From: Pelagimonas varians
GTDB taxonomy: Bacteria > Pseudomonadota > Alphaproteobacteria > Rhodobacterales > Rhodobacteraceae
Direction of reading: 5' to 3'
Length of the DNA stretch: 64,000 nucleotides
Assembly: GCF_003208435.1 (NCBI RefSeq)
Contig: NZ_QKMF01000008.1
Span: 1 to 64,000 of the forward strand
Below the pieces are notes generated by a model that saw only the letters and a list, made by a program, of their open reading frames with translations, made no database searches and was not told where the DNA came from. The position numbers were made by a program, and so were the translations under genes. Every line of letters starts with the position of its first letter. Position 1 is the first letter of the stretch. Positions 1-64,000 of the stretch are shown here, piece after piece.

Positions 1-184
1 AAGCCCCTAGGAATGCTGATATGCAGACATTTGTTCATCGAATGAACCAAAACTGCCCACATATCTCTTCAGATAGTCACAATGTCAAATAACGTGGAGT
101 GCAAATTCCGCATTGCTAAACTCTGTCTAGCGCCGCCTGCGTCTGCCGCTCCGGGTAACCGTTAGCGCCTCAGCGCCGCCGGTG
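1..184 (-). other. Probable 5' leader of an rRNA operon (16S lies beyond the left edge)
   Basis: Read on the minus strand, this stretch follows a promoter-like sequence, holds no open frame of note and has the look of the leader that precedes 16S rRNA in Rhodobacterales (a GC-rich block just after the start site, then an AT-richer part with short inverted repeats running to the window edge). The 16S gene itself is not in the window, so the assignment rests on recalled similarity of the leader and on the promoter. Confidence 0.5.
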
Positions 185-190
185 AAGGGG

Positions 191-219
191 GTTCTAGTTC
201 CAACTCAATACGCCCGCAA
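191..219 (-). promoter_or_regulatory. Probable rRNA operon promoter
   Basis: On the minus strand a -35 hexamer TTGCGG (214-219) and a -10 hexamer TAGAAC (191-196) are separated by exactly 17 bp. An AT-rich tract lies just upstream (220-300) and could act as an UP element. The TTGCG-type -35 is common for rRNA promoters in Rhodobacterales. Transcription would start near 184 and run out of the window to the left. Confidence 0.5.
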
Positions 220-619
220 CCCCTTTTCGCAATAACTACTCCCTTTTTTGAAACTTTCACGAAAATCAATTGAAATCAATTAGTTAATGGAAATCCCCTT
301 CAGCAATCGAGTGCGTACGCCCCTCACAACACAACCTATCGCTGCATTGCGGCAATTCAATTGATCTATCCCCAAGAATCCCACAGAGATATCCACATAG
401 CATCGCTCACATTTGAGGTCTGAACAGGAATCGCCCCTTCGGTTCTGGACGAATCTGCATCGCATGTGCAGCCGCCGACCCATGGAAAGTTGAAGCGGTG
501 CTCGAAATAGCATCTGGATACTTTGGAATCAGACGTCTGACAGTTTTCCGTCGTCGGAGACGACGCGCCCTGCGTCCTCGGTTCAGGGCCACAATGAACT
601 GAGCCCCCTGGGGAAACAT

Positions 620-644
620 AAAAAATCGCTGGAGCGGGATTTTT
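620..644 (-). terminator. Possible bidirectional terminator downstream of msrQ
   Basis: Short inverted repeat AAAAATC-GCT / AGC-G-GATTTTT, giving an A tract, a small GC stem and a T tract on both strands. It lies about 100 bases past the msrQ stop, where a transcript read on the minus strand could end. Confidence 0.35.
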
Positions 645-659
645 AAGAAGAAGCCGCAT

Positions 660-703
660 TTCGGCGGGGAAAGCAGCATTGCAAGCTTTTGCTCCCCGCC
701 GAA
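660..703. terminator. Strong hairpin just after msrQ
   Basis: Arms TTCGGCGGGGA (660-670) and TCCCCGCCGAA (693-703) pair perfectly over 11 bp around a 22-base loop. There is no T run directly after it, so it may stabilise the 3' end or act together with the weaker hairpin at 620-644. Confidence 0.4.
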
Positions 704-746
704 CAACTGACTGCGCATTGCGCCTGTGCTTGGCTCCACTCAAGAC

Positions 747-1346
747 CTACGCGTGGCGAAGGTTTTGAAATTTGACTCTTAGTGACAGGATCGCCGCGAT
801 CACCAGTAGGTAGATCAAAGGCTCCAATTGCCAGCCTTTGACCAACATCAGATAGTGGACGCCCCCGAGTACGGTAGCGACATATGTCAATTTGTGCAGC
901 TTGCGCCACGTCGGTCCAAGACGGCGTACGGACCAGTTGTTTGAGGTAACTGCAAGCGGGATCAACATGGCAAAGCCCAGCATGCCGACAGTTATGTAGG
1001 GACGCTTCACGATGTCCGCCCAAATCTGGGACAACACTTGAACATCCAGAATGGCCCAGACCAACAAATGCAAAAACACATAAAAGAATGCCAACAGGCC
1101 GATGGCGCGGCGAAACTTGATTAGATTGACCCCGGCGAAGCGCCGTAGCGGCGTAATGCAAAGCCCGAATATTAGCAGTTGCAAGGCCAAGGCCCCCAAT
1201 TCGTGCTCCAACGCCTTGATAGGTTCAACGCCCAAGCCGCCCGTCGCCCCAAGATAGAGAAACCAAGGGGCGGGCAAGACGCCTATGAGATAGACGGCCC
1301 AAGTGGGCAACCGACGGGCAAGGGCGTTGAAACGATCCACCATCAA
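747..1346 (-). CDS. msrQ: MsrQ, heme-binding membrane subunit of the methionine sulfoxide reductase MsrPQ
   Basis: A 199-residue inner-membrane protein of the ferric-reductase-like YedZ family. It carries b-type heme and passes electrons from the cytoplasmic side to periplasmic MsrP. The sequence shows five or six hydrophobic segments. Histidines suited to heme binding occur in HELGAL, FLHLLVW, KLHKLTY and GVHYL, in the usual family order. The start overlaps the end of msrP by 4 bp, so the two are translationally coupled in the order msrP-msrQ. Length is normal for the family. Confidence 0.93.
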
Positions 1347-2242
1347 AAGTTCTTGGCCATATCCATGCCGTCATACAGGCTGGCAACTTCGTCATACCCG
1401 TTGAACATCAACGTATCCTTTTTGCTGGCGAACAATCCGCCACCAATTGGCCGCTCAGTGGCTTGGGACCAGCGCGGATGATCGACGGTCGGGTTCACAT
1501 TGCTGTAAAAACCGTATTCACGGGCGTTCGACTTGTTCCAGCTTGTGGGGGGCTGAGTATCAGTCAAGGTGATGCGGACCACGGATTTGATCGACTTGAA
1601 ACCGTATTTCCACGGAACCACCAAACGCAGCGGCGCGCCGTTTTGGTTGGGCAGCGGCTTTCCGTAGAGGCCAGTCGCCATCAATGTCAGCGGGTGCATT
1701 GCTTCGTCCAGACGCAGGCCCTCGACATAGGGCCAGTCCAGAACCGGATAACGGGTGCCCGGCATCTCTTCGGGGCGATAGACAGTTTCAAAGGCCACAT
1801 ATTTGGCATCGGTCTGGACACCCGCCATATTCAGCAAATCCGCCAACTCGAAGCCGTTCCAAGGCACAACCATTGACCAGGCTTCAACGCAGCGGAACCG
1901 GTAGATGCGCTCTTCGATGGTCATCTTCGCCAGGATATCACCCAACGCGTAATCACCGGGCCGGTCCACCATGCCGTCAATCTTGACGGTCCAAGGGTCA
2001 GTGGTCAGCGCCCGCGCATTGCGGGATGGGTCGTCTTTGCCAGTGCCGAATTCGTAATAGTTGCAATAGCTGGTGATCTCTTCCCACGAGTTGGGCTTGA
2101 GGTCCTCTTGCGCTTGCACCGAACCACCCAGACCAATCGCTGCGCCCGCGCCAATTCCAGCCAAAATCTGCCGCCGATTCAAAAAGCTTTTCTCGGGTGT
2201 TACGTCAGCACGTGTTAATTCGTTGGTCCAGCGCTTGGCCAT
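1343..2242 (-). CDS. msrP: MsrP, periplasmic molybdoenzyme, protein-methionine-sulfoxide reductase catalytic subunit
   Basis: A 299-residue enzyme of the sulfite-oxidase fold (YedY) that reduces oxidised methionine in envelope proteins using a mononuclear Mo-molybdopterin cofactor. A twin-arginine motif NRRQILAG at residues 22-29 followed by a Gly/Ala-rich hydrophobic stretch ending at AQA gives Tat export after cofactor insertion. The Mo-ligating cysteine is Cys118 in [10 protein letters not shown]. The C-terminal half keeps the family pattern [14 protein letters not shown]. It is the first gene of the msrPQ pair. Confidence 0.94.
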
Positions 2243-2403
2243 TTGGTTCTCCTTGGTTGTTGAAGTCTAGATAAGGCACCCGCGTTCACCGACCAATGCA
2301 AATCACCTCACGTTGCCGTGCCGGTCTGTAACACTTGTCCCCCCGGGCCTGAAAACAAGTCCCGGGGATTGGGTGATCAAAAAGGGTATTCTGCCCTGCC
2401 AGT

Positions 2404-3897
2404 TTAGGGCGCATCGGCTCTCGGAAAAGAAGGCGACATCGTATTCATTCGGGCCGAACTGCCATCGTCACGGACAATCCGTACATGCCTGCGCCGCATC
2501 AACCGCGGCTCTGCCACACCGACCGAATGCGCGATGGTTTCCACCTCATATATGATAGACTGGGCAAACGCCGCGACGCGATTGTCTTTTTCCTGCACCA
2601 CAAGTCCCTTTTGCAGGCCTTTGTCATGGGTGGTGATTCCGGTCGGGCAGGTGTTCTTATTGCACTTGAGCGCCTGAATGCACCCCAGCGAAAACATGAA
2701 GCCACGCGCCGAGGTCACAAAATCCGCACCTGCACAAATGGCCCAGGCAACGTCGCCCGGATTGATCAGCTTACCGCTGGCAATGATGCGAATGCGGTCA
2801 TGCAGGTTGTATTGGTCCCTCAGGTCAGTCATCCGCACCAAAGCTTCACGCAGGGGCATCCCGACAAGATCCATCAAGGGCATCGGGGCCGCACCTGTTC
2901 CGCCTTCGCCCCCATCAACGGTTATAAAGTCCGGCGCATATTCCGGCCCGCGTTCTTTGATCAACTCGAACAGTGCCACCCATGGGTCCGAAGACCCCAT
3001 ACAAGTTTTAAAACCAACCGGTTTACCGGTCACCTCGCGGATATGGCCGATTAGATCAAGCAAACCGGCAAAGTCGTCCACCTCGCTATGTCGGTTTGGG
3101 GAAATCCCCGCCTGCCCTTCTGGAATGCCACGGATTGCAGCAATTTCCTTGCTGACCTTGGCAGCAGGCAAAATCCCCCCCTTGCCCGGCTTGGCACCTT
3201 GGCTCAGCTTGATCTCAAACATCTTGACTTCGGGCCGCGCTGCCACTTCGCGCAGCTTCTCATCACTCAGATTGCCATCGGCATCGCGCACCCCGAATTT
3301 CGCGGTTCCGATCTGATAGACAATATCGCAGCCACCCTCCAAGTGGTGCGGTGACATCCCGCCCTCGCCTGTGTTCAACCAAATGCCCGCCTTGGCCGCC
3401 CCCCGGCTGAGCGCCTGAACCGCCGGTTTTGACAAAGCCCCATACGACATACCCGAGATGTTATAGATGGACGGCGCGTCATATGGATGCCGACAATGCG
3501 GCCCGATTTGCATCGGTTCGGTCGAAGCGTATTGATTGTCCAGCGGTGGGAAGACCGCGTTGATAAAGATCGGCGTACCGGGCACATTCAGATTTCGGGT
3601 GGACCCAAAAGCGATTGTATTGCTTTTCCCGACAGTAGCACGTGACACCCAGTTGCGTTGCGCTCGGTTGAACGGCATTTCTTCGCGGTCCATGGCAAAG
3701 AAATACTGGCGAAAAAACTCACCAAGTTCGGTGAACAAGTGCCGAAACCGTCCGATAACCGGATAGTTGCGCCGGATCGCGTCGCTTTTTTGGCGGCGAT
3801 CCACAAAGAAAAGCACCACAACCGCACCTAACCCGACCCCTAAAAACAAAACAAACAAAAGCGCCAAATACTCCAGCGCGGCCATTGCGTAATCCAT
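2404..3897 (-). CDS. Membrane-anchored FMN-binding glutamate-synthase-like protein (GltB2 family)
   Basis: About 497 residues. An N-terminal membrane segment (residues ~7-30) is followed by a cytoplasmic glutamate synthase FMN/Fe-S domain without the glutaminase and GXGXG domains of true GltB. Visible are the TVDGGEGGTGAAP phosphate/FMN loop, GAKPGKGG, and a C-x5-C-x4-C set (CIQALKCNKNTC) matching the 3Fe-4S ligands of GltB. The substrate of this stand-alone family is not established. I place the start at the ATG at 3897, which has GGGAG seven bases upstream; the frame stays open another 53 codons but that part has no ribosome site and overlaps the divergent neighbour. Confidence 0.85.
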   Translation of the reverse strand: MDYAMAALEYLALLFVLFLGVGLGAVVVLFFVDRRQKSDAIRRNYPVIGRFRHLFTELGEFFRQYFFAMDREEMPFNRAQRNWVSRATVGKSNTIAFGSTRNLNVPGTPIFINAVFPPLDNQYASTEPMQIGPHCRHPYDAPSIYNISGMSYGALSKPAVQALSRGAAKAGIWLNTGEGGMSPHHLEGGCDIVYQIGTAKFGVRDADGNLSDEKLREVAARPEVKMFEIKLSQGAKPGKGGILPAAKVSKEIAAIRGIPEGQAGISPNRHSEVDDFAGLLDLIGHIREVTGKPVGFKTCMGSSDPWVALFELIKERGPEYAPDFITVDGGEGGTGAAPMPLMDLVGMPLREALVRMTDLRDQYNLHDRIRIIASGKLINPGDVAWAICAGADFVTSARGFMFSLGCIQALKCNKNTCPTGITTHDKGLQKGLVVQEKDNRVAAFAQSIIYEVETIAHSVGVAEPRLMRRRHVRIVRDDGSSARMNTMSPSFPRADAP

Positions 3898-4013
3898 ATG
3901 CGACTCCCTGAATGTGTCGGTTTGCCTCAGGGCAAACCACAGCCATGGCGCTACTGTGACATTAACCAAGACAAATGGCAGCCCCGCTGCTGGTATCGTG
4001 AAAGGGAGAGAGC

Positions 4014-4457
4014 ATGAAAACGCTGATCGGCGCGCTGGCGCTAAGCTTGATAACATCTGCAGCGGTGGCTGCGGACATGATCACCTATGACACAGAAGAC
4101 AGTTTCGACGATGTGGTGTTCGGACTCGAAAATGCAATTCTGGACGCTGGATTGGTCATCGACAGCGTGTCGCACACCGGAGCGATGCTGGAACGGACCC
4201 GCGTTGATATGGGGTCGGACGTGGTCTTGTTCAATGATGCTGATGTGTTCAGCTTTTGCTCGGCCCAAGTGTCTCGCAAAGTCATGGAAGCCGACCCGAT
4301 GAATATCGTGTTTTGCCCCTATGACATCTTCGTCATGGTCCGCCCTGACACGCCGGACGTGACAACCATCGGGTTCCGGACCTACCCCGAAGGGGCCATG
4401 AAAGAAGTCGAAGCCCTATTGGACGGAATCGCCCGCAGCGCCGTTGGTTTGGACTGA
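4014..4457 (+). CDS. DUF302 domain protein, exported
   Basis: A 147-residue protein with a signal peptide (cleavage near AVAA-DM, residue ~20) followed by a DUF302 domain. The domain shows the usual pattern: an amphipathic start, then a D-V-LFNDADVF segment and NIVFCPYDIFVM. The biochemical role of DUF302 is unknown; the domain often occurs in envelope proteins of respiratory or sulfur-related loci. A clear ribosome site (AGGGAGAG) precedes the ATG. It is divergent from the GltB2-like gene and convergent with clpB, with a strong shared terminator between. Confidence 0.8.
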   Translation: MKTLIGALALSLITSAAVAADMITYDTEDSFDDVVFGLENAILDAGLVIDSVSHTGAMLERTRVDMGSDVVLFNDADVFSFCSAQVSRKVMEADPMNIVFCPYDIFVMVRPDTPDVTTIGFRTYPEGAMKEVEALLDGIARSAVGLD

Positions 4458-4479
4458 CGTTTCATCCAATTCCGTCAAT

Positions 4480-4517
4480 CGAAAATAGGCCCGCCAATCA
4501 GGCGGGCCTTTCTATTT
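4480..4517. terminator. Bidirectional terminator between the DUF302 gene and clpB
   Basis: GGCCCGCC (4488-4495), loop AATCA, GGCGGGCC (4501-4508), with TTTCTATTTT following on the plus strand and a mirror A/T tract on the other. It serves both convergent genes. Confidence 0.85.
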
Positions 4518-7129
4518 TAGTGAACCACTGCGTCGTCTGGCTTGGGCCTGTTTGTGGCCCCAACCCGATCGCCTATGATCAACCCATCGGACCCCGCGCT
4601 GATAACGATCAGATCGCCGTCCACCACATCCCCCGCCAGCAGCATTTCTGCCAAGGGGTTTTGCAGCGCCCGCTGAATCACCCGCTTCAGCGGGCGGGCC
4701 CCAAACACTGGATCATAGCCTTCGTCAGCTAACCATTGCTTGGCACCATCATCCAGTTCCAGCTCAATCTTACGGGCTGCCAACCGCTTCAACAAACGCG
4801 CCATCTGGATTTCAACGATTCCGTCCATATCTTCGCGCTTTAGCCGATCAAAGATGATCGTTTCATCGAGACGGTTCAGGAACTCGGGGCGGAAATGAGC
4901 CCGCACCGCATCCATCACATCGCGTTTGGCCGTGGCCGCATCTGCACCTTCGGGCAATTGGCTAAGCGCCTGCGACCCAAGGTTTGACGTCAAGATAATC
5001 AGCGTCTGCTTGAAGTCCACGGTTCGGCCTTGGCCATCCGTCAACTGACCATCATCAAGCACCTGAAGCAGCACGTTGAACACATCGGGATGCGCTTTCT
5101 CGACCTCATCGAACAACACAACCTGATAGGGTTTGCGCCGCACAGCTTCGGTCAAAACACCGCCCTCTTCGTAACCAACATAACCGGGAGGAGCTCCGAT
5201 CAGACGTGCCACGCTGTGTTTCTCCATGAACTCGGACATATCAATACGAACCATCGCATTGTCATCATCGAACAAGAAGTCAGCCACCGCTTTGGTCAGC
5301 TCGGTTTTACCGACACCGGTCGGCCCAAGGAAGAGGAACGAACCAAGCGGCCGGTTCTCATCGTTCAGACCGGCACGCGCCCGGCGCACCGCATTCGACA
5401 CCGCTGTCACAGCCAAATCCTGACCAATCACACGGTTGTGCAGATCATCTTCCATCCGCAAAAGCTTTTCGCGGTCACCTTCCAGCATTTTTGATGTCGG
5501 AATACCGGTCCAGCGTTCGACAACGGCAGCGATATGCTCAGGGCGCACTGCCTCTTCGACCATCACCTCGTTACTGTTTTCTGCTTCTGTCAGCTGCTTT
5601 TCCAGCTCTGGAATGATGCCGTAAGACAGCTCTCCGGCTTTGGCCAGATTACCCTCACGCTTGGCCTGATCCAGACCAGCCCGTGCACGATCCAACTGCT
5701 CCTTCAGATCACGGGCAGAGGCCAGCTTGTCGCGTTCCGCCTGCCACTTGGCTGTCATCTGTGCAGATTCGTCTTGCAGATTGCCTAGATCCAACTCCAG
5801 CTTCGCCAAACGATCCTTGGAGGCTTGGTCATCTTCAAGGCGCAAGGCCTCAACTTCGATCTGCTTTTGCAAGATGTCACGGTCCAGCGCATCCAGCTCT
5901 TCTGGCTTGCTGTCCACTTCCATCCGCAAACGACTGGCCGCTTCGTCCATCAGGTCAATGGCTTTGTCCGGCAAAAACCGGTCGGTGATATAGCGATGCG
6001 ACAAGGTCGAAGCCGCCACCAAAGAGCTGTCCGAAATCCGTACACCGTGGTGCAACTCGTACTTTTCTTTGATGCCGCGCAGGATCGAAATCGTGTCTTC
6101 TACCGTCGGCTCTTCGACCAACACCGGTTGAAACCGCCGCGCAAGCGCCGCGTCTTTTTCGACGTGTTTGCGGTATTCATCCAGTGTGGTTGCACCAACG
6201 CAGTGCAATTCACCACGCGCCAAGGCCGGTTTCAGCAAGTTGGACGCATCCATCGCGCCATCCGCCTTGCCCGCGCCAACCAGCGTGTGCATTTCGTCGA
6301 TGAACAAGATGATTTCGCCCGCAGCCTCAGTGACTTCGGTCAAGATTGCCTTCAAGCGTTCCTCGAATTCACCGCGATACTTTGCCCCGGCGATCAGCGC
6401 GCCCATGTCGAGCGCCATCAGTTGCTTGTTGCGCAGGCTTTCAGGTACATCGCCATTTACGATGCGCAGCGCCAAACCTTCGGCAATCGCAGTTTTACCA
6501 ACACCGGGTTCACCGATCAGCACAGGGTTGTTCTTGGTCCGACGGCTCAGCACCTGCATGGTGCGGCGAATTTCTTCGTCGCGGCCAATGATCGGGTCAA
6601 TTTTGCCGTTGCGTGCAGATTCTGTCAGATCAGTCGCGTACTTCTTCAGCGCGTCATAACCTTCCTCAGCCGTGGCGCTGTCAGCGGTCCGGCCCTTGCG
6701 AATATCATTGATCGCTTCGTTCAAGTTTTGGGCGGATACATTGCCAGCCTCAAGCGCTTCTTTCGCCGGGGTTTTTACCAGCGCAAGCGCCATCAACAAC
6801 CGTTCGACAGGTACAAAGCTGTCACCGGCTTTCTTGGCAATTTTCTCGGCCTCGTCGATCACCTTGCCAGTCGAGCTGTCAAGATAGACCTGCCCGGCAT
6901 CACCAGACACTTTGGGGATTTTGGCCATTTTGGTATCGATGACTTGCACAACGCGGTCAGGCTCTCCGCCTGCGCGTTTGATCAGGTTGCTAGCCAGCCC
7001 CTGTTCGTCATCCATCAATGCTTTTAGCAAATGCTCGGGGGCCAGTTTCTGATGGCTTTCCCGCATTGCAATTGTTTGTGCAGCCTGAATAAAGCCGCGC
7101 GAACGCTCCGTGAACTTTTCTAGGTTCAT
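4517..7129 (-). CDS. clpB: ClpB, protein disaggregase
   Basis: A 870-residue hexameric AAA+ chaperone that threads proteins out of aggregates together with DnaK. It has an N-terminal Clp repeat domain ([13 protein letters not shown]...), first ATPase with Walker [10 protein letters not shown] and Walker [13 protein letters not shown], a long coiled-coil middle domain, a second ATPase with GPTGVGKTE and [11 protein letters not shown], and a C-terminal small domain. No ClpP-binding loop is apparent, as expected. The start at 7129 has AAGGAGA seven bases upstream; an in-frame extension of 30 codons is rejected because it lacks a ribosome site. A heat-shock promoter candidate lies about 80 bases upstream. 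Confidence 0.97.
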
Positions 7130-7210
7130 CGCCTTCTCCTTTGTCCAAGCGCCCTTGGGTCTAATCGTGCCCGCTATGCAGCACACGAACCGTTCAGGGC
7201 CTCGGTTAAA

Positions 7211-7239
7211 AGATGGCAATTCAAGCCTCCGCCTTCAAG
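7211..7239 (-). promoter_or_regulatory. Candidate RpoH (sigma-32) promoter of clpB
   Basis: On the minus strand CTTGAA (7234-7239), a 17-bp spacer and CCATCT (7211-7216) followed by TTT match the general heat-shock form CTTGAA-N13-17-CCCATNT apart from one weak position. The predicted 5' UTR is about 75 bases. clpB is a classic RpoH target. Confidence 0.45.
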
Positions 7240-7335
7240 GGGCAACATCGCCAAAAATACCAATCCAATTTTAGATACAGATGCACTCGATCTTAAAACT
7301 TTCACACGCAGGTTTGCCGCGTGGAGGTGCCTGTT

Positions 7336-7608
7336 ATGATGATAACCAAGGTTGAATATGACGGTTTTTGCGATGACGCCCCCGGCGGTGCGATGCAAGG
7401 GTCGATTGCTTTGATTGCAGGTGACACCCGCATCAATGTCTCGCTGACCTTACCCCGCCGGATTGAGATCACTCAAAGCCGACATCGTTTGTTGCTATTG
7501 GCCGAGGCGCTTCGCCAAACACGCCACATGCCGGAATACCGGTCAAAGGGCGCTATTCGGCTTGCTCCCGGTTTTCTACCACATGGCCTATCGCCCAAGA
7601 CGGCTTGA
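7336..7608 (+). CDS. Small protein of unknown function
   Basis: About 90 residues, no signal peptide or membrane segment. The sequence has an APGGAMQGSIAL turn, a basic central part (LTLPRRIEITQSRHRLLLLAEALRQTRHMP) and a short C-terminal tail. I choose the ATG at 7336 because GGAGG lies about eight bases upstream; a GTG five codons earlier is less likely. I do not recognise the family. It is divergent from clpB and just upstream of pyrF, in the same direction, so it may share a transcript with pyrF. Confidence 0.55.
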   Translation: MMITKVEYDGFCDDAPGGAMQGSIALIAGDTRINVSLTLPRRIEITQSRHRLLLLAEALRQTRHMPEYRSKGAIRLAPGFLPHGLSPKTA

Positions 7609-7663
7609 CGATTGCCGGTCCGCGCCGCAAAAGGAGCCGTTTCTTAGAAAAAGGCCGGATCCT

Positions 7664-8359
7664 ATGTCAGATGACCGTTTGATTGTTGCCCTCGACGTTC
7701 CCAATGTAATTGCGGGGATCGATTTGGTTGAGAAGCTGGGCGACAGCGCCTCGTTCTACAAAATCGGGCTTGGTATGCTCACCGGCGGCGGGCTCGCCCT
7801 CGCCAATGAGCTGAAGGCCGAACACGGTAAACGCATTTTTCTGGACATGAAGCTGTTCGATATTGGCGCGACGGTTGAGGCTGCCGTGCGCGGCATCGCC
7901 CAGTTCGATCTGGACTTCCTCACGGTTCACGGTGATCCTCATGTTGTTCGTGCCGCAAAAGAAGGCGCAGCAGGCAAGGACATGAAAATCCTTGCGGTAA
8001 CTATCCTGACATCACTGGATCGCGCAGACTTGGATGCCTCGCTGATCCAGGCTGGCGACATCCCCGATCTAGTCGCAACCCGCGCGGCCCGTGCGTTTGA
8101 AGCCGGCGCTGACGGTGTCATCGCGTCCCCCAATGAAGCAGCTTTGATCCGCGCCTTGCCAGAGGCACAGGGAAAACTGATCGTAACACCCGGCGTTCGC
8201 CCGGTTGGCGCAGACCATGGCGATCAAAAACGGATCGCGACACCAGCCGCTGCAATCGCAAACGGGGCCGATCATATCGTGGTTGGTCGTCCAATCCATC
8301 AGGCCGCCAACCCACGTGCCGCTGCACAAGCGATCATTGAGGAATTGAAAACCGTCTGA
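7664..8359 (+). CDS. pyrF: Orotidine 5'-phosphate decarboxylase
   Basis: A 231-residue TIM-barrel enzyme that converts OMP to UMP, the last step of de novo pyrimidine synthesis. The catalytic Lys/Asp set is seen in LDMKLFDIGATVEAAV, the N-terminal Asp in IVALDVPN, and the phosphate-binding loop in VTPGVRPVGADHGDQKR and HIVVGRPI. The start at 7664 gives the normal family length; the longer upstream frame would overlap the preceding small gene and reads as non-homologous sequence. Confidence 0.96.
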   Translation: MSDDRLIVALDVPNVIAGIDLVEKLGDSASFYKIGLGMLTGGGLALANELKAEHGKRIFLDMKLFDIGATVEAAVRGIAQFDLDFLTVHGDPHVVRAAKEGAAGKDMKILAVTILTSLDRADLDASLIQAGDIPDLVATRAARAFEAGADGVIASPNEAALIRALPEAQGKLIVTPGVRPVGADHGDQKRIATPAAAIANGADHIVVGRPIHQAANPRAAAQAIIEELKTV

Positions 8360-8387
8360 CCGGCGGCCTCTCAAAACCGCTTGGCTG

Positions 8388-8804
8388 TCAGTCAGACGCT
8401 AAATAGCTCTCTAAGATACGGGCGAAATGCGGGATGGCTTTGGGATGGGACACATACTGATGGGGTGGCATCAATTGCCACCCATCGCCTTCACCGCCAA
8501 AGCGAATATCGGTCCGCGCACTTTCCGGAAGATGGGCGGCAAAAAACCAACTGATCTTTCCATCATTGTCCCGAATATGGATCAACGTCAGATCGTACGG
8601 GGATAGATCCAGCCCCACTTCTTCAAAGGCTTCGCGCAACGCACAGTCTTCAGGACTTTCCCCATCCTCGCGGCCGCCGCCCGGAAAATCCAAATAGCCC
8701 GGCCAGACAATGCCCGGCGTATGATCCCTGATCAAAACAACCAACTGTGCCCCCACGAACAACATCACCTTGCACCCAAGGAAATCGCGGCGAGGATCAC
8801 TCAT
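8388..8804 (-). CDS. NUDIX hydrolase
   Basis: A 138-residue protein with a full Nudix box, GGGREDGESPEDCALREAFEEVGL (written here only as a motif: G-x5-E-x7-REAFEEVGL), around residues 42-64. Such enzymes cleave nucleoside diphosphates linked to another group; the substrate cannot be told from sequence. It lies four bases downstream of the nfeD stop region and is probably co-transcribed with the nfeD-SPFH pair. It is convergent with pyrF. Confidence 0.85.
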   Translation of the reverse strand: MSDPRRDFLGCKVMLFVGAQLVVLIRDHTPGIVWPGYLDFPGGGREDGESPEDCALREAFEEVGLDLSPYDLTLIHIRDNDGKISWFFAAHLPESARTDIRFGGEGDGWQLMPPHQYVSHPKAIPHFARILESYLASD

Positions 8805-8807
8805 CGT

Positions 8808-9083
8808 CTAATCGTCATTTATGTCCGTGTCCCAAATCTTGATTTGCCCTTTTCGTTCGCCCGCCAGTTTGCGCATCACAAACCACGCTATCAGCGAGCA
8901 AACCGCAAACACCAAGAGAGCAACGGGCAGCGATGACAGCACCCCGCCGCCAAAAGCCAGAATAACCCCGACGACAAAAGCCCCAATGCCAAATCCCAAG
9001 AAAATGAACCCCGGCGCGAAGATCTCAACGATCAACAAAATGATTCCCGCGCCAACCCAAAGCCACCACTGATCCCACATCAC
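8808..9083 (-). CDS. Short NfeD-like membrane protein
   Basis: A 91-residue protein with two or three closely packed membrane segments (residues ~7-25, 30-45 and 50-70) and a short polar tail. It matches the short NfeD type that lacks the protease domain and has at most part of the OB domain. NfeD proteins pair with stomatin/SPFH proteins, and here the start overlaps the SPFH gene by 4 bp, which supports joint function in membrane microdomain organisation. Confidence 0.8.
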   Translation of the reverse strand: MMWDQWWLWVGAGIILLIVEIFAPGFIFLGFGIGAFVVGVILAFGGGVLSSLPVALLVFAVCSLIAWFVMRKLAGERKGQIKIWDTDINDD

Positions 9084-9973
9084 TTGCCGCCCTTCAGCAT
9101 TTGGAACGCATCTCCAAAGGCGTCCAAGACGTTTGTTGGCAGCAAAACAGTCTGCTTCCCAGCCCCTTCGCCCACTTTGACCAAAGCCTCTACTTGTTTA
9201 AGGGCAACTTGATATTGGGCTGCTTCGATCCCGTTTTCTTTGATCGCCCGGGCAACAACTTCGGTTGCATAAGCTTCGGCATCCGCTGAAATACGGCGTG
9301 CCTTGGCCTCTTGCTCGGCGGCATAGAGCTGCGCATCAGCGGCAAGTTCAACGGCGCGGCGCTCGCCCTCAGCCTCGGTTACCTGCGCCCTGCGTCCACG
9401 CTCCGCATTCAATTGCTGCAACATCGCGTCGCGGGTTGCCTGATCGAGGTTCACGTCCAAAATCTCGGCGCGTGTCACTTCGATGCCCCAATCATCAACC
9501 GCGTCTTCGACGTTTTCTTTGATCTGAGTGATCAACTGAGAGCGGTTGGATTGCACCTCATCCAGCTCCATCTTACCGATTTGGGCGCGTACAATCCCTG
9601 CGACTGTGGTCGCAATTGCGCCGTCCACATCCCGGATTCTGTAAACAGTCTTTTCCGGCTCTGTAATGCGGTAGAAAACCGATGTTTCAACCTGCACCAA
9701 AACGTTATCCGTCGTAATCGCATCTTGTTTTGCGTTCGGCAGTTGCCGCTCGAGAATCGAGATCTTGTGGCGCACCCGATCCAGAAATGGCACGATAATG
9801 TTGATTCCAGGCCCCAAAACAGAGCGCAACCGGCCGAACCGTTCCACAACATATTTCTCGGATTGCGGCACAATCCGAACCCCAAGCAGCACCATCAACA
9901 CAACAAGTGCGGCAAGCAATAAAATCACAATATTTCCGCTGGTGACTTCGGCAAGGATTGCTTCGATATCCAT
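9080..9973 (-). CDS. SPFH/Band 7 (stomatin-like, QmcA-type) membrane protein
   Basis: A 297-residue protein with one N-terminal membrane segment (residues ~13-33) and an SPFH domain (VVPQSEKYVVERFGR, TTDNVLVQVETSVFYRI), followed by an Ala/Glu-rich coiled coil (~190-240) that drives oligomerisation. It is likely a membrane scaffold affecting membrane protein turnover. A good ribosome site (AGGAGA) precedes the ATG. It forms a unit with the NfeD-like gene, as seen in many bacteria. Confidence 0.9.
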   Translation of the reverse strand: MDIEAILAEVTSGNIVILLLAALVVLMVLLGVRIVPQSEKYVVERFGRLRSVLGPGINIIVPFLDRVRHKISILERQLPNAKQDAITTDNVLVQVETSVFYRITEPEKTVYRIRDVDGAIATTVAGIVRAQIGKMELDEVQSNRSQLITQIKENVEDAVDDWGIEVTRAEILDVNLDQATRDAMLQQLNAERGRRAQVTEAEGERRAVELAADAQLYAAEQEAKARRISADAEAYATEVVARAIKENGIEAAQYQVALKQVEALVKVGEGAGKQTVLLPTNVLDAFGDAFQMLKGGK

Positions 9974-10086
9974 AATTCACTCTCCTGAAAGATCTTGTCA
10001 CCAAGATGGGGATTTTCATGCAAAATGAAAGTCCTGAAAGCCATACCCTGATTGTTCATTCGCGCGGCGGGATGTATCTTGGATCT

Positions 10087-11340
10087 ATGCCGTCCCTATG
10101 CCGCGAATGTCTGACCTGTTTTGAAACGGGGCCCCGTTGTCCATCTTGCGGACGGCCACGGGTGATTGCGCATCCCGAACTTTGGGATCTGAGCATCGCA
10201 CACATGGATTGCGACGCCTTTTATGCCAGCGTCGAAAAACGCGACAATCCAGAACTGGCGGACAAACCCGTGATTGTAGGCGGCGGGCGGCGCGGCGTTG
10301 TGTCGACAGCCTGCTACATCGCCCGAATGCGCGGTGTGAAATCTGCAATGCCTATGTTTCAAGCGCTTAAAAAATGCCCCGACGCAGTCGTTGTGAAACC
10401 GCGCATGGATGTCTACGTCGAAACTTCAAAAGCTATCCGTGCAATGATGGAGGAAATGACGCCTTCGATCGAGCCCCTGTCGCTGGACGAAGCGTTTATG
10501 GACCTTACCGGCACCGCACGATTGCACGGCCAGCCCCCCGCTGTCATGCTGGCACGGCTTGTCTCCCGAATGAAGGCGGAATTGGGCATTACTGGCTCTA
10601 TCGGACTGTCACACAACAAATTTTTAGCCAAGATCGCTTCAGATTTGGACAAACCCCGCGGGTTTTCGGTGATTGGTCAGGCCGAAACCGTTGATTTTTT
10701 GCGCCCGAAACCGGTGCGTTTGATTTGGGGGGTCGGCAGCGTGGCGCAAGAATCGTTGGAACGGGCTGGTATCCGCACCTTCGAAGATTTGATGCGGTGG
10801 GATCGCGAGGCGCTGTCTCAGCGGTTCGGGTCAATGGGCGACCGGCTTTGGCACTTGGCGCGCGGCGAGGATCACCGCGGCGTTCAGCACAATGCGCCAA
10901 TCAAATCCATCTCGAATGAAACCACTTTCTACGAAGATACCGGCGACGTTGATATTCTGGACGGGCACCTGTGGCGCCTATGCGAAAAAGTGTCGGATCG
11001 GGCAAAGGCGCGCGCACTGGCGGGGCGAGTTGTGACGCTCAAACTCAAAGATTCGAAATTCAAATTGATAACCAGACGGGTCACCTTGCCCGATTCCACC
11101 CATATCGCCGATCGCATCTATCGCACGGCACGGGCGCTGTTTGATCAGGTTCCGGGGACAGGGCCCTACCGATTGATCGGCGCAGGCCTTTCACATCTTG
11201 GTCCAGAGGAAGACGCAGACCGCGCTGGCGATCTGCTGGACCCAAAGGCCGGAACACGGGCCAAGGCCGAACGCGCGACCGATGAAATCCGCGCCCGCTT
11301 TGGCGAAAGCGCGATCCTCAAAGGCCGGTCCTTGCGTTAG
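10087..11340 (+). CDS. dinB: DNA polymerase IV with N-terminal Cys-pair extension
   Basis: A 417-residue Y-family translesion polymerase. Catalytic carboxylates are in AHMDCDAFYASVE and SLDEAFMDLTG; the HhH region (VGSVAQESLERAGI) and the little-finger domain follow. Ahead of the polymerase core are about 30 residues with Cys5-x2-Cys8 and Cys18-x2-Cys21, a likely zinc-binding knuckle that E. coli DinB does not have. I start at the ATG at 10087 (MPSLCREC); an in-frame ATG at 10006 would add 27 residues with no clear function. No LexA-like operator is evident upstream. It is divergent from the SPFH gene. Confidence 0.92.
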   Translation: MPSLCRECLTCFETGPRCPSCGRPRVIAHPELWDLSIAHMDCDAFYASVEKRDNPELADKPVIVGGGRRGVVSTACYIARMRGVKSAMPMFQALKKCPDAVVVKPRMDVYVETSKAIRAMMEEMTPSIEPLSLDEAFMDLTGTARLHGQPPAVMLARLVSRMKAELGITGSIGLSHNKFLAKIASDLDKPRGFSVIGQAETVDFLRPKPVRLIWGVGSVAQESLERAGIRTFEDLMRWDREALSQRFGSMGDRLWHLARGEDHRGVQHNAPIKSISNETTFYEDTGDVDILDGHLWRLCEKVSDRAKARALAGRVVTLKLKDSKFKLITRRVTLPDSTHIADRIYRTARALFDQVPGTGPYRLIGAGLSHLGPEEDADRAGDLLDPKAGTRAKAERATDEIRARFGESAILKGRSLR

Positions 11341-11348
11341 GTTTTGCG

Positions 11349-11678
11349 TTATAAAAGCTGGTCTTCTTCGTCGATGGCATCAAAGCCCATCGCCTCTAAC
11401 CCGCCTTCAAGATTGTCCACCAAATGCGGTGTCCCAATCAGGTAGTCGGCAGTTGGTGTTGTCGCTTCGGAAACGGCTGTGGCATAGGCTTCGTCCCATT
11501 CCTCGGCCTCAAAGGCCCCGCGTCCGATCCACATAACAGCAACCAAGGCTGCTTGTTCTTCCTCATCCATACGGTCGATGAAGGCACGCAATTCGCTTTC
11601 TGCCCGATCTAATTCGCGGGCCATAACGATGATGGCGGCCACTTTTCGGACAGCGATTTTGTCCCCGATGATTCCCAT
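11349..11678 (-). CDS. DUF3775 family protein
   Basis: A 109-residue acidic, soluble protein. It begins with a helix VAAIIVMARELD, then shows the family features: a central EEEQAALVAVMWIGRGAFEAEEWDEA segment (acidic, with conserved Trp-Ile-Gly-Arg-Gly) and the C-terminal ADYLIGTPHLVDNLEGGLEAMG. The role is unknown. The start at 11678 has AGGAGA ideally placed; the longer open frame is rejected. Its stop lies only eight bases from the convergent dinB stop. Confidence 0.75.
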   Translation of the reverse strand: MGIIGDKIAVRKVAAIIVMARELDRAESELRAFIDRMDEEEQAALVAVMWIGRGAFEAEEWDEAYATAVSEATTPTADYLIGTPHLVDNLEGGLEAMGFDAIDEEDQLL

Positions 11679-11782
11679 GTCGCGTCTCCTGCAAAGAATA
11701 TGACTGTTTCGCTCTGGGATCATGCGCTGAGGGGACAAGACCCGCCTTGATCTTGCGCAAATCAAGTGCCGGAGGTCCGAAA

Positions 11783-11812
11783 TGCACAAAGGGCAGGGTT
11801 TCCCCTGCCCTC
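11783..11812 (-). terminator. Terminator of the aceEF-lpdA operon
   Basis: GGGCAGGG (11791-11798), loop TTTC, CCCTGCCC (11803-11810), followed on the minus strand by TTTGTGCATTT. It lies 20 bases after the lpdA stop. Confidence 0.7.
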
Positions 11813-11832
11813 TTTATCTTGATGTACCGCGC

Positions 11833-13566
11833 TTACTTCTTGCGTTTGCGGGGCGGCATCAGGTCGGTGATTGTGCCCTCGAACATTTCGGCGGCAAAGT
11901 TCACCGTTTCAGACAGGGTCGGGTGCGGGTGAATGGTATGACCAAGGTCGACCGCATCCGCGCCCATTTCAATCGCCAAAGCTGTTTCCGAGATCAGATC
12001 GCCAGCGTTGGTGCCCACGATGCAGGCCCCGATGATACGATCATCGCTGGGATCAAACAAAAGCTTGGTAATGCCTTCGCTCCGTCCGTTAGACAGGGAT
12101 TTGCCCGACGCGGCCCAAGGGAACACACCCTTTTCATAGGTGATACCTTTGGCCTTTGCCTCGGTTTCCGTGACGCCGCACCATGCAACCTCTGGATCGG
12201 TGTAGGCCACCGACGGGATCAGTTTGGCGTCAAAGTGGCGCTTGTGACCGGCGCAAACTTCGGCGGCCACTTTGCCTTCGTGGACCGCTTTGTGCGCCAG
12301 CATTGGCTGCCCCACCACATCGCCAATCGCAAAGATATGCGGCTGACCCGTGCGCTGCTGGCTATCGACGGCAATAAAGCCGCGATCATCCACTGCAACA
12401 CCGGCTTGATCGGCTGCGATCAACTTGCCATTCGGCTTGCGGCCGACAGCCACCAGAACCTTGTCGAAAGTGTCGGAGAAGCTTTCGCCCTTGTCATCCT
12501 CAAAGGTGACTTTCATGCCTGCATCGGTCGCTTCGACGCCGGTCACTTTGGTCTTGAGGAAGATGTTTTCGTAGCGGCCCTTGATGCGTGTCATCAGTGG
12601 CTTGACGATATCTTTGTCCGCACCGGGGATGATCTGATCCATCAGCTCAACCACGGTGATTTTCGAGCCCAAGGCGTCGTAAACACAGGCCATTTCAAGG
12701 CCAATGATCCCGCCGCCCAAAACCAGCATCCGTTCCGGAACGTCCTTCAGTTCCAGTGCGCCAGTGCTGTCGATCACCCGGTCATCTTCGGGGATAAACG
12801 GCAGCGCAACAGGTTCGGACCCCGCCGCAATGATGCATTGATCAAAGGAAACCGTGGTGGTGCCTTCTGCGCCGGTGACCGAAATCATATTCGAACCGGT
12901 AAAGGTGCCCATACCGCGCACGATCTGCACCTTGCGGCCTTTGGACAGCCCTTCAAGACCCCCCGTCAACTGACCGACAACGCTGTCTTTGAACGAGCGC
13001 AATTCATCGAGGTCAATCTGCGGTTTGCCAAAGGTCACACCATGCGAAGACATTTCTTCGGCTTCGGTGATGACTTTGGCCACATGCAGCAGCGCTTTGG
13101 ATGGAATGCAGCCCACGTTCAGACAGACACCGCCCAAAACAGGGTTCTTTTCGATCAACACGACCTTTTTGCCCAGATCCGCGGCACGGAAGGCCGCAGT
13201 ATAACCGCCCGGGCCAGAGCCAAGAACAACAACTTCGGCATGCACATCGCCTGCACCGGTTGCGGTGCCAGTGGCGGCAACGCTTTGCGGGGCGGCGGCC
13301 GTTGGGGCTGCTTCGGCTTTGGGGGCCTCAGCTGCACCAGCGCCTTCCAGAACCAAAATCAACGATCCTTCGGAAACATTGTCCCCTTCGGCAACCTTGA
13401 TTTCTTTGACAACGCCTGCAGCAGGCGAAGGCACTTCCAATGTGGCTTTGTCGGATTCCAGTTCGATCAGCGGGTCTTCGGCGGCGACAGTGTCACCAAC
13501 CGAAACCAAGATCGCAACCACGGGCACGTCGGCGAAATCACCGATATCAGGTACTGTAACGTCCAT
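11833..13566 (-). CDS. lpdA: Dihydrolipoyl dehydrogenase (E3) of pyruvate dehydrogenase, with its own lipoyl domain
   Basis: A 577-residue FAD disulfide oxidoreductase that re-oxidises dihydrolipoate and makes NADH. An N-terminal lipoyl domain with Lys40 in SDKA is followed by an Ala/Pro/Glu-rich linker and the E3 core: FAD loop VLGSGPGG, redox pair CLNVGC, and the HPHPTLSE segment with the active-site base. E3 proteins carrying a lipoyl domain belong to PDH rather than to 2-oxoglutarate dehydrogenase, consistent with the operon. The start at 13566 is set by AGGGGA six bases upstream; two earlier in-frame ATG/GTG codons overlap that site. Confidence 0.95.
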
Positions 13567-13577
13567 GGTCATTCCCC

Positions 13578-14828
13578 TTACCACATCAACTTGCGCATAT
13601 CGCCAAGCAGGTTCTTGAGCGTCACGGTGAACCGTGCAGCCAAGGCACCGTCGACAGCGCGGTGATCATAAGACAGCGACAAGGGCTGCATCAGGCGGGG
13701 AACGAATTCCTCACCATTCCAGACCGGTGCCATTTTGCTGCGTGTCAGGCCAAGGATCGCTACCTCTGGTGCGTTCACAATCGGAGTGAACGAGGTGCCG
13801 CCAATGCCGCCAAGGCTGGAAATCGTGAAGGTTGCGCCCTGCATGTCCTTGGACTTCAGGTTCCCTTCACGGGCCGCTTTGGACAGGCTCATGAGCTCTT
13901 GAGAGATTTCGACCAAACCTTTGCGGTCAGCATCTTTGATTACAGGAACCATCAAGCCGTTTGGCGTATCTGCCGCAAAGCCGATGTTGTAGAAGTCCTT
14001 TTTGATCAGCTTGTCGCCATCAGGATGGATCGAGCTGTTGAATTCCCAGTGCTGTTTAAGCGCCGAAACAGAAGCTTTGACCACAAAGGATAGCAATGTC
14101 ACGCGATAGCCGTTTTCTTTGGCGTGCGTATCCATTTCCTTGCGGTACTTATCCAGATCGGTGATGTCCGCTTCGTCGTTATGGGTGACATGCGGGATGT
14201 TGAGCCATGACCGGTGCAAAGCCGGGCCAGAGATCTTTTTGATCCGGGGCATTTCGACATCTTCGGTCGGACCGAATTTGCTGAAATCGACGGCCGGGAT
14301 TGGCGGGATACCTGATCCGCCCTGCGCCGCTGCAGTCGCCACTGGGGAAACGCTGGATTTAAGCGCCTTCTCAATGTCTTCGCGCAAGATGCGGCCCTTG
14401 CGGCCCGTGCCGTTCACTTTACCCAGTTCTACATCAACCCGGCGGGCAAAGGCCCGAACGGATGGCGATGCGTGAACCTTTGAAAAACCGGCGTCTGTCA
14501 CCGGAGCTGCTGCAACAGGTGCAGGGGCAGCCGCCGGTGCCGCCGCTGCGGCTGGCGCAGCTTTGGGGGCTTCGGCTGGTGCAGCAGCCGCACCGGCCGC
14601 TTCCAGAATCAAAACCACGGCACCTTCGCCAATTTCGTCACCTTCGGCGACCTTGATTTCCTTGACGACACCCGCAGCAGAGGAAGGAACCTCCATCGTG
14701 GCCTTGTCGCTTTCCAGTTCGATGATTGGATCTTCGACGGCAATTGTGTCACCCACACTGACCAAAATGGCCACTACAGGAACCTTATCGAAATCGCCGA
14801 TATCGGGAACTTTTACTTCTACGGTCAT
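13578..14828 (-). CDS. aceF: Pyruvate dehydrogenase E2, dihydrolipoamide acetyltransferase
   Basis: A 416-residue E2 core subunit that passes acetyl groups to CoA. It has one lipoyl domain (Lys42 in SDKA), an Ala/Pro-rich swinging linker (~80-125), a peripheral subunit-binding domain ([10 protein letters not shown]...[11 protein letters not shown], ~130-165) and the catalytic domain ending in [13 protein letters not shown]. Only one lipoyl domain is present, unlike the three of E. coli. The start at 14828 has GGAGG upstream. It sits 21 bp after aceE and 11 bp before lpdA. Confidence 0.96.
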
Positions 14829-14849
14829 AATCTGTCCTCCTATCCGCAA

Positions 14850-17507
14850 TCACACAAGACGCGGGTTCGGCTTGTTGCCGTCAATGTCATATTTGCTCAG
14901 AGCTGCTGCGAGATCTTTTTCGCTGATCGAACCGTCGCGGTAGAGATCGACCATGGCCGCCGCTGCGATGTGGTTCGCGTCCACTTCAAAGAACCGGCGC
15001 AGGTTGACCCGGCTGTCCGAGCGGCCAAAGCCGTCAGTGCCCAGAACCGTATAGCGGCCCGGCACACAGGCGCGGATCTGCTCGGCGTAGTTCTTCATGT
15101 AGTCAGTGGCAGCGATGATCGGACCTTTGGCATTCGCAAATTGCTGCGCAACATAAGATGTCTGCGGTTCAGCCAACGGGTTCAAACGGTTGTGGCGGGC
15201 CACATCCTGACAATCACGCGCCAATTCGTTCAGCGAGGTTGCCGACCAGATGTCCGACGTTACGCCAAAATCTTCTTTCAGCATTTCCGCAGCTTTGATC
15301 GCCTGCACAAGGATCGTGCCAGAGCCCATCAGGTTCACATGCTTTTTCGCCGGTTTGGCGGTTTTTGTCATGCGGTACAGGCCTTTGATGATGCCTTCTT
15401 CGGCCCCCATCGGCATTTCAGGATGTGCGTAGTTTTCGTTCATCAAGGTCAGATAGAAGAACACATCTTCTTGGTCTTGATACATCCGCTTCATGCCGTG
15501 CTGCACGATGACGGCGACTTCGTAGCTGAAGGTCGGGTCATAGCTGACGCAGTTCGGAACAGTGCCCGCAAGGATATGGCTATGTCCGTCTTCGTGCTGC
15601 AAGCCTTCGCCGTTCAACGTGGTCCGACCGGCAGTGCCGCCCAGCATAAAGCCACGTGCGCGGCTGTCGCCTGCGGCCCAAGCCAAATCGCCAATCCGCT
15701 GGAAGCCAAACATCGAATAGTAGATGAAGAACGGGATCATCGGCACGCCGTGGTTGGAATAGGACGTCGCTGCCGCGATCCAATCCGCCATAGCGCCGGC
15801 TTCGTTGATGCCTTCTTGCAAAACCTGACCTGTTTCAGATTCTTTGTAGAACATCATCTGATCGCGGTCTTCAGGTGTATATTGCTGACCCTTCGGGTTA
15901 TAAATCCCGACCGAGCGGAACAAGCCTTCCATACCGAAAGTCCGGCTTTCGTCCGGCACAATCGGCACAATGTTCTTGCCGATTTTCTTGTCACGCAACA
16001 GCGTGGTCAAAATACGGACAAAGGCCATTGTGGTGGAAATTTCACGATCTCCCGTGCTTTCCAGCTGCGCTTTGAACTTCTCAAGCTCTGGAATTTCCAA
16101 GCTTGGCGCACCAGTAAAGCGTTTGGGGAATTCCCCGCCCAGATCTTTGCGGCGATCAGCAAGATAAGCTTTTTGAGCGTTGTTCAGTTTGACCAGCGGC
16201 ACTTTGTCTTTGAGGTCTTCGTCGCTGACCGGAATATTGAACCGGTCGCGCATCGCCTTAAGCTGATCGTCGGCCATTTTCTTTTGTTGGTGCGTCGTGT
16301 TCTGGCCTTCGCCAGCCGTTCCCATGCCGTAGCCCTTGACCGTTTTGATCAACAGAACGGTTGGTTGGCCTTTGGCTTCGGTCGCACGTTTGAAGGCGTT
16401 ATACACCTTTTTAGGCTCGTGCCCGCCACGGCGCAGGGCCCAGATCTGATCGTCGGACCAATCCGCAACCAGCGCGGCTGTTTCAGGGTATTTGCCAAAG
16501 AAATGTTCGCGGATATACGCGCCGTCTTTGGATTTGAAGGTCTGATAGTCACCGTCGACGGTTTCTTCCATCAACTGGCGCAATCTGCCCGAGGTGTCGT
16601 TCTCAAGAAGTTCATCCCAGCCCTTGCCCCAAAGCAATTTGATAACGTCCCAGCCGGAGCCGCGGAAGTTGCCTTCGAGTTCTTGAACAATCTTGGAGTT
16701 TCCGCGGACCGGTCCATCCAAACGCTGCAAGTTGCAGTTCACAACGAAAATCAGGTTATCAAGGCCTTCGCGGGCCGCCAGATGGATCGCGCCGATTGAT
16801 TCCGGCTCGTCCATTTCGCCGTCACCGAGGAAACACCATACCTTGCGGTCGGCCATGTCGATCTGGCCACGGTTGTGCATGTATTTCATGAAACGCGCTT
16901 GGTAGATCGCCATCAACGGGCCAAGGCCCATCGAAACAGTTGGGAACTGCCAATAGTCAGGCATCAACCAAGGGTGAGGATAAGAGGACAGCCCGCCACC
17001 AGAGACTTCGGAACGGAAGTTGTCGAGCTGCTCTTCGGTCAAACGACCTTCCATGAAGGAACGCGCGTAGATGCCAGGGATCACATGGCCTTGGAAAAAC
17101 ACCAAGTCGCCGCCGTGGATCGCGCTTTTGGCACGCCAGAAGTGGTTCAGACCAACGTCGTAAAACGCAGCAGAGGACGCGAACGACGCAATGTGTCCAC
17201 CGTATTCACTGCTTTCTTTATTGCGACGCACAACAGTCGCCATGGCGTTCCAACGGTTGATGGTGCGGATGCGCCATTCCATGTCAGTGTCGCCGGGCAT
17301 CTCAACTTCGTCATCTGTTGAAATGGTGTTTTGATATGGTGTGTTTGATGAGAACGGTAACTTGGCCCCGGCTGCTCGTGCTTGCTGTACCGCTTTGTCC
17401 AACAGGAAATGGGCACGGTCTGCACCGTCACGCTGGATGACGTCTTCGACGGCCTCCTGCCATTCCTGGGACTCGACCGGATCAATGTCTTGCGAGTGAT
17501 CTGTCAT
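14850..17507 (-). CDS. aceE: Pyruvate dehydrogenase E1, homodimeric type
   Basis: An 885-residue thiamine-diphosphate enzyme that decarboxylates pyruvate and acetylates E2. The TPP/Mg motif is FLGDGEMDEPES...NCNLQRLDG, and the length and order fit the single-chain AceE family rather than the alpha/beta heterotetramer common in other alphaproteobacteria. First gene of aceE-aceF-lpdA, preceded by two palindromic operator-like sites. A very long frame on the opposite strand (14970-16799) is a shadow. Confidence 0.97.
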   Translation of the reverse strand: MTDHSQDIDPVESQEWQEAVEDVIQRDGADRAHFLLDKAVQQARAAGAKLPFSSNTPYQNTISTDDEVEMPGDTDMEWRIRTINRWNAMATVVRRNKESSEYGGHIASFASSAAFYDVGLNHFWRAKSAIHGGDLVFFQGHVIPGIYARSFMEGRLTEEQLDNFRSEVSGGGLSSYPHPWLMPDYWQFPTVSMGLGPLMAIYQARFMKYMHNRGQIDMADRKVWCFLGDGEMDEPESIGAIHLAAREGLDNLIFVVNCNLQRLDGPVRGNSKIVQELEGNFRGSGWDVIKLLWGKGWDELLENDTSGRLRQLMEETVDGDYQTFKSKDGAYIREHFFGKYPETAALVADWSDDQIWALRRGGHEPKKVYNAFKRATEAKGQPTVLLIKTVKGYGMGTAGEGQNTTHQQKKMADDQLKAMRDRFNIPVSDEDLKDKVPLVKLNNAQKAYLADRRKDLGGEFPKRFTGAPSLEIPELEKFKAQLESTGDREISTTMAFVRILTTLLRDKKIGKNIVPIVPDESRTFGMEGLFRSVGIYNPKGQQYTPEDRDQMMFYKESETGQVLQEGINEAGAMADWIAAATSYSNHGVPMIPFFIYYSMFGFQRIGDLAWAAGDSRARGFMLGGTAGRTTLNGEGLQHEDGHSHILAGTVPNCVSYDPTFSYEVAVIVQHGMKRMYQDQEDVFFYLTLMNENYAHPEMPMGAEEGIIKGLYRMTKTAKPAKKHVNLMGSGTILVQAIKAAEMLKEDFGVTSDIWSATSLNELARDCQDVARHNRLNPLAEPQTSYVAQQFANAKGPIIAATDYMKNYAEQIRACVPGRYTVLGTDGFGRSDSRVNLRRFFEVDANHIAAAAMVDLYRDGSISEKDLAAALSKYDIDGNKPNPRLV

Positions 17508-17544
17508 ATGTCCTCTCCCTTAATTGCGCCGCTGGCGCATCTAT

Positions 17545-17564
17545 TTGGTTTAATATTAAACCAA
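17545..17564. promoter_or_regulatory. Perfect 20-bp palindrome upstream of aceE (operator candidate)
   Basis: TTGGTTTAATATTAAACCAA is a perfect palindrome whose near edge is 37 bp from the aceE start codon. Its core TTTAATATTAAA recurs in weaker form at 17708-17721, which argues for a regulator site rather than chance. Confidence 0.6.
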
Positions 17565-17707
17565 CTGGCGTTTCACTGCGACTTTTAGAAGGTTACTCAA
17601 GTTGAGCGGCTTCTGCAATCGCGTTGGGTTTGGGGTCTAACAGGTCAAACGACGTTGCGGCAGATAGGCACGCGCATAGCTTCCATGCGCATCGCGCATG
17701 GCATGTA

Positions 17708-17721
17708 GTTTAACATTAAAC
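17708..17721. promoter_or_regulatory. Second operator-like site upstream of aceE
   Basis: GTTTAACATTAAAC shares the core of the palindrome at 17545-17564 with one central change. It lies about 200 bp from the aceE start and 17 bp past the rmuC stop, so it could allow looping or belong to an upstream promoter of the operon. Confidence 0.45.
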
Positions 17722-17738
17722 TTTAGAGTGTTTCTAAA

Positions 17739-19106
17739 TCAGCTTTTGTCAGAGAGAGGCACAACATTGGTAACATCATCTTTGGCCAATTCTTCGAAAT
17801 CGAAATTATCCAACCTTCTTGCCCGCTTACCGGCCTTCTCAGAACTAATCTTGATATCTTCGATGTCACGGGCTGCCTGCCCAAAGTGACGATCAAGGCT
17901 GCCGACACGTGTTCCCAATCGATCTACGTCTTGTGAAAGCAGGCTCAATTCCTTGCGAATGGCCCCAGCTTGTTCCCGCATCCGCGCATCCTTAAGAATC
18001 GCGCGCATGGTATGCAAAGTTGCCATACAGGTTGTTGGGGACACGATCCAAACACGCGCTGCGAATCCTTCGCGCACCAAATCCGGAAAATTTGCGTGCA
18101 ACTCTGCGTAGACCGCCTCGGACGGAAGGAACAGCAAAGCACCATCCGCAGTCTCGCCCTCAAGGATGTATTTTTCCGATATATCCTTGATGTGTTTGCG
18201 TACCGACGTTTTTAACATCCGCGCCGCTTCGACCACTTGGCTGTCTGTCGTCGAATTGCGCAGCGCCTCGTAACCTTCAAGCGGGAACTTGGCATCCACA
18301 ACAATCGGACCCGGGGGGTTGGGAAGATGGATCAGGCAATCCGCCCGTTTTCCGTTCGAAAGTGTCGCTTGCAGGGTATAACTGTCCTTTGGCAGGGCCT
18401 TGGATACAATGTCCGTCAACTGGATTTCACCAAAAGCCCCGCGTGTTTGCTTGTTCGACAGGATGTCTTGCAAGGTCAGCACGTCACCAGACAGTTTGGT
18501 GATATTCTCCTGCGCTTTGTCGATGGTTTGCAACCGCTCTTGCAAAGCCGACAATGATGTTGCGGTGTTTTTGGCACTGCCGTTCAATGCAATGCCCATC
18601 TTTTCTTGCATTTCGGTCAGCGACAGCGTGGTTTTCATCTGCAAATCTGCCATGTTCTCTTGCAGGCGGATTTGGTTTTGACCCAGCGTTTCAGACAATT
18701 TCAATTGCTGGACCGCCATATTATCAGACAGTGATTGTTGCATGTGGGCCAGATGTTCACCGGTGTTGCGCTGAGCTTTGGACATGTCTTCATGTAGGCG
18801 CAATTGCACCTCCCCCAGCCGCTGCTCCATCAGAATAGTAAGTTGCGTTGCAGCTTGGACTTGCTGGTGGCCAACCGCATTCAAGCTGCCCTCCAGATGA
18901 CCTTGACCATTGGCAAGATGTTCTACGCGGGTCGACATATCTGTCAGCGCATGGGCCAGCATTTCCGAGGTCTGAGCCGTACGGCCCGCCCGTCGCACGC
19001 TGGAAATCAACAACACAAGTATCAATAGCAGGACAACCCCCGCCCCCAATACAGCCAAGACAGCCGGGTCCTGGAGTGAATAGGCTTGGTCTCCGATTTG
19101 GATCAT
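17739..19106 (-). CDS. rmuC: RmuC family DNA recombination protein
   Basis: A 455-residue protein with one N-terminal membrane segment (residues ~14-37), a long coiled coil (~50-225) and a C-terminal nuclease-like RmuC domain (LSNKQTRGAFGEIQL, VVDAKFPLEGYEALRN, LFLPSEAVYAELH). RmuC limits DNA inversions at short repeats; the fold suggests an endonuclease. The start overlaps the end of mutL by 4 bp, so two genome-stability genes are translationally coupled. Confidence 0.92.
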   Translation of the reverse strand: MIQIGDQAYSLQDPAVLAVLGAGVVLLLILVLLISSVRRAGRTAQTSEMLAHALTDMSTRVEHLANGQGHLEGSLNAVGHQQVQAATQLTILMEQRLGEVQLRLHEDMSKAQRNTGEHLAHMQQSLSDNMAVQQLKLSETLGQNQIRLQENMADLQMKTTLSLTEMQEKMGIALNGSAKNTATSLSALQERLQTIDKAQENITKLSGDVLTLQDILSNKQTRGAFGEIQLTDIVSKALPKDSYTLQATLSNGKRADCLIHLPNPPGPIVVDAKFPLEGYEALRNSTTDSQVVEAARMLKTSVRKHIKDISEKYILEGETADGALLFLPSEAVYAELHANFPDLVREGFAARVWIVSPTTCMATLHTMRAILKDARMREQAGAIRKELSLLSQDVDRLGTRVGSLDRHFGQAARDIEDIKISSEKAGKRARRLDNFDFEELAKDDVTNVVPLSDKS

Positions 19107-20932
19107 GTGCGTCCAAACAACCTTTCGATATCACTTAGCTTCAACTCAACATACGTCGGGCGGCCGTGGTTACACTGGCCGGAATGCGGGGTTGCTTCCA
19201 TCTCGCGCAGCAGCGCGTTCATCTCTTCGGCCCGCATCCGGCGGCCTGACCGGATCGATCCATGGCACGCGACACGGCTCAGGATTGCCTCGATCTTTTC
19301 CAGAACAAGCTGACTTTGACCTAGGTCCGAAAGCTCATCCAGAATATCCAGGATCAGCGCCTTGGCATTCACTTCGCCAAGGATCGCTGGCGTTTCACGC
19401 ACGGCAATCGCACTGCCGCCAAAGGGTTCAAGGGTCAGCCCCATTTTGGTCAGCTCATCAGACACCGCCAAGATGGAGGCCGTTTCGTCCGGTGACAGTT
19501 CGACCACTTCGGGAATCAGCAAGGCCTGAGCCGCAACCCCGTTTTGCGCCATCTGGTTCTTGAGCTTTTCATAGACAAGGCGTTCGTGTGCGGCGTGCTG
19601 ATCGACCAAAACAATGCCCGTTTCGGTCTGCGCAATGATGTAGTTTTCGTGAACCTGCCCACGGGCCGCCCCAAGCGGCAATCCTTCCAGCGCAGGTTGC
19701 TCTGGCGCTGGCGTGTCCGGTTCGAAAACACGGCCAGAGTAACTATCAGACAAATCCGAAAATCCGGGCGCTTGTGCCTGATAAGATGCCAAGCGGGCAC
19801 TCGGGGATGGCCGATCCATTTGATAAACGCGTGGCTGCATCGGCTCCGGTTGCATTGCCCCCAGCGTTGCTCCGGCCACCGTGGTCGAAGCGCGATGCCC
19901 TGCCTCGGCCAAACCGTGACGCAGCGCCGAGACAATCAGCCCGCGCACCACACCCGGATCACGAAACCGAACTTCGGATTTGGCAGGGTGCACGTTGACA
20001 TCCACCTTGTGCGGATCACAATCTACAAACAGCGCCACCGCTGGATGACGTTCGCGCGACAGGAAATCCTGATAAGCCCCGCGCAGCGCGCCAATCAGCA
20101 TTTTATCCCGCACCGGACGGCCGTTGACAAAGAGGTGTTGAGCAACGGCCGTGCCGCGTGAATAAGTTGGCAGCGCGGCATATCCAGTCAGGTGAAACCC
20201 TTCGCGTTCTGCATCGATCGCCAGTGCGTTTTCGGTGAATTCCCCGCCCATCACACGGCCCAAACGTCCGCGCAACGCGTCAAACAAATCACCCGTCTCA
20301 GGTTCAACCCGAAATGTAACCCGATCTTTGCCGCCGGACACATCCCGCAAGATGAAGCCAACCGAAGGTTCGGCCATCGCCAATCGCTTGATCACATCGC
20401 TAATCGCCATCATCTCGGCCCTGTCCGACCGGAGGAATTTCAACCGTGCCGGCGTGGCAAAGAACAGATCGCGCAGGGTCACAACGGTGCCGCCGTTCAA
20501 GGCACAGGGTTTCAGGGCAGATTTTTCGCCGCCTTCAACACTCAGCTCAACCGCTTCGAACCCTTGAGCGCGACTTTGGATGGTTAAACGGCCGACAGCC
20601 CCAAGACTGGGCAAAGCTTCGCCGCGAAACCCGAACGAATGGATGTTCAACAGGTCCGAGCCATCAATTTTGGACGTCGCATGCCGTGACAAGGCCAAAG
20701 GCAACTCATCTCCGGTCATGCCGCAGCCATCATCTGTGATCCGGATTAGCGTCTTGCCACCATCCGCAATTTCGATTTCGACACGGCGCGCACCGGCATC
20801 GATGGCGTTCTCTACCAGTTCTTTGACCGCTGACGCAGGGCGTTCCACCACCTCACCAGCAGCAATCCGGTTGATAGAGGCATCGTCAAGTTGACGGATA
20901 ACTGGGCGCATATTGGGGGCTTGGGTGTTCAT
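19103..20932 (-). CDS. mutL: MutL, DNA mismatch repair endonuclease
   Basis: A 609-residue GHKL ATPase. ATP motifs are seen in NRIAAGEVVERPASAVKEL, ITDDGCGM and GFRGEAL. The C-terminal domain has DQHAAHERLVYE, the metal-binding DQHA-x2-E-x4-E endonuclease motif, plus ACHGSIR and the terminal C-x-H-GRPT. This marks the nicking type of MutL found in bacteria without MutH. The start at 20932 begins four residues before the conserved region family members share; the open frame extends 35 codons upstream without support. Confidence 0.95.
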   Translation of the reverse strand: MNTQAPNMRPVIRQLDDASINRIAAGEVVERPASAVKELVENAIDAGARRVEIEIADGGKTLIRITDDGCGMTGDELPLALSRHATSKIDGSDLLNIHSFGFRGEALPSLGAVGRLTIQSRAQGFEAVELSVEGGEKSALKPCALNGGTVVTLRDLFFATPARLKFLRSDRAEMMAISDVIKRLAMAEPSVGFILRDVSGGKDRVTFRVEPETGDLFDALRGRLGRVMGGEFTENALAIDAEREGFHLTGYAALPTYSRGTAVAQHLFVNGRPVRDKMLIGALRGAYQDFLSRERHPAVALFVDCDPHKVDVNVHPAKSEVRFRDPGVVRGLIVSALRHGLAEAGHRASTTVAGATLGAMQPEPMQPRVYQMDRPSPSARLASYQAQAPGFSDLSDSYSGRVFEPDTPAPEQPALEGLPLGAARGQVHENYIIAQTETGIVLVDQHAAHERLVYEKLKNQMAQNGVAAQALLIPEVVELSPDETASILAVSDELTKMGLTLEPFGGSAIAVRETPAILGEVNAKALILDILDELSDLGQSQLVLEKIEAILSRVACHGSIRSGRRMRAEEMNALLREMEATPHSGQCNHGRPTYVELKLSDIERLFGRT

Positions 20933-21108
20933 GCCACTAAATTTAGCAGAGCCGCTGCGATTCTGAAACAAAGAATGAACAAACCAGCGCATCAACATCA
21001 GGTCACCGCAAAAGTAAGAACGCTCCAAAAGTCGCATATCTAAAGCAACTTTATGTCTCTAGCTTTGACCTAACAGATAGAGAAGTTCGTGTAACAGGAG
21101 TATGCAAA

Positions 21109-21210
21109 ATGCCAGTTTCCCTCGTCGCTTATGAAACCATCAGCAACATTTATGGCGCGGCCTTCGCCAAGGTTTGGTTTCGCCCAGTTTCAGCCACTCG
21201 GCGCTCCTAA
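21109..21210 (+). CDS. Possible 33-residue small protein
   Basis: An ATG with AGGAG eight bases upstream opens a frame of 33 codons ending in TAA; the peptide is MPVSLVAYETISNIYGAAFA followed by KVWFRPVSATRRS. It is amphipathic in the middle with a basic tail. It lies in a 250-bp gap between mutL and the aminotransferase. I know no family for it; it may also be chance. Confidence 0.3.
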   Translation: MPVSLVAYETISNIYGAAFAKVWFRPVSATRRS

Positions 21211-21289
21211 ACACAAATTCATGCATCCCAAATTGATCGGGTTTGTTCCAGCATGCATGTGTAATGCCGGAACACAATTGCGCGGCGGC

Positions 21290-22675
21290 CTAAGCCATCA
21301 ACCCCTGCGCTTGAAGCGCAACCAGCGTTTCATCAAGGCTGAGACGCGCGCGTTCGACCAGCGTATCAATCTCGTCGCGTGAAATCACCAGTGGCGGAGA
21401 GATAATCATCCGGTCTCCCACGTGCCGCATGATCAGGTTGTTGGCAAAACAGCGTTCGCGGCAGATAAACCCAACGGTCCCGACATCCGAGGTAAAAGGC
21501 GCACGGATGGCTTTGTTCGGTGTCAAAGCAAGCGACCCCATCATGCCAATAATCTTGACCTCACCCACCAAAGGGTGATCGCCAAGGCTTTCGAAGCGCT
21601 CCTTTAGATAGGGGCCGGTATCGTCGCGGACCCGCTCGACGATCTTTTCATCTTCCATAATGCGCAGGTTTTCCAGCGCGACGGCGCAGGCCACCGGGTG
21701 ACCGGAATATGTATAGCCGTGGTTAAACTCGACACCGCCGATGACCTCGGCCACCTCGTCGCAAACAATAGACCCGCCGATCGGCTGATAGCCTGATGAC
21801 AGGCCTTTTGCGATGGTCATGATATGCGGGCGCAGGCCAAGCGCCTGCGATGCAAACCAGTTGCCTGTCCGGCCAAATCCGCAGATCACTTCGTCCGCAA
21901 TTAACAAAATCCCGTATTTGTCGACGATGCGCTGGATTTCAGGCCAATAGGTATCAGGTGCAATAATCACGCCACCCGCCCCCTGCACCGGCTCTGCGAT
22001 AAAGGCCGCAACCCTGTCGGCCCCGATCTCAAGGATCTTTTCCTCAAGCTGACGTGCGCGCTCAAGCCCAAATTCATCAGGACTCATATCGCCGCCTTCT
22101 GACCACCAGTTGGGCTGATCGATATGTTCGATACCGTCCAGAACACCGCCCTGTTCGTGCATGCCCTTCATGCCGCCAAGACTCATCGCGCCAACGGTCG
22201 ACCCGTGATACCCGTTCCAGCGTCCGATAATCACATTGCGATCAGGTTGCCCTTTGGCCTGCCAGTAGGTTCGCACCATGCGCAAATTGGTGTCATTTGC
22301 TTCTGACCCGGACCCCGCAAAAAAGACCGAGTTAAGGTCCCCCGGAGCCAGTTCTGCCAGCCGGGCCGCCAGGGCGATTGCCGGGACATGCGAGGTTTGA
22401 AAAAAGGTGTTGTAGTAGGGCAGCTCCAACATCTGCCGTTTGGCAGCTTCGGCCAATTCTTCGCGGCCGTAGCCAATGTTGACGCACCACAGGCCCGCCA
22501 TCGCATCCAAAATGCGGTTGCCGTCACTATCAGTCAGCCAGCAGCCTGATGCACGGGTTACAACGCGCGCGCCCTTATCGCCCAATTCCGAGTTATTGGT
22601 GAAGGGATGCATGTGGTGTGCAGCGTCGACGCGGCGCAGCTCTTCGGAAGGTGTGTTGGTGGATAAAATGGTCAT
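21290..22675 (-). CDS. Class III aminotransferase, probably putrescine/polyamine-pyruvate aminotransferase
   Basis: A 461-residue PLP enzyme of the omega-aminotransferase group. The PLP lysine is in MTIAKGLSSGYQP, the cofactor Asp in LLIADEVICGFGRTG, and GSGSEANDT and NGYHGSTVGAMS are typical. It transfers a terminal amino group to pyruvate or another oxo acid. The neighbouring polyamine importer and amine oxidase suggest putrescine or a related amine (SpuC-like), but beta-alanine or taurine cannot be excluded from sequence. The start at 22675 has GAGG upstream. Confidence 0.85.
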   Translation of the reverse strand: MTILSTNTPSEELRRVDAAHHMHPFTNNSELGDKGARVVTRASGCWLTDSDGNRILDAMAGLWCVNIGYGREELAEAAKRQMLELPYYNTFFQTSHVPAIALAARLAELAPGDLNSVFFAGSGSEANDTNLRMVRTYWQAKGQPDRNVIIGRWNGYHGSTVGAMSLGGMKGMHEQGGVLDGIEHIDQPNWWSEGGDMSPDEFGLERARQLEEKILEIGADRVAAFIAEPVQGAGGVIIAPDTYWPEIQRIVDKYGILLIADEVICGFGRTGNWFASQALGLRPHIMTIAKGLSSGYQPIGGSIVCDEVAEVIGGVEFNHGYTYSGHPVACAVALENLRIMEDEKIVERVRDDTGPYLKERFESLGDHPLVGEVKIIGMMGSLALTPNKAIRAPFTSDVGTVGFICRERCFANNLIMRHVGDRMIISPPLVISRDEIDTLVERARLSLDETLVALQAQGLMA

Positions 22676-22790
22676 GGGACTGGCCTCTAATAGGGTCACC
22701 GCAAGAATATGATCAAATTCCCAGCTGTCAATCACTGTGAACAGTTGAACCATGCCCAAGCTGCACATTTTGCAAACATCAAGCTGAAAC

Positions 22791-23465
22791 CTAGACCTGA
22801 TCTTGCAGCAAGGACTGCCGGATCATGTCCATGCCTTGAACCACATCGTCTTGCATCGCCTTCATCGCACCTTCGGCGTGGCCAAGTTTTAGGGCAGCAA
22901 GCAGTTCCTTGTGGCGGTCCGGTAGGTTCTTGGTTCCAAATTGTCCGCATACGATTCGAAGGGAGGGCCCAAACCGCAGCCACAGCCCCTCAATCATAGC
23001 GGTCAAGATCGGAGCCTCTGCAAGCCGGTTCAACGCCTCATGAAAGGCGTGGTTCTCACGAAGATACAAAGGCACATCGCCGCGTTCAATCGCCTGATCG
23101 AGTCGCTCATCAATAGCCGTCAACAGATCTATGTCCTCTGGCTTGATCCGTATTGCAGCCTTTTTGGCAAGCATCGGTTCAAGCGCAAGCCGGGCCTCAA
23201 TCAATTCTTCGACGGCCGGCAAATCCAACTCTGGAACCATAATCCGGCGGTTCCCAAGCGCCAACAAAGCCCCCTCTGCCGTTAACCGGCGCAGAGCTTC
23301 CCTTACTGGTGTCATTCCAACACCCAAACGCTCTACAAGTCCTTGAATAGTCAGGGCTTCTCCGGGCTTAAATACGCCGAACAGAATAGATTCCCGCAAA
23401 TCGCGATAAACCTGCTCATGCGCTGGTAACCCTACACTTTCGGCTCTTCGTGCCTGTGTTTTCAT
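22791..23465 (-). CDS. GntR family regulator, FCD (FadR-like) type
   Basis: A 224-residue regulator with an N-terminal winged helix (ESILFGVFKPGEALTIQGLVERLGV, MTPVREALRRLTAEG) and an all-helical FCD ligand domain (~95-220), which often binds a metal and a small carboxylate. Divergent from the transporter operon and parallel to the aminotransferase it lies upstream of, so it probably controls both. The ATG at 23465 has GGAAGTG nearby. Inverted repeats in the divergent gap are candidate sites. Confidence 0.88.
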   Translation of the reverse strand: MKTQARRAESVGLPAHEQVYRDLRESILFGVFKPGEALTIQGLVERLGVGMTPVREALRRLTAEGALLALGNRRIMVPELDLPAVEELIEARLALEPMLAKKAAIRIKPEDIDLLTAIDERLDQAIERGDVPLYLRENHAFHEALNRLAEAPILTAMIEGLWLRFGPSLRIVCGQFGTKNLPDRHKELLAALKLGHAEGAMKAMQDDVVQGMDMIRQSLLQDQV

Positions 23466-23487
23466 CAATTCACTTCCCGTAGTCTAT

Positions 23488-23508
23488 CAAGGTCAATCCG
23501 AGACCTTG
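23488..23508. promoter_or_regulatory. Inverted repeat upstream of the GntR gene
   Basis: CAAGGTC, seven-base spacer, GACCTTG: perfect 7-bp arms, 23 bp from the regulator start codon. Could be an autoregulatory operator or a leader hairpin. Confidence 0.35.
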
Positions 23509-23539
23509 CCGAGGTAATTCTTCCGTGCAAGCATCGCAA

Positions 23540-23561
23540 AAGTTGCTTTGCAACGCAACTT
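23540..23561. promoter_or_regulatory. Nested palindrome in the gntR-transporter gap (operator candidate)
   Basis: GTTGC-TTT-GCAAC (23542-23554) sits inside a wider repeat AAGTTGC...GCAACTT (23540-23561). It lies 58 bp upstream of the binding-protein start and between the two divergent genes, the usual place for a GntR operator. Confidence 0.45.
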
Positions 23562-23618
23562 ATGATCAAAATTCGCAGACGGGGCAAAAAAGACCCTGAG
23601 TCCAGCTAGGAGAATAAG

Positions 23619-24704
23619 ATGATCAAGACATGCACCACGTTGACTGCCATGCTAGCGCTGATCGCCGGAATGGCCAGCGCGGATGAGGTCCGCGTTTACA
23701 ACTGGTCCGATTATATCGACGAAGCTTTGTTGCAAAAATTCGAAGAAGAGTCCGGCTTAACGCTCATCTATGACGTTTTTGACAGCAACGAGCTGCTCGA
23801 AACCAAAATGCTGGCCGGTGGTTCTGGCTATGATGTCGTGGTGCCAACCGGCGGCTTCTTGCAACGGCAAATTCAGGCTGGGGCGTTTCAGCCTTTGGAC
23901 AAGTCCAAGCTGACAAACTACGGCAATCTTTGGGATGTGATTCAAACGCGCACCGCCCAATTTGACCCCGAGAACACTTACGCAATCAACTATATGTGGG
24001 GCACCACTGGCATTGGTGTAAATACCGCCAAGATCAAAGAAACCTTGGGTGACGATGCCCCAATCGACAGCCTCGCCTTGGTCTTTGACCCTGCGAATAT
24101 GGAAAAACTTGCGGGTTGCGGCGTGCATTTCCTTGACGCCCCGGACGAGATGATCCCGGCGGCGCTGACCTATTTGGGCATTGACCCCAACACCAACGAA
24201 AAAGACGATTTAGAAAAAGCCGCCGCCGTGTTGGAAGCCGTTCGCCCGCACATCCAAAAATTCCACTCAAGCGAATACATCAATGCGCTGGCAAATGGTG
24301 ACATCTGTGTTGCCGTAGGGTGGTCTGGCGATATCTTGCAGGCCCGCGACCGCGCAGCCGAGGCTGCTGCTGGTGTAGACATCGTTTATAACGCTCCCAA
24401 AGAAGGCGCGTTGATGTGGTTTGATATGATGGCCATTCCCGTCGATGCCCCGAACCCCGAGGGTGCGCATCAATTCTTGAACTTCATCCTTGATGCTCAA
24501 AACATGGCTGCCGCGTCGAACTATGTATTCTATGCAAATGGCAACAAGGCCGCACAGGAATTCCTTGATCAGGCGTTGATCGAAGACCCTGCGATCTACC
24601 CGTCGCCCGAGGCGCTGGATGCGACTTATATCAAGGATCCGTATCCGGCCAAAGTTCAGCGGGTCGCGACCCGCCTTTGGACTCGTATCAAATCAGGAAT
24701 CTAA
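23619..24704 (+). CDS. Polyamine-type periplasmic binding protein (PotD/PotF family)
   Basis: A 361-residue exported protein: signal peptide to about residue 21 (GMASA-DEVR), then the polyamine-binding family opening EVRVYNWSDYIDEALLQKFEEESG, GYDVVVPTG and the mid-protein NYMWGTTGIGVN. It delivers putrescine, spermidine or a similar amine to the permeases encoded just downstream. AGGAGAATAAG precedes the ATG. Ligand choice cannot be read without modelling the pocket. Confidence 0.9.
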   Translation: MIKTCTTLTAMLALIAGMASADEVRVYNWSDYIDEALLQKFEEESGLTLIYDVFDSNELLETKMLAGGSGYDVVVPTGGFLQRQIQAGAFQPLDKSKLTNYGNLWDVIQTRTAQFDPENTYAINYMWGTTGIGVNTAKIKETLGDDAPIDSLALVFDPANMEKLAGCGVHFLDAPDEMIPAALTYLGIDPNTNEKDDLEKAAAVLEAVRPHIQKFHSSEYINALANGDICVAVGWSGDILQARDRAAEAAAGVDIVYNAPKEGALMWFDMMAIPVDAPNPEGAHQFLNFILDAQNMAAASNYVFYANGNKAAQEFLDQALIEDPAIYPSPEALDATYIKDPYPAKVQRVATRLWTRIKSGI

Positions 24705-24720
24705 TCCCTTAATACAAATC

Positions 24721-24750
24721 GGCCTGCACCCGATAGTTTCGGGGCAGGCC
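24721..24750 (+). terminator. Intercistronic hairpin after the binding-protein gene
   Basis: GGCCTGC (24721-24727) pairs with GCAGGCC (24744-24750), with an additional CCC/GGG inside. There is no T run. A hairpin here typically protects the upstream message and leaves more binding protein than permease. Confidence 0.55.
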
Positions 24751-24769
24751 CCATTAAACGGGAAGAGAC

Positions 24770-25897
24770 ATGGCGCAATCCGTCTTCGCACCCTGGGAAG
24801 ATTCCCAGCAAAAACCATTGATCGAATTTGTGAACGTCACCAAACGGTTTGGCGATTTTACGGCGATCGACAACCTGTCTCAGAAAATCTTCGAGCGTGA
24901 GTTTTTCGCCCTGCTCGGCCCTTCTGGCTGCGGCAAGACGACAATGATGCGAATGCTCGGCGGGTTTGAAACTCCGACCGAAGGGAAAATTTTGCTGGCG
25001 GGACAGGACATTGGCAATGTGCCGCCAAACAAGCGGGCAGTGAACATGATGTTCCAAAGCTACGCGTTGTTTCCGCATCTGTCCGTTTGGGAAAACATTG
25101 CATTCGGATTGAAACGCGAAGGCCAGCCCAAGGATCAGATCGCCGCACGCGTTGATGAAATGTTGCGTCTCACCCGATTGGAAAAGTTCGCCCGCCGAAA
25201 ACCGCACCAGATATCCGGTGGTCAACGCCAGCGAGTTGCATTGGCGCGGTCTTTGGCAAAAGCCCCAAAGCTGCTTTTGCTTGATGAACCCCTTGGGGCG
25301 CTGGACAAAAAGCTGCGGCACGAAACCCAGTTTGAACTAATGGACATTCAAGAAAGCACTGGCACAACCTTTGTCATTGTCACCCATGACCAAGAAGAGG
25401 CGATGACCGTCGCCAGCCGCGTAGCCGTGATGGATCACGGAAAGATCGTTCAGGTTTCAACCCCCGATGTGATCTACGAAGCCCCGAATTCTGTCTATGT
25501 CGCTGATTTTATTGGCGACGTGAACCTGATCGAAGGCAATGCGACCAAGGCCGAATCTGGGGTGCAAATTACATGGGGTGAGAATACAGCCCCCTTGGTT
25601 TCCACAAATTCGGATCAGGCGCTGGCCGGAAAGCGGGTTGTCTTGGCCCTGAGACCCGAGAAAGTCAGCATTTCAGTCGAACGGCCAGATGCTCCGAATG
25701 TCTTGCGCGGCAAGGTGATCGACATTGCCTATCTCGGGAACTTGTCGACCTATCATGTGCAGTTGGAGACCGGCACGATGGTCAAGGCACAGATTGCGAA
25801 CACCCGGCGCGTGTCCAGACGTCAGATCACTTGGGAAGACAGCGTGTGGCTCAGCTTTTCCGCCACGGCTGCGGTGGTGCTGGAGGGCGGCATATGA
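24770..25897 (+). CDS. Polyamine ABC transporter ATPase (PotA/PotG family)
   Basis: A 375-residue ATPase. Walker A GPSGCGKTT, Q-loop MMFQSYALFPHLSV, signature ISGGQRQRVALARSL, Walker B LLLLDEPLGALD and switch His in VTHDQEEAM are all intact; a TOBE domain (~290-370) follows. It powers import through the two permeases downstream. The extended N-terminus (about 20 residues before the first strand) is common in this family. Confidence 0.93.
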   Translation: MAQSVFAPWEDSQQKPLIEFVNVTKRFGDFTAIDNLSQKIFEREFFALLGPSGCGKTTMMRMLGGFETPTEGKILLAGQDIGNVPPNKRAVNMMFQSYALFPHLSVWENIAFGLKREGQPKDQIAARVDEMLRLTRLEKFARRKPHQISGGQRQRVALARSLAKAPKLLLLDEPLGALDKKLRHETQFELMDIQESTGTTFVIVTHDQEEAMTVASRVAVMDHGKIVQVSTPDVIYEAPNSVYVADFIGDVNLIEGNATKAESGVQITWGENTAPLVSTNSDQALAGKRVVLALRPEKVSISVERPDAPNVLRGKVIDIAYLGNLSTYHVQLETGTMVKAQIANTRRVSRRQITWEDSVWLSFSATAAVVLEGGI

Positions 25898-25951
25898 CCG
25901 GCAGCCCATCCCCAGCACAATCGGCCAACCACCCAAAAGAGGACACATAAG

Positions 25952-26842
25952 ATGCGCCGCCTTGCCCTGATCGCATTTCCCTATGTCTGGCTGCTGGCCC
26001 TCTTTTTGATCCCCTTTGCCATCGTCTTCAAAATCTCACTCTCGGATGCCGCCATTGCCCGCCCGCCCTACCTGCCGTTGCTTGAACTCTCCGAAGGATG
26101 GGACGGGTTTAAGGCATTCCTCGCAGAGCTGGACTTCGAAAACTACGTGTTTTTGACTGAGGATGATCTCTACTGGAAAGCATACCTCAGCTCGCTCAAA
26201 ATTGCCTTTTTTTCGACCGTGATCACTTTGGGTGTCGGTTATCCGATTGCCTATGGCATGGCACGTGCACCGGATGAATGGCGCCCGACACTGCTGATGC
26301 TGATTATCTTGCCATTCTGGACCAGCTTTTTGATCCGTGTCTACGCATGGAAAGGCATTCTCAGCAACGAAGGCGTTCTGAACCAAGCCCTGCTTGGCCT
26401 CGGGGTTATCAATGAACCCTTGACGATTTTGAACACAAACACCGCTGTCTATATTGGCATCGTATACACCTATCTGCCGTTTATGGTTTTGCCGATCTAC
26501 TCCGCCTTGGAAAAGCTGGACGATTCATTACTTGAGGCCGCCGAAGACCTTGGATGTTCAAAAATTCAGGCTTTTTGGCTGGTCACCTTTCCACTGTCGC
26601 GCGGCGGCGTGTTGGCGGGGTGCTTTTTGGTGTTCATCCCCGTCATCGGCGAATTTGTCATCCCATCCCTTTTGGGTGGATCAGGCACGCTGATGATCGG
26701 CAAGATCTTGTTTGAAGAATTCTTTGCCAACCGCGATTGGCCGGTTGCCAGCGCTGTGGCGGTCATCTTGCTGCTGATCTTGATCGTGCCGATTGTGCTG
26801 TTCCAACTCAACCAGCAAAAGCAACAGGAGGCCGAGCGATGA
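25952..26842 (+). CDS. Polyamine ABC transporter permease 1 (PotB/PotH family)
   Basis: A 296-residue inner-membrane protein with about six membrane segments and the EAA loop ...LEAAEDLGCSKIQAFWLVTFPLS, which docks to the ATPase. It follows the ATPase gene by 54 bp with AGAGGACAC as ribosome site, and ends in a 4-bp ATGA overlap with the second permease. Confidence 0.92.
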   Translation: MRRLALIAFPYVWLLALFLIPFAIVFKISLSDAAIARPPYLPLLELSEGWDGFKAFLAELDFENYVFLTEDDLYWKAYLSSLKIAFFSTVITLGVGYPIAYGMARAPDEWRPTLLMLIILPFWTSFLIRVYAWKGILSNEGVLNQALLGLGVINEPLTILNTNTAVYIGIVYTYLPFMVLPIYSALEKLDDSLLEAAEDLGCSKIQAFWLVTFPLSRGGVLAGCFLVFIPVIGEFVIPSLLGGSGTLMIGKILFEEFFANRDWPVASAVAVILLLILIVPIVLFQLNQQKQQEAER

Positions 26843-27657
26843 GACGGTTTTCTTGGTTCAACGCCACCTCCTTGACGCTTGGCTTTGCCTTTTTGTACCT
26901 GCCAATGATCATCTTGGTCGTTTACAGCTTCAACGCTTCACGGCTTGTTACGGTTTGGGCGGGGTTTTCAACCAAATGGTATGGCGAGCTGTTCCAGAAC
27001 AAAGATTTTCTCAATGCGGCATGGGTCACCATCAAAGTTGCTTTTTTTGCCTCTACGTTTGCCACAGTGCTCGGCACCATGGCCGCCTATGTATTGGTCC
27101 GTGCCGGTCGCTTTCCGGGGCGCACGTTGTTTTCCGGGATGATTTATGCGCCGCTTGTGATGCCCGAAGTCATCACCGGTTTGTCACTACTGCTGCTCTT
27201 TATCGGAATTGGGCTCGATCGGGGGATTGTGACTGTGATCCTCGCGCATACAACCTTCGCTATGTGCTATGTCTCGGTTGTTGTCAGCTCGCGACTCGTC
27301 AGCTTTGATCAATCGCTGGAAGAAGCCGCGCTGGATTTGGGCTGCACACCATTCGAAGCTTTTCGCTTGGTCACCCTGCCGATCATCGCGCCTGCGGTGA
27401 TTTCTGGATGGTTGTTGGCGTTTACGCTGTCCCTTGATGATTTGGTGATTGCCTCGTTCACTACCGGCCCCGGTGCGACTACCCTGCCAATCAAGGTCTT
27501 TTCAGCGGTTCGGCTTGGCGTTAGCCCTGAAATCAACGCTCTGTCGACCATTATGATCGGGATTGTCACCTTTGGCGTCATAACCGCATCGCTCATTTCC
27601 AAACACACAGCTGTCAAACAAGCCCGCGAAGAACGTGCTGCCGAACGGTCTGCATGA
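26839..27657 (+). CDS. Polyamine ABC transporter permease 2 (PotC/PotI family)
   Basis: A 272-residue membrane protein with about six segments and EAA loop EEAALDLGCTPFEAFRLVTLPIIAP. The ATG at 26839 overlaps the previous stop (ATGA); a longer frame starting at 26737 would run inside the preceding gene and is not used. The protein's own stop overlaps the next start by 4 bp. Confidence 0.93.
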   Translation: MRRFSWFNATSLTLGFAFLYLPMIILVVYSFNASRLVTVWAGFSTKWYGELFQNKDFLNAAWVTIKVAFFASTFATVLGTMAAYVLVRAGRFPGRTLFSGMIYAPLVMPEVITGLSLLLLFIGIGLDRGIVTVILAHTTFAMCYVSVVVSSRLVSFDQSLEEAALDLGCTPFEAFRLVTLPIIAPAVISGWLLAFTLSLDDLVIASFTTGPGATTLPIKVFSAVRLGVSPEINALSTIMIGIVTFGVITASLISKHTAVKQAREERAAERSA

Positions 27658-28967
27658 AACGGATCTATGAGCCATCGGCCTATTCGGCGGAAACTGATCG
27701 GTATTGGGCTCAGACCGGTCCAAAATCCGAGTGGGCCAAACTTGGCGGCGATTTGGACGTTGATGTGGCGGTTGTCGGTGGCGGATTTACCGGGCTAAAC
27801 GCCGCCGCCACTTTGGCTCTGGGCGGCGCAAGAACAGCAGTGCTTGACGCCATGTCGCCCGCGTGGGGGGCATCAGGGCGTAACGGTGGATTTTGCTGCC
27901 TTGGCGGAACCAAACTGTCCAATTCAATTATCAAGTCCCGTTTCGGGGCGGATGCGGCGGCGGAATGGTTTCAAACGCAGGCCCATTCGGTTGCCCATGT
28001 GCGCGGGTTGCTCGATCAGCACAGTATTGATGCGGACACCCATTCGGAAGGTGAGACGCAGCTGGCCCATTCCCGTCGCGCGTGGAAGGCCATGCAAACC
28101 GAAGCCGAACACATATATACAGATTATGGTGTCAGCCCCGTGCTCATCGAGCAGGGCGATCTAGCAGTCCAGGGCTTGGCCGGGCCCTGGTTCGGAGCGA
28201 TGACAACCCCGCTCGGATTTGCCTTAAACCCGCAAAAATATCATGACGGGCTTGCCCGATATGCAGTCCGATCCGGTGCAAACCTGTTTGGGAACGCTCC
28301 TGTAACGGACCTGAAACGCGAAAACGGCCGTTGGACATTGACCGCACAGGACCACAAGGTCACCGCCGGTCAGGTTGTATTAGCAACAAACGGATATTCC
28401 TCCGACGATTTGCCAAACTGGCTGCGGGCACGATACTTGCCAGTTCAATCCAGCATCATTTTGACCCGTGTGCTAAGCGCAAAAGAACAGCAAGCCGCCG
28501 GTTGGTGGTCTTCGCAAATGGCATATGATTCACGGCATTTGCTACACTACTTTCGGCTTTTGCCGGACGGCCGTTTTTTGTTCGGCATGCGCGGCGGGCT
28601 GAGCGCAAGCAAAAGGTCACAAGCGCGAATTTCTCAAAAGATCCGCGCAGATTTTCAAAGGTTGTTTCCGGTTTGGACAAATGTGGACATCACCCATGAA
28701 TGGTCTGGGTTGATCTGCCTGATGCCCCGCTTGATGCCCTTTGTCGGACCAGTGCCGGGCCATTCCGGCCTTTTCGCTGCGATGGGCTTTCACGGCAATG
28801 GCGTCGCGATGGGCAGTTTTTCGGGCCATTTACTGGCGCAACACATCCTAACAGGCCACCAGCTCCCAACCGCAGTTTCAAAGACCCCCAGCCGTTTCCC
28901 CTTGGGGCGGTTCCGCAGATGCCTCCTTGCCCCTGCATATACAATGGCAGGCCTGTTGGACCGCTAG
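27654..28967 (+). CDS. FAD-dependent amine oxidase/dehydrogenase, PuuB-like (DAO family)
   Basis: A 437-residue flavoprotein of the D-amino-acid-oxidase family. The dinucleotide-binding motif is VAVVGGGFTGLNAA near residue 36-49, with ASGRNGGF shortly after, a signature of gamma-glutamylputrescine oxidase relatives. It starts in a 4-bp overlap with the permease, so it belongs to the import operon and likely oxidises the imported amine or its glutamylated form. No gamma-glutamylputrescine synthetase is encoded nearby, so the true substrate is open. The stop shares a CTAG with the convergent exporter gene. Confidence 0.85.
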   Translation: MKRIYEPSAYSAETDRYWAQTGPKSEWAKLGGDLDVDVAVVGGGFTGLNAAATLALGGARTAVLDAMSPAWGASGRNGGFCCLGGTKLSNSIIKSRFGADAAAEWFQTQAHSVAHVRGLLDQHSIDADTHSEGETQLAHSRRAWKAMQTEAEHIYTDYGVSPVLIEQGDLAVQGLAGPWFGAMTTPLGFALNPQKYHDGLARYAVRSGANLFGNAPVTDLKRENGRWTLTAQDHKVTAGQVVLATNGYSSDDLPNWLRARYLPVQSSIILTRVLSAKEQQAAGWWSSQMAYDSRHLLHYFRLLPDGRFLFGMRGGLSASKRSQARISQKIRADFQRLFPVWTNVDITHEWSGLICLMPRLMPFVGPVPGHSGLFAAMGFHGNGVAMGSFSGHLLAQHILTGHQLPTAVSKTPSRFPLGRFRRCLLAPAYTMAGLLDR

Positions 28968-29878
28968 CCCTGAGGTGTCATGCCGGGCCGGGCCTTGCCG
29001 CGCTTTAGCCCCAACTGACGTTCTCGCCAAATGATCAAACCACCCGCAGCCATAACAATGGCTGAACCTGCCAGAACCATCTGCGTCGGGACTTCGTCAA
29101 AGAAGACATAGCCGAAAATAATGGCAAACAGGATCGAGGCATAGTCAAACGGTGCCAACACTGCCGCTTCGGCATGCCGGTAGGAAGATGTCAAAAAGAT
29201 CTGAGCAACGCCGCCCACCAAACCCGATGCAATGAGCATTCCGGCCCCAGCAACACCCGGCCATGTCCAGCCAAACGGTATGGACAGCAACGACAGCATG
29301 GTCGCGGTCAATGAGAAATAGAACACAATGGCCGAGGTTTCTTCGGTGGCGACCAGTTTGCGAATGTGAATATGAGCCAAGGCTCGCAAAACAGCGGAAA
29401 TAAGCACACAGGCCACCCCGATTGCCGCAACATCATCCAATTGATCAAGCGACAAACGCGGCCACATCACAACGATCACACCGACAAGCCCCAAGGCAAC
29501 CGCGCTGATCCGAAACAGCCGCAACCGTTCGCCCAGCAAAATGGCGGCAAAAATCACTGTCAGCATCGGGGCAGCATATCCGATGGCAGTGACTTCAGGC
29601 AGGGGCAAATATCCCAGAGACGCAAAACCGAACCCCATTGCAGAGACGCCGATCACCCCGCGCCAAAAGTGGCCCAAGGGACGTTTAACCTGAAATCCGG
29701 TTTTCAAATCGCCGCGCAGTGCCAACCATCCGATAATGATGGGCATTGCAAAAAACGACCTGAAAAATACCGCTTCACCCGGTGGAACCAGGTCAGATGT
29801 GGCCTTGATCAGAGACGCCATTATGGTGAACAAAAACACCGAAAGCAGCTTGAGCGCGATACCGCGAAACGGGGACAT
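28964..29878 (-). CDS. EamA/DMT family membrane exporter
   Basis: A 304-residue protein with about ten membrane helices in two EamA repeats (~10-140 and ~155-285). Proteins of this type export amino acids or other metabolites; the substrate is not visible. AGGAG precedes the ATG. Its stop overlaps the stop of the convergent oxidase within the tetranucleotide CTAG, so there is no spacer or terminator between the two convergent genes. Confidence 0.85.
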   Translation of the reverse strand: MSPFRGIALKLLSVFLFTIMASLIKATSDLVPPGEAVFFRSFFAMPIIIGWLALRGDLKTGFQVKRPLGHFWRGVIGVSAMGFGFASLGYLPLPEVTAIGYAAPMLTVIFAAILLGERLRLFRISAVALGLVGVIVVMWPRLSLDQLDDVAAIGVACVLISAVLRALAHIHIRKLVATEETSAIVFYFSLTATMLSLLSIPFGWTWPGVAGAGMLIASGLVGGVAQIFLTSSYRHAEAAVLAPFDYASILFAIIFGYVFFDEVPTQMVLAGSAIVMAAGGLIIWRERQLGLKRGKARPGMTPQG

Positions 29879-29955
29879 GGGGGCTCCTTGGCCGAGATGC
29901 AGGCACGGTGGGCTTCATTCGCAAATAGGTCAATAGGCGCGCCCTGTTTAGCGCC

Positions 29956-30333
29956 CTAGCCGTTTTCCAAACAATGCCGGCGAAAGGCCCGCTTGAGCAT
30001 ATCCAATTCGGCCCGCAGCAAATCTACTTCGGCGCGAATGTCATCGCCAAGCACCTCACCGGCGATCAAAGTGAAACTGCCCAGCACTTCATTTGCATTT
30101 GCATCGGCAATCAAAAAAGTCTGGACCCCTTCGCTAACGGCTTCGATAGGGACCGGGATCTGTACAACCCACCGCCCCGGTTCGCCCGCTTCGGTCATAG
30201 TGACCCCGCGGACAGGCAAATCGCGCAATGTGACTGCAATCTCAGGCTGTGCCGCTCCTTTTTCGACAACGGTCAAAATACCTTCCCACATGCCTTCGCG
30301 GAAGCGCGTTTTGGTTAGTGAAAAGGCGCTCAT
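29956..30333 (-). CDS. Protein of unknown function
   Basis: A 125-residue protein without signal peptide. The middle is beta-rich (GRWVVQIPVPIEAVSEGVQTFLIAD, SFTLIAGEVL), the C-terminus is a charged helix (IRAEVDLLRAELDMLKRAFRR) likely to form a coiled coil. The start at 30333 has GGAG eight bases upstream and lies 14 bp after the upstream gene, so it is in an operon with it. I do not recognise the family. Confidence 0.65.
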   Translation of the reverse strand: MSAFSLTKTRFREGMWEGILTVVEKGAAQPEIAVTLRDLPVRGVTMTEAGEPGRWVVQIPVPIEAVSEGVQTFLIADANANEVLGSFTLIAGEVLGDDIRAEVDLLRAELDMLKRAFRRHCLENG

Positions 30334-30347
30334 GGCTTTTGCTCCTG

Positions 30348-31133
30348 TCACAGCTCTGCCCTTTTGCGGCGGCTGAAAGTCAGATCCCGCAAGATCACCT
30401 GATTCATTTCTGGCCCTTCAAAGATAAGATCAAGCCAGATTTTCTCGATCCGGTTTTCATTAAGTTTAGTATAAGCAAGATCGAATTCGACAACGATCTC
30501 TTCTTCGTTCAAAGGCAGTTCTCGAACAATCTGCTCCGTGTTCGGGCCGTGTTTGATATTGAGGCGAGCGAAAATCTCAATGGGATGCTCCATCTCGACG
30601 ATGGTTTCAACGCGGATCAAATGCTTGCGAAGCAAGCCATCGCTTGCGCCCTTGGGCAGATCAATCGCCAATGACAAATAAGACCCGTCAAAGCGAAACA
30701 CATCCATCCGCAGACCAAAAGCAGCCAAGTCCTCTTCGCGCATATTGCGAATTTGGCGCAAGGTCAGTTCAGATTCGGCGCAGTCGTGGAACAGGGTTAC
30801 TTCTTGCCCGAACATCGATTTGGTTTCGGCTGGCGCAACACCCGGCGTCGGGAGCGGGCCACACCACAACGCAGGTCGCCACGCCCAATCGGAATCCGGC
30901 GGACGCGGAAAAGACTGATTCCCGATATAGGGAAGGGCAAGACGCGCCTCGGAGACATGAATCAGTTGATCGAGTTGCTGCTTTAACCGTCGCGCCCGCA
31001 AGCGCTGACCGCGCAATTCAACCAAATCCGTCTCGCCCGCTGCGCGCGCAGCACGGGTCCAACGGCGTAATGTGCCCGTGTCCAAGGACCGATCAAGCCA
31101 GCTTTGCTTGTCGCCACTCATGTTTTGCACCAT
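30348..31133 (-). CDS. Protein of unknown function, resembles DUF6478
   Basis: About 261 residues, soluble, rich in Arg in the N-terminal helix (TGTLRRWTRAARAAGETDLVEL) and ending in a predicted beta-sandwich (EEEIVVEFDLAYTKLNENRIEKIWLDLIFEGPEMNQVILRD). I recall such proteins as DUF6478, restricted to Rhodobacterales; this is from memory. The start is unsure: ATG at 31133 or at 31121, neither with a strong ribosome site. The open frame upstream of 31133 overlaps the lipoprotein gene and is rejected. Confidence 0.6.
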   Translation of the reverse strand: MVQNMSGDKQSWLDRSLDTGTLRRWTRAARAAGETDLVELRGQRLRARRLKQQLDQLIHVSEARLALPYIGNQSFPRPPDSDWAWRPALWCGPLPTPGVAPAETKSMFGQEVTLFHDCAESELTLRQIRNMREEDLAAFGLRMDVFRFDGSYLSLAIDLPKGASDGLLRKHLIRVETIVEMEHPIEIFARLNIKHGPNTEQIVRELPLNEEEIVVEFDLAYTKLNENRIEKIWLDLIFEGPEMNQVILRDLTFSRRKRAEL

Positions 31134-31212
31134 GCCATAGCGATCCAAATCTTTGTTAACACCGTGATCCACCCCCACCGCCGACTGCGGTGCCAGAGTA
31201 GTATTGCAAATC

Positions 31213-31941
31213 TTAACGATTGAATAAACGCCCAAGAAGGTTTTCTTCACCCGGTTTTTTCACCAATTTAGGTGCCGGATCGGCCCCGCCCGGGCTTTGA
31301 GAGACGATTTTCCCATGCACTTTACGCAAAAATCCACCACCTTGGGAGCCTGCATAGGCGCTGCCTTTCGGTGCATATAGAGCAAGACCAACCATTCGGT
31401 CACCTTGCAAAAACGCTCCGCGCCAATAGCGTGTATCCCCACCGTCCAAAACCGCGTCTCCGCCCGACCCCAGATTTGCGACCACAAACCCGTCACGGGT
31501 TTCACCGCCGATCAAGGGGGCGTTAGCGGCAAAAGACAACTGTTTCGGGGTTGGGATGTCTTCCACGTTGCTCTTGGGGCCAACTGTTACAGTCACCAAA
31601 ATTGGTTCGACCGAAGCACCGAACTTGCCGTCCGACAAGATGTGACACGATGCAATCAGTGCAAAGCCGCGCGCAGCGCTGTTTTCGACCGTGACGGGAT
31701 CCAAACAATAGCCATCGGGGCCTACAACGACGACATCCCCGCCCGCAAGACGCACACGGGCCAAGGGCAGTTTGGTTTTGCCTGGTCCGGATTTGTCCTG
31801 AGCGCCAAGCATCAAGGAGTTGACCAAACCACCAGTTCCCGACGCCTTGGGGCTATTGGGACCGGAATCCGGCAGTCCGCCGTCGCAGCCCGCTAAAACA
31901 GCAGCCACACCCAACGCCATGACAAAACGCATCGCCCGCAT
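31213..31941 (-). CDS. Putative lipoprotein of unknown function
   Basis: About 242 residues. The N-terminus MRAMRFVMALGVAAVLAGC ends in a lipobox (L-A-G-C) with Cys19 as the lipidated residue, followed by a Gly/Ser/Pro-rich linker and a beta-rich domain (VRLAGGDVVVVGPDGYCLDP, a possible dehydrin-like extracellular fold). Two further Cys (in GYCLDP and ASCHILSD) could form a disulfide. Likely anchored to a periplasmic membrane face. First of three unknown genes in the same direction. Start at 31941 or three codons later; no strong ribosome site. Confidence 0.6.
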   Translation of the reverse strand: MRAMRFVMALGVAAVLAGCDGGLPDSGPNSPKASGTGGLVNSLMLGAQDKSGPGKTKLPLARVRLAGGDVVVVGPDGYCLDPVTVENSAARGFALIASCHILSDGKFGASVEPILVTVTVGPKSNVEDIPTPKQLSFAANAPLIGGETRDGFVVANLGSGGDAVLDGGDTRYWRGAFLQGDRMVGLALYAPKGSAYAGSQGGGFLRKVHGKIVSQSPGGADPAPKLVKKPGEENLLGRLFNR

Positions 31942-32172
31942 TAGCAAAACCGCACCGCGCTCAGCACGTGACTGGCCTTGGAAATAGGACAAGACAATCT
32001 AGGTTCAACGAAGGCGTGACTGGACAAATGTCGGCTCCCGGCAGTGGTTCAGTTGGGAATACCCAAGGCGGCCAGTCACGGCAAGACGAAACAAGCGCAA
32101 AGCCAAAGGTGGTTTGAGCGCATGATTGATACGCGCTAAAAACACTCTAGCCCAGCATTGCAGCGGTATGAT

Positions 32173-32724
32173 CTACGGATTGCCGCCGGCAAGGCAGCTT
32201 TGCACCGCCCCCAGATCAACCATAACGCTGGCTCCGGTTTCCATCCCGACCAATTCGTCTACGCCAATGCCCAAGGCAGGTGCAAATCGCGTAACCCAAG
32301 TGCTGCCATGCTCAGTAACCTCACGCACAGCCCAAGTGTCATACCCGGCCCCATTGACCCATGCTTCCATGTCCTTACCTATCACGAAGAACGCACCGTC
32401 GGTGTCGGTCTTTCCCGGGGCCAAGGGCCAGATGACGTCTAATCCTTGGCCAAAAACGTGATATCCCTCGTCGCAGTGATAGGATGTGAACCCAAACAAA
32501 TAGCGCAACATTTGGCTGCCGCCGTCAGTATAATCGACCTGCCCTACAAATCCGGTGCTATCGCCCGCCAAAACCGTAACACTATGGCTAATAAAAGGCG
32601 TGTCGCCGCCCTCATAATGTCCATATAAAAATTTGGTCCCCGGTTCAGGAGGTCTGTAATCCTCGGCCATTGCCAAAGCTGGTAGTGCCATAGCGGTCAG
32701 TGCCATCAATCCGGTTCGCAACAT
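32173..32724 (-). CDS. Exported protein of unknown function
   Basis: A 183-residue protein with a signal peptide cut near ALAMA-EDYR (residue ~21). The mature part is beta-rich with aromatic residues (FLYGHYEGGDTPFISHSVTVL, YTDGGSQMLRYLFGFTSYHCDEGYHVFG) and two cysteines that could pair. No known domain recognised. AAGGAGA precedes the ATG. It follows the terminator of the esterase gene, so it has its own promoter in the 160-bp gap. Confidence 0.6.
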   Translation of the reverse strand: MLRTGLMALTAMALPALAMAEDYRPPEPGTKFLYGHYEGGDTPFISHSVTVLAGDSTGFVGQVDYTDGGSQMLRYLFGFTSYHCDEGYHVFGQGLDVIWPLAPGKTDTDGAFFVIGKDMEAWVNGAGYDTWAVREVTEHGSTWVTRFAPALGIGVDELVGMETGASVMVDLGAVQSCLAGGNP

Positions 32725-32820
32725 TTTTGGTATTCTCCTTCGTAAATGACCAAAGCCTACCAGAGGCCTTCGCCTTCACAACTGTGTAAACCAGTGAATC
32801 TTTAGACGACGTTCCAAACA

Positions 32821-32858
32821 ACCCAAAAATAATGCCCCGCCGGATGAACCGGCGGGGC
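32821..32858 (-). terminator. Terminator downstream of the phytase-like gene
   Basis: GCCCCGCCGG (32834-32843), loop ATGAA, CCGGCGGGGC (32849-32858); on the minus strand the hairpin is followed by ATTATTTTTGGG. A textbook rho-independent terminator. Confidence 0.9.
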
Positions 32859-32886
32859 AACTTTAGGGCATTCAAATTAACACGCG

Positions 32887-35061
32887 TTACATCTTGCCGA
32901 TCGACCAAAAGAAGGTTTCGCCGGAGCTGTCGTCAACACCGTCATTGTCGGTGCTAACAAAAGTTGTTCCATCGGGCAAGATTGCCAAACCTTCAATCTT
33001 GTCAGTCACATATCCGCCAAATGCCTGCAAATCAGGGATCAAATCACGCACTTCGTCTTTGGAAACCACGGGCAATACGCTGCCCAATTTGGCAGGAACC
33101 ATGTCTGTGGCGGGCACACGGTAGATCTTTTTGGTGACCACGTTGCCGCCGATCTGATTGTCGCGTTCGATAATATAAACCCAATCACCATGGGCGACGA
33201 TCTCGGACAAACCAACCCAACCGGTTTTCGGCTCGGCCTTGGGATACAAAACAGCGCCCCATTCTTTGGTCTCAAGGTTATATGACACCAGTTTAACATG
33301 GTTCTTTGGATCATCTTTCCATTCGCGTTGAACGGCCATCCAAAGGGTGTCGCCAATTTTTGTGATACCTTCAAAACCAAAGCGTTTCTCAACAGCGGCC
33401 AGCTCGGCTGGTATGCCGATTTCGCCCTTGTTGGTTTTGATCAATCCGTCCTTGGACACGTGATAAATCGCATGCGGGATCAGGCGTTCTGTGCGGCCTT
33501 CGGAGGCAAGGTAGAAACCACCGTTGCCGTCCAGCGCAATCCCCTCAAGGTCCAGTTTTTGCGCCGCTTGGCCATTTGCGCGGTGCACACGGATCACGTC
33601 GACAATACGCGCAGGTGTCTGGCTTGGGTCAATCTTGAAGATCGACGGCTGAAAGCCGTAAAAGCTGTCATTCACTGCATAAATCATACCGTCTGTATCG
33701 GCGACCATGCCTGAAATCGCACCCCAGCCAATCAGCTGATCCGCCCCTTCGGAGGTCAACGTCGGATACTGCGCGGCTGCGTCTTGAAGCTCATAAACCA
33801 TGACATGTGCGCGTGGCCCGCCGTCTTCGATCAGGTCTTTTTCGTTTGCAGACACCAGCAGGTTACGGTCAGGCAGTGCGACATAGCCTTCAGGACCAAC
33901 ACCCGATGGCAAAATCTGTTTAAGAACAGGGGCGGTCAAATCGGTGACGTCGTAGACGCCCACTGCGGATCCGCGCTCCGAACCGACAAACACATAAGGC
34001 GTATCGCCGAATTTGGCGAATTCGATCGACTCAGGCTCGATGCCTTTGCTGTCGGACCGTTTATCAGGGTAGTGGCCGATCTGAATCAATGCCTGCTCAA
34101 AGCTGGTGCCGCTTTCGTAGACAACGGAACCGTCCTTGTTGAAGATGGTCCAGCCGCGTGACCCGCCGTCCATGTCGCCTTCGTTGGCGGTAGCAAAGTG
34201 ATCCTCGTCGATCCATTTGACCGCATCGGGTTCACGCAGGCGCGACATCTGATTTTCGTCGAAAATCAGGGCTCCGCGTTCGTCAGTTGCATCGATACCT
34301 TCCAGATCCACGGATCCAGCGGAAAAGTGGTTCAGCACCGCGCCATCTTTGGACAGCACAACCAAATGGTTGTTTTCCTGCATGGTGACGATAATTTCGC
34401 CTTCGCTGTTGATATCAACGAACTCAGGCTCGGGATCTTCGGGCGACACCTCGGCCAAACCGGTCATTTTAACCGTTTTGAGCGTGTCGCAATCCAGCAC
34501 CCCTTCGCCGGTCAAACCAACTGTTACAAGTAAACCAGCTGGCAATTGGCCGGTGCGGCCGTCACCAAGATCTTCGTCGCGCTCGTTCTCAATCGCTACA
34601 GCAGCAAACGAACCGTCTTTGGCAATGGCAACACTGTCTGGCTGGCCGCCCAAATCACAGCGGTCGGTTTCGATGCCGTCGGCAATGTTGATCGATGCCA
34701 GATATCCCGAAGGTGCGACATAGCTTTCGGATGTGTTCACCCCGACAATGGCAAATCCGCCAGTGATCGCCACGCTTGTTGGCTCTCCGCCCAGCTCGAT
34801 ATTGCCCAGCGGCATTGGTTTCGCAGGGTCGGTGATGTCAATACGGCCAAGCACGCCCAAGGGGCTGTCGGTATAGACCAATGTCATCCCATCGGCGGTT
34901 GCGGCGATAATCTCAGCCGAAGTTTCGGCGCTGCGGTCCGCTGCATCAGCCATGTTCAACGGAGTGGCAAAGCTTGCGATGCGGTTAAAGTTCATTTCGG
35001 CCAATGCCGAGCTGGCTGTCAAAGCCAAGGCGCTGGTCAAGCATATTGTACGGAAAGGCAT
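32887..35061 (-). CDS. Secreted esterase-like/phytase-like beta-propeller protein
   Basis: A 724-residue exported protein: signal peptide to SALA-EMNF (residue ~21), an N-terminal propeller-like half with repeats of the LGGEPTSVAI / LGGQPDSVAIAKDGSFAAVA form (~60-430), and a C-terminal half matching the 'esterase-like activity of phytase' domain (ISGMVADTDGMIYAVNDSFY, KLDLEGIALDGNGGFYLASEGR, KIEGLAILPDGTTFVSTDNDG), where acidic residues could hold calcium. Likely releases phosphate from organic esters outside the cell. A PHO-box-like repeat 47-73 bp upstream of the start suggests control by PhoB. Confidence 0.8.
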   Translation of the reverse strand: MPFRTICLTSALALTASSALAEMNFNRIASFATPLNMADAADRSAETSAEIIAATADGMTLVYTDSPLGVLGRIDITDPAKPMPLGNIELGGEPTSVAITGGFAIVGVNTSESYVAPSGYLASINIADGIETDRCDLGGQPDSVAIAKDGSFAAVAIENERDEDLGDGRTGQLPAGLLVTVGLTGEGVLDCDTLKTVKMTGLAEVSPEDPEPEFVDINSEGEIIVTMQENNHLVVLSKDGAVLNHFSAGSVDLEGIDATDERGALIFDENQMSRLREPDAVKWIDEDHFATANEGDMDGGSRGWTIFNKDGSVVYESGTSFEQALIQIGHYPDKRSDSKGIEPESIEFAKFGDTPYVFVGSERGSAVGVYDVTDLTAPVLKQILPSGVGPEGYVALPDRNLLVSANEKDLIEDGGPRAHVMVYELQDAAAQYPTLTSEGADQLIGWGAISGMVADTDGMIYAVNDSFYGFQPSIFKIDPSQTPARIVDVIRVHRANGQAAQKLDLEGIALDGNGGFYLASEGRTERLIPHAIYHVSKDGLIKTNKGEIGIPAELAAVEKRFGFEGITKIGDTLWMAVQREWKDDPKNHVKLVSYNLETKEWGAVLYPKAEPKTGWVGLSEIVAHGDWVYIIERDNQIGGNVVTKKIYRVPATDMVPAKLGSVLPVVSKDEVRDLIPDLQAFGGYVTDKIEGLAILPDGTTFVSTDNDGVDDSSGETFFWSIGKM

Positions 35062-35107
35062 GAAATCCCCCTAGCAAGTGATCTACCAGCGGCAATCAGC
35101 GCTAAAG

Positions 35108-35134
35108 GTAACAAGGGAATGACGTTTTTGTAAC
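35108..35134 (-). promoter_or_regulatory. PHO-box-like triple repeat upstream of the phytase-like gene
   Basis: On the minus strand GTTAC (35130-35134), GTCAT (35119-35123) and GTTAC (35108-35112) recur with exactly 11-bp spacing and A/T-rich gaps, the layout of PhoB binding sites (CTGTCAT-N4-CTGTCAT). The nearest copy is 46 bp from the start codon, where it could replace a -35 element. Confidence 0.6.
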
Positions 35135-35173
35135 TCTGCTTTGAAACCTGACGGGCGCAAGGAAGGGCAGACA

Positions 35174-35202
35174 GATACGGCCACCTTCTGGGTGGCCGTA
35201 TC
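35174..35202 (-). terminator. Hairpin after the VWA gene, probable terminator
   Basis: GATACGGCCACC (35174-35185), loop TTCTG, GGTGGCCGTATC (35191-35202): a perfect 12-bp stem starting 18 bases past the VWA stop. The tail on the minus strand is only TGTCTG, so termination may be partial. Confidence 0.55.
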
Positions 35203-35220
35203 TCACTTTGCCAAAACGGG

Positions 35221-37170
35221 TTACTGCGACAGGCTTTGCGCCAGACGCATCAGGGTAACCGCCTCTTGGCGATAGCCATACGGGTCCGCCCCTTTGGCCC
35301 CCTGCGCCAGAGTTATGGCATCGTCAAAGGACCAATCGCCAATCAGATCAGAGCCACGCAAAATCTGGCCAAAGCCTGCAATCGCCAGCGCAAAATCTGC
35401 ATCCGGCAGTGGCGCAGTGTCGGCTAGAATAGGTGTTTCGATCAACTGGCTCTCATCCTCACCTGGCGTTTTGTAGCGCAACCGCAAAAACCCCAGCTCG
35501 TTGCTGTCTATCACCTCAGGGTCGGTGCCATACCGCAATGGATCCGTCAGGCGCGCGTCTGATCCCACAGGGGTAATCTCATAGACCGCCGTGACCTGAT
35601 GACCGGCACCAATTTCACCGGCATCGACCTTGTCATTGTTGAAATCTACGCGTTTCAAGGCGCGGGTTTCATAGCCAATCAACCGGTATTCCGCGACAAG
35701 CCCCGGGTTAAACTCAACCTGAATTTTCACATCATCCGCGATGGGAACAAGCGCGCCGGTCAACTGATCCACCAACACCTTTTGCGCCTCGGCCAGAGTA
35801 TCGATATAGGCGGCCATTCCGTTGCCTGTTTGGGCCAGCGCTTGCATGGTGGCATCATCCAGATTACCGCGCCCGAAGCCCAAGACAGACAGGTAGGTTC
35901 CGCTATCGCGTTCCTTGGCGATATAGGCTTCCAATTCCTCTGGATCGTGAATGCCAATGTTGAAATCGCCATCCGTGGCAAGGATCACGCGGCTAACGTC
36001 ACCTTCTTCTGCCATTTCTTTGGCTGTAGCATAAGCTTGTTGCAATCCAGCTTGTCCCGCTGTGCCGCCGCCCGCTTTCAAATTGTCAAGCGCTGCCAAA
36101 ATCGTATCGCGGTCCGATGCTGGCGTCGGGTCAAGCACCCTTCCCGCACTGCCCGCATAAGTGACGATAGAAACAGAGTCCTCTTCCGAAAGTTGCCCCA
36201 GCATCAAACGAAAGCTTTGTTTCAACAGCGGCAGTTTGTTCGGCTGGTCCATGCTGCCTGATGTGTCGATCAAAAACACAAGGTTCATCGCCGGCCGCTG
36301 GGCAGGCATCGCGCCTTGCAAACCGATATGCACAATCTGCGTGCCATCGTTCCACGGCGTATCCGTCACGCCAACACTGGATTTAAAGGGTTGATCGCCC
36401 TCGGGGGTGGGGTAGTCATAGGTGAAATAGTTCACCATTTCTTCGATCCGAACCGCGCCTTCAGGTGGCAGATTGCCATATGTCAGCGAATTGCGCAGGA
36501 TCGACCAACTGGCCGTGTCGACATCAATGGAAAAGGTCGAAACCGGCTCTTCTGCAGTAACTTTCAGCGGATTGGCCTCTGCCTCTGAAAAGGCTTCGGT
36601 ATCCGCATCGGGCGCAGGCCGGAATTCAGGCATGGGTGCAGGCAATGTTCTGGCAATGCCGTCAGCGGACAAGGATGTCAGCCCTTGAGAACGCGCGGCA
36701 GACGGAACGCCGGATTTGGCCGCAGCGGCCGGAGCTGGCAAAAGCGTCGGCTTGGGTCTCACCAGAGAATCAGTGACTTCGTCCGCCTCAATCAACGGTG
36801 CATCGGAAATCTCTGCGGAAACTGCATTCTCCACAGGCTCCGCTTGTTCGGTCGCCAACAGATCTGATCCGTTCGGCATGTTATCTCGCAAGACAGGAAG
36901 AAAAACCACCAAGCCAAAAGCGGCCAGCGCTGTGGAAGCGGTCAAAAGTCCCTTGGTTGAGAAATGGGCAATCATGTTTCTTACTCCTCTAAGCAACCCC
37001 GTTTTGGGGTGTTCAGAGGTAGGACGCGCGCCGTTTGCATTTCCTTGGCGAGAAAATTGTAAATCGTCAAAATTTTCCATCGCAAGCGCGAAATTGTCCT
37101 GCTTGCGGGCGGCATCAGGTGCAGGTGCGGCCGCATCCAGCGCGCGTTTCAGGTCATCAAATTCACTCAT
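35221..37170 (-). CDS. Membrane-anchored von Willebrand factor A domain protein (YfbK-like) coupled to an ECF sigma factor
   Basis: A 649-residue protein. A cytoplasmic N-terminus of about 70 residues is followed by one membrane segment (~73-94), an acidic/Pro-rich linker (~100-210), a YfbK-type N-terminal region (FSIDVDTASWSILRNSLTYG), a VWA domain (~294-460) with intact MIDAS D302-x-S304-x-S306 and TDGDFN, and a C-terminal DUF3520-like part. It overlaps the sigma factor gene by 4 bp. The topology (short cytoplasmic tail, one helix, large outer domain) is that of an anti-sigma factor, so the tail may hold the sigma factor; that is inference. Confidence 0.85.
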   Translation of the reverse strand: MSEFDDLKRALDAAAPAPDAARKQDNFALAMENFDDLQFSRQGNANGARPTSEHPKTGLLRGVRNMIAHFSTKGLLTASTALAAFGLVVFLPVLRDNMPNGSDLLATEQAEPVENAVSAEISDAPLIEADEVTDSLVRPKPTLLPAPAAAAKSGVPSAARSQGLTSLSADGIARTLPAPMPEFRPAPDADTEAFSEAEANPLKVTAEEPVSTFSIDVDTASWSILRNSLTYGNLPPEGAVRIEEMVNYFTYDYPTPEGDQPFKSSVGVTDTPWNDGTQIVHIGLQGAMPAQRPAMNLVFLIDTSGSMDQPNKLPLLKQSFRLMLGQLSEEDSVSIVTYAGSAGRVLDPTPASDRDTILAALDNLKAGGGTAGQAGLQQAYATAKEMAEEGDVSRVILATDGDFNIGIHDPEELEAYIAKERDSGTYLSVLGFGRGNLDDATMQALAQTGNGMAAYIDTLAEAQKVLVDQLTGALVPIADDVKIQVEFNPGLVAEYRLIGYETRALKRVDFNNDKVDAGEIGAGHQVTAVYEITPVGSDARLTDPLRYGTDPEVIDSNELGFLRLRYKTPGEDESQLIETPILADTAPLPDADFALAIAGFGQILRGSDLIGDWSFDDAITLAQGAKGADPYGYRQEAVTLMRLAQSLSQ

Positions 37171-37706
37171 GCGTCGCGCTCCTTCATGGCTCTAAGCTTC
37201 TTTTTCGCTTCTGAGATGCGCCAACTGATGGTGCCTTCGGAGACATCCAAAATCTCGGCCACTTGTGCATGGTTCAACCCTTCCAGAACCAACACCAGTG
37301 TTTCGCGCAATTCCGGCGGCGTCAGCGCATCCATCGCCAACCGCAACCAATCAGCGCGCTCTGCGGCCTCTGCCTCGGCGGCGCGGCGGGACACTTCCCA
37401 ATCGCCCCACCCGCTTGCAGCCTTGGCATGGGTTGAACGACGCCGATGCCGGTCCCGCGCCGCATTCACAACGATCCGGTAGAGCCAGGTTGTCACCTTT
37501 GCGTCGCCGCGAAATCTGGTCAGCTTGCCCGGCAAGGCCGCACAGATATCCTGTACCAAATCCTCTGCCTCGGCCCGATTGCCTGTCAGTTTAAACGCCA
37601 GCCCGAACATCCGGTCATAGACGCGGGATAAAAGCGCTCCAAACGCCTCCCGGTCACCGCCCGCTGCGGCCAAAGCCAATTCTTCGTCACATACATTCAT
37701 CCGCAT
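37167..37706 (-). CDS. ECF-type RNA polymerase sigma factor
   Basis: About 179 residues with sigma region 2 (VYDRMFGLAFKLTGNRAEAEDLVQDI, TTWLYRIVVNAARDR) and region 4 (PPELRETLVLVLEGLNHAQVAEILDVSEGTISWRISEAKKKLR). No classical zinc anti-sigma gene is next to it; its partner is the VWA membrane protein with which it overlaps by 4 bp. Start at 37706 or 37700 cannot be separated; the frame upstream to 37736 is unlikely to be coding. Confidence 0.88.
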   Translation of the reverse strand: MRMNVCDEELALAAAGGDREAFGALLSRVYDRMFGLAFKLTGNRAEAEDLVQDICAALPGKLTRFRGDAKVTTWLYRIVVNAARDRHRRRSTHAKAASGWGDWEVSRRAAEAEAAERADWLRLAMDALTPPELRETLVLVLEGLNHAQVAEILDVSEGTISWRISEAKKKLRAMKERDA

Positions 37707-37774
37707 CTCATGACTTGGACGCAGCTGGGCGCGCAATCCTTGGATACCATACCCAATTTTTTGCAGTTGATAGG

Positions 37775-38563
37775 TTAACCCAGTAAATCGCGAGTCATAT
37801 CGCTATCCGGATTGGCCAGCGCATCAATGACGTCAAAGTGATGCTTGCCAGTTACAACTTGATGCCCGCACGTCCATGCTTCGGCCAACCAACGTGCCTG
37901 ATCCAAGAACACCGGCCGTTCATCACCGCCAACCCAAACCGTCACCGGTGCCGTTGGTTTCGGTTGAAAGATCGGGCTTTCGGTTTGCGCCTCAGCCTCA
38001 TCAACCCGCAAGTCACTGTTCATGGTCAACTGCATCAAAGGCCGTAAATCCGAAACCGGTGAGATCGGTTGGATCTTGGCCAGACGCGCGGCAATATCAT
38101 CCGGCAACACGCCCGGTGCGCACATCCGCGCCACCAAATGCCCGCCCGCCGAATGGCCCGACAAACGCACCGGACCATCTATTTCACGTGCCGCGACCGT
38201 CACCGCATTGGCAATCTGCCGCGTGATGTCAGAAATTCGAACCCGTGGACACAGATCATAAGAGGGCATCGCAACTGCCCACCCCTGCGCCTGCACACCT
38301 GCTGCAAAATGTGACCAGTATGAGCGGTCAAATTTCATCCAATAGCCACCATGCACAAAGACAACCAAACCTTTGGGCGTGCCTTCTGGCATAAACAAAT
38401 CCAGCACTTCGCGTGTGCCATGGCCGTACATCAACCCCAAACGGGCCCGCCCTGTCAGCGCTTGGGATTTACGAAACGCATCTGCGTCTGCCGCCCATTT
38501 GTCAGGAAATTCGGCACCGCCCGGAATATAGGGCATGTTGGCATAGGCATCATCTAGGTCCAT
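37775..38563 (-). CDS. Alpha/beta hydrolase, kynurenine formamidase-like
   Basis: A 262-residue esterase/amidase. The oxyanion motif HGGYW occurs in VVFVHGGYWMKFDRSYWSHF, the nucleophile serine in SGHSAGGHL, and Asp and His of the triad probably in GGDERPVFLDQA and KHHFDVID. The HGGYW context is that of arylformamidase relatives, which remove formyl from N-formylkynurenine, but no tryptophan catabolic gene lies nearby, so substrate is uncertain. Divergent from gabD. Confidence 0.8.
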   Translation of the reverse strand: MDLDDAYANMPYIPGGAEFPDKWAADADAFRKSQALTGRARLGLMYGHGTREVLDLFMPEGTPKGLVVFVHGGYWMKFDRSYWSHFAAGVQAQGWAVAMPSYDLCPRVRISDITRQIANAVTVAAREIDGPVRLSGHSAGGHLVARMCAPGVLPDDIAARLAKIQPISPVSDLRPLMQLTMNSDLRVDEAEAQTESPIFQPKPTAPVTVWVGGDERPVFLDQARWLAEAWTCGHQVVTGKHHFDVIDALANPDSDMTRDLLG

Positions 38564-38645
38564 CGGCTCTTCTCATTTGGCTCTATACAATCACTTCACC
38601 AGATGCTCTGCCTCTTGCCAAGCAAGAAACGCCTAAGGAAACCCC

Positions 38646-40112
38646 ATGACCGCCACCAACCTTTCAAGCCTGCTCAAAGATCCGTCGCTGCTCGAAACCC
38701 GCGCCTATATCAATGGTGCATGGGTCGAAGGCACCGCGCAACTGGACGTCGACAACCCGGCGCGCGGTGATATCATCGCGCAGGTCGCAGACCTGTCCCG
38801 CGAACAGGTGGCCAGCGCGATCGACGCGGCCTATGTGGCGCAAAAAGAATGGGCGCAATGGACTGGCAAAGAACGCGCAAATGTTCTGCGTAAATGGTTC
38901 GACTTAATGATGGCAAACCAGGATGACCTTGGCACCATCATGACCGCCGAACAGGGCAAACCGCTGGCCGAGGCCAAGGGCGAAGTCGCATACGGTGCGT
39001 CTTTCATTGAATTTTTCGCTGAAGAAGCCAAACGGATCTACGGCGAAACGATCCCCGGCCACATGCGCGACAAACGCATCATGGTCATGAAGCAACCCAT
39101 AGGGGTTGCCGCCTCGATCACGCCTTGGAACTTTCCCAACGCAATGATTACCCGCAAGGCGGCACCAGCATTGGCTGCGGGCTGTGCCTTTGTCGGCCGT
39201 CCGGCATCTGAAACGCCGCTATCCGCGCTGGCGCTTGCTGTTCTGGCGGATCGGGCAGGCATTCCTGCGGGCGTCTTCAACATTTTGCCATCCTCCAACG
39301 CTTCGGAAATCGGCAAGGAGTTTTGCGAAAATCAAAAAGTTCGCAAACTGACATTCACCGGATCTACGGGCGTTGGCCGCATCTTGCTGGCGCAGGCCGC
39401 GCACAACGTGATGAAATGCTCGATGGAACTGGGTGGCAACGCGCCGTTTATCGTGTTCGATGACGCAGATGTGGACGCCGCCGTCGAAGGCGCAATCATC
39501 TGCAAATTCCGCAACAATGGCCAAACCTGCGTCTGCGCCAATCGTATCTATGTACAGTCGGGAGTCTATGACGTCTTTACTGAAAAACTTGCTGCGCGTG
39601 TGGCGCAAATGAAGGTCGGCGATGGACTGGAAGCAGGTTCCGAACTTGGCCCCCTGATCACCCCTGCCGCAATCCAAAAAGTCCAAAATCACATTGCCGA
39701 TGCAAAGGCAAAAGGCGGTGAAGTGGTCTATGCAGGTGACACCCCGCAGTCGCTAGGCAACTTTCTTGCCCCGACAATCATCAAAGGGGTAACGCGCGAC
39801 ATGGCCGTTGCAACGGAAGAAACCTTTGGCCCGCTTGCCCCGATATTCAAATTCGAAACCGAAGACGAAGTGATCGAGCTGGCCAATGACACCATCTTTG
39901 GCCTCGCCTCCTATTTCTACGCCAACGACCTAAGCCGCGTGTACAAGGTCGCCGAAGCCTTGGAATACGGTATCGTCGGTGTCAACACGGGCATCATCTC
40001 AACCGAAAACGCGCCATTTGGCGGCGTCAAACAATCGGGTCTGGGCCGCGAAGGCAGCCACCACGGCATCGAAGACTATCTCGAACTGAAATACGTCTGC
40101 TTGACGGTCTAG
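38646..40112 (+). CDS. gabD: NAD(P)-dependent succinate-semialdehyde dehydrogenase
   Basis: A 488-residue aldehyde dehydrogenase. Catalytic Cys295 is in NNGQTCVCANR and Glu261 in MELGGNAPFIVFDDAD; the Cys295-x-Cys297 pair is the redox switch seen in GabD. It oxidises succinate semialdehyde to succinate, the end of GABA and putrescine breakdown, and so could complete the polyamine route at 21-29 kb. Odd: the usual VKPA lysine near residue 195 is Arg (FVGRPASETP), which may alter NAD/NADP preference. AAGGAAACCCC precedes the ATG. Confidence 0.9.
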   Translation: MTATNLSSLLKDPSLLETRAYINGAWVEGTAQLDVDNPARGDIIAQVADLSREQVASAIDAAYVAQKEWAQWTGKERANVLRKWFDLMMANQDDLGTIMTAEQGKPLAEAKGEVAYGASFIEFFAEEAKRIYGETIPGHMRDKRIMVMKQPIGVAASITPWNFPNAMITRKAAPALAAGCAFVGRPASETPLSALALAVLADRAGIPAGVFNILPSSNASEIGKEFCENQKVRKLTFTGSTGVGRILLAQAAHNVMKCSMELGGNAPFIVFDDADVDAAVEGAIICKFRNNGQTCVCANRIYVQSGVYDVFTEKLAARVAQMKVGDGLEAGSELGPLITPAAIQKVQNHIADAKAKGGEVVYAGDTPQSLGNFLAPTIIKGVTRDMAVATEETFGPLAPIFKFETEDEVIELANDTIFGLASYFYANDLSRVYKVAEALEYGIVGVNTGIISTENAPFGGVKQSGLGREGSHHGIEDYLELKYVCLTV

Positions 40113-40179
40113 ATCAAAACAAGGGGCGCGGTGACCCAACTCGTCCCAACTTCATCTTGCCAACTAAACTCCGGGGAGC

Positions 40180-40199
40180 GCGAGGGGCTGGCCCCTCGC
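40180..40199. terminator. Hairpin between convergent gabD and the DMT gene
   Basis: GCGAGGGGC (40180-40188) and GCCCCTCGC (40191-40199) form a nine-base stem with a very small loop, followed by TTCT on the plus strand. Confidence 0.55.
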
Positions 40200-40229
40200 C
40201 TTCTGACGTATTTGAACCCACAACAGAAG

Positions 40230-41135
40230 TTACGCAACCAACACCAAGCAGATAATGCTGCCAACGATCAAGGCACATCCAACTATTTCAGTTCGATTGA
40301 TAACCTCTTTGAATATGAAGATGCTCGACCCAAAACTGAACAACATCTCTATCTGCGCGACCACTTTTACCAAGGCGGCTTGCTGCAAAGTAAAGGCCGC
40401 AAACCATCCGAATGTCGCAGTCGCGCCAACAAACCCCACCGCAAGAGCCGGTTTCCATGCCCGCCGAATGCGCAACAACTCGCTCTGGTCCTTGAACAGC
40501 ATAAACAACAGCATCACCGTGGTTTGAAAAGATATACCGATCACAAGAGTGGTGGCTGCCTGCACCACAAAAATATCCGACCCGACACTCCGTGCGGCAG
40601 TTTGAAAGCCTATCGCCGCCAATCCGAACAACGTCCCCGCACCAATCCCGATCATTGCAGTGCGACTGGTCATCGATAACACAAGGTTGCGGATGGTGAT
40701 CTTGGTATGTGAGACCGAAATCAGCATAACACCGACCACCGCAATACAAATTGCAACAATCGCGCCAACCGTAAACTGAGTGCCAAAAAGAACAAACGCA
40801 AAGATGGCCGTCTGCATTGGTTCGGTTCTCGAATAGGCATTGCCCACTGCAAAATTTCGAAGCGAAAACAGGTGAACCAACAAGAACGTGGCGGCGATCT
40901 GGGCCATCGCTCCAATACCCAACCAAATGGCGAATTCGGGTGACAAGGTTGGCACGTCATAGCCAAAACCCCAAATCAGAATGCCCCAATACAAAAGGGC
41001 GAACGGAACGCCAAATCCAAAACGGACAAAGGTTGCACCGGTTGTGCCCATGACCCCTTTTAGGTGCTTTTGCAAAGTAGACCGCACATTCTGTAAGAAC
41101 GCCGCTGCGATCGTGATCGGTATCCAAAGTTCCAT
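40230..41135 (-). CDS. EamA/DMT family transporter
   Basis: A 301-residue membrane protein with about ten helices in two EamA repeats (FLQNVRSTLQKHLKG..., second repeat from GAGTLFGLAAIGFQ). It differs clearly from the DMT protein at 29 kb and starts with a longer charged loop after helix 1. Substrate unknown. Divergent from creatinase across a 278-bp gap, so the two may be co-regulated; a role in creatine or urea movement is only a guess. Confidence 0.82.
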   Translation of the reverse strand: MELWIPITIAAAFLQNVRSTLQKHLKGVMGTTGATFVRFGFGVPFALLYWGILIWGFGYDVPTLSPEFAIWLGIGAMAQIAATFLLVHLFSLRNFAVGNAYSRTEPMQTAIFAFVLFGTQFTVGAIVAICIAVVGVMLISVSHTKITIRNLVLSMTSRTAMIGIGAGTLFGLAAIGFQTAARSVGSDIFVVQAATTLVIGISFQTTVMLLFMLFKDQSELLRIRRAWKPALAVGFVGATATFGWFAAFTLQQAALVKVVAQIEMLFSFGSSIFIFKEVINRTEIVGCALIVGSIICLVLVA

Positions 41136-41413
41136 GGGTTCGTTGCGCTTTCAACAGCCTGTCTGGCTCTCAATTGACCAGCCAATTCCTGTCCAGTTGA
41201 CTAACCACTTTAGCCAACGTTGCAAACGCCCGAATATCACAAACCCGAAAATCGCCGCAGCTCACTCTTGTCAAACCAACCCCTCTCCTGCACTCTACCT
41301 TCAGGGTCAGACGATGGCGTCGTCACCTATTGGCCCCTATCCGTCCTGCACGCCGGGACCTTGCTTTACCAATGCGGTGGGGGAAGGGTCCCCGCCCATT
41401 CCAGGAGGGTTTC

Positions 41414-42616
41414 ATGGAACGTCCCCAACAATACCGCTTTCACCAAGGTGAAAAGATTCTGCCGTTTTCAAACGCGGAATATGATGCGCGGCTTTCAAAA
41501 CTCCGCGCTGAAATGGCGGTACAAGGCGTTGATGCGTGCGTCTTCACCTCTATGCACAACATCGCCTATTTCTCGGGCTTTTTGTATTGCAGCTTTGGCC
41601 GCCCCTATGGCTTGGTTGTGACACAGACGGACAGCGTGACCATTTCAGCGGGTATTGACGCGGCTCAACCTTGGCGGCGCAGTCATGCTGACAATATCAC
41701 CTACACCGATTGGCAGCGGAACAACTATTGGCGCGCCATCTTGTCCTTGACCGGTTCCGGTAAGACAATCGGGTACGAGGGAGATCATCTGACCCTTGCG
41801 CAAAAATCGCTGCTTGATGAGTTTCTGACCCCCAGCACAACCACTGACATCGCCCCGGCAACCATGCTGCAACGGATGCATAAATCCGAGGCCGAGATCG
41901 CCTTGATCCGCCACGGCGCGCAGGTTGCCGATGTGGGGGGCTATGCCATCCGCGACGCCATCAAACCCGGCCTGCGCGAAATTGATATCGCCATGGCCGG
42001 GCGCGATGCCATGGAATTGGAAATCGCCAAACGCTTTCCCGATGCCGAATACCGCGACACATGGGTTTGGTTTCAGTCCGGGATCAACACGGACGGGGCC
42101 CATAACCCCGTGACAGCACGGCAATTGGAGCGGGGCGATATTCTGTCTCTCAATACCTTTCCCATGATTTCAGGATATTACACCGCCCTCGAACGGACGT
42201 TGTTTGTGCAGGACGTTGATCCCGCCAGCCTGAAGATCTGGGAGGCGAATGTAGCGGCGCATGAATATGGCATCTCGCTTCTAAAACCCGGTGCCAGCTG
42301 CGCCGAGGTCACGGAAAAAATCAACACTTTCTTTGCCGAACGTGATCTTCTGCAATACCGCAGCTTTGGCTATGGCCATAGCTTTGGTGTGCTGTCCCAT
42401 TACTATGGGCGCGAGGCAGGTCTAGAGCTGCGCGAAGACATCGATACAGTGCTGGAACCCGGCATGGTGATCAGCATGGAACCGATGCTGACCATCCCCG
42501 AGGGCCAACCCGGTGCCGGTGGATACCGAGAGCACGATATTCTTGTGATCACAGAAGACGACAATGAAAACATAACCGGCTATCCCTACGGTCCGGCAAC
42601 CAACGTCGTGGGATAA
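41414..42616 (+). CDS. Creatinase (creatine amidinohydrolase)
   Basis: A 400-residue M24-fold (pita-bread) enzyme that splits creatine into sarcosine and urea without metal. The sequence follows the Pseudomonas enzyme, as I recall it, through FTSMHNIAYFSGFLYCSFGRP, TYTDWQRNNY, WFQSGINTDGAHNPVT (His230, matching catalytic His232) and YGHSFGVLSHYYGREAGLELREDI. Metal ligands of M24 peptidases are absent, as in true creatinases. AGGAGGGTTTC precedes the ATG. No creatininase, sarcosine oxidase or urease genes are in view, so product use must be encoded elsewhere. Confidence 0.9.
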   Translation: MERPQQYRFHQGEKILPFSNAEYDARLSKLRAEMAVQGVDACVFTSMHNIAYFSGFLYCSFGRPYGLVVTQTDSVTISAGIDAAQPWRRSHADNITYTDWQRNNYWRAILSLTGSGKTIGYEGDHLTLAQKSLLDEFLTPSTTTDIAPATMLQRMHKSEAEIALIRHGAQVADVGGYAIRDAIKPGLREIDIAMAGRDAMELEIAKRFPDAEYRDTWVWFQSGINTDGAHNPVTARQLERGDILSLNTFPMISGYYTALERTLFVQDVDPASLKIWEANVAAHEYGISLLKPGASCAEVTEKINTFFAERDLLQYRSFGYGHSFGVLSHYYGREAGLELREDIDTVLEPGMVISMEPMLTIPEGQPGAGGYREHDILVITEDDNENITGYPYGPATNVVG

Positions 42617-43368
42617 ACCTACTGTCCAAGGCAGCCCGGTTTTGCGGCCTTGGACACACATTGGTTGATTGCATTGGGTCTGATCGCACCGGCTTTGGCA
42701 ATCCCGCAGCGCCAATCCCCAAGATCTGCGTCCCCGCTTGTTTTAAGAGACGCAGCCGTCGGTCAAACGTTGAAAAGATGCGCTGCGTCACGGAGATGAT
42801 CATCGCGCTTGCAGGTTTGCCGGTCGGGATCACCCCTAGAAACCCCAGAAGATTGGGACTGCCAGTCCTGTCTGGTCCTGTCCCGGCGTTCCAAAAGGCC
42901 TTTGGCGATCGTCTCATCAGAGCTTTTGACTGCCTGCGTCATCGTCAACGTCTTCGTGTCTAAAGAGGAGCCTGCCCCCAATTTAAAATGAACCTATTTA
43001 TACTCAGTACCGCCGAACCGAATGTGTTTGCAGGTCGACGGCTGGAACCAATGTCTTTGGTCGAAGCTCTTGGTCATCGTCGACCCCTTCGGACGCAAAA
43101 ACCCACATTTTTGCCCTTGCTGGCAGCCCCGCTTGGACTGAACAGGCGACTGGTTTGCACCCGCAGACGCCCCAAAGAAGTCGCCGTAAGAGAACAATTG
43201 GGGTTGATCGGCACGGCCCGCACGGCCAATCTATCGCTCAACAACCACGGCGCAATCGATGCGGCGTCGATGAAACTCTCACCGATAGCTCGGGACATGC
43301 TCAACCGCAGCCGCCGTCACAAAACCTGACTCGGGTCAGGATAACCACCCTTTTTTTGAGGCCCAAAA
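42617..43368. other. Gene-free stretch between creatinase and the HAD gene
   Basis: About 750 bases with no supported gene. Several frames stay open for 60-120 codons on both strands, among them 42988-43329 on the plus strand (113 codons), but none has a recognisable product, a good ribosome site and consistent codon use together. The segments read like worn coding sequence broken by frameshifts, as expected for a decayed gene or mobile element, though I could not name one. Confidence 0.4.
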
Positions 43369-44283
43369 ATGCAAAACATTCCCGCGCGGATTACGACCGA
43401 CTGGGCTTTTGATAGATACGAAGCGATCCGCCCGCGCCTGCCAAAGGCCAGCTATCCAAAGACCTCTAGACATGCGGCGCATCTGGCAGATCTGGCCGAG
43501 CATTTTGACGCTTTCATTCTAGACGCCTTCGGTGTTCTAAATCGCGGCGACGACCCTATCCCCGAAGCGCCGGACCGCATGCGCCAGCTACGGGAAATGG
43601 GCAAAAAACTGATCGTTTTGACCAACGCCGCCAGCTATACACGGGCCGATTTGCTTGCCAAATATCACCGGTTGGGTTTTGATTTTGACACCTCCGAAGT
43701 TGTGTCCAGCCGTGATGTCGCTTTGGCCAATTTACCAAGCCTTCCTGACGGCAAACCCTGGGCGGCGATAAGCCTGCCAAATGATGACTTTTCAGACAGC
43801 TTACTCCCGCTGGAATCCTTGTCCCAAGATCCTACGCTCCTCCAAAGAGCCGGTGGGTTTTTATTCCTATCCAACGGGGCGCTTGGCGAAGAAGAAAGTG
43901 CCCGGCTAACCAAGGCGCTTTCTGACAACCCGCGTCCTTTGGTTGTTGCAAACCCCGATCTGGTTGCACCGCGCGCCAGCGGTCTTTCATTGGAGCCGGG
44001 TGCCGTTGCCCATGAAATCGCGGATACGTTGACCATTTCGCCATCTTTCTTTGGCAAACCCTTTGGGGATGCCTTTGATGTCGCAATTGCGCGACTACAG
44101 GGCGTTGACCGGCAGCGCATCGCTATGGTCGGTGATACGCTGCACACAGATATTCTAGGCGGTGCAGCCGCAGGTTTGGGAACGGTGCTGATCACGGATC
44201 ATGGACTGTTTCAGGGCTGTGATACCGCACCCTACATTTGCCGGTCGGGCATTCGCCCTGACTGGATCGTCCCAACCACTTGA
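43369..44283 (+). CDS. HAD-superfamily class IIA hydrolase (TIGR01459-like)
   Basis: A 304-residue protein of the NagD-related class. The nucleophile Asp lies in FILDAFGVLNRGDDPIPEA, with LTNAAS as motif II, the lysine of GKPFGDAFDVA as motif III and MVGDTLHTDILGGAAAGL as motif IV. The second Asp of the usual DxD is Phe here (D-A-F), as in other members of this subgroup, so phosphatase activity may be weak or altered. A short spacer separates it from the transporter gene downstream. Confidence 0.82.
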   Translation: MQNIPARITTDWAFDRYEAIRPRLPKASYPKTSRHAAHLADLAEHFDAFILDAFGVLNRGDDPIPEAPDRMRQLREMGKKLIVLTNAASYTRADLLAKYHRLGFDFDTSEVVSSRDVALANLPSLPDGKPWAAISLPNDDFSDSLLPLESLSQDPTLLQRAGGFLFLSNGALGEEESARLTKALSDNPRPLVVANPDLVAPRASGLSLEPGAVAHEIADTLTISPSFFGKPFGDAFDVAIARLQGVDRQRIAMVGDTLHTDILGGAAAGLGTVLITDHGLFQGCDTAPYICRSGIRPDWIVPTT

Positions 44284-44337
44284 TCGCCTTACGGCAGCGA
44301 ATGCCCCTCTTAACCTCACTTTGAAAGGTGCTCTTCT

Positions 44338-45999
44338 CTGATTCCTTTTCTTATTCATGTCGCTGGTGCTGCCGCCTTATTGATCTGGGCCGTGCGCCTT
44401 GTCCGCACCGGTGTTGAGCGCGCTTTTGCCGTTCAACTGCGCCTTTGGCTGCGGCGTTCGGCTGCAAACCGTGGCCTTGCTGCCACCGCAGGCACTGTCA
44501 CGGCGATGATGCTGCAAAGCTCAACCGCAGTGGCCGTTTTGGTGTCTAATTTCGCCGCAAAAGGAACCGTAAACACGGCTGTTGGATTGGCAATTTTGCT
44601 GGGGGCAGATCTGGGGTCTGCCATTGTTACGCAGCTGCTATTGGTTCGGCAAACCCTGATGATCCCGGCGCTATTGCTGCTCGGTACAGTTCTATTTCTC
44701 AAGGCTGGTGACCGTAAGTTGCGCCAGACAGGGCGCATTTTTATCGGTTTGGCACTGATCTTTGTGGCCTTGGATATGCTGCGCGCCGCGACGGAGCATA
44801 TTGTTGACAATCCGGCGGCGCTGAACATCCTCAATTATCTGCAAAGCGATCTGTTGTCCGCTTTTTTGATTGGCGCGATATTTGCTTGGATGGTTCATTC
44901 CAGCGTGGCGGCTGTATTGCTGTTTGTCACCGAGGTCGCGCAGGGTGCGTTGCCGCCCGAGGCAGCTATGGCCATGGTTTTGGGGGCTAATTTGGGCGGT
45001 GCGATGATTGCGTATGTCTTGACCTTGGCCGCCCCGGCGGAGGCACGGCGCATCATCGTGGCCAATTTGGTGTTGCGCGGCGGCGGCGCGGGTTTGGTCT
45101 TGGTCGCTCTGATTTTTGCGCCCCAGTTCTTTGAATGGCTCGGGGCCGCTGGTCCCACGCGAGTTATCAACCTGCATCTGGCTTTTAATGCAGCGCTTTG
45201 CGTGTTGGCCTTGCCATTTGTGGACTTGATTTCAAAGGCGGCGGCGGGCGTTGTGAAACCTGTAAACACCGACGAAAGCGACATGGCCTTCACCGCTCTG
45301 GACCCTGCTGCGCTGACCCACCCAAGCCGCGCCCTAAGCTGCGCCGCCCGCGAAACCCTGCGCATGGGCGAACGGGTTGAGGCAATGCTCACCTCAGTTA
45401 ATACAATTTATAATCAATGGGATAACTCTGTCGTTGACGTAATTCGGACGAACTCTAAAACCGTGACGCAGATTCAAAACAACATCAAACTTTATTTGTC
45501 CAAACTCAACCAACAGGCCTTGGATGCGGAAACGGTCAAAGGGGCGATGGACCTGTCACTGCTGGCAACCAATCTCGCTGCCGCATCGGATTTGGTCGGG
45601 CATCGTATGGTCGATTTGGCTCATCGGCTCGAACATGAGCAGCTTAGTTTTTCACCGGATGGGCAGCGTGAAATCGCAGATTTTCATGATCGTGTTCTTG
45701 CCAATGTTCAATTGGCTTTGAATGTCATGATGACCCAAAACCCGGATGAAGCCCGCGAATTGGTTGCGGAAAAAGACAGCATTCGTCTGGTTGAACAACG
45801 TTTGCAGCGCAAACATCTGGAGAGGCTCCAGCACGGTCAATCCGAAAGCATTGAGACCAGTAACATTCACCAAGAAACCCTGCGCGCCCTTAAACAAGTC
45901 AACACATCCTTTGCGCTGGTAGGCTATCCGATCTTGCTGGAAACCGGCGATCTGTTGCAAACTCGGCTGTCGGCGACACCCGAAGGTGGCACCAAATAG
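44338..45999 (+). CDS. Na/Pi cotransporter family protein with PhoU-like tail
   Basis: About 553 residues. Two Na/Pi-cotransporter repeats with QSSTAVAVLVSNF and the matching VHSSVAAVLLFVTEV give a membrane domain to about residue 310, followed by a helical PhoU-like domain. It probably moves phosphate with sodium. No ATG fits the start: the frame contains IPFLIHVAGAAALLIWAVRLVRTG, the usual N-terminus of the family, upstream of the first TTG at 44380. I take CTG at 44338 with AAAGGTG eight bases before it; ATT at 44341 is the alternative. Its stop is three bases from the convergent ABC gene. Confidence 0.8.
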   Translation: MIPFLIHVAGAAALLIWAVRLVRTGVERAFAVQLRLWLRRSAANRGLAATAGTVTAMMLQSSTAVAVLVSNFAAKGTVNTAVGLAILLGADLGSAIVTQLLLVRQTLMIPALLLLGTVLFLKAGDRKLRQTGRIFIGLALIFVALDMLRAATEHIVDNPAALNILNYLQSDLLSAFLIGAIFAWMVHSSVAAVLLFVTEVAQGALPPEAAMAMVLGANLGGAMIAYVLTLAAPAEARRIIVANLVLRGGGAGLVLVALIFAPQFFEWLGAAGPTRVINLHLAFNAALCVLALPFVDLISKAAAGVVKPVNTDESDMAFTALDPAALTHPSRALSCAARETLRMGERVEAMLTSVNTIYNQWDNSVVDVIRTNSKTVTQIQNNIKLYLSKLNQQALDAETVKGAMDLSLLATNLAAASDLVGHRMVDLAHRLEHEQLSFSPDGQREIADFHDRVLANVQLALNVMMTQNPDEARELVAEKDSIRLVEQRLQRKHLERLQHGQSESIETSNIHQETLRALKQVNTSFALVGYPILLETGDLLQTRLSATPEGGTK

Positions 46000-46002
46000 G
46001 CC

Positions 46003-46995
46003 CTACATCCGCGCGCCTGTTTCATCAAAATAGAACCGTTTTTCAGCAGGGGCAGAAACTCGCATCTCGTCGCCGATCCGGGCAAAGTGCTGGCCAAACA
46101 ATCGCAAGGTTATGTTCTGTGTTCCGGTTTTGAGCATGACATTGGTGTCGCCGCCCAGTGCCTCCACATGGGCCACTGTGCCGCTGATGTCGCCTTGCGG
46201 GTCAATACGCAGGTCTTCTGGCCGAATGCCCATTGTACGCGGGTCCGCGCTGTCCACCACCGATGCGGGTAAAAAATTCATCGAAGGCGACCCCAAAAAG
46301 CCCGCCACAAACTGATTGGCCGGATTGTTATACAGCTCCATCGGGCTGCCGACCTGTTCGACACGACCATCGCGCAGAACCACAATCTTGTCGGCCAGAG
46401 TCATCGCCTCGGTTTGGTCGTGGGTCACGTAAATCATCGACGCTGCCAATTGGCGGTGAAGGTTGGAAATTTCAATCCGGGTGTTCATCCGCAGCGCCGC
46501 ATCAAGATTCGACAGAGGTTCGTCAAACAAGAACAGTTTCGGCTGGCGTACAATGGCACGCCCAATGGCAACACGCTGCCGCTGCCCGCCAGAAAGCTCG
46601 GACGGAAACCGTTTAAGATAATCCTCAAGGTCCAGCATACGCGATGCTTCTGCTACGCGCGCATCTATTTCCTCTTTGCTTTGGCCCTCTTGCTTCAGTG
46701 CCAGTGTCATGTTGCCCCGCACATTCAAATGCGGGTATAAAGCATAGCTTTGAAACACCATCGCGATGCCGCGCTTGGCGGGCGGTGTGTGGTTAACCAC
46801 TTCGCCGCCGATCTGGATCTCGCCAGCGCTGGCGTCTTCCAAACCCGCGATCACCCGCAAAAGCGTGGATTTCCCACAGCCTGAGGGACCAACAAAGACA
46901 ACAAACTCACCGTCCTCGACCTCTAGACTGATGTCCTTCAGGACATGGGTTTTTCCAAAGGATTTGTGGACGCCGGTTAGGGAAAGCGCGGTCAT
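46003..46995 (-). CDS. Sugar ABC transporter ATPase (MsmK/UgpC family)
   Basis: A 330-residue ATPase with Walker A GPSGCGKST, Q-loop MVFQSYALYPHLNV, signature LSGGQRQRVAIGRAI, Walker B LFLFDEPLSNLD, and His in VTHDQTEAM, followed by a TOBE/OB domain with GIRPEDLRI. It powers the CUT1 importer encoded by the upstream genes. The start overlaps the oxidoreductase gene by 4 bp; last gene of the murQ operon. Confidence 0.93.
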   Translation of the reverse strand: MTALSLTGVHKSFGKTHVLKDISLEVEDGEFVVFVGPSGCGKSTLLRVIAGLEDASAGEIQIGGEVVNHTPPAKRGIAMVFQSYALYPHLNVRGNMTLALKQEGQSKEEIDARVAEASRMLDLEDYLKRFPSELSGGQRQRVAIGRAIVRQPKLFLFDEPLSNLDAALRMNTRIEISNLHRQLAASMIYVTHDQTEAMTLADKIVVLRDGRVEQVGSPMELYNNPANQFVAGFLGSPSMNFLPASVVDSADPRTMGIRPEDLRIDPQGDISGTVAHVEALGGDTNVMLKTGTQNITLRLFGQHFARIGDEMRVSAPAEKRFYFDETGARM

Positions 46996-48038
46996 TGGGA
47001 TGTCTCCTTTGGCGAGACGGGCAGTGCTACAGGTTGGCCCGTTCGGATGCTTTGGTCAGCGGCAAGGCAAATCGCAAGCGACTGCACCGCATCATTCATA
47101 TGTCGTGTAAGATCAATATTTTCGCGTATGGTACGGATCATGTACGCCTGTTCGGCATCACATAACTCCTGATGGCCCGGCTCATCCGGAAGGTCGATCA
47201 CCTGATCACCGCTTGGGCGATGCACCAGCAAGCCGCCAACCGATGTGTGCCCGTCAATGTCGGCTGACGCGCCTTTGTTTCCATCGGTGATCGAAACCGA
47301 ACCATTGGGGCTGACCACGTCTTTTACGAAACAGGCGGTTTCGGACATCATCGGGCCCCAGCCGGCCTCATACCACCCGACAGAACCATCGTCGAAGAAC
47401 ACCTGAAGCTGGCCGTAGTTATACATATCTGCGGCGATTTCATCGCTGAGACGCATGCCCATGCCATTCACGCGCACAGGCTGCGCATCGGTGATCTGGC
47501 ACATCACATCTACGTAGTGCACTCCGCAATCCACGATGGGCGATGTGGTTTCCATCAGCGCTTTGTGCGTGTCCCATTCAGGTCCCGAACTTTGCTGGTT
47601 CAGGTTCATCCGAAATACATAGGGCCCGCCCAAATCACGGGCTTCCTTGATCAGGCGCACCCAAGATGGATGATGTCGCAAAATGTAGCCAACCACCAGT
47701 TTTCGCCCAGCTGCCTGTGCTTTGGCGGTGACTCGCGTCGCATCCGCAACCGTCATCGCCAGCGGCTTTTCGACAAAGACATGTGCGCCGGCCTCCATCG
47801 CGGCAATGGCATAGTCCGCGTGGGTTTCAGTATAGGTGGCGACAACAACCAGATCGGGTTTGGCATCGTCCAATGCCTGACGAAAGTCCGAGTAGATCGG
47901 ATATCCCTGCAAATCAGGATGCGAAACGGTGCCAGAGCGGCTTACCAATCCGATGATCTCGGATTCAGAACCGGCGTGATGAGCCAACGCGTGGCTGGCC
48001 CCCATGTTGCCCAGCCCTGCAATCAAAACACGGATCAT
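46992..48038 (-). CDS. Gfo/Idh/MocA family NAD(P)-dependent sugar oxidoreductase
   Basis: A 348-residue enzyme with an N-terminal Rossmann fold (VLIAGLGNMGASHAL, residues ~3-17), the family EKP motif in FVEKPLAMTV, and VDCGVHYVDV in the substrate domain. It likely oxidises or reduces a sugar or a keto group. Lying inside a MurNAc/GlcNAc operon (4-bp overlaps on both sides) it is not needed by the known MurQ-NagA route, so it may widen the substrate range. The start at 48038 has GGGGG upstream; the long upstream frame is not used. Confidence 0.85.
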   Translation of the reverse strand: MIRVLIAGLGNMGASHALAHHAGSESEIIGLVSRSGTVSHPDLQGYPIYSDFRQALDDAKPDLVVVATYTETHADYAIAAMEAGAHVFVEKPLAMTVADATRVTAKAQAAGRKLVVGYILRHHPSWVRLIKEARDLGGPYVFRMNLNQQSSGPEWDTHKALMETTSPIVDCGVHYVDVMCQITDAQPVRVNGMGMRLSDEIAADMYNYGQLQVFFDDGSVGWYEAGWGPMMSETACFVKDVVSPNGSVSITDGNKGASADIDGHTSVGGLLVHRPSGDQVIDLPDEPGHQELCDAEQAYMIRTIRENIDLTRHMNDAVQSLAICLAADQSIRTGQPVALPVSPKETSQ

Positions 48039-48874
48039 TTGACTGCCCCCGACGTAAGGCCACGAATCAATTGACGCGAGAAAATCACATAGAGGATCAA
48101 CACCGGCAGGATCGCCATGGACAGGGCCGACAGCACTGCATTCCAGTCTGTGACGAACTGACCGATAAACACTTGGGACCCTAGGGTGAGTGTTTTTACT
48201 TCTTCTGCGGGGGCAAGGATCAGCGGGAACCACAAGTCATTCCAGATCGGGATCATATTGAACACCGCCACCGTCGCCATGGCCGGGCGCACCAAAGGCA
48301 AAACCAGACGGAAAAAGATCGTGTATTCAGACAGCCCGTCAATACGGCCTGCATTCTTGAGGTCTTCGGACACCTGCCGCATGAATTCGGACAAAATGAA
48401 GACCGCCAGCGGCAACCCCTGCGCAGTATAGACCAAAATCAGCGCCCAAAGCGTGTTCACCAGCCCCGTTTGCACCATCATTTCAAGGATCGCGACAGTG
48501 CCGATACGAATCGGGATCATGATGCCAAGCGCCAGATAGAGACCCATTATCATATTGCCCTTAAAGCGATATTCGCTCAGCGCGTAGGCCGCCATTGCCC
48601 CGAACAGCAAGATAAAGAACAACGACCCCACAGTGACAATGAAACTGTTCTGAAAGTAGAGAAAGAAATCCCCCTGCTTGAGAACCGTTTGATACCCAAC
48701 CAGCGAAAAACTGTCTGCATCCGGCAGTGCCAATGGTTCGCGAAATATTTTCTTTCGGGTTTTGAAGCTATTGATAAGGATCACAAAAACCGGAAAAAAC
48801 GCGATGAGTGTGTAGGCAATCAGCGCACCATGCATCGCGATGGCCCCGACTGGATTTGAACGTGCTTTATTCAT
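48035..48874 (-). CDS. CUT1 sugar ABC permease (MalG family)
   Basis: A 279-residue inner-membrane protein with about six helices and the EAA loop LKNAGRIDGLSEYTIFFRLVLPLVRPA. The N-terminal part faces the cytoplasm, and the C-terminus ends with FSRQLIRGLTSGAVK, a typical MalG-type ending. It follows the MalF-type gene by 12 bp and overlaps the oxidoreductase gene by 4 bp. Confidence 0.92.
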   Translation of the reverse strand: MNKARSNPVGAIAMHGALIAYTLIAFFPVFVILINSFKTRKKIFREPLALPDADSFSLVGYQTVLKQGDFFLYFQNSFIVTVGSLFFILLFGAMAAYALSEYRFKGNMIMGLYLALGIMIPIRIGTVAILEMMVQTGLVNTLWALILVYTAQGLPLAVFILSEFMRQVSEDLKNAGRIDGLSEYTIFFRLVLPLVRPAMATVAVFNMIPIWNDLWFPLILAPAEEVKTLTLGSQVFIGQFVTDWNAVLSALSMAILPVLILYVIFSRQLIRGLTSGAVK

Positions 48875-48886
48875 GTCTCGGCCTCC

Positions 48887-49801
48887 TTACAGCTGATACC
48901 GGCGCATCCGGGTCTGGATGCCGAAGAGATAGATGCACACACCGACGAGGATGATCGCGAACATGGCGCTGGCGATGGCAGAGCCCATGTGCGGGTCGCC
49001 CAATTGAAGCTGAAATCCGAAGAAGGTGCGATACATAAAGGTGCCAAGGATATCCGTTGAAAAATCTGGTCCAGCCAAAGCCCCTTGGACAGAATAGATC
49101 AGATCGAAGGCATTGAAATTACCAACAAATGTCAGGATCGAGATGATTCCAATCGACGGCAGGATCAGTGGCAGTTTGATCTTCCAGAAGGCGGAAAACC
49201 CAGTGACACCGTCAATCTCGCCTGCTTCCAGAACCTCTTCCGGAATGGTCAGCAGCGCGGCATAGATCAGCATCATCGGGATGCCAACATATTGCCAGAC
49301 TGAAATCAGCGCGAGCGTGGTCAGCGCGTATTCTTCTTTACCCAGCCACGGGGCGAACAAAGCTTTGAGACCAACCGCATCCAGCATCGATGGGGCAATA
49401 CCCCAAATCGGAGACAGGATCAGTTTCCAGGCAAATCCCACAATAACAAAGCTCAGGATTGTCGGAATAAAAATGGCAGAGCGATAGAGCGCCGCAAACC
49501 GCAGGCGTGGATGGCTCAGAACCGCCGCCAGCGCCACCCCGATCGGGTTTTGCACCAGCATATGAACAACAAAGAACCAAAAGTTATTTCCCAGAGCATT
49601 CCAAAACTGTTCCGACCAAATCGGGTCCAGAAACAGGCGCTGAAAGTTTTCTAGTCCGACGAACACGCGCTCTTGGTCAATCTTGGAATACAGCGCAAGA
49701 CGGAGCGTATTGAACAGCGGGAAAATCATCACGGCGGTGTAGACCAGCACAGCGGGTGCCAGAAACACAACAATGTGCCAGCGAAAGCGAGGGCGATCCA
49801 T
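48887..49801 (-). CDS. CUT1 sugar ABC permease (MalF family)
   Basis: A 304-residue membrane protein, about six helices, EAA loop LEAGEIDGVTGFSAFWKIKLPLILPS. It pairs with the MalG-type protein. An 87-bp gap with a hairpin separates it from the binding-protein gene. Confidence 0.92.
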   Translation of the reverse strand: MDRPRFRWHIVVFLAPAVLVYTAVMIFPLFNTLRLALYSKIDQERVFVGLENFQRLFLDPIWSEQFWNALGNNFWFFVVHMLVQNPIGVALAAVLSHPRLRFAALYRSAIFIPTILSFVIVGFAWKLILSPIWGIAPSMLDAVGLKALFAPWLGKEEYALTTLALISVWQYVGIPMMLIYAALLTIPEEVLEAGEIDGVTGFSAFWKIKLPLILPSIGIISILTFVGNFNAFDLIYSVQGALAGPDFSTDILGTFMYRTFFGFQLQLGDPHMGSAIASAMFAIILVGVCIYLFGIQTRMRRYQL

Positions 49802-49839
49802 GGGGAACCTCTGGAAATGATTTCAAGGGGGATAGGGGT

Positions 49840-49866
49840 GTTCGGGCAGGCAGATCCCGCCCGAAC
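49840..49866 (-). terminator. Intercistronic hairpin after the sugar-binding-protein gene
   Basis: GTTCGGGC (49840-49847) pairs with GCCCGAAC (49859-49866). It follows the binding-protein stop by 22 bases with no T run, so it more likely protects the upstream message than ends transcription. Confidence 0.55.
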
Positions 49867-49888
49867 GTTCAGCTCTCAAGCCAAAGGT

Positions 49889-51142
49889 TTACTGCTGTGG
49901 TTCGTACCACATCGCAAGACCGTCTTGCAGTTTTGCGCCCAGCTCAGCCGGAGTTGATGTCCCCTTGATCGCGGCAACAGAAGCGCCCCACGTGTCGTTT
50001 TCCAAGTTGGGCGTACCACGTGACAGGATCTGGTAAGTTGACCGAATGGTGCTTTCGCATTCACCGCGCCAGCTTACGAACTCTTTGGCCAGCGGGTCTT
50101 CCAGCTCAACCGGTGTGTTCGACAGTGGGAAGAACCCGGGCAGCGCGTTGCCAAAGATGCCCGCGAATTCAGGTGAGGCGACCCATGACAAAAACGCTTT
50201 TGCCGCTTCGGGATGCGCGGTTGCCGCATTCATACCGATGCCGATGTCGGTGTGGTCCGAGATATAGCAGGTGTCGCCAGCGGCCATAACAGGGGCCTTG
50301 AAGGCACCCATTTCGAAGTCGGCCTGAGCGTTGAAACCTGTGATTTCCCATGAGCCCGCAGGATAAATCGCCGCGCGGCCAAGGGTGAACAGGTTTTGGC
50401 TATCTGGATAAGTCTGCGCCTCAAAACCGTCGCCCAGATAGGGACCCCACTTCGCCAGCGTTTCGTATGGTTTCACCCATGCGTCGTCAGTCAGCTTTTG
50501 CTCACCTGCGATCAACGCCTGACGGCCTTCTTCGCCCTTCCAGTAGTTAGGACCAATGTTGTTGTAGCCCATTGTGGCCGCTTCCCACTGGTCATTTGTG
50601 CCCATGGCCATCGGGATATAGTTGCCGTCCGCTTTGAAGGCTTCAAGCGCCGCAAAGAATTCGCCTTCGGTGGTTGGGACCGCTACGCCAACCTCTTCAA
50701 AGGCTTCTTTGTTATAGATAAAGCCGTGGATCACCGATGCCATTGGCACACAAAAGCTGGCAGATCCATCGTCGCTCTGCCATGCGGATTTTGCTACATC
50801 AGAGAAATTGCCCATGGCTTCCATGTCGGCAAGATTGGCCAGATGACCTGCATCATACAGCGCCAAAGAAGCGTCAAACGGGCGGCAGGTGATCAAATCA
50901 CCGGCAGAACCGGCATCCAATTTGGAATTCAAAACCGCGTTGTATTCGGTTGGCGCGGACGGGGTAAAGTTGACTTTGATACCGGGGTTAGCGGCCTCAA
51001 ACGCCGGAATGATTTTGTCCTGCCACAGAGTCAGGTCATCATTGCGCCAGCTTTCGATGTTCAGCGTCACATCCTCGGCGAAAGCGCCCGTTGCTGTCAG
51101 GGCTGTGCTGGCCAATGCCAGAAAAAGTGCCTTGTGTTTCAT
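49889..51142 (-). CDS. Extracellular sugar-binding protein of the CUT1 importer
   Basis: A 417-residue exported protein: signal peptide to GAFA-EDVT (residue ~22), then a family 1 solute-binding fold (NIESWRNDDLTLWQDKIIPAFEAANPGIKVNFT, AGSWEITGF). The ligand is presumably an amino sugar such as MurNAc, GlcNAc or a small muropeptide sugar, judged from the neighbours and not from the pocket. It overlaps murQ by 4 bp. Confidence 0.9.
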   Translation of the reverse strand: MKHKALFLALASTALTATGAFAEDVTLNIESWRNDDLTLWQDKIIPAFEAANPGIKVNFTPSAPTEYNAVLNSKLDAGSAGDLITCRPFDASLALYDAGHLANLADMEAMGNFSDVAKSAWQSDDGSASFCVPMASVIHGFIYNKEAFEEVGVAVPTTEGEFFAALEAFKADGNYIPMAMGTNDQWEAATMGYNNIGPNYWKGEEGRQALIAGEQKLTDDAWVKPYETLAKWGPYLGDGFEAQTYPDSQNLFTLGRAAIYPAGSWEITGFNAQADFEMGAFKAPVMAAGDTCYISDHTDIGIGMNAATAHPEAAKAFLSWVASPEFAGIFGNALPGFFPLSNTPVELEDPLAKEFVSWRGECESTIRSTYQILSRGTPNLENDTWGASVAAIKGTSTPAELGAKLQDGLAMWYEPQQ

Positions 51143-52062
51143 AATGTTACTCCCAGTTTTTCAGTTTTTATTATGTGCAGATTTAGCCCCGACATTGCGC
51201 GGCCCAGATGCCCCTCTGCTGCACCTAATGCAGCATGGGCCAATTCAGGTGTTTGCGCACCCAAAGACAAAAGACAGGCGGTTTTGACATCCCCATCTGC
51301 GCGCGCCAGTGCGCTTGTCGCAGCGGCCTCGTCGACCTGAGTGATGCGGCAGACAATACCTCTGGCGCGTTCGCGCAGCTTGATATTGTCCGCCTTTAAA
51401 TTGACCATCATACCTTGATAGACGTGCCCCAGCGCGACCCCCATCAGCGTCGACAAGGCGTTAAGGGCGATCTTTTGCGCCGTACCGGCCCCAAGCCGAG
51501 TTGATCCGGACAGAACTTCCGGCGGCGTTTGTAAAGCGACGGCATGGGTTGAAAGGTCAAACAGCACGGCATTTGGATTGTTGGCGATACCGATGACGGT
51601 TGCTCCAACCGATTGCGCTATTTTGGCGGCGCGCAGCGTGTAAGGAGTACTGCCGCTGGCTGTGACCGCGATCAGGCAATCGCGGCTTTGCAGACCCGCC
51701 AACGCCACAGACAGTTGCGCGACTTCATCTTCAACATCACCGGGCATATGCGCCGTGGAAGGCACACCGCCTGCCATCAAGATTTCAATCTGGCGGGAGG
51801 GAATACCAAACGTGCCACCCAATTCCATCGCGTCGGCCGCAGCCATCAACCCCGAGGATCCAGCCGCAACATAGTACAGCTTGCCATCACTGCGAATAGC
51901 CTCTGCCATCGCCACGCCACCGGCTTGCAACTGCGCAGTGCAACGCGCGACGACACCAGCGGCCTGAACCTGCGCATCGCATATAGCCATCACAGCCGCG
52001 TCCAGCGTCTGCACGTCCAACGCCAAAGCTTGCGGATGTATTTGTTCAGTTGTTGGCGTCAC
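51139..52062 (-). CDS. murQ: N-acetylmuramic acid 6-phosphate etherase
   Basis: A 307-residue SIS-domain enzyme that removes the lactyl ether from MurNAc-6-P to give GlcNAc-6-P and D-lactate. Visible are AAGSSGLMAAADAMELGGTFGI with the catalytic Glu, VTASGSTPYTL, the hallmark PEVLSGSTRLGAGTAQKIALN and NLKADNIKLRERA. The first motif differs from the usual GTSGRLGVLDA, so it is a divergent member. It begins with GTG and has GAGGGG nine bases upstream. First gene of the importer operon and divergent from the kinase operon. Confidence 0.88.
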   Translation of the reverse strand: MTPTTEQIHPQALALDVQTLDAAVMAICDAQVQAAGVVARCTAQLQAGGVAMAEAIRSDGKLYYVAAGSSGLMAAADAMELGGTFGIPSRQIEILMAGGVPSTAHMPGDVEDEVAQLSVALAGLQSRDCLIAVTASGSTPYTLRAAKIAQSVGATVIGIANNPNAVLFDLSTHAVALQTPPEVLSGSTRLGAGTAQKIALNALSTLMGVALGHVYQGMMVNLKADNIKLRERARGIVCRITQVDEAAATSALARADGDVKTACLLSLGAQTPELAHAALGAAEGHLGRAMSGLNLHIIKTEKLGVTL

Positions 52063-52091
52063 AGCAAGAATCCCCTCATCTGACCAGAAGC

Positions 52092-52118
52092 ATACCTTTA
52101 CAATACCATTTGTCTACC
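52092..52118 (-). promoter_or_regulatory. Three 11-bp-spaced GGTAT/GGTAG boxes upstream of murQ
   Basis: On the plus strand ATACC (52092), ATACC (52103) and CTACC (52114) recur at exact 11-bp steps, that is GGTAG-GGTAT-GGTAT towards murQ on the minus strand. One helical turn per step puts all boxes on one DNA face. Candidate site of the GntR/UTRA regulator in this locus. Confidence 0.55.
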
Positions 52119-52171
52119 ATTTTTTATTTCTGTTGATATTCGGCGATTTACGCCACGCAAATCGTCCAATA

Positions 52172-52218
52172 GGTATCATTTCGGCCTTTCAATTTTACAA
52201 AAGGTATTATATAGGTAG
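52172..52218 (+). promoter_or_regulatory. Matching GGTAT/GGTAG boxes upstream of the kinase gene
   Basis: GGTAT (52172-52176), GGTAT (52203-52207) and GGTAG (52214-52218) lie on the plus strand, the last two 11 bp apart and the last five bases from the ATG. The inward copy of the murQ-side boxes makes the divergent promoter region roughly symmetric. Confidence 0.5.
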
Positions 52219-52222
52219 CACC

Positions 52223-53095
52223 ATGACCAGACCACCCGACATAATCGCCATAGATGGCGGAGGCACCCGGTGCCGCGTCTCCTGCGAGATCGCAGGCCAA
52301 CGTCACACCTATGAATCCGGCAGCTGCAATGTCACATCCGATATGGACGGGGCCGCACAGCAAATTCTGGACGGACTTGACGGGCTTGCCGAAGTCATCA
52401 GTCTTGACGCCTCAAAACTGCATTCCGTTCCGGCCTATTTAGGGCTGGCAGGCGTTACTGGCCCAAGCAAGGCCTCCGAAGTTGCAGGACGATTGCCGTT
52501 CTCACAGGTTCGCATCGAAGAAGATCGCGTAGCTGCGGCACGCGGTGCTTTGGGGCTGGGCAACGGGGCGCTTATCCATTGTGGAACCGGGTCTTTTCAG
52601 GTGGTCCAAACCGACGGGCACCCGCGCTTTGCAGGCGGATGGGGCGCAAGGCTGGGCGACGAGGCATCGGCGCAGTGGGTGGGGCGAATGGCCTTGTCCG
52701 CAACCCTGAACGCGCGGGATCAATTGACACCGCATACGGATTTGACAACCGCTTTGCTTGCACAATTTGGCGGAACGACAGGGATCGTTGAGTTTGCGGC
52801 AAAGGCCTCGGCCTCTGACCTTGGAACAATCGCACCAGACGTCACGGCAGCGGGAGAGGCAGGCGATGCGATCGCTAGGACCATTTTGGAAGATGGCGCA
52901 AATTGGCTGACCTTCGCGATCAAACGCTTGGGGTGGGCCGCACCAATGCCGATTACCTTTACTGGCGGAATTGCACCTTGCTACGCCCGCTACTTCCACG
53001 AGGACTTGCAAGACGTGCTGGCCCCCGCCTTTGGAACCCCGCTCGATGGGGCCATCGCCCTCGCTTATGACTTCAAAAAGGAGCTCATGGGATGA
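52223..53095 (+). CDS. BadF/BadG-type sugar kinase, probable N-acetylglucosamine/N-acetylmuramic acid kinase
   Basis: A 290-residue ASKHA-fold kinase: PHOSPHATE-1 loop IAIDGGGTRCRVS at residues 7-19, GLAGVTGP, IHCGTGSFQVV and the ADENOSINE loop FTGGIAPCYARYF. Members of this family phosphorylate GlcNAc, glucosamine or MurNAc with ATP. As the importer is ATP-driven and leaves the sugar unphosphorylated, a kinase is needed before MurQ and NagA can act. The start at 52223 is chosen over an upstream TTG. It overlaps the next gene by 4 bp. Confidence 0.85.
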   Translation: MTRPPDIIAIDGGGTRCRVSCEIAGQRHTYESGSCNVTSDMDGAAQQILDGLDGLAEVISLDASKLHSVPAYLGLAGVTGPSKASEVAGRLPFSQVRIEEDRVAAARGALGLGNGALIHCGTGSFQVVQTDGHPRFAGGWGARLGDEASAQWVGRMALSATLNARDQLTPHTDLTTALLAQFGGTTGIVEFAAKASASDLGTIAPDVTAAGEAGDAIARTILEDGANWLTFAIKRLGWAAPMPITFTGGIAPCYARYFHEDLQDVLAPAFGTPLDGAIALAYDFKKELMG

Positions 53096-53850
53096 GTGTT
53101 TCTACGTTTCTGGACCCTGAGCAATGGCTCTCGCCCAGTGCCGGTCCGCGCTATGTCCAACTGCGCCGGCGGCTTGAACAGGGCATTGCCGACGGGGTTT
53201 TACCTGCCAACAGTTCACTGCCGCCGGAGCGTGAACTGGCAGATATGACAGATCTGTCCCGCGTCACCGTGCGCAAAGCCATTCATGAACTGGTCGAAAA
53301 GGGCCTGATCATTCAGCGTCAGGGGTCTGGATCCTTCGTTCGGGAAGCTGAACCAAAAGTTGAACAATCCCTGTCACATCTGACGTCCTTTACCCAAGAC
53401 ATGAGTCGACGCGGGATGGAAACGACGTCCAGCTGGCTTGAACGCGGGATATTTATGCCCTCCCCCGACGAAGTCATAGCCCTAGCCCTGTCCACGGGCG
53501 AATCCGTAGCGCGCATCACCCGCCTGCGCGAAGCAGGTGGACGGCCGATGGCAATTGAACGGGCAGCCTTGCCGCTAGACATTTTACCCAACCCGCTTGA
53601 GGTCACCACGTCGCTTTATGAGCTTCTTGATGCCAGCGGACAGCGGCCCGTGCGCGCGGTTCAGAAAATTTCGGCTGTCAATTTGCCCGCCAAGGATGCC
53701 GAGCTTCTGGGCGTCGCCGAAGGCACCGCAGGGCTAAGCATCAAACGCACATCGTTCCTCGAAAACGGACGTGTCGCGGAATACACCCAATCGCTTTATC
53801 GCGGTGACGCCTATGACTTTGTCGCCGAATTGCGGTTATCCAACGCATGA
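53092..53850 (+). CDS. GntR family regulator with UTRA domain (NagR/NagQ-like)
   Basis: A 252-residue repressor with an N-terminal winged helix (LEQGIADGVLPANSSLPPERELADMTDLSRVTVRKAIHELVEKGLI) and a UTRA ligand domain (~90-245) that in this group senses GlcNAc-6-P or a related sugar phosphate. It sits inside the kinase-SIS-NagA operon and likely controls both divergent units through the GGTAT/GGTAG boxes. Confidence 0.9.
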   Translation: MSVSTFLDPEQWLSPSAGPRYVQLRRRLEQGIADGVLPANSSLPPERELADMTDLSRVTVRKAIHELVEKGLIIQRQGSGSFVREAEPKVEQSLSHLTSFTQDMSRRGMETTSSWLERGIFMPSPDEVIALALSTGESVARITRLREAGGRPMAIERAALPLDILPNPLEVTTSLYELLDASGQRPVRAVQKISAVNLPAKDAELLGVAEGTAGLSIKRTSFLENGRVAEYTQSLYRGDAYDFVAELRLSNA

Positions 53851-53859
53851 GGCTGAGTT

Positions 53860-54888
53860 ATGACCACTGAAACGACCCAGATGCGCCGCGAGATCGAAGA
53901 GATCCCCGCGGCTGTTGATCGCCTGCTCACTGCAGGAGGCCCCGCAATCGCCAAGACCAAAGCCCTGATTGGCGATGATATTCCCTATCTTATGTCTGTC
54001 GCGCGCGGCTCGTCTGACCACGCTTGTTCGTTTTTGAAATATGCGTGCGAGCTGGAACTGGGGTTGCCGATGGCTTCGGTCGGACCGTCGGTCGCGTCGA
54101 TCTACGGGGCCAAGCTAAAGGTCCCGAAAAACGCGCTATGCCTGTCGGTCTCGCAATCCGGCAAAAGCCCCGACATTGTCGAATTGACCCGCGCCTTGAC
54201 CGAGGCCGGAGCCACCAGTGTGGCGATCACCAATGACGACACGTCGCCGCTGGCCCAGATCGCGACGGCAACCCTGCCAATCTGCGCCGGACCTGAGCTG
54301 AGCGTCGCGGCAACCAAGACGTTTGTCACCTCGATGGTGGCGGGTTTGTGGTTGATCGCTGAATTGAAAGGCAACACCGAATTATTGACCGCAATCCGCG
54401 CCCTGCCCGAGCACTTGGAAGCCGCAACCAAATGCGATTGGACCATGGCCGCCAATGCAATCAACGGCCAATCTGTTTTGACCTTGGGGCGCGGCCCGTC
54501 TTTTGCCATTTCGAACGAAGCTGCGCTGAAGTTCAAGGAAACCTGCCAAATTCACGCCGAGAGCTATTCTTCGGCAGAGGTCATGCATGGCCCCGTTTCG
54601 ATAGTTGAGCGCGGATTTCCAGTAATCGCCTTTGCCGCTGCGGATGCAGCAGAGCAATCTTTGGTAGATGTGGCTGATGCGCTGACCGAAAAAGGCGCAC
54701 TGGCCTTTGTCACCAGCCGCAAAGCCAAAAAGGCGATCTGCCTGCCGCATCAACGGACAGATCATTGGCTGACCGACCCGATTTCATCCGTTGTGTCCTT
54801 TTACGCGATGGTCGAAAAGGTCTCGACCGCGCGAAATGTCAATCCGGACGCCCCGCGCCATCTGAACAAGGTAACGGAAACGGTATGA
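53860..54888 (+). CDS. SIS-domain glucosamine-6-phosphate deaminase/isomerase (NagB-II, GlmS-like)
   Basis: A 342-residue protein made of two SIS domains (SVARGSSDHACSFLKYACEL, LCLSVSQSGKSPDIVEL, ILTLGRGPSFAISNEAALKFKETCQIHAESYSSAEVMHGP) equivalent to the isomerase part of GlmS without the glutaminase domain. Such proteins convert GlcN-6-P to fructose-6-P plus ammonia and replace classic NagB, which is not seen here. It overlaps nagA by 4 bp. Confidence 0.88.
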   Translation: MTTETTQMRREIEEIPAAVDRLLTAGGPAIAKTKALIGDDIPYLMSVARGSSDHACSFLKYACELELGLPMASVGPSVASIYGAKLKVPKNALCLSVSQSGKSPDIVELTRALTEAGATSVAITNDDTSPLAQIATATLPICAGPELSVAATKTFVTSMVAGLWLIAELKGNTELLTAIRALPEHLEAATKCDWTMAANAINGQSVLTLGRGPSFAISNEAALKFKETCQIHAESYSSAEVMHGPVSIVERGFPVIAFAAADAAEQSLVDVADALTEKGALAFVTSRKAKKAICLPHQRTDHWLTDPISSVVSFYAMVEKVSTARNVNPDAPRHLNKVTETV

Positions 54889-56045
54889 ACCCTGCGCGCC
54901 AGATCTTTCACGGTGGTCCGATCTTTGACGGGGAACGGTTGCTGAACGATCATTGCTTGGTCGCCCAAGATGGGGTGGTCGCGTCAATAGAGCCTGATCG
55001 AAATAGCACGGATGATTTTGAAGCGATCGATCTGGGCGGAGACATACTGGCACCGGGTTTTGTTGATTTGCAGGTGAATGGCGGCGACGGGGTGATGTTC
55101 AACGATGCCCCGACGTTGGAAACCTTGCAACGCATGGCCCGCGCGCATCGCAGCCTTGGGGCAACGTCGATTTTGCCCACCTTGATCACAGATACAGCGA
55201 ATAAAACCGCCTCCGCGATCGCCGCTGCAAAACAAGCCATCGCCGCAAACACCCCGGGGATCGCCGGATTGCATCTGGAGGGTCCGCATTTGTCGGTTGC
55301 CCGAAAGGGCGCGCATTCAGCAGGGTTAATCCGCCCGATGGATGATGCCGATTTGGCAATGCTGTTAGACGCGGCTGCAGAGTTACCCGCCTTGATGCTG
55401 ACAGTTGCCCCTGAAAATGTCCGCACCGATCAAGTGCAGGCATTGGCTCAGGCCGGAGCCATTGTTTCGCTGGGGCATACCGACGCCGATTTTGAAACCT
55501 GTATGGCATATACCGACGCTGGCGCGCGCTGTGTCACGCATCTGTTCAACGCCATGAGCCAACTTGGAAACCGCGAGCCCGGCTTGGTGGGGGCCGCATT
55601 GCAAAACGGAGCGCTGTCAGCAGGTCTGATCGCAGACGCCGTGCATGTGCATCCTGCTACGATCCGCGCCGCATGGGACGCCAAGTCAGGCCCAAGCGAG
55701 GTGTTTTTGGTCAGTGATGCGATGGCCTGCGCTGGAAGTAACATTCAGTCGTTTGAAATCGACGGCCGCATCGTCTTGCGCAATCAGGGTCAGCTGACGT
55801 TGCAAGACGGCACTCTGGCCGGCGCAGATCTGGACCTGTGCACCGCCTTGCGCGTGATGGTTCGGCAGGTCGGCATTCCTTTGCAGTCTGCTTTGCGGGC
55901 CGCGACGTCCGTTCCGGCGAATTTAGCGGGATTGAAACAAGGCCGCCTGATCGGGGCAAATGCATTGGATATGATCCGCATTACCCCTGAATTTGCGCTG
56001 AACCCACAATCACCGGCTCTAACCGAAACCACAACTGGCGCTTGA
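54885..56045 (+). CDS. nagA: N-acetylglucosamine-6-phosphate deacetylase
   Basis: A 386-residue amidohydrolase that removes acetate from GlcNAc-6-P. The family pattern GFVDLQVNGGDGVMFND, the metal-binding Glu in HLEGPHLSVARKGAH, His in LGHTDADFE, CVTHLFNAMS and catalytic Asp in LVSDAMACAG are all present. The ATG at 54885 overlaps the SIS gene stop; the longer frame is rejected. It ends the catabolic operon. Confidence 0.94.
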   Translation: MNPARQIFHGGPIFDGERLLNDHCLVAQDGVVASIEPDRNSTDDFEAIDLGGDILAPGFVDLQVNGGDGVMFNDAPTLETLQRMARAHRSLGATSILPTLITDTANKTASAIAAAKQAIAANTPGIAGLHLEGPHLSVARKGAHSAGLIRPMDDADLAMLLDAAAELPALMLTVAPENVRTDQVQALAQAGAIVSLGHTDADFETCMAYTDAGARCVTHLFNAMSQLGNREPGLVGAALQNGALSAGLIADAVHVHPATIRAAWDAKSGPSEVFLVSDAMACAGSNIQSFEIDGRIVLRNQGQLTLQDGTLAGADLDLCTALRVMVRQVGIPLQSALRAATSVPANLAGLKQGRLIGANALDMIRITPEFALNPQSPALTETTTGA

Positions 56046-56076
56046 CGCGCCTGTAGCCCGGTTTATTTCTACATTC

Positions 56077-56409
56077 ATGTTCACAGAGCTCGTTGTCCCA
56101 TCTGTTTTTCTGGCGCTTGCGTCCATTGTAGTGCCGCGCCGTCTAGAGCGGCTTGTACCGGAAACGATTGGCGGGCTGGTCTTTTTGACAGTGCTGTCTT
56201 GCGCCGCAATGCTTTTGATTTCAGCCTTGGGGTTTTCAGCGCTTTATCAGGTCGAGAACCCCGAATTGACAGAGCGCTTGCTGAGAGACGGTTCCACCGG
56301 CTTTTGGCATTTTTTATCGCTGGGGGCTAAAGCCGGTTTGATCTGGGGGCCGATTTTGGCGCTGGTTGTTTCAACAGCACCGCGCCGGTGGACAACGAAC
56401 ACTTGGTAG
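56077..56409 (+). CDS. Small membrane protein of unknown function
   Basis: A 110-residue protein with three membrane segments (~5-20, 31-55 and 83-103) joined by a charged loop (QVENPELTERLLRDGSTG). No family recognised. It follows nagA by 31 bp in the same direction, and the ATG lacks a strong ribosome site. Confidence 0.55.
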   Translation: MFTELVVPSVFLALASIVVPRRLERLVPETIGGLVFLTVLSCAAMLLISALGFSALYQVENPELTERLLRDGSTGFWHFLSLGAKAGLIWGPILALVVSTAPRRWTTNTW

Positions 56410-56473
56410 ATCACACCAAAGGTTGATTTTTCTCTCCCTTAGGCTCAGATGATAACTAGCAAAGGGGAATGCA

Positions 56474-56740
56474 ATGATCGCGCTGGGGCGTTTTGTGATC
56501 GTCGGCCTGTTGGTCCTATCGATTGTCTATATCGTGTCGCTGTTGCGCCTGCGCGCAAAAAAGCGCGACGCGCTCGAAGACGATTGGCGCGTCGACGGAC
56601 GCAAGGGCGATGTGGACGATTATGTCGATGACGGCCTCAGAAAAAGCCAAAAACTACGGCGCTGGTCACTGTTTGCTCTGGTCTATGGTCTGCCAATCTG
56701 CATTGTGCTGACCATCGTATATCTGACAAATTTCCACTGA
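56474..56740 (+). CDS. Small membrane protein of unknown function
   Basis: An 88-residue protein with a membrane helix at each end (~5-24 and ~66-85) and a charged middle part (RLRAKKRDALEDDWRVDGRKGDVDDYVDDGLRKSQ). AGGGGAATGCA precedes the ATG. It lies 12 bp upstream of the DUF1523 gene, so the two are probably co-transcribed. No known domain. Confidence 0.65.
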   Translation: MIALGRFVIVGLLVLSIVYIVSLLRLRAKKRDALEDDWRVDGRKGDVDDYVDDGLRKSQKLRRWSLFALVYGLPICIVLTIVYLTNFH

Positions 56741-56752
56741 AAGGGGCCGGAA

Positions 56753-57370
56753 ATGGCGTATGTCAAATGGACCTTAATTGTTGTGTTTTGGGTCATTGTA
56801 GCTGGCTTCTTGCACTACACTCTGCCGCAGCACGACATTGTTCGGATCACCGACACCTATGAAAAGCGGGTCGATCCCGGCGACAACAGCTTGTTTTGGG
56901 CCCAAGCAGATGTGGGCAGCGATGGTACAATGCCCAATCGTGACGTGTTCTTTATCCAAACCACGACACCGGACGGCAAGATCATCGTTTACCGCAACGA
57001 AGACACCGGATGGGGCTGGCCGCCCTATTTCAAGTTCGATACCTCAAACCTTTATGCCGAGGCGACCGATCTGAAATCAACATCCGCCGTACCGCGCTGG
57101 ATTGCCGTGCGCCACTACGGCTGGAGGAGCGAGTTTATCTCGATCTTCCCCAACGCTCTCTCGGTTCGCGAAGTCGAAGGGCCGGATGTGCAAATCATCC
57201 CATGGCTTAACATTCTCATCCTGACCGGTTTGGCGGCACTGTTCTGGGCAATCCGAGTACGTTGGAACCGGTTTCAGGCCAAGCGGATCGATCCAATGAT
57301 CGAAAGCGTTGAAGACCGCATCGATGATGGTGGAAGCTGGCTAAAGCGCACGTTTAGTAGAAAAAGCTGA
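56753..57370 (+). CDS. DUF1523 family membrane protein
   Basis: A 205-residue protein: an N-terminal helix (~5-23), a periplasmic beta-rich domain (HDIVRITDTYEKRVDPGDNSLFWAQ, RDVFFIQTTTPDGKIIVYRNEDTGWGWPPYFKFD, VPRWIAVRHYGWRSEFISIFPNAL), and a second helix (~150-168) with a charged cytoplasmic tail. This matches DUF1523, found across Rhodobacterales, function unknown. AAGGGG precedes the ATG. Shared terminator with soeC follows. Confidence 0.8.
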   Translation: MAYVKWTLIVVFWVIVAGFLHYTLPQHDIVRITDTYEKRVDPGDNSLFWAQADVGSDGTMPNRDVFFIQTTTPDGKIIVYRNEDTGWGWPPYFKFDTSNLYAEATDLKSTSAVPRWIAVRHYGWRSEFISIFPNALSVREVEGPDVQIIPWLNILILTGLAALFWAIRVRWNRFQAKRIDPMIESVEDRIDDGGSWLKRTFSRKS

Positions 57371-57390
57371 TAAATCATTCAGTACACAAG

Positions 57391-57436
57391 AAAATATGCC
57401 GGTCGATCTGCTTTCAGGTCGGCCGGCATTCTTTTG
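57391..57436. terminator. Bidirectional terminator between the DUF1523 gene and soeC
   Basis: ATGCCGG (57396-57402) pairs with CCGGCAT (57423-57429), with TTCTTTTG following on the plus strand and TATTTTC on the minus strand. Confidence 0.75.
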
Positions 57437-57448
57437 TGAGGGCCGGTG

Positions 57449-58321
57449 TTACCTTTTGCCGTAATACAGCCCGACAACATGTTCTGCTTGCGCGAAAAAC
57501 AACCAACGCGACACAACAACCCCGGTGACATGCGAAAGCACGGCGATGATTGCCATCAAGTGGTGGGGATTGGTCAGCAAAATCATCAGCGGCAAGACTG
57601 TCATCAACCCCAATGAAATCAATCTCAGCTTGTCGCCGTGTTTACGGCCAACGACATAGACAAACTCTTTGAGCAGATAGTTGGTTCCGGTGTGAGGTGG
57701 CTCAAACGCCCGCACAGATCCGCGATCCCCAAGGCCCGTCGCCGTGCCAATCGTCGCGCCCGCATCGCCAAAGCGCAGATCACCTTGCCAAAACCAATAG
57801 GCCTGAACCCCGCCCGCCAGCGCGATCAAAAAGATCGCCATGGAAATCTTGCCCGCCAACAATGCGCCGCCGCCAAGAGACAATGCAAAAAACAGCACCG
57901 GTGTGGACCAATGATGCCAGCGCGGGATTGTCTTGAGTTGCGCGTAGATCATCGATGTGGTGCCAACGGTCGCCATGCATAGCAACGCCCCCAGCCACCC
58001 CAGAACGGCGACATGGACGCCCAGTACAATCAGACAAAACGCATAAAGGCCCATCACCAGCATGGCCGACGCAGCGGCCCAGGCCTCTCGGCTCAGCCAA
58101 CTGCTCTGCCATTGGCTGAACGCTTTCAGCGCGCGCTCGGGATGCCCGAGATGAAAGGTCGAGGCCGCAAGCCCGATGCCCGTCATTCCAAAAGCCAGTG
58201 TAAAAAAGGTAAACCCGACCCAGCCGCCGCTGGGATCCGGATCAATACCTAGCCAAAACAGAAGACCAAGACCGAGGCCTGACAGCGTGGTAAAGGCAAT
58301 AATGGAGGGTGCTGGATGCAT
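57449..58321 (-). CDS. soeC: SoeC, membrane anchor of the sulfite dehydrogenase SoeABC
   Basis: A 290-residue DmsC/NrfD-type membrane protein with about eight helices. It anchors SoeAB to the inner membrane and hands electrons to the quinone pool. The ATG at 58321 overlaps the soeB stop by one base (TGATG), with GAGAAAA upstream. A frame starting ten codons earlier is rejected because it overlaps soeB further without a ribosome site. Confidence 0.88.
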   Translation of the reverse strand: MHPAPSIIAFTTLSGLGLGLLFWLGIDPDPSGGWVGFTFFTLAFGMTGIGLAASTFHLGHPERALKAFSQWQSSWLSREAWAAASAMLVMGLYAFCLIVLGVHVAVLGWLGALLCMATVGTTSMIYAQLKTIPRWHHWSTPVLFFALSLGGGALLAGKISMAIFLIALAGGVQAYWFWQGDLRFGDAGATIGTATGLGDRGSVRAFEPPHTGTNYLLKEFVYVVGRKHGDKLRLISLGLMTVLPLMILLTNPHHLMAIIAVLSHVTGVVVSRWLFFAQAEHVVGLYYGKR

Positions 58322-59070
58322 CAGATTTTCTCCAAAGCTTTGTCGAGCCAACCCAGAAATCCTGTGGCCTCGGTTGCGACAGGTTCAAGCCACGGGGCCA
58401 GAACGTCAACTTCGCCTTCCCACGTGTCCTTGGGTTTGGGAGGAAGATATTTGTTGACCGGCTTTGTGCCCAACTCGGGCATGAGATCCATTCCGCCACG
58501 CTCTGCACTTAGTTTCGAGACATTGCTGTCTGGATCTGCGAAATCGCCGAAATGGCGTGCGCCTGCAGGGCAGGTGCGCACACATGCGGGTTCGCGGTCC
58601 TCTTCGGGTAGATTTTCATTGTAAATCCGATCCACGCAGAGGGTGCATTTCTTCATGACACCTTCAGCAGCATCCAGTTCGCGTGCTCCGTAAGGACAGG
58701 ACCAAGCGCATAGCCCACACCCGATGCAATCACTTTCGTTGACCAGAACAATGCCATCTTCGACCCGTTTATAGCTGGCCCCTGTCGGGCAAACCGTCAC
58801 GCAGGGAGCATCATCGCAGTGCAGGCAAGATTTGGGGAAATGCACCAATTGCGCCGGAGCGGCGGCTGGTTGCACTTCGTAGCTGTGAACACGGTTGAGG
58901 AACGTGCCAACCGGATCGGCACCATACGGGTCTTGATCTGACAGCGGCGCGCCATAGTTTTCCGTGTTCCAGCCTTTGCAGGCAATGACGCAGGCGTGGC
59001 AGCCGACGCAGGTGTCCAGATCAATGACCAGCCCAAGCTTGCGATGGGTGGTTTGTGGAAGTGAGGTCAT
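58321..59070 (-). CDS. soeB: SoeB, iron-sulfur subunit of sulfite dehydrogenase
   Basis: A 249-residue electron-transfer protein with four cysteine sets: CVGCHACVIAC, CLHCDDAPCVTVC, CIGCGLCAWSC and CTLC...ACVRTC, giving four [4Fe-4S] clusters. It carries electrons from SoeA to SoeC. No signal peptide, so it stays in the cytoplasm. GCAGGAGG precedes the ATG at 59070; the open frame upstream is not coding. A 94-bp gap separates it from soeA. Confidence 0.9.
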   Translation of the reverse strand: MTSLPQTTHRKLGLVIDLDTCVGCHACVIACKGWNTENYGAPLSDQDPYGADPVGTFLNRVHSYEVQPAAAPAQLVHFPKSCLHCDDAPCVTVCPTGASYKRVEDGIVLVNESDCIGCGLCAWSCPYGARELDAAEGVMKKCTLCVDRIYNENLPEEDREPACVRTCPAGARHFGDFADPDSNVSKLSAERGGMDLMPELGTKPVNKYLPPKPKDTWEGEVDVLAPWLEPVATEATGFLGWLDKALEKI

Positions 59071-59164
59071 GGGTGGGCCTCCTGCAGGATTGGCATGTGG
59101 ACGGGGCAGGACCGGGGCGCTGCCCCGGACCCCGGAGTTTTCTTGGCAAGATGAAGAAGCAAGA

Positions 59165-61993
59165 TCATTTCCCCACCTTCCAGCGCAGTTCCTTGGGACC
59201 TTGCCCAACAGGGGATTTTTGCGGGGCTTTGCTGGGCTGGCTTTCGGTTGGAGCGTTGGTTTTCTCGATCCTTACTTTGAGATCAAACCACGCGGCCTGA
59301 CCGGTGATGGGATCTGAATTGGCCCAACGTTGACCGTCGCCGCGGGGGGGGAGCAGTTCGTTGATCAAGTGGTTTAGCAAGAAACCGTCGGTTGCTTCGG
59401 GCGCATCTTTATCCAGCGCCCAAGCGCCTTTGCGTTTGCCAATTGCATTCCACGTCCAGACGGTATTTTCGTTCAGCGCCGCCATTTCCATCACTGGCAC
59501 AATGATTTCACCATGGGCCGAACTAACGCGCGCCCAATCGCCGTCAGACAAGTTGTGTTCCCGCATCAGTTTGGTCGGCAAATACAGCGGGTTGCGTCCG
59601 TGAAGTTGACGCAACCAAGCGTTTTGACTGCCCCAGCTGTGATACATCGCCATCGGTCGCTGGGTCAGCGCGTGCACGGGATAGCGATCGGGATCGACCA
59701 TCGTGCCTTCGAAAGGTTCGTACCAGATCGGCAGCGGGTCCATGACCTTTTTCAACCTGTCACGGAGATGGTCCGGCGGTTGGTGTTCACCGATACCTTC
59801 GGCAGCGCGTTGAAATTTGCGCACCGGTTCGGAATAGAGCTGAAAGATATAAGGGGCCGGCGCGTCGTAAAAGCCCATGCCGACAGCCCAATCCTGATAT
59901 CCCATATTCCAGGGTTTGAAATAGGCGGCCTCTTTTGGGATATGGGTGACGCTGAAACCACCATTTTCGATGTATGTTTTTAGTTGAGCTGCATTTGGCG
60001 CTCCGCGTCCTGTGGTCAGGCCCTCTTCGCCCATGCGCCAACCTGCCAAAGGTCCGATGCCAGGTTTGCGTTCGTGGTTGACGATATAATCCGCGTAGTC
60101 CGCGTATTTTGCACTACCATCTTCGTTGGTGAAATGGGGCAATCCAAGTTTTGCGCCCAGCTGGATCAGCGCCGATTGGAAGCCGCGCACATCGCGATCC
60201 GGCTCAACCACCGGCCAGCGGATCGCATCTGCTGCGCCATCCGGTTCGGAAATCGGACGGTCAAGCATCGAGATACAATCGTGCCGTTCCAGATAGGTGG
60301 TATCGGGGAGGATCAGGTCGGCATAGGCCACCATTTCCGAACTATAGGCGTCGGAATAGATGATGTTGGGGATCACATAGTCGCCGTTTTCATCTTTGTC
60401 CGTCAGCATCTTCATAACACCTGAGGTGTTCATCGACGAATTCCATGCCATATTCGCCATATACAAGAACAGTGTGTCGATCTTGTAGGGATCACCGGCA
60501 TGCGCATTGGCGATCACCATATGCATCATCCCATGCGCGGACATCGGGTTTTCCCACGTAAACGCTTTGTCGATGCGCACCGGGCTTCCATCAGGCTTTA
60601 GCGCCAAATCCTCGGGGCCTTGGACAAAACCGAGATGCGGGCCATCCAAGGGGGCACCGGGGGTGACGCCGCAATGCGGCTTTGGATGCGCTTCTACTGG
60701 TTTTGGATACGGCGGCTTAAACCGGAAACCGCCGGGGGTTTCGACGGCCCCCAGCAAGATTTGCAGCACATGCAAAGCGCGGCAGGTCTGAAATCCGTTC
60801 GAATGCGCGGAGATTCCGCGCATGGAATGAAACGCCACCGGACGGCCAACCATCTGTTTGTGTGTTTCACCGCGAAAGTCCGTCCATTCACGGTCCAGCA
60901 CAACCGGCTCTTCGAAGGCAACCCGCGCCACCTCTGCCGCTAAGGCCCGAATGCGCGCAGCCGGAATGCCGCAGCGCTCGGCCACAGCCTCGGGGGCGTA
61001 TTGCGGATCGAGGTATTTCTCGGCCATCTGATGCATGACGGCGTGATGCGTTACGCCTGCACGGCGGATATGGCCTGTCAAATCAGGCATGATGCCCGGG
61101 GTATCAAAGGCCACCAATTCTTTGGTCTTGCGGTCAATGACCAGCGGCTTGCCGTCATCACTGCGCAAGAACATACCGAAATCTTCAGATTTGGGGTCAC
61201 AGTCCAGCAAAACCGGAGCATTGGTGTAGCGTGCCAAATAATCCAGATCAATGCGGCCTGCCTTGAGCAGTTCATGCACCATCGCAAGAATGAAGAGCCC
61301 GTCGGTGCCCGGCGTTATGCCGACCCATTCATCTGCCACAGCATTGTAGCCCGACCGGATCGGGTTAACGCCAATAACCTTGGCACCGCGCGCCTTGATC
61401 TTGCCAATGCCCATTTTGATCGGGTTGCTGTCGTGATCTTCGGCAACACCAAAGATCATAAATAATTTGGTATGCTCCCAATCCGGTTGACCAAACTCCC
61501 AGAATGCACCGCCCATCGTATAGATGCCCGCCGTCGCCATATTGACGGAACAAAATCCGCCATGCGCTGCATAGTTGGGGGTGCCAAAACTTTGCGCCCA
61601 AAAGCTGGTAAGGGATTGCGATTGATCGCGGCCTGTAAAAAAAGCAAGCTTTTCCGGGGACTTGGCGCGTAGCGGTGCCAGTTTACTGGCTGCAATTTCA
61701 AACGCTTCATCCCAACTAATTTCTTCGAATTCGCCCGAACCGCGCGGACCAACACGTTTCAGCGGCGCGCGCAATCGCGACGGGGCGTTGTGCTGCATGA
61801 TCCCCGCTGAGCCCTTGGCACACAGCACGCCTTTGTTGACCGGATGGTCGCGGTTGCCTTCAATATAGGCGACCTTACCATCCTTCATATGAACATCTAT
61901 CCCGCAGCGGCAGGCGCACATGTAACAGGTGGTTTTGCGGATCTCATCCGAAACCTTGGGGCTCGTATCTAGTTCAGGTGGCTGGAATGTCAT
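59165..61993 (-). CDS. soeA: SoeA, molybdopterin subunit of cytoplasmic sulfite dehydrogenase
   Basis: A 942-residue DMSO-reductase family enzyme that oxidises sulfite to sulfate. A [4Fe-4S] site C-x2-C-x3-C...C is in TTCYMCACRCGID...KGVLCAKG (residues ~22-59), followed by the four Mo-bisMGD domains. No twin-arginine signal precedes it, so it works in the cytoplasm, which separates it from periplasmic DmsA or PsrA. Function is assigned mainly from this and from the xsc-tauZ context; other sulfur or oxyanion substrates of the family cannot be fully excluded. It starts 41 bp after tauZ. Confidence 0.87.
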   Translation of the reverse strand: MTFQPPELDTSPKVSDEIRKTTCYMCACRCGIDVHMKDGKVAYIEGNRDHPVNKGVLCAKGSAGIMQHNAPSRLRAPLKRVGPRGSGEFEEISWDEAFEIAASKLAPLRAKSPEKLAFFTGRDQSQSLTSFWAQSFGTPNYAAHGGFCSVNMATAGIYTMGGAFWEFGQPDWEHTKLFMIFGVAEDHDSNPIKMGIGKIKARGAKVIGVNPIRSGYNAVADEWVGITPGTDGLFILAMVHELLKAGRIDLDYLARYTNAPVLLDCDPKSEDFGMFLRSDDGKPLVIDRKTKELVAFDTPGIMPDLTGHIRRAGVTHHAVMHQMAEKYLDPQYAPEAVAERCGIPAARIRALAAEVARVAFEEPVVLDREWTDFRGETHKQMVGRPVAFHSMRGISAHSNGFQTCRALHVLQILLGAVETPGGFRFKPPYPKPVEAHPKPHCGVTPGAPLDGPHLGFVQGPEDLALKPDGSPVRIDKAFTWENPMSAHGMMHMVIANAHAGDPYKIDTLFLYMANMAWNSSMNTSGVMKMLTDKDENGDYVIPNIIYSDAYSSEMVAYADLILPDTTYLERHDCISMLDRPISEPDGAADAIRWPVVEPDRDVRGFQSALIQLGAKLGLPHFTNEDGSAKYADYADYIVNHERKPGIGPLAGWRMGEEGLTTGRGAPNAAQLKTYIENGGFSVTHIPKEAAYFKPWNMGYQDWAVGMGFYDAPAPYIFQLYSEPVRKFQRAAEGIGEHQPPDHLRDRLKKVMDPLPIWYEPFEGTMVDPDRYPVHALTQRPMAMYHSWGSQNAWLRQLHGRNPLYLPTKLMREHNLSDGDWARVSSAHGEIIVPVMEMAALNENTVWTWNAIGKRKGAWALDKDAPEATDGFLLNHLINELLPPRGDGQRWANSDPITGQAAWFDLKVRIEKTNAPTESQPSKAPQKSPVGQGPKELRWKVGK

Positions 61994-62034
61994 CTGGCGC
62001 CCTTATGCTGTTGTCAGTGCGTACTGCGGTATAT

Positions 62035-63072
62035 TCAGGTGATGAGACGTATCCCGATAAGGATAAACGCCCCGATGAAGAGAGTTTCGACAACAATCAG
62101 GCCAATCGCGGCAATGCCGACGCCAAGCACCTGTTTGAGGTGGGTTTTCATGCCGACGGCTGCGATCGCAATCAACAATAGCCAACGCGAAGATTCGCTC
62201 AGAAATTCGGCCAAAGCCGCCGGAATCAGATGAGCAGAATTAATGCCCGCCAAAATTAAGAAAGCCAGAACAAAAAACGGCAAGAGCGGTGGACGCTTTT
62301 CATCCGGATTTGCATCGGCCATCGATCGGATCGCGATGGACGCAATCAAGACCACTGGTGCAAGCATCGCAACGCGGATCAATTTCACCAAGGTCGCGGT
62401 GTCGCCGGTTTCGACAGAAACGGAGAAGCCTGCGCCAACAACCTGCGCCACATCGTGGATTGTACCGCCCAAAAAGACGCCCGCCTCGGTGGTGCTCATG
62501 TTCAGAACATTGGCCAGGATCGGGTAGATGATCATTGCCAGGGTCGACAGGACCGTCACGCCGACAACTGTGAATATCAGGCGCTCTTCGGACCGTTCAT
62601 CACGCGGCAAAATTGCCCCGATCGCCATCGCGGCAGATGCACCACAAATTGCAACCGACCCGGCCGTCAACAATGAAAACCGCCATTTGTGACCGAAAAA
62701 CCGGCCGACGAACAAGCCAAATGCAATTGTGGCCAGCACGCCACAGATCACCAAGGCGATCAATGGCCCGCCCAGCCCCACCAGCAGATCGATGCTGATC
62801 CGTGCACCTAGTAAGGCCACGCCAATGCGCAAAACCGTGCGGGCGGAAAAAGCGATACCTGGCGCTGCCTTTTCGTCTTCGGACAAAAAGCTAACGGCGA
62901 TCCCTAAAAGCAATGCCATCAGCATTGCGGGTGATCCGTAGTGTTCAGACAAAAATTTGGCCGCAACGGCCACCAAAACCGCCACGGCCACGCCGGGAAA
63001 TAATTCTTGAGACCGCGCGGAGAGGTTTGCAAAACGGAATGTAGACAGGAATGAAACGTTGGCTTCCGCCAT
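62035..63072 (-). CDS. tauZ: TauZ-type putative sulfate/sulfite exporter (YeiH family)
   Basis: A 345-residue membrane protein with about ten helices of the YeiH/COG2855 family. GLGGPLIALVICGVLATIAFGLFVGR and GGTIHDVAQVVGAGFSV are typical. In taurine-degrading Rhodobacterales a member of this family (TauZ) is thought to export the sulfate or sulfite formed. Here it lies between xsc and soeABC. A weak AAAGG site precedes the ATG. The transported ion is not shown by sequence. Confidence 0.83.
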   Translation of the reverse strand: MAEANVSFLSTFRFANLSARSQELFPGVAVAVLVAVAAKFLSEHYGSPAMLMALLLGIAVSFLSEDEKAAPGIAFSARTVLRIGVALLGARISIDLLVGLGGPLIALVICGVLATIAFGLFVGRFFGHKWRFSLLTAGSVAICGASAAMAIGAILPRDERSEERLIFTVVGVTVLSTLAMIIYPILANVLNMSTTEAGVFLGGTIHDVAQVVGAGFSVSVETGDTATLVKLIRVAMLAPVVLIASIAIRSMADANPDEKRPPLLPFFVLAFLILAGINSAHLIPAALAEFLSESSRWLLLIAIAAVGMKTHLKQVLGVGIAAIGLIVVETLFIGAFILIGIRLIT

Positions 63073-63282
63073 CAGGAAAGACCTTTCGAGTGTCGTCGGC
63101 CCGACGTTTGTCTAAGGCGGCGCTTTTGTTGGAATTGTTTTAGGTTTTGCACCGTTAACCGTCCTTCAGCCCGAGGCGGAAAGTCGGCTCGCATGCAATC
63201 AAAGCGCGACACGTAAGTGATTTCGTTGAAAATCAAACTCGTTTCCTTTTGGGTTGGTCCGCCACCAGTGCAGCGAACCAAT

Positions 63283-63313
63283 CACCCCGACGACCGAACC
63301 GGCCATCGGGGTG
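63283..63313. terminator. Hairpin downstream of xsc
   Basis: CACCCCGA (63283-63290) pairs with TCGGGGTG (63306-63313) across a 15-base loop, 20 bases past the xsc stop. The T run (AATTTTTCTT) is on the plus-strand side, so on the minus strand it works poorly as a rho-independent terminator and may only slow or partly end xsc transcripts before tauZ. Confidence 0.45.
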
Positions 63314-63332
63314 AATTTTTCTTAAGTATCGC

Positions 63333-64000
63333 TTAGGTTTGCGGGACCATATCGCTGGCCGAAATACCGGCCACTTCAACGGGTTTTTTCATCGCGTCGC
63401 GGCGGAACGGGTCACCCAGTTCCTGGTTGATCATGGCCTCAATTAGGGTTGTTTTGCCTGCTTTTTGATCTTTAATCGCTTGATCCAGCGCCGCTGTCAG
63501 CTCATCCATTGTACGGGCAACCACACCGATCAAACCGCAAGCTTTTGCGATCCCGGCGTATGAAACCTGCTCGTCCAGTTCTGTGCCGACAAAGTTGTCG
63601 TCAAACCACAAAGTCGAGTTTCGCTTTTCCGCGCCCCACTGGTAGTTGCGGAACACGATCTGCGTAACTGCAGGCCATTCACCGCGGCCAATGGCGGTCA
63701 GCTCGGTCACCGCGATGCCAAATGCGCCGTCGCCGGAAAACCCGACTACCGGCACATCGGGGCAACCGATTTTCGCACCGACAACCGACGGCAGACCATA
63801 GCCGCAAGGACCAAACAGGCCTGGTGCCAGATATTTGCGGCCCTCGTCAAACGATGGATAGGCATTGCCGATCGCGCAGTTGTTTCCAATGTCAGACGAA
63901 ATGATTGCTTCTTTTGGCAGCGCAGATTGGATAGCACGCCATGCCATTCGGGGGCTCATCCAGTCTGGCTTGTCCGCGCGGGCGCGTTCATTCCAGTTGG
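63333..64000 (-). CDS. xsc: Sulfoacetaldehyde acetyltransferase, C-terminal part (gene cut by the window edge)
   Basis: The last 222 residues of a thiamine-diphosphate enzyme that converts sulfoacetaldehyde plus phosphate to acetyl phosphate and sulfite, the C-S cleavage step of taurine breakdown. The reading frame is open to the window edge (NWNERARADKPDWMSPR precedes the first internal ATG at 63959). The TPP motif GDGAFGIAVTELTAIGRGEW...FRN and GPCGYGLPSVVGAKIG match Xsc. About 370 N-terminal residues lie outside. Confidence 0.92.
   Translation of the reverse strand, partial: NWNERARADKPDWMSPRMAWRAIQSALPKEAIISSDIGNNCAIGNAYPSFDEGRKYLAPGLFGPCGYGLPSVVGAKIGCPDVPVVGFSGDGAFGIAVTELTAIGRGEWPAVTQIVFRNYQWGAEKRNSTLWFDDNFVGTELDEQVSYAGIAKACGLIGVVARTMDELTAALDQAIKDQKAGKTTLIEAMINQELGDPFRRDAMKKPVEVAGISASDMVPQT

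Follow-up and report, generated by a model that had tools for sequence, protein, structure and literature searches.

Within a 64,000-nucleotide stretch of the Pelagimonas varians genome (contig NZ_QKMF01000008.1; here called the window), ten genes at positions 46003 to 56045 form two divergent operons of a known kind of system, one for uptake and catabolism of GlcNAc. Our reading, which we consider probable, is that this is a NagQ-controlled GlcNAc locus of the NagTUVW type whose MurQ homologue most likely still acts as a MurNAc-6P etherase. The operon itself is ordinary; its oddity is the divergent relative of MurQ.

Gene content and recurrence of the locus

Pfam and NCBIfam searches confirmed the family of each of the ten genes and the two divergent operons named in a first-pass annotation. 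The minus strand encodes an ABC transporter ATPase of the UgpC/MalK and NagTUVW type (46003 to 46995; PF00005, TOBE_2, and the UgpC subfamily model PRK11650 above its cut-off), a Gfo/Idh/MocA oxidoreductase (46992 to 48038, with 48038 as the likely start; PF01408), two CUT1-type permeases, a sugar-binding protein (49889 to 51142; SBP_bac_8/SBP_bac_1) and the MurQ homologue (51139 to 52062). Both permeases carry PF00528, and their best named models, GlcU, UgpE and MalG for the one on the MalG/UgpE side (48035 to 48874) and GlcT, UgpA and MalF for the one on the MalF/UgpA side (48887 to 49801), scored below cut-off. On the plus strand lie genes for a BadF-family amino-sugar kinase (52223 to 53095; PF01869), which likely starts at the ATG at 52223 and not at the TTG at 52133, a GntR/UTRA regulator (53092 to 53850; PF00392, PF07702), a SIS protein with a NagB-II model as best match (53860 to 54888) and NagA (54885 to 56045, likely starting at the ATG at 54885).

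Of 80 named loci, 67 showed the complete ten-gene order and 72 contained the binding protein, MurQ, kinase, regulator, SIS protein and NagA together, which indicates that the locus is no chance grouping. These 80 loci were retrieved via MurQ, and a search starting from the binding protein is the fairer test. In 106 of 119 loci, a Gfo/Idh gene lay no more than 9 kb from the gene for the binding protein.

The importer

NagTUVW of Ruegeria pomeroyi DSS-3 (SPO1835 and SPO1837 to SPO1839) is a GlcNAc ABC importer, and a mutant in its binding protein SPO1839 showed 78% less growth on GlcNAc and 93% less drawdown (PMC10130141). Its genes resemble those of the window in comprising an ATPase, one intervening gene, two permeases and a binding protein; the single gene that the SPO numbering leaves between ATPase and permeases, as in the window, supports a GlcNAc importer here (PMC10130141). 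All 21 named Ruegeria loci showed the window's order of ATPase, Gfo/Idh, permeases and binding protein, and the window's binding protein was matched to SPO1839 by this gene order and by genus, not by sequence. Complete orthologues of the binding protein across the family are 65 to 87% identical. The S. meliloti genes SMc02869 to SMc02873 are, we assume, the GlcNAc transporter of GapMind; SMc02873 is given in the literature as a multiple sugar-binding protein.

Two points set the systems apart or speak against our reading. The passages on NagTUVW in PMC10130141 mention neither a MurQ homologue nor a Gfo/Idh gene, both of which are present in the window, and in the pooled screen reported there transporter mutants were enriched, not depleted, which counts against the interpretation as a GlcNAc system. 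Overall, a GlcNAc route is well supported for this locus. The first-pass annotation was right in proposing a way of using GlcNAc that does without a PTS and combines an importer with a kinase, a deacetylase, a SIS-type deaminase and a regulator, and PTS_EIIC (PF02378) had no match in the strain's own genome. It had named MurNAc or GlcNAc as the imported sugar; the GlcNAc part agrees with the R. pomeroyi transporter of the same layout, whereas the MurNAc part found no backing in the main text of that paper, which contains no word starting with "muram" (PMC10130141).

NagQ-type repeats in the divergent promoter

The divergent promoter of the window contains direct GGTAT repeats 11 bp apart, like the published motif of the GlcNAc regulator NagQ, "direct repeats TGGTATT" (PMC5343134, PMC4494728). 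Three GGTA[T/G] repeats with an 11-bp period (52092 to 52118, minus strand) probably serve the murQ-importer operon as a NagQ site, and two more with the same period (52203 to 52218, plus strand) probably do so for the kinase operon. Among 76 intergenic regions, the GGTAT pair at 11 bp was present with at least 9 of 10 letters in 75 and perfectly in 72. None of 380 shuffles yielded a perfect pair, and each of the other spacings between 7 and 15 gave perfect pairs in at most one of the 76 regions.

The regulator, a HutC-type GntR protein with GntR and UTRA domains, is probably NagQ, judging from its domains and the repeats. A GntR/HutC-type regulator, nagA, nagB and the direct-repeat motif are common to the window and the NagQ regulon as described; the published core, however, comprises a PTS-family transporter where the window combines an ABC importer with a kinase and a MurQ homologue, and the lack of an ABC importer in that described core is a point against our reading (PMC5343134, PMC4494728).

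Kinase, deaminase and deacetylase

The kinase is related to NagK and MurK, with profile matches to 1zc6, 8zo3 and NAGK; its sole NCBIfam match, NagK_SO3507, reached 140 bits (cut-off, 370 bits). Its residues aligned with the lactyl pocket, AGGWG, are identical to those of human NAGK and of 8zo3, a named MurNAc/GlcNAc kinase that we take to be C. acetobutylicum MurK. No bulky charged residue faces the C3 substituent, which fits both GlcNAc and MurNAc and is not diagnostic, and NAGK-type pocket residues are free of clash with MurNAc according to the MurK paper (PMC10465942). As GGWG suits the two sugars equally, the kinase residues were dropped as decisive evidence.

An ABC-plus-kinase route for peptidoglycan sugars, initially put forward as notable, is less new than supposed, since murTKQ of Tannerella forsythia includes an ATP-dependent MurNAc kinase adjoining MurQ (PMC10465942). 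The window likewise has an ATP-dependent kinase next to the MurQ homologue, but differs from T. forsythia in its ABC importer and in the NAGK-type GGWG, which replaces the Ser-Pro-Leu of T. forsythia MurK (PMC10465942).

The SIS protein scored 273 bits with its best model, NagB_SO3506 (NF046059), and missed the equivalog cut-off of 430 bits, which was reached in none of the 149 family genomes. It matched the PDB 8eol group, a named deaminase, with 198 bits, and its best PDB match was 3fj1, presumably an R. pomeroyi protein. Loci with NagB-II only were dropped as a control because most of the 11 are other SIS systems. That the kinase and NagB-II models both stay under their equivalog cut-offs counts against our reading; NagA exceeded the TIGR00221 equivalog cut-off of 225.65 bits with 282 bits.

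A divergent clade of MurQ

The MurQ homologue passed the cut-off of the broad model PRK05441 (271 versus 168 bits) and fell short of those of TIGR00274 (172 versus 302 bits) and PRK12570 (196 versus 255 bits). Most alphaproteobacterial MurQs likewise miss TIGR00274: no more than 8 of 385 class genomes attain its cut-off, which therefore does not separate the MurQ clades, carries little weight here and was dropped as decisive. Scores of the two MurQ types overlap (242.7 and 241.8 bits in genome G165).

The protein aligns over its full length with H. influenzae MurQ (HI0754, PDB 1nri; same family, 4lzj). Glu80 and Lys228 were kept in 139 of 139 aligned rows and Glu111 in 138; after Glu89, Glu120 and Lys239 of H. 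influenzae MurQ, we take these to be the catalytic Glu pair and the phosphate-binding Lys. The dN/dS ratio was 0.09 to 0.13 in the four pairs computed. Unlike in H. influenzae MurQ, the Arg of GAGTSGR, the Glu of VEGAED and the Lys of RLK are replaced, the first two, which other MurQs conserve, by Leu72 and Gly108. Changes in the window's clade affect positions 72, 76, 83, 106 to 108, 191, 208, 213 and 225, and this remodelling is a point against the etherase part of our reading. Lys191 was dropped as a decisive position because Arg-type forms vary there too. Forms lacking Arg72 grouped in a clade with SH-aLRT values of 98 in a 107-row tree (from which 11 loci were omitted because their frames were broken or over-long) and 90 in a 32-row tree (without L067 and L076, and with the Leu-type importer-linked rows thinned at random to roughly a fifth); both trees were made by a quick method without bootstrap and retained the trait's own columns.

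Among 121 importer-linked MurQ rows, 117 were non-Arg at position 72, two had Arg and two were unreadable. AnmK was found nearby in nine rows, all of them Arg-type (9 of 34 such rows), and near no non-Arg MurQ in the surrounding stretches of 160 rows. In locus L234, an Arg-type MurQ occupies the slot of the non-Arg form in the operon. The importer operon of L081 includes a NagB-type gene and lacks an etherase gene; beside it, an Arg-type MurQ heads a separate SBP_bac_5-AnmK cluster. These two arrangements argue for a shared etherase role, whereas the presence of both types in at least three genomes (G165, G313 and G420) argues for specialisation. What supports the proposed MurNAc branch is this homologue from a divergent clade.

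Proposed pathway and alternative explanations

In the proposed pathway, for which we infer the activities of the kinase, NagA and NagB-II, GlcNAc would enter via the ABC importer, be phosphorylated to GlcNAc-6P by the BadF kinase, deacetylated to GlcN-6P by NagA and converted to fructose-6P and ammonia by the SIS-type NagB-II. We further infer the MurNAc-6P step, repression by NagQ and its effector: both operons would be repressed until a sugar phosphate signals, and the MurQ homologue most likely would still take lactate off MurNAc-6P, draining muramic acid into the GlcNAc route. MurNAc-6P could come from the window kinase acting on MurNAc or from a separate AnmK acting on anhydro-MurNAc. The etherase role is favoured by the retained catalytic residues, the low dN/dS, the Arg-type forms within the operon in L234 and beside it in L081 and the overlapping TIGR00274 scores.

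It is unlikely, in our estimate, that the MurQ homologue has ceased to be a MurNAc-6P etherase and is now integral to GlcNAc use, applying the etherase's C2-deprotonation chemistry to a different derivative of GlcNAc-6P, such as another 3-O-substituted sugar, or in GlcNAc-6P dehydration/rehydration or GlcNAc-6P/ManNAc-6P epimerisation. The link between context and residue 72, the supported clade and the co-resident Arg-type forms speak for such a role, and to our knowledge no etherase is required by known GlcNAc catabolism. Streptomyces NagS, a MurQ-related SIS protein in GlcNAc metabolism with GlcNAc-6P dehydratase activity, provides a precedent, but three distant NagS homologues were assayed without such activity (PMC12680351). 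The window protein is not NagS itself: its best models are MurQ, and NagS forms a separate clade reported only in Streptomycetaceae, with an Arg64 that, by spacing, seems to sit where MurQ forms keep Glu (PMC12680351). The retained catalytic residues and the arrangements in L234 and L081 also weigh against a changed role, and Arg72 and Glu108 change jointly, which may reflect a mere lost salt bridge. We regard as quite unlikely the stronger proposition that the MurQ homologues of NagTUVW operons are a distinct enzyme family, fixed in alphaproteobacterial GlcNAc use, whose substrate is a derivative of GlcNAc-6P but not MurNAc-6P and without which GlcNAc catabolism would lose efficiency.

It is possible, though doubtful, that the MurQ homologue serves internal recycling only, passing AnmK-made MurNAc-6P to catabolism when GlcNAc is abundant; this account overlaps with our preferred one. 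In the strain's own genome, AnmK passes an equivalog cut-off, a GH3 protein resembles NagZ (202.7 versus 207 bits), and TsaE, AmgK-like and MurU-like genes are neighbours, so MurNAc-6P could form without sugar import, and muropeptide import by YejBEF-YepA has been proposed in the literature for Rhodobacterales. Against this, AmgK-MurU is an existing route for recycled MurNAc (in Agrobacterium, and in Caulobacter without MurQ), and AnmK was absent near the non-Arg rows. It appears very unlikely that MurNAc or GlcNAc-MurNAc is what the importer naturally carries, with GlcNAc as a side substrate. Such a preference would fit the co-inheritance of importer and MurQ homologue, which occur together in 33 of 35 family genomes (contig ends account for the remaining two) and 20 of 21 class genomes (the exception is an orphan binding protein without permeases on an 11-kb contig), the two sets sharing three genomes. 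Yet the exo-muramidase domain NamZ_N occurred in none of the 149 family genomes; NamZ was found in the Arg-type locus L220, AnmK lies near some of the Arg-type rows, and the L081 importer operon does without an etherase while MurQ sits in another cluster. The R. pomeroyi counterpart is moreover verified to import GlcNAc (PMC10130141), and NagQ is a GlcNAc regulator (PMC5343134, PMC4494728).

An ordinary etherase function of the MurQ homologue, which we favour, would mean that many alphaproteobacteria join GlcNAc and muramic acid breakdown under one regulator, with no PTS involved. Otherwise, an enzyme both widespread and misannotated would lie within the GlcNAc pathway of roseobacters and their relatives.

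Gene content and distribution of the locus

Gene calls and Pfam and NCBIfam matches confirmed the ten genes in two divergent operons that the first-pass annotation had placed at 46003-56045, with the families it had named. The minus strand encodes an ATPase, a Gfo/Idh/MocA protein, two permeases, a binding protein and a MurQ homologue, and the plus strand a BadF-family kinase, a GntR-UTRA regulator (probable NagQ), a SIS deaminase and NagA. If the kinase starts at the ATG at 52223, the region between the MurQ and kinase genes spans 52063-52222. In two congeners, L263 and L264, the ten-gene set and its order are the same as in the window, and the MurQ homologue occurs in all three genomes of the genus that were examined. 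Between the window and L263, the kinase, MurQ and NagA have diverged much more rapidly (63-72% identity) than the permease, binding protein and regulator (92-99%). The locus is adjoined by a gene for a Na+/Pi cotransporter with a PhoU domain (44380-45999); a DUF1523 protein of unknown function (56753-57370) and a DMSO-reductase-type complex, consisting of molybdopterin oxidoreductase, 4Fe-4S protein and DmsC-like anchor (57449-61993), are also encoded in the window.

Among 149 Rhodobacteraceae genomes, one per genus, a binding-protein orthologue (E 1e-60 or better; 65-87% identity where whole) was found in 35 and a MurQ homologue (E under 1e-30) in 40; these exclude 4 of the 44 genomes with any MurQ match, which had weak ones (E about 1e-4 to 1e-5). 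Both proteins occurred together in 33 genomes. In the two genomes with only the binding protein (G022, G118), its gene lies at a contig end; seven others have the MurQ homologue but not this importer (G037, G057, G083, G093, G094, G131, G146). At E 1e-80 or better, 21 of 385 alphaproteobacterial genomes, three of which were already counted in the family set, carry the binding protein. In 20 of the 21 the MurQ homologue adjoins importer genes; in the sole exception, G215, the binding protein is an orphan whose 11-kb contig encodes no permeases.

A scan of named genomes for MurQ gave at least 584 confirmed matches, of which the best 80 were used; they include Ruegeria, Phaeobacter, Tritonibacter, Shimia, Mesorhizobium, Phyllobacterium, Aminobacter and Devosia. 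The full ten-gene order is present in 67 of these 80 loci collected via MurQ, and binding protein, MurQ, kinase, regulator, SIS and NagA are all present in 72, with contig ends truncating several of the others. Within 9 kb of the binding protein, 119 non-duplicate loci, most of them likewise collected via MurQ, contain the MurQ homologue (118), kinase (116), regulator (116), SIS (113), NagA (112) and Gfo/Idh (106) genes. L052 and L058 lack a nearby BadF kinase although the MurQ homologue, regulator, SIS and NagA are present, the kinase being elsewhere or absent.

The operon is of a known kind, probably for GlcNAc

The operon is of an already known kind. A mutant screen in Ruegeria pomeroyi defined nagTUVW, a GlcNAc ABC importer, as SPO1835 plus SPO1837-1839; the binding-protein mutant showed growth on GlcNAc reduced by 78.4% and drawdown by 92.7%, and nagTUVW mutants were the most enriched in the pooled screen, which its authors explain by cross-feeding (PMC10130141). 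By SPO numbering, one gene separates the ATPase from the permeases, as in the window, a match based on gene order and genus. The gene in this position encodes the Gfo/Idh protein in all 21 named Ruegeria loci among the best 80.

NagA scores above its equivalog cut-off in NCBIfam; the best models for the kinase and the SIS deaminase are NagK and NagB-II, both under cut-off. The kinase profile is nearest to 1zc6, named a probable GlcNAc kinase, followed by a hexokinase and the MurNAc/GlcNAc kinase 8zo3. The study of Tannerella MurK explains its acceptance of MurNAc by the small size of Ser133-Pro134-Leu135 and reports no conflict with MurNAc for human NAGK (PMC10465942). At that position the window kinase has a NAGK-like AGGWG, which would be compatible with MurNAc without proving its use.

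NagQ, described as a GlcNAc regulator of alpha- and betaproteobacteria and of some gammaproteobacteria, has a repeat-type motif, and the core of its regulon includes a PTS-family transporter (PMC5343134); the motif is given as direct repeats of TGGTATT (PMC4494728). We searched 76 MurQ-kinase intergenic regions, i.e., the window and 75 of the best 80 named loci, five being dropped for lack of a usable kinase match or of a usable gap. In 75 regions the best GGTAT pair with an 11-bp period matched 9 or more of the 10 letters, and in 72 of these the match was perfect. With any other spacing from 7 to 15, no more than 4 regions reached 9 letters and no more than 1 was perfect; shuffled regions reached 9 letters in 2.1% of cases and gave no perfect pair. 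In the window, the minus strand carries three units (52092-52118) and the plus strand two (52203-52218), each set including one GGTAG.

The MurQ homologue belongs to a distinct clade

The MurQ homologue aligns with Haemophilus influenzae HI0754 across nearly its whole length and retains Glu80 and Lys228 (both invariant across 139 aligned sequences) and Glu111 (138 of 139). Position 72, Leu in the window, is Leu or Met in 107 sequences and Arg in 31 others, and the two types differ sharply at positions 76, 83, 106-108, 208, 213 and 225. Leu/Met-72 sequences form one side of a single branch (SH-aLRT 98). A wider set also has His, Val, Thr or Ala at this position, and in a tree thinned to 66 rows all non-Arg sequences lie on one side of a branch with support 90. 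Nine further loci show Val and Met forms and no Arg.

In 160 MurQ rows, which contain duplicates (L104 = L045, L110 = L047, L170 = L050), 121 have the importer (117 non-Arg, 2 Arg, 2 unreadable), 7 are non-Arg without this importer, all with a NagQ-like regulator, and 32 are Arg-type without it. AnmK lies in the stretch examined in nine rows, all Arg-type. Two non-Arg loci, L077 (G057; by Pfam) and L065 (G094; by eye), combine a NagQ-like regulator with another kind of ABC importer and have a ROK-type kinase instead of BadF; L065 has a CutC-like gene as well. The TIGR00274 score, whose cut-off is reached in 8 of 385 class genomes, does not split the types: G165 has one of each, at 242.7 and 241.8 bits. 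The homologue evolves faster than the importer and is under purifying selection (dN/dS 0.09-0.13 for window-L263 and three named pairs). Searches of the open-licence literature, a scope outside which most subscription journals fall, found no paper on the non-Arg clade.

Whether the non-Arg proteins share the function of Arg-type MurQ is a matter on which the evidence pulls two ways. A shared function is favored by L234 (G190), where an Arg-type MurQ takes the usual MurQ place, between the binding protein and the kinase; it falls within the Arg group in the tree, yet below the TIGR00274 cut-off (229.5 bits). It is also favored by L081 (G047), whose operon itself lacks MurQ and is adjoined by an Arg-type MurQ above cut-off (416 bits), and by some Arg-type MurQs elsewhere that flank BadF kinase and NagA (L218, L220, L223, L227). 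A different function is favored by genomes with both types, namely G165 and G420, where the Arg type lies near AnmK and the non-Arg type belongs to the GlcNAc operon, and G313, where they are on separate contigs. Also in favor of a different function, GlcNAc catabolism is not known to require an etherase at any step, and the non-Arg clade is remodelled near what, by analogy with NagS and MurQ, would be active-site loops. Arg72 and Glu108 are lost jointly in nearly every case and therefore may merely be paired with each other.

Muramic acid in P. varians and relatives

In L081, the Arg-type MurQ is at the head of a cluster that also encodes an SBP_bac_5 oligopeptide-type ABC importer and AnmK and lies opposite an RpiR regulator (G047:C41:68000-87500), likely an uptake system for muropeptides or anhydro-MurNAc. 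In L220 (G252:C6), NamZ exo-muramidase, NagA, BadF kinase and Arg-type MurQ lie side by side at 4510-8564, a compact cluster, putatively for the use of MurNAc, in a different family of alphaproteobacteria. NamZ_N was found in none of the 149 family genomes, that of P. varians included, and PTS_EIIC gave zero matches in the P. varians genome. This genome encodes AnmK, a NagZ-like GH3 protein just under its cut-off, and neighboring TsaE, AmgK-like and MurU-like genes; for the latter two, AmgK and MurU are the best models, at scores below cut-off. As judged from gene content, the AnmK, NagZ-like, AmgK-like and MurU-like genes point to a Pseudomonas-type muramic-acid recycling route, and because of them P. 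varians would have an intracellular source of MurNAc-6P without MurNAc import.
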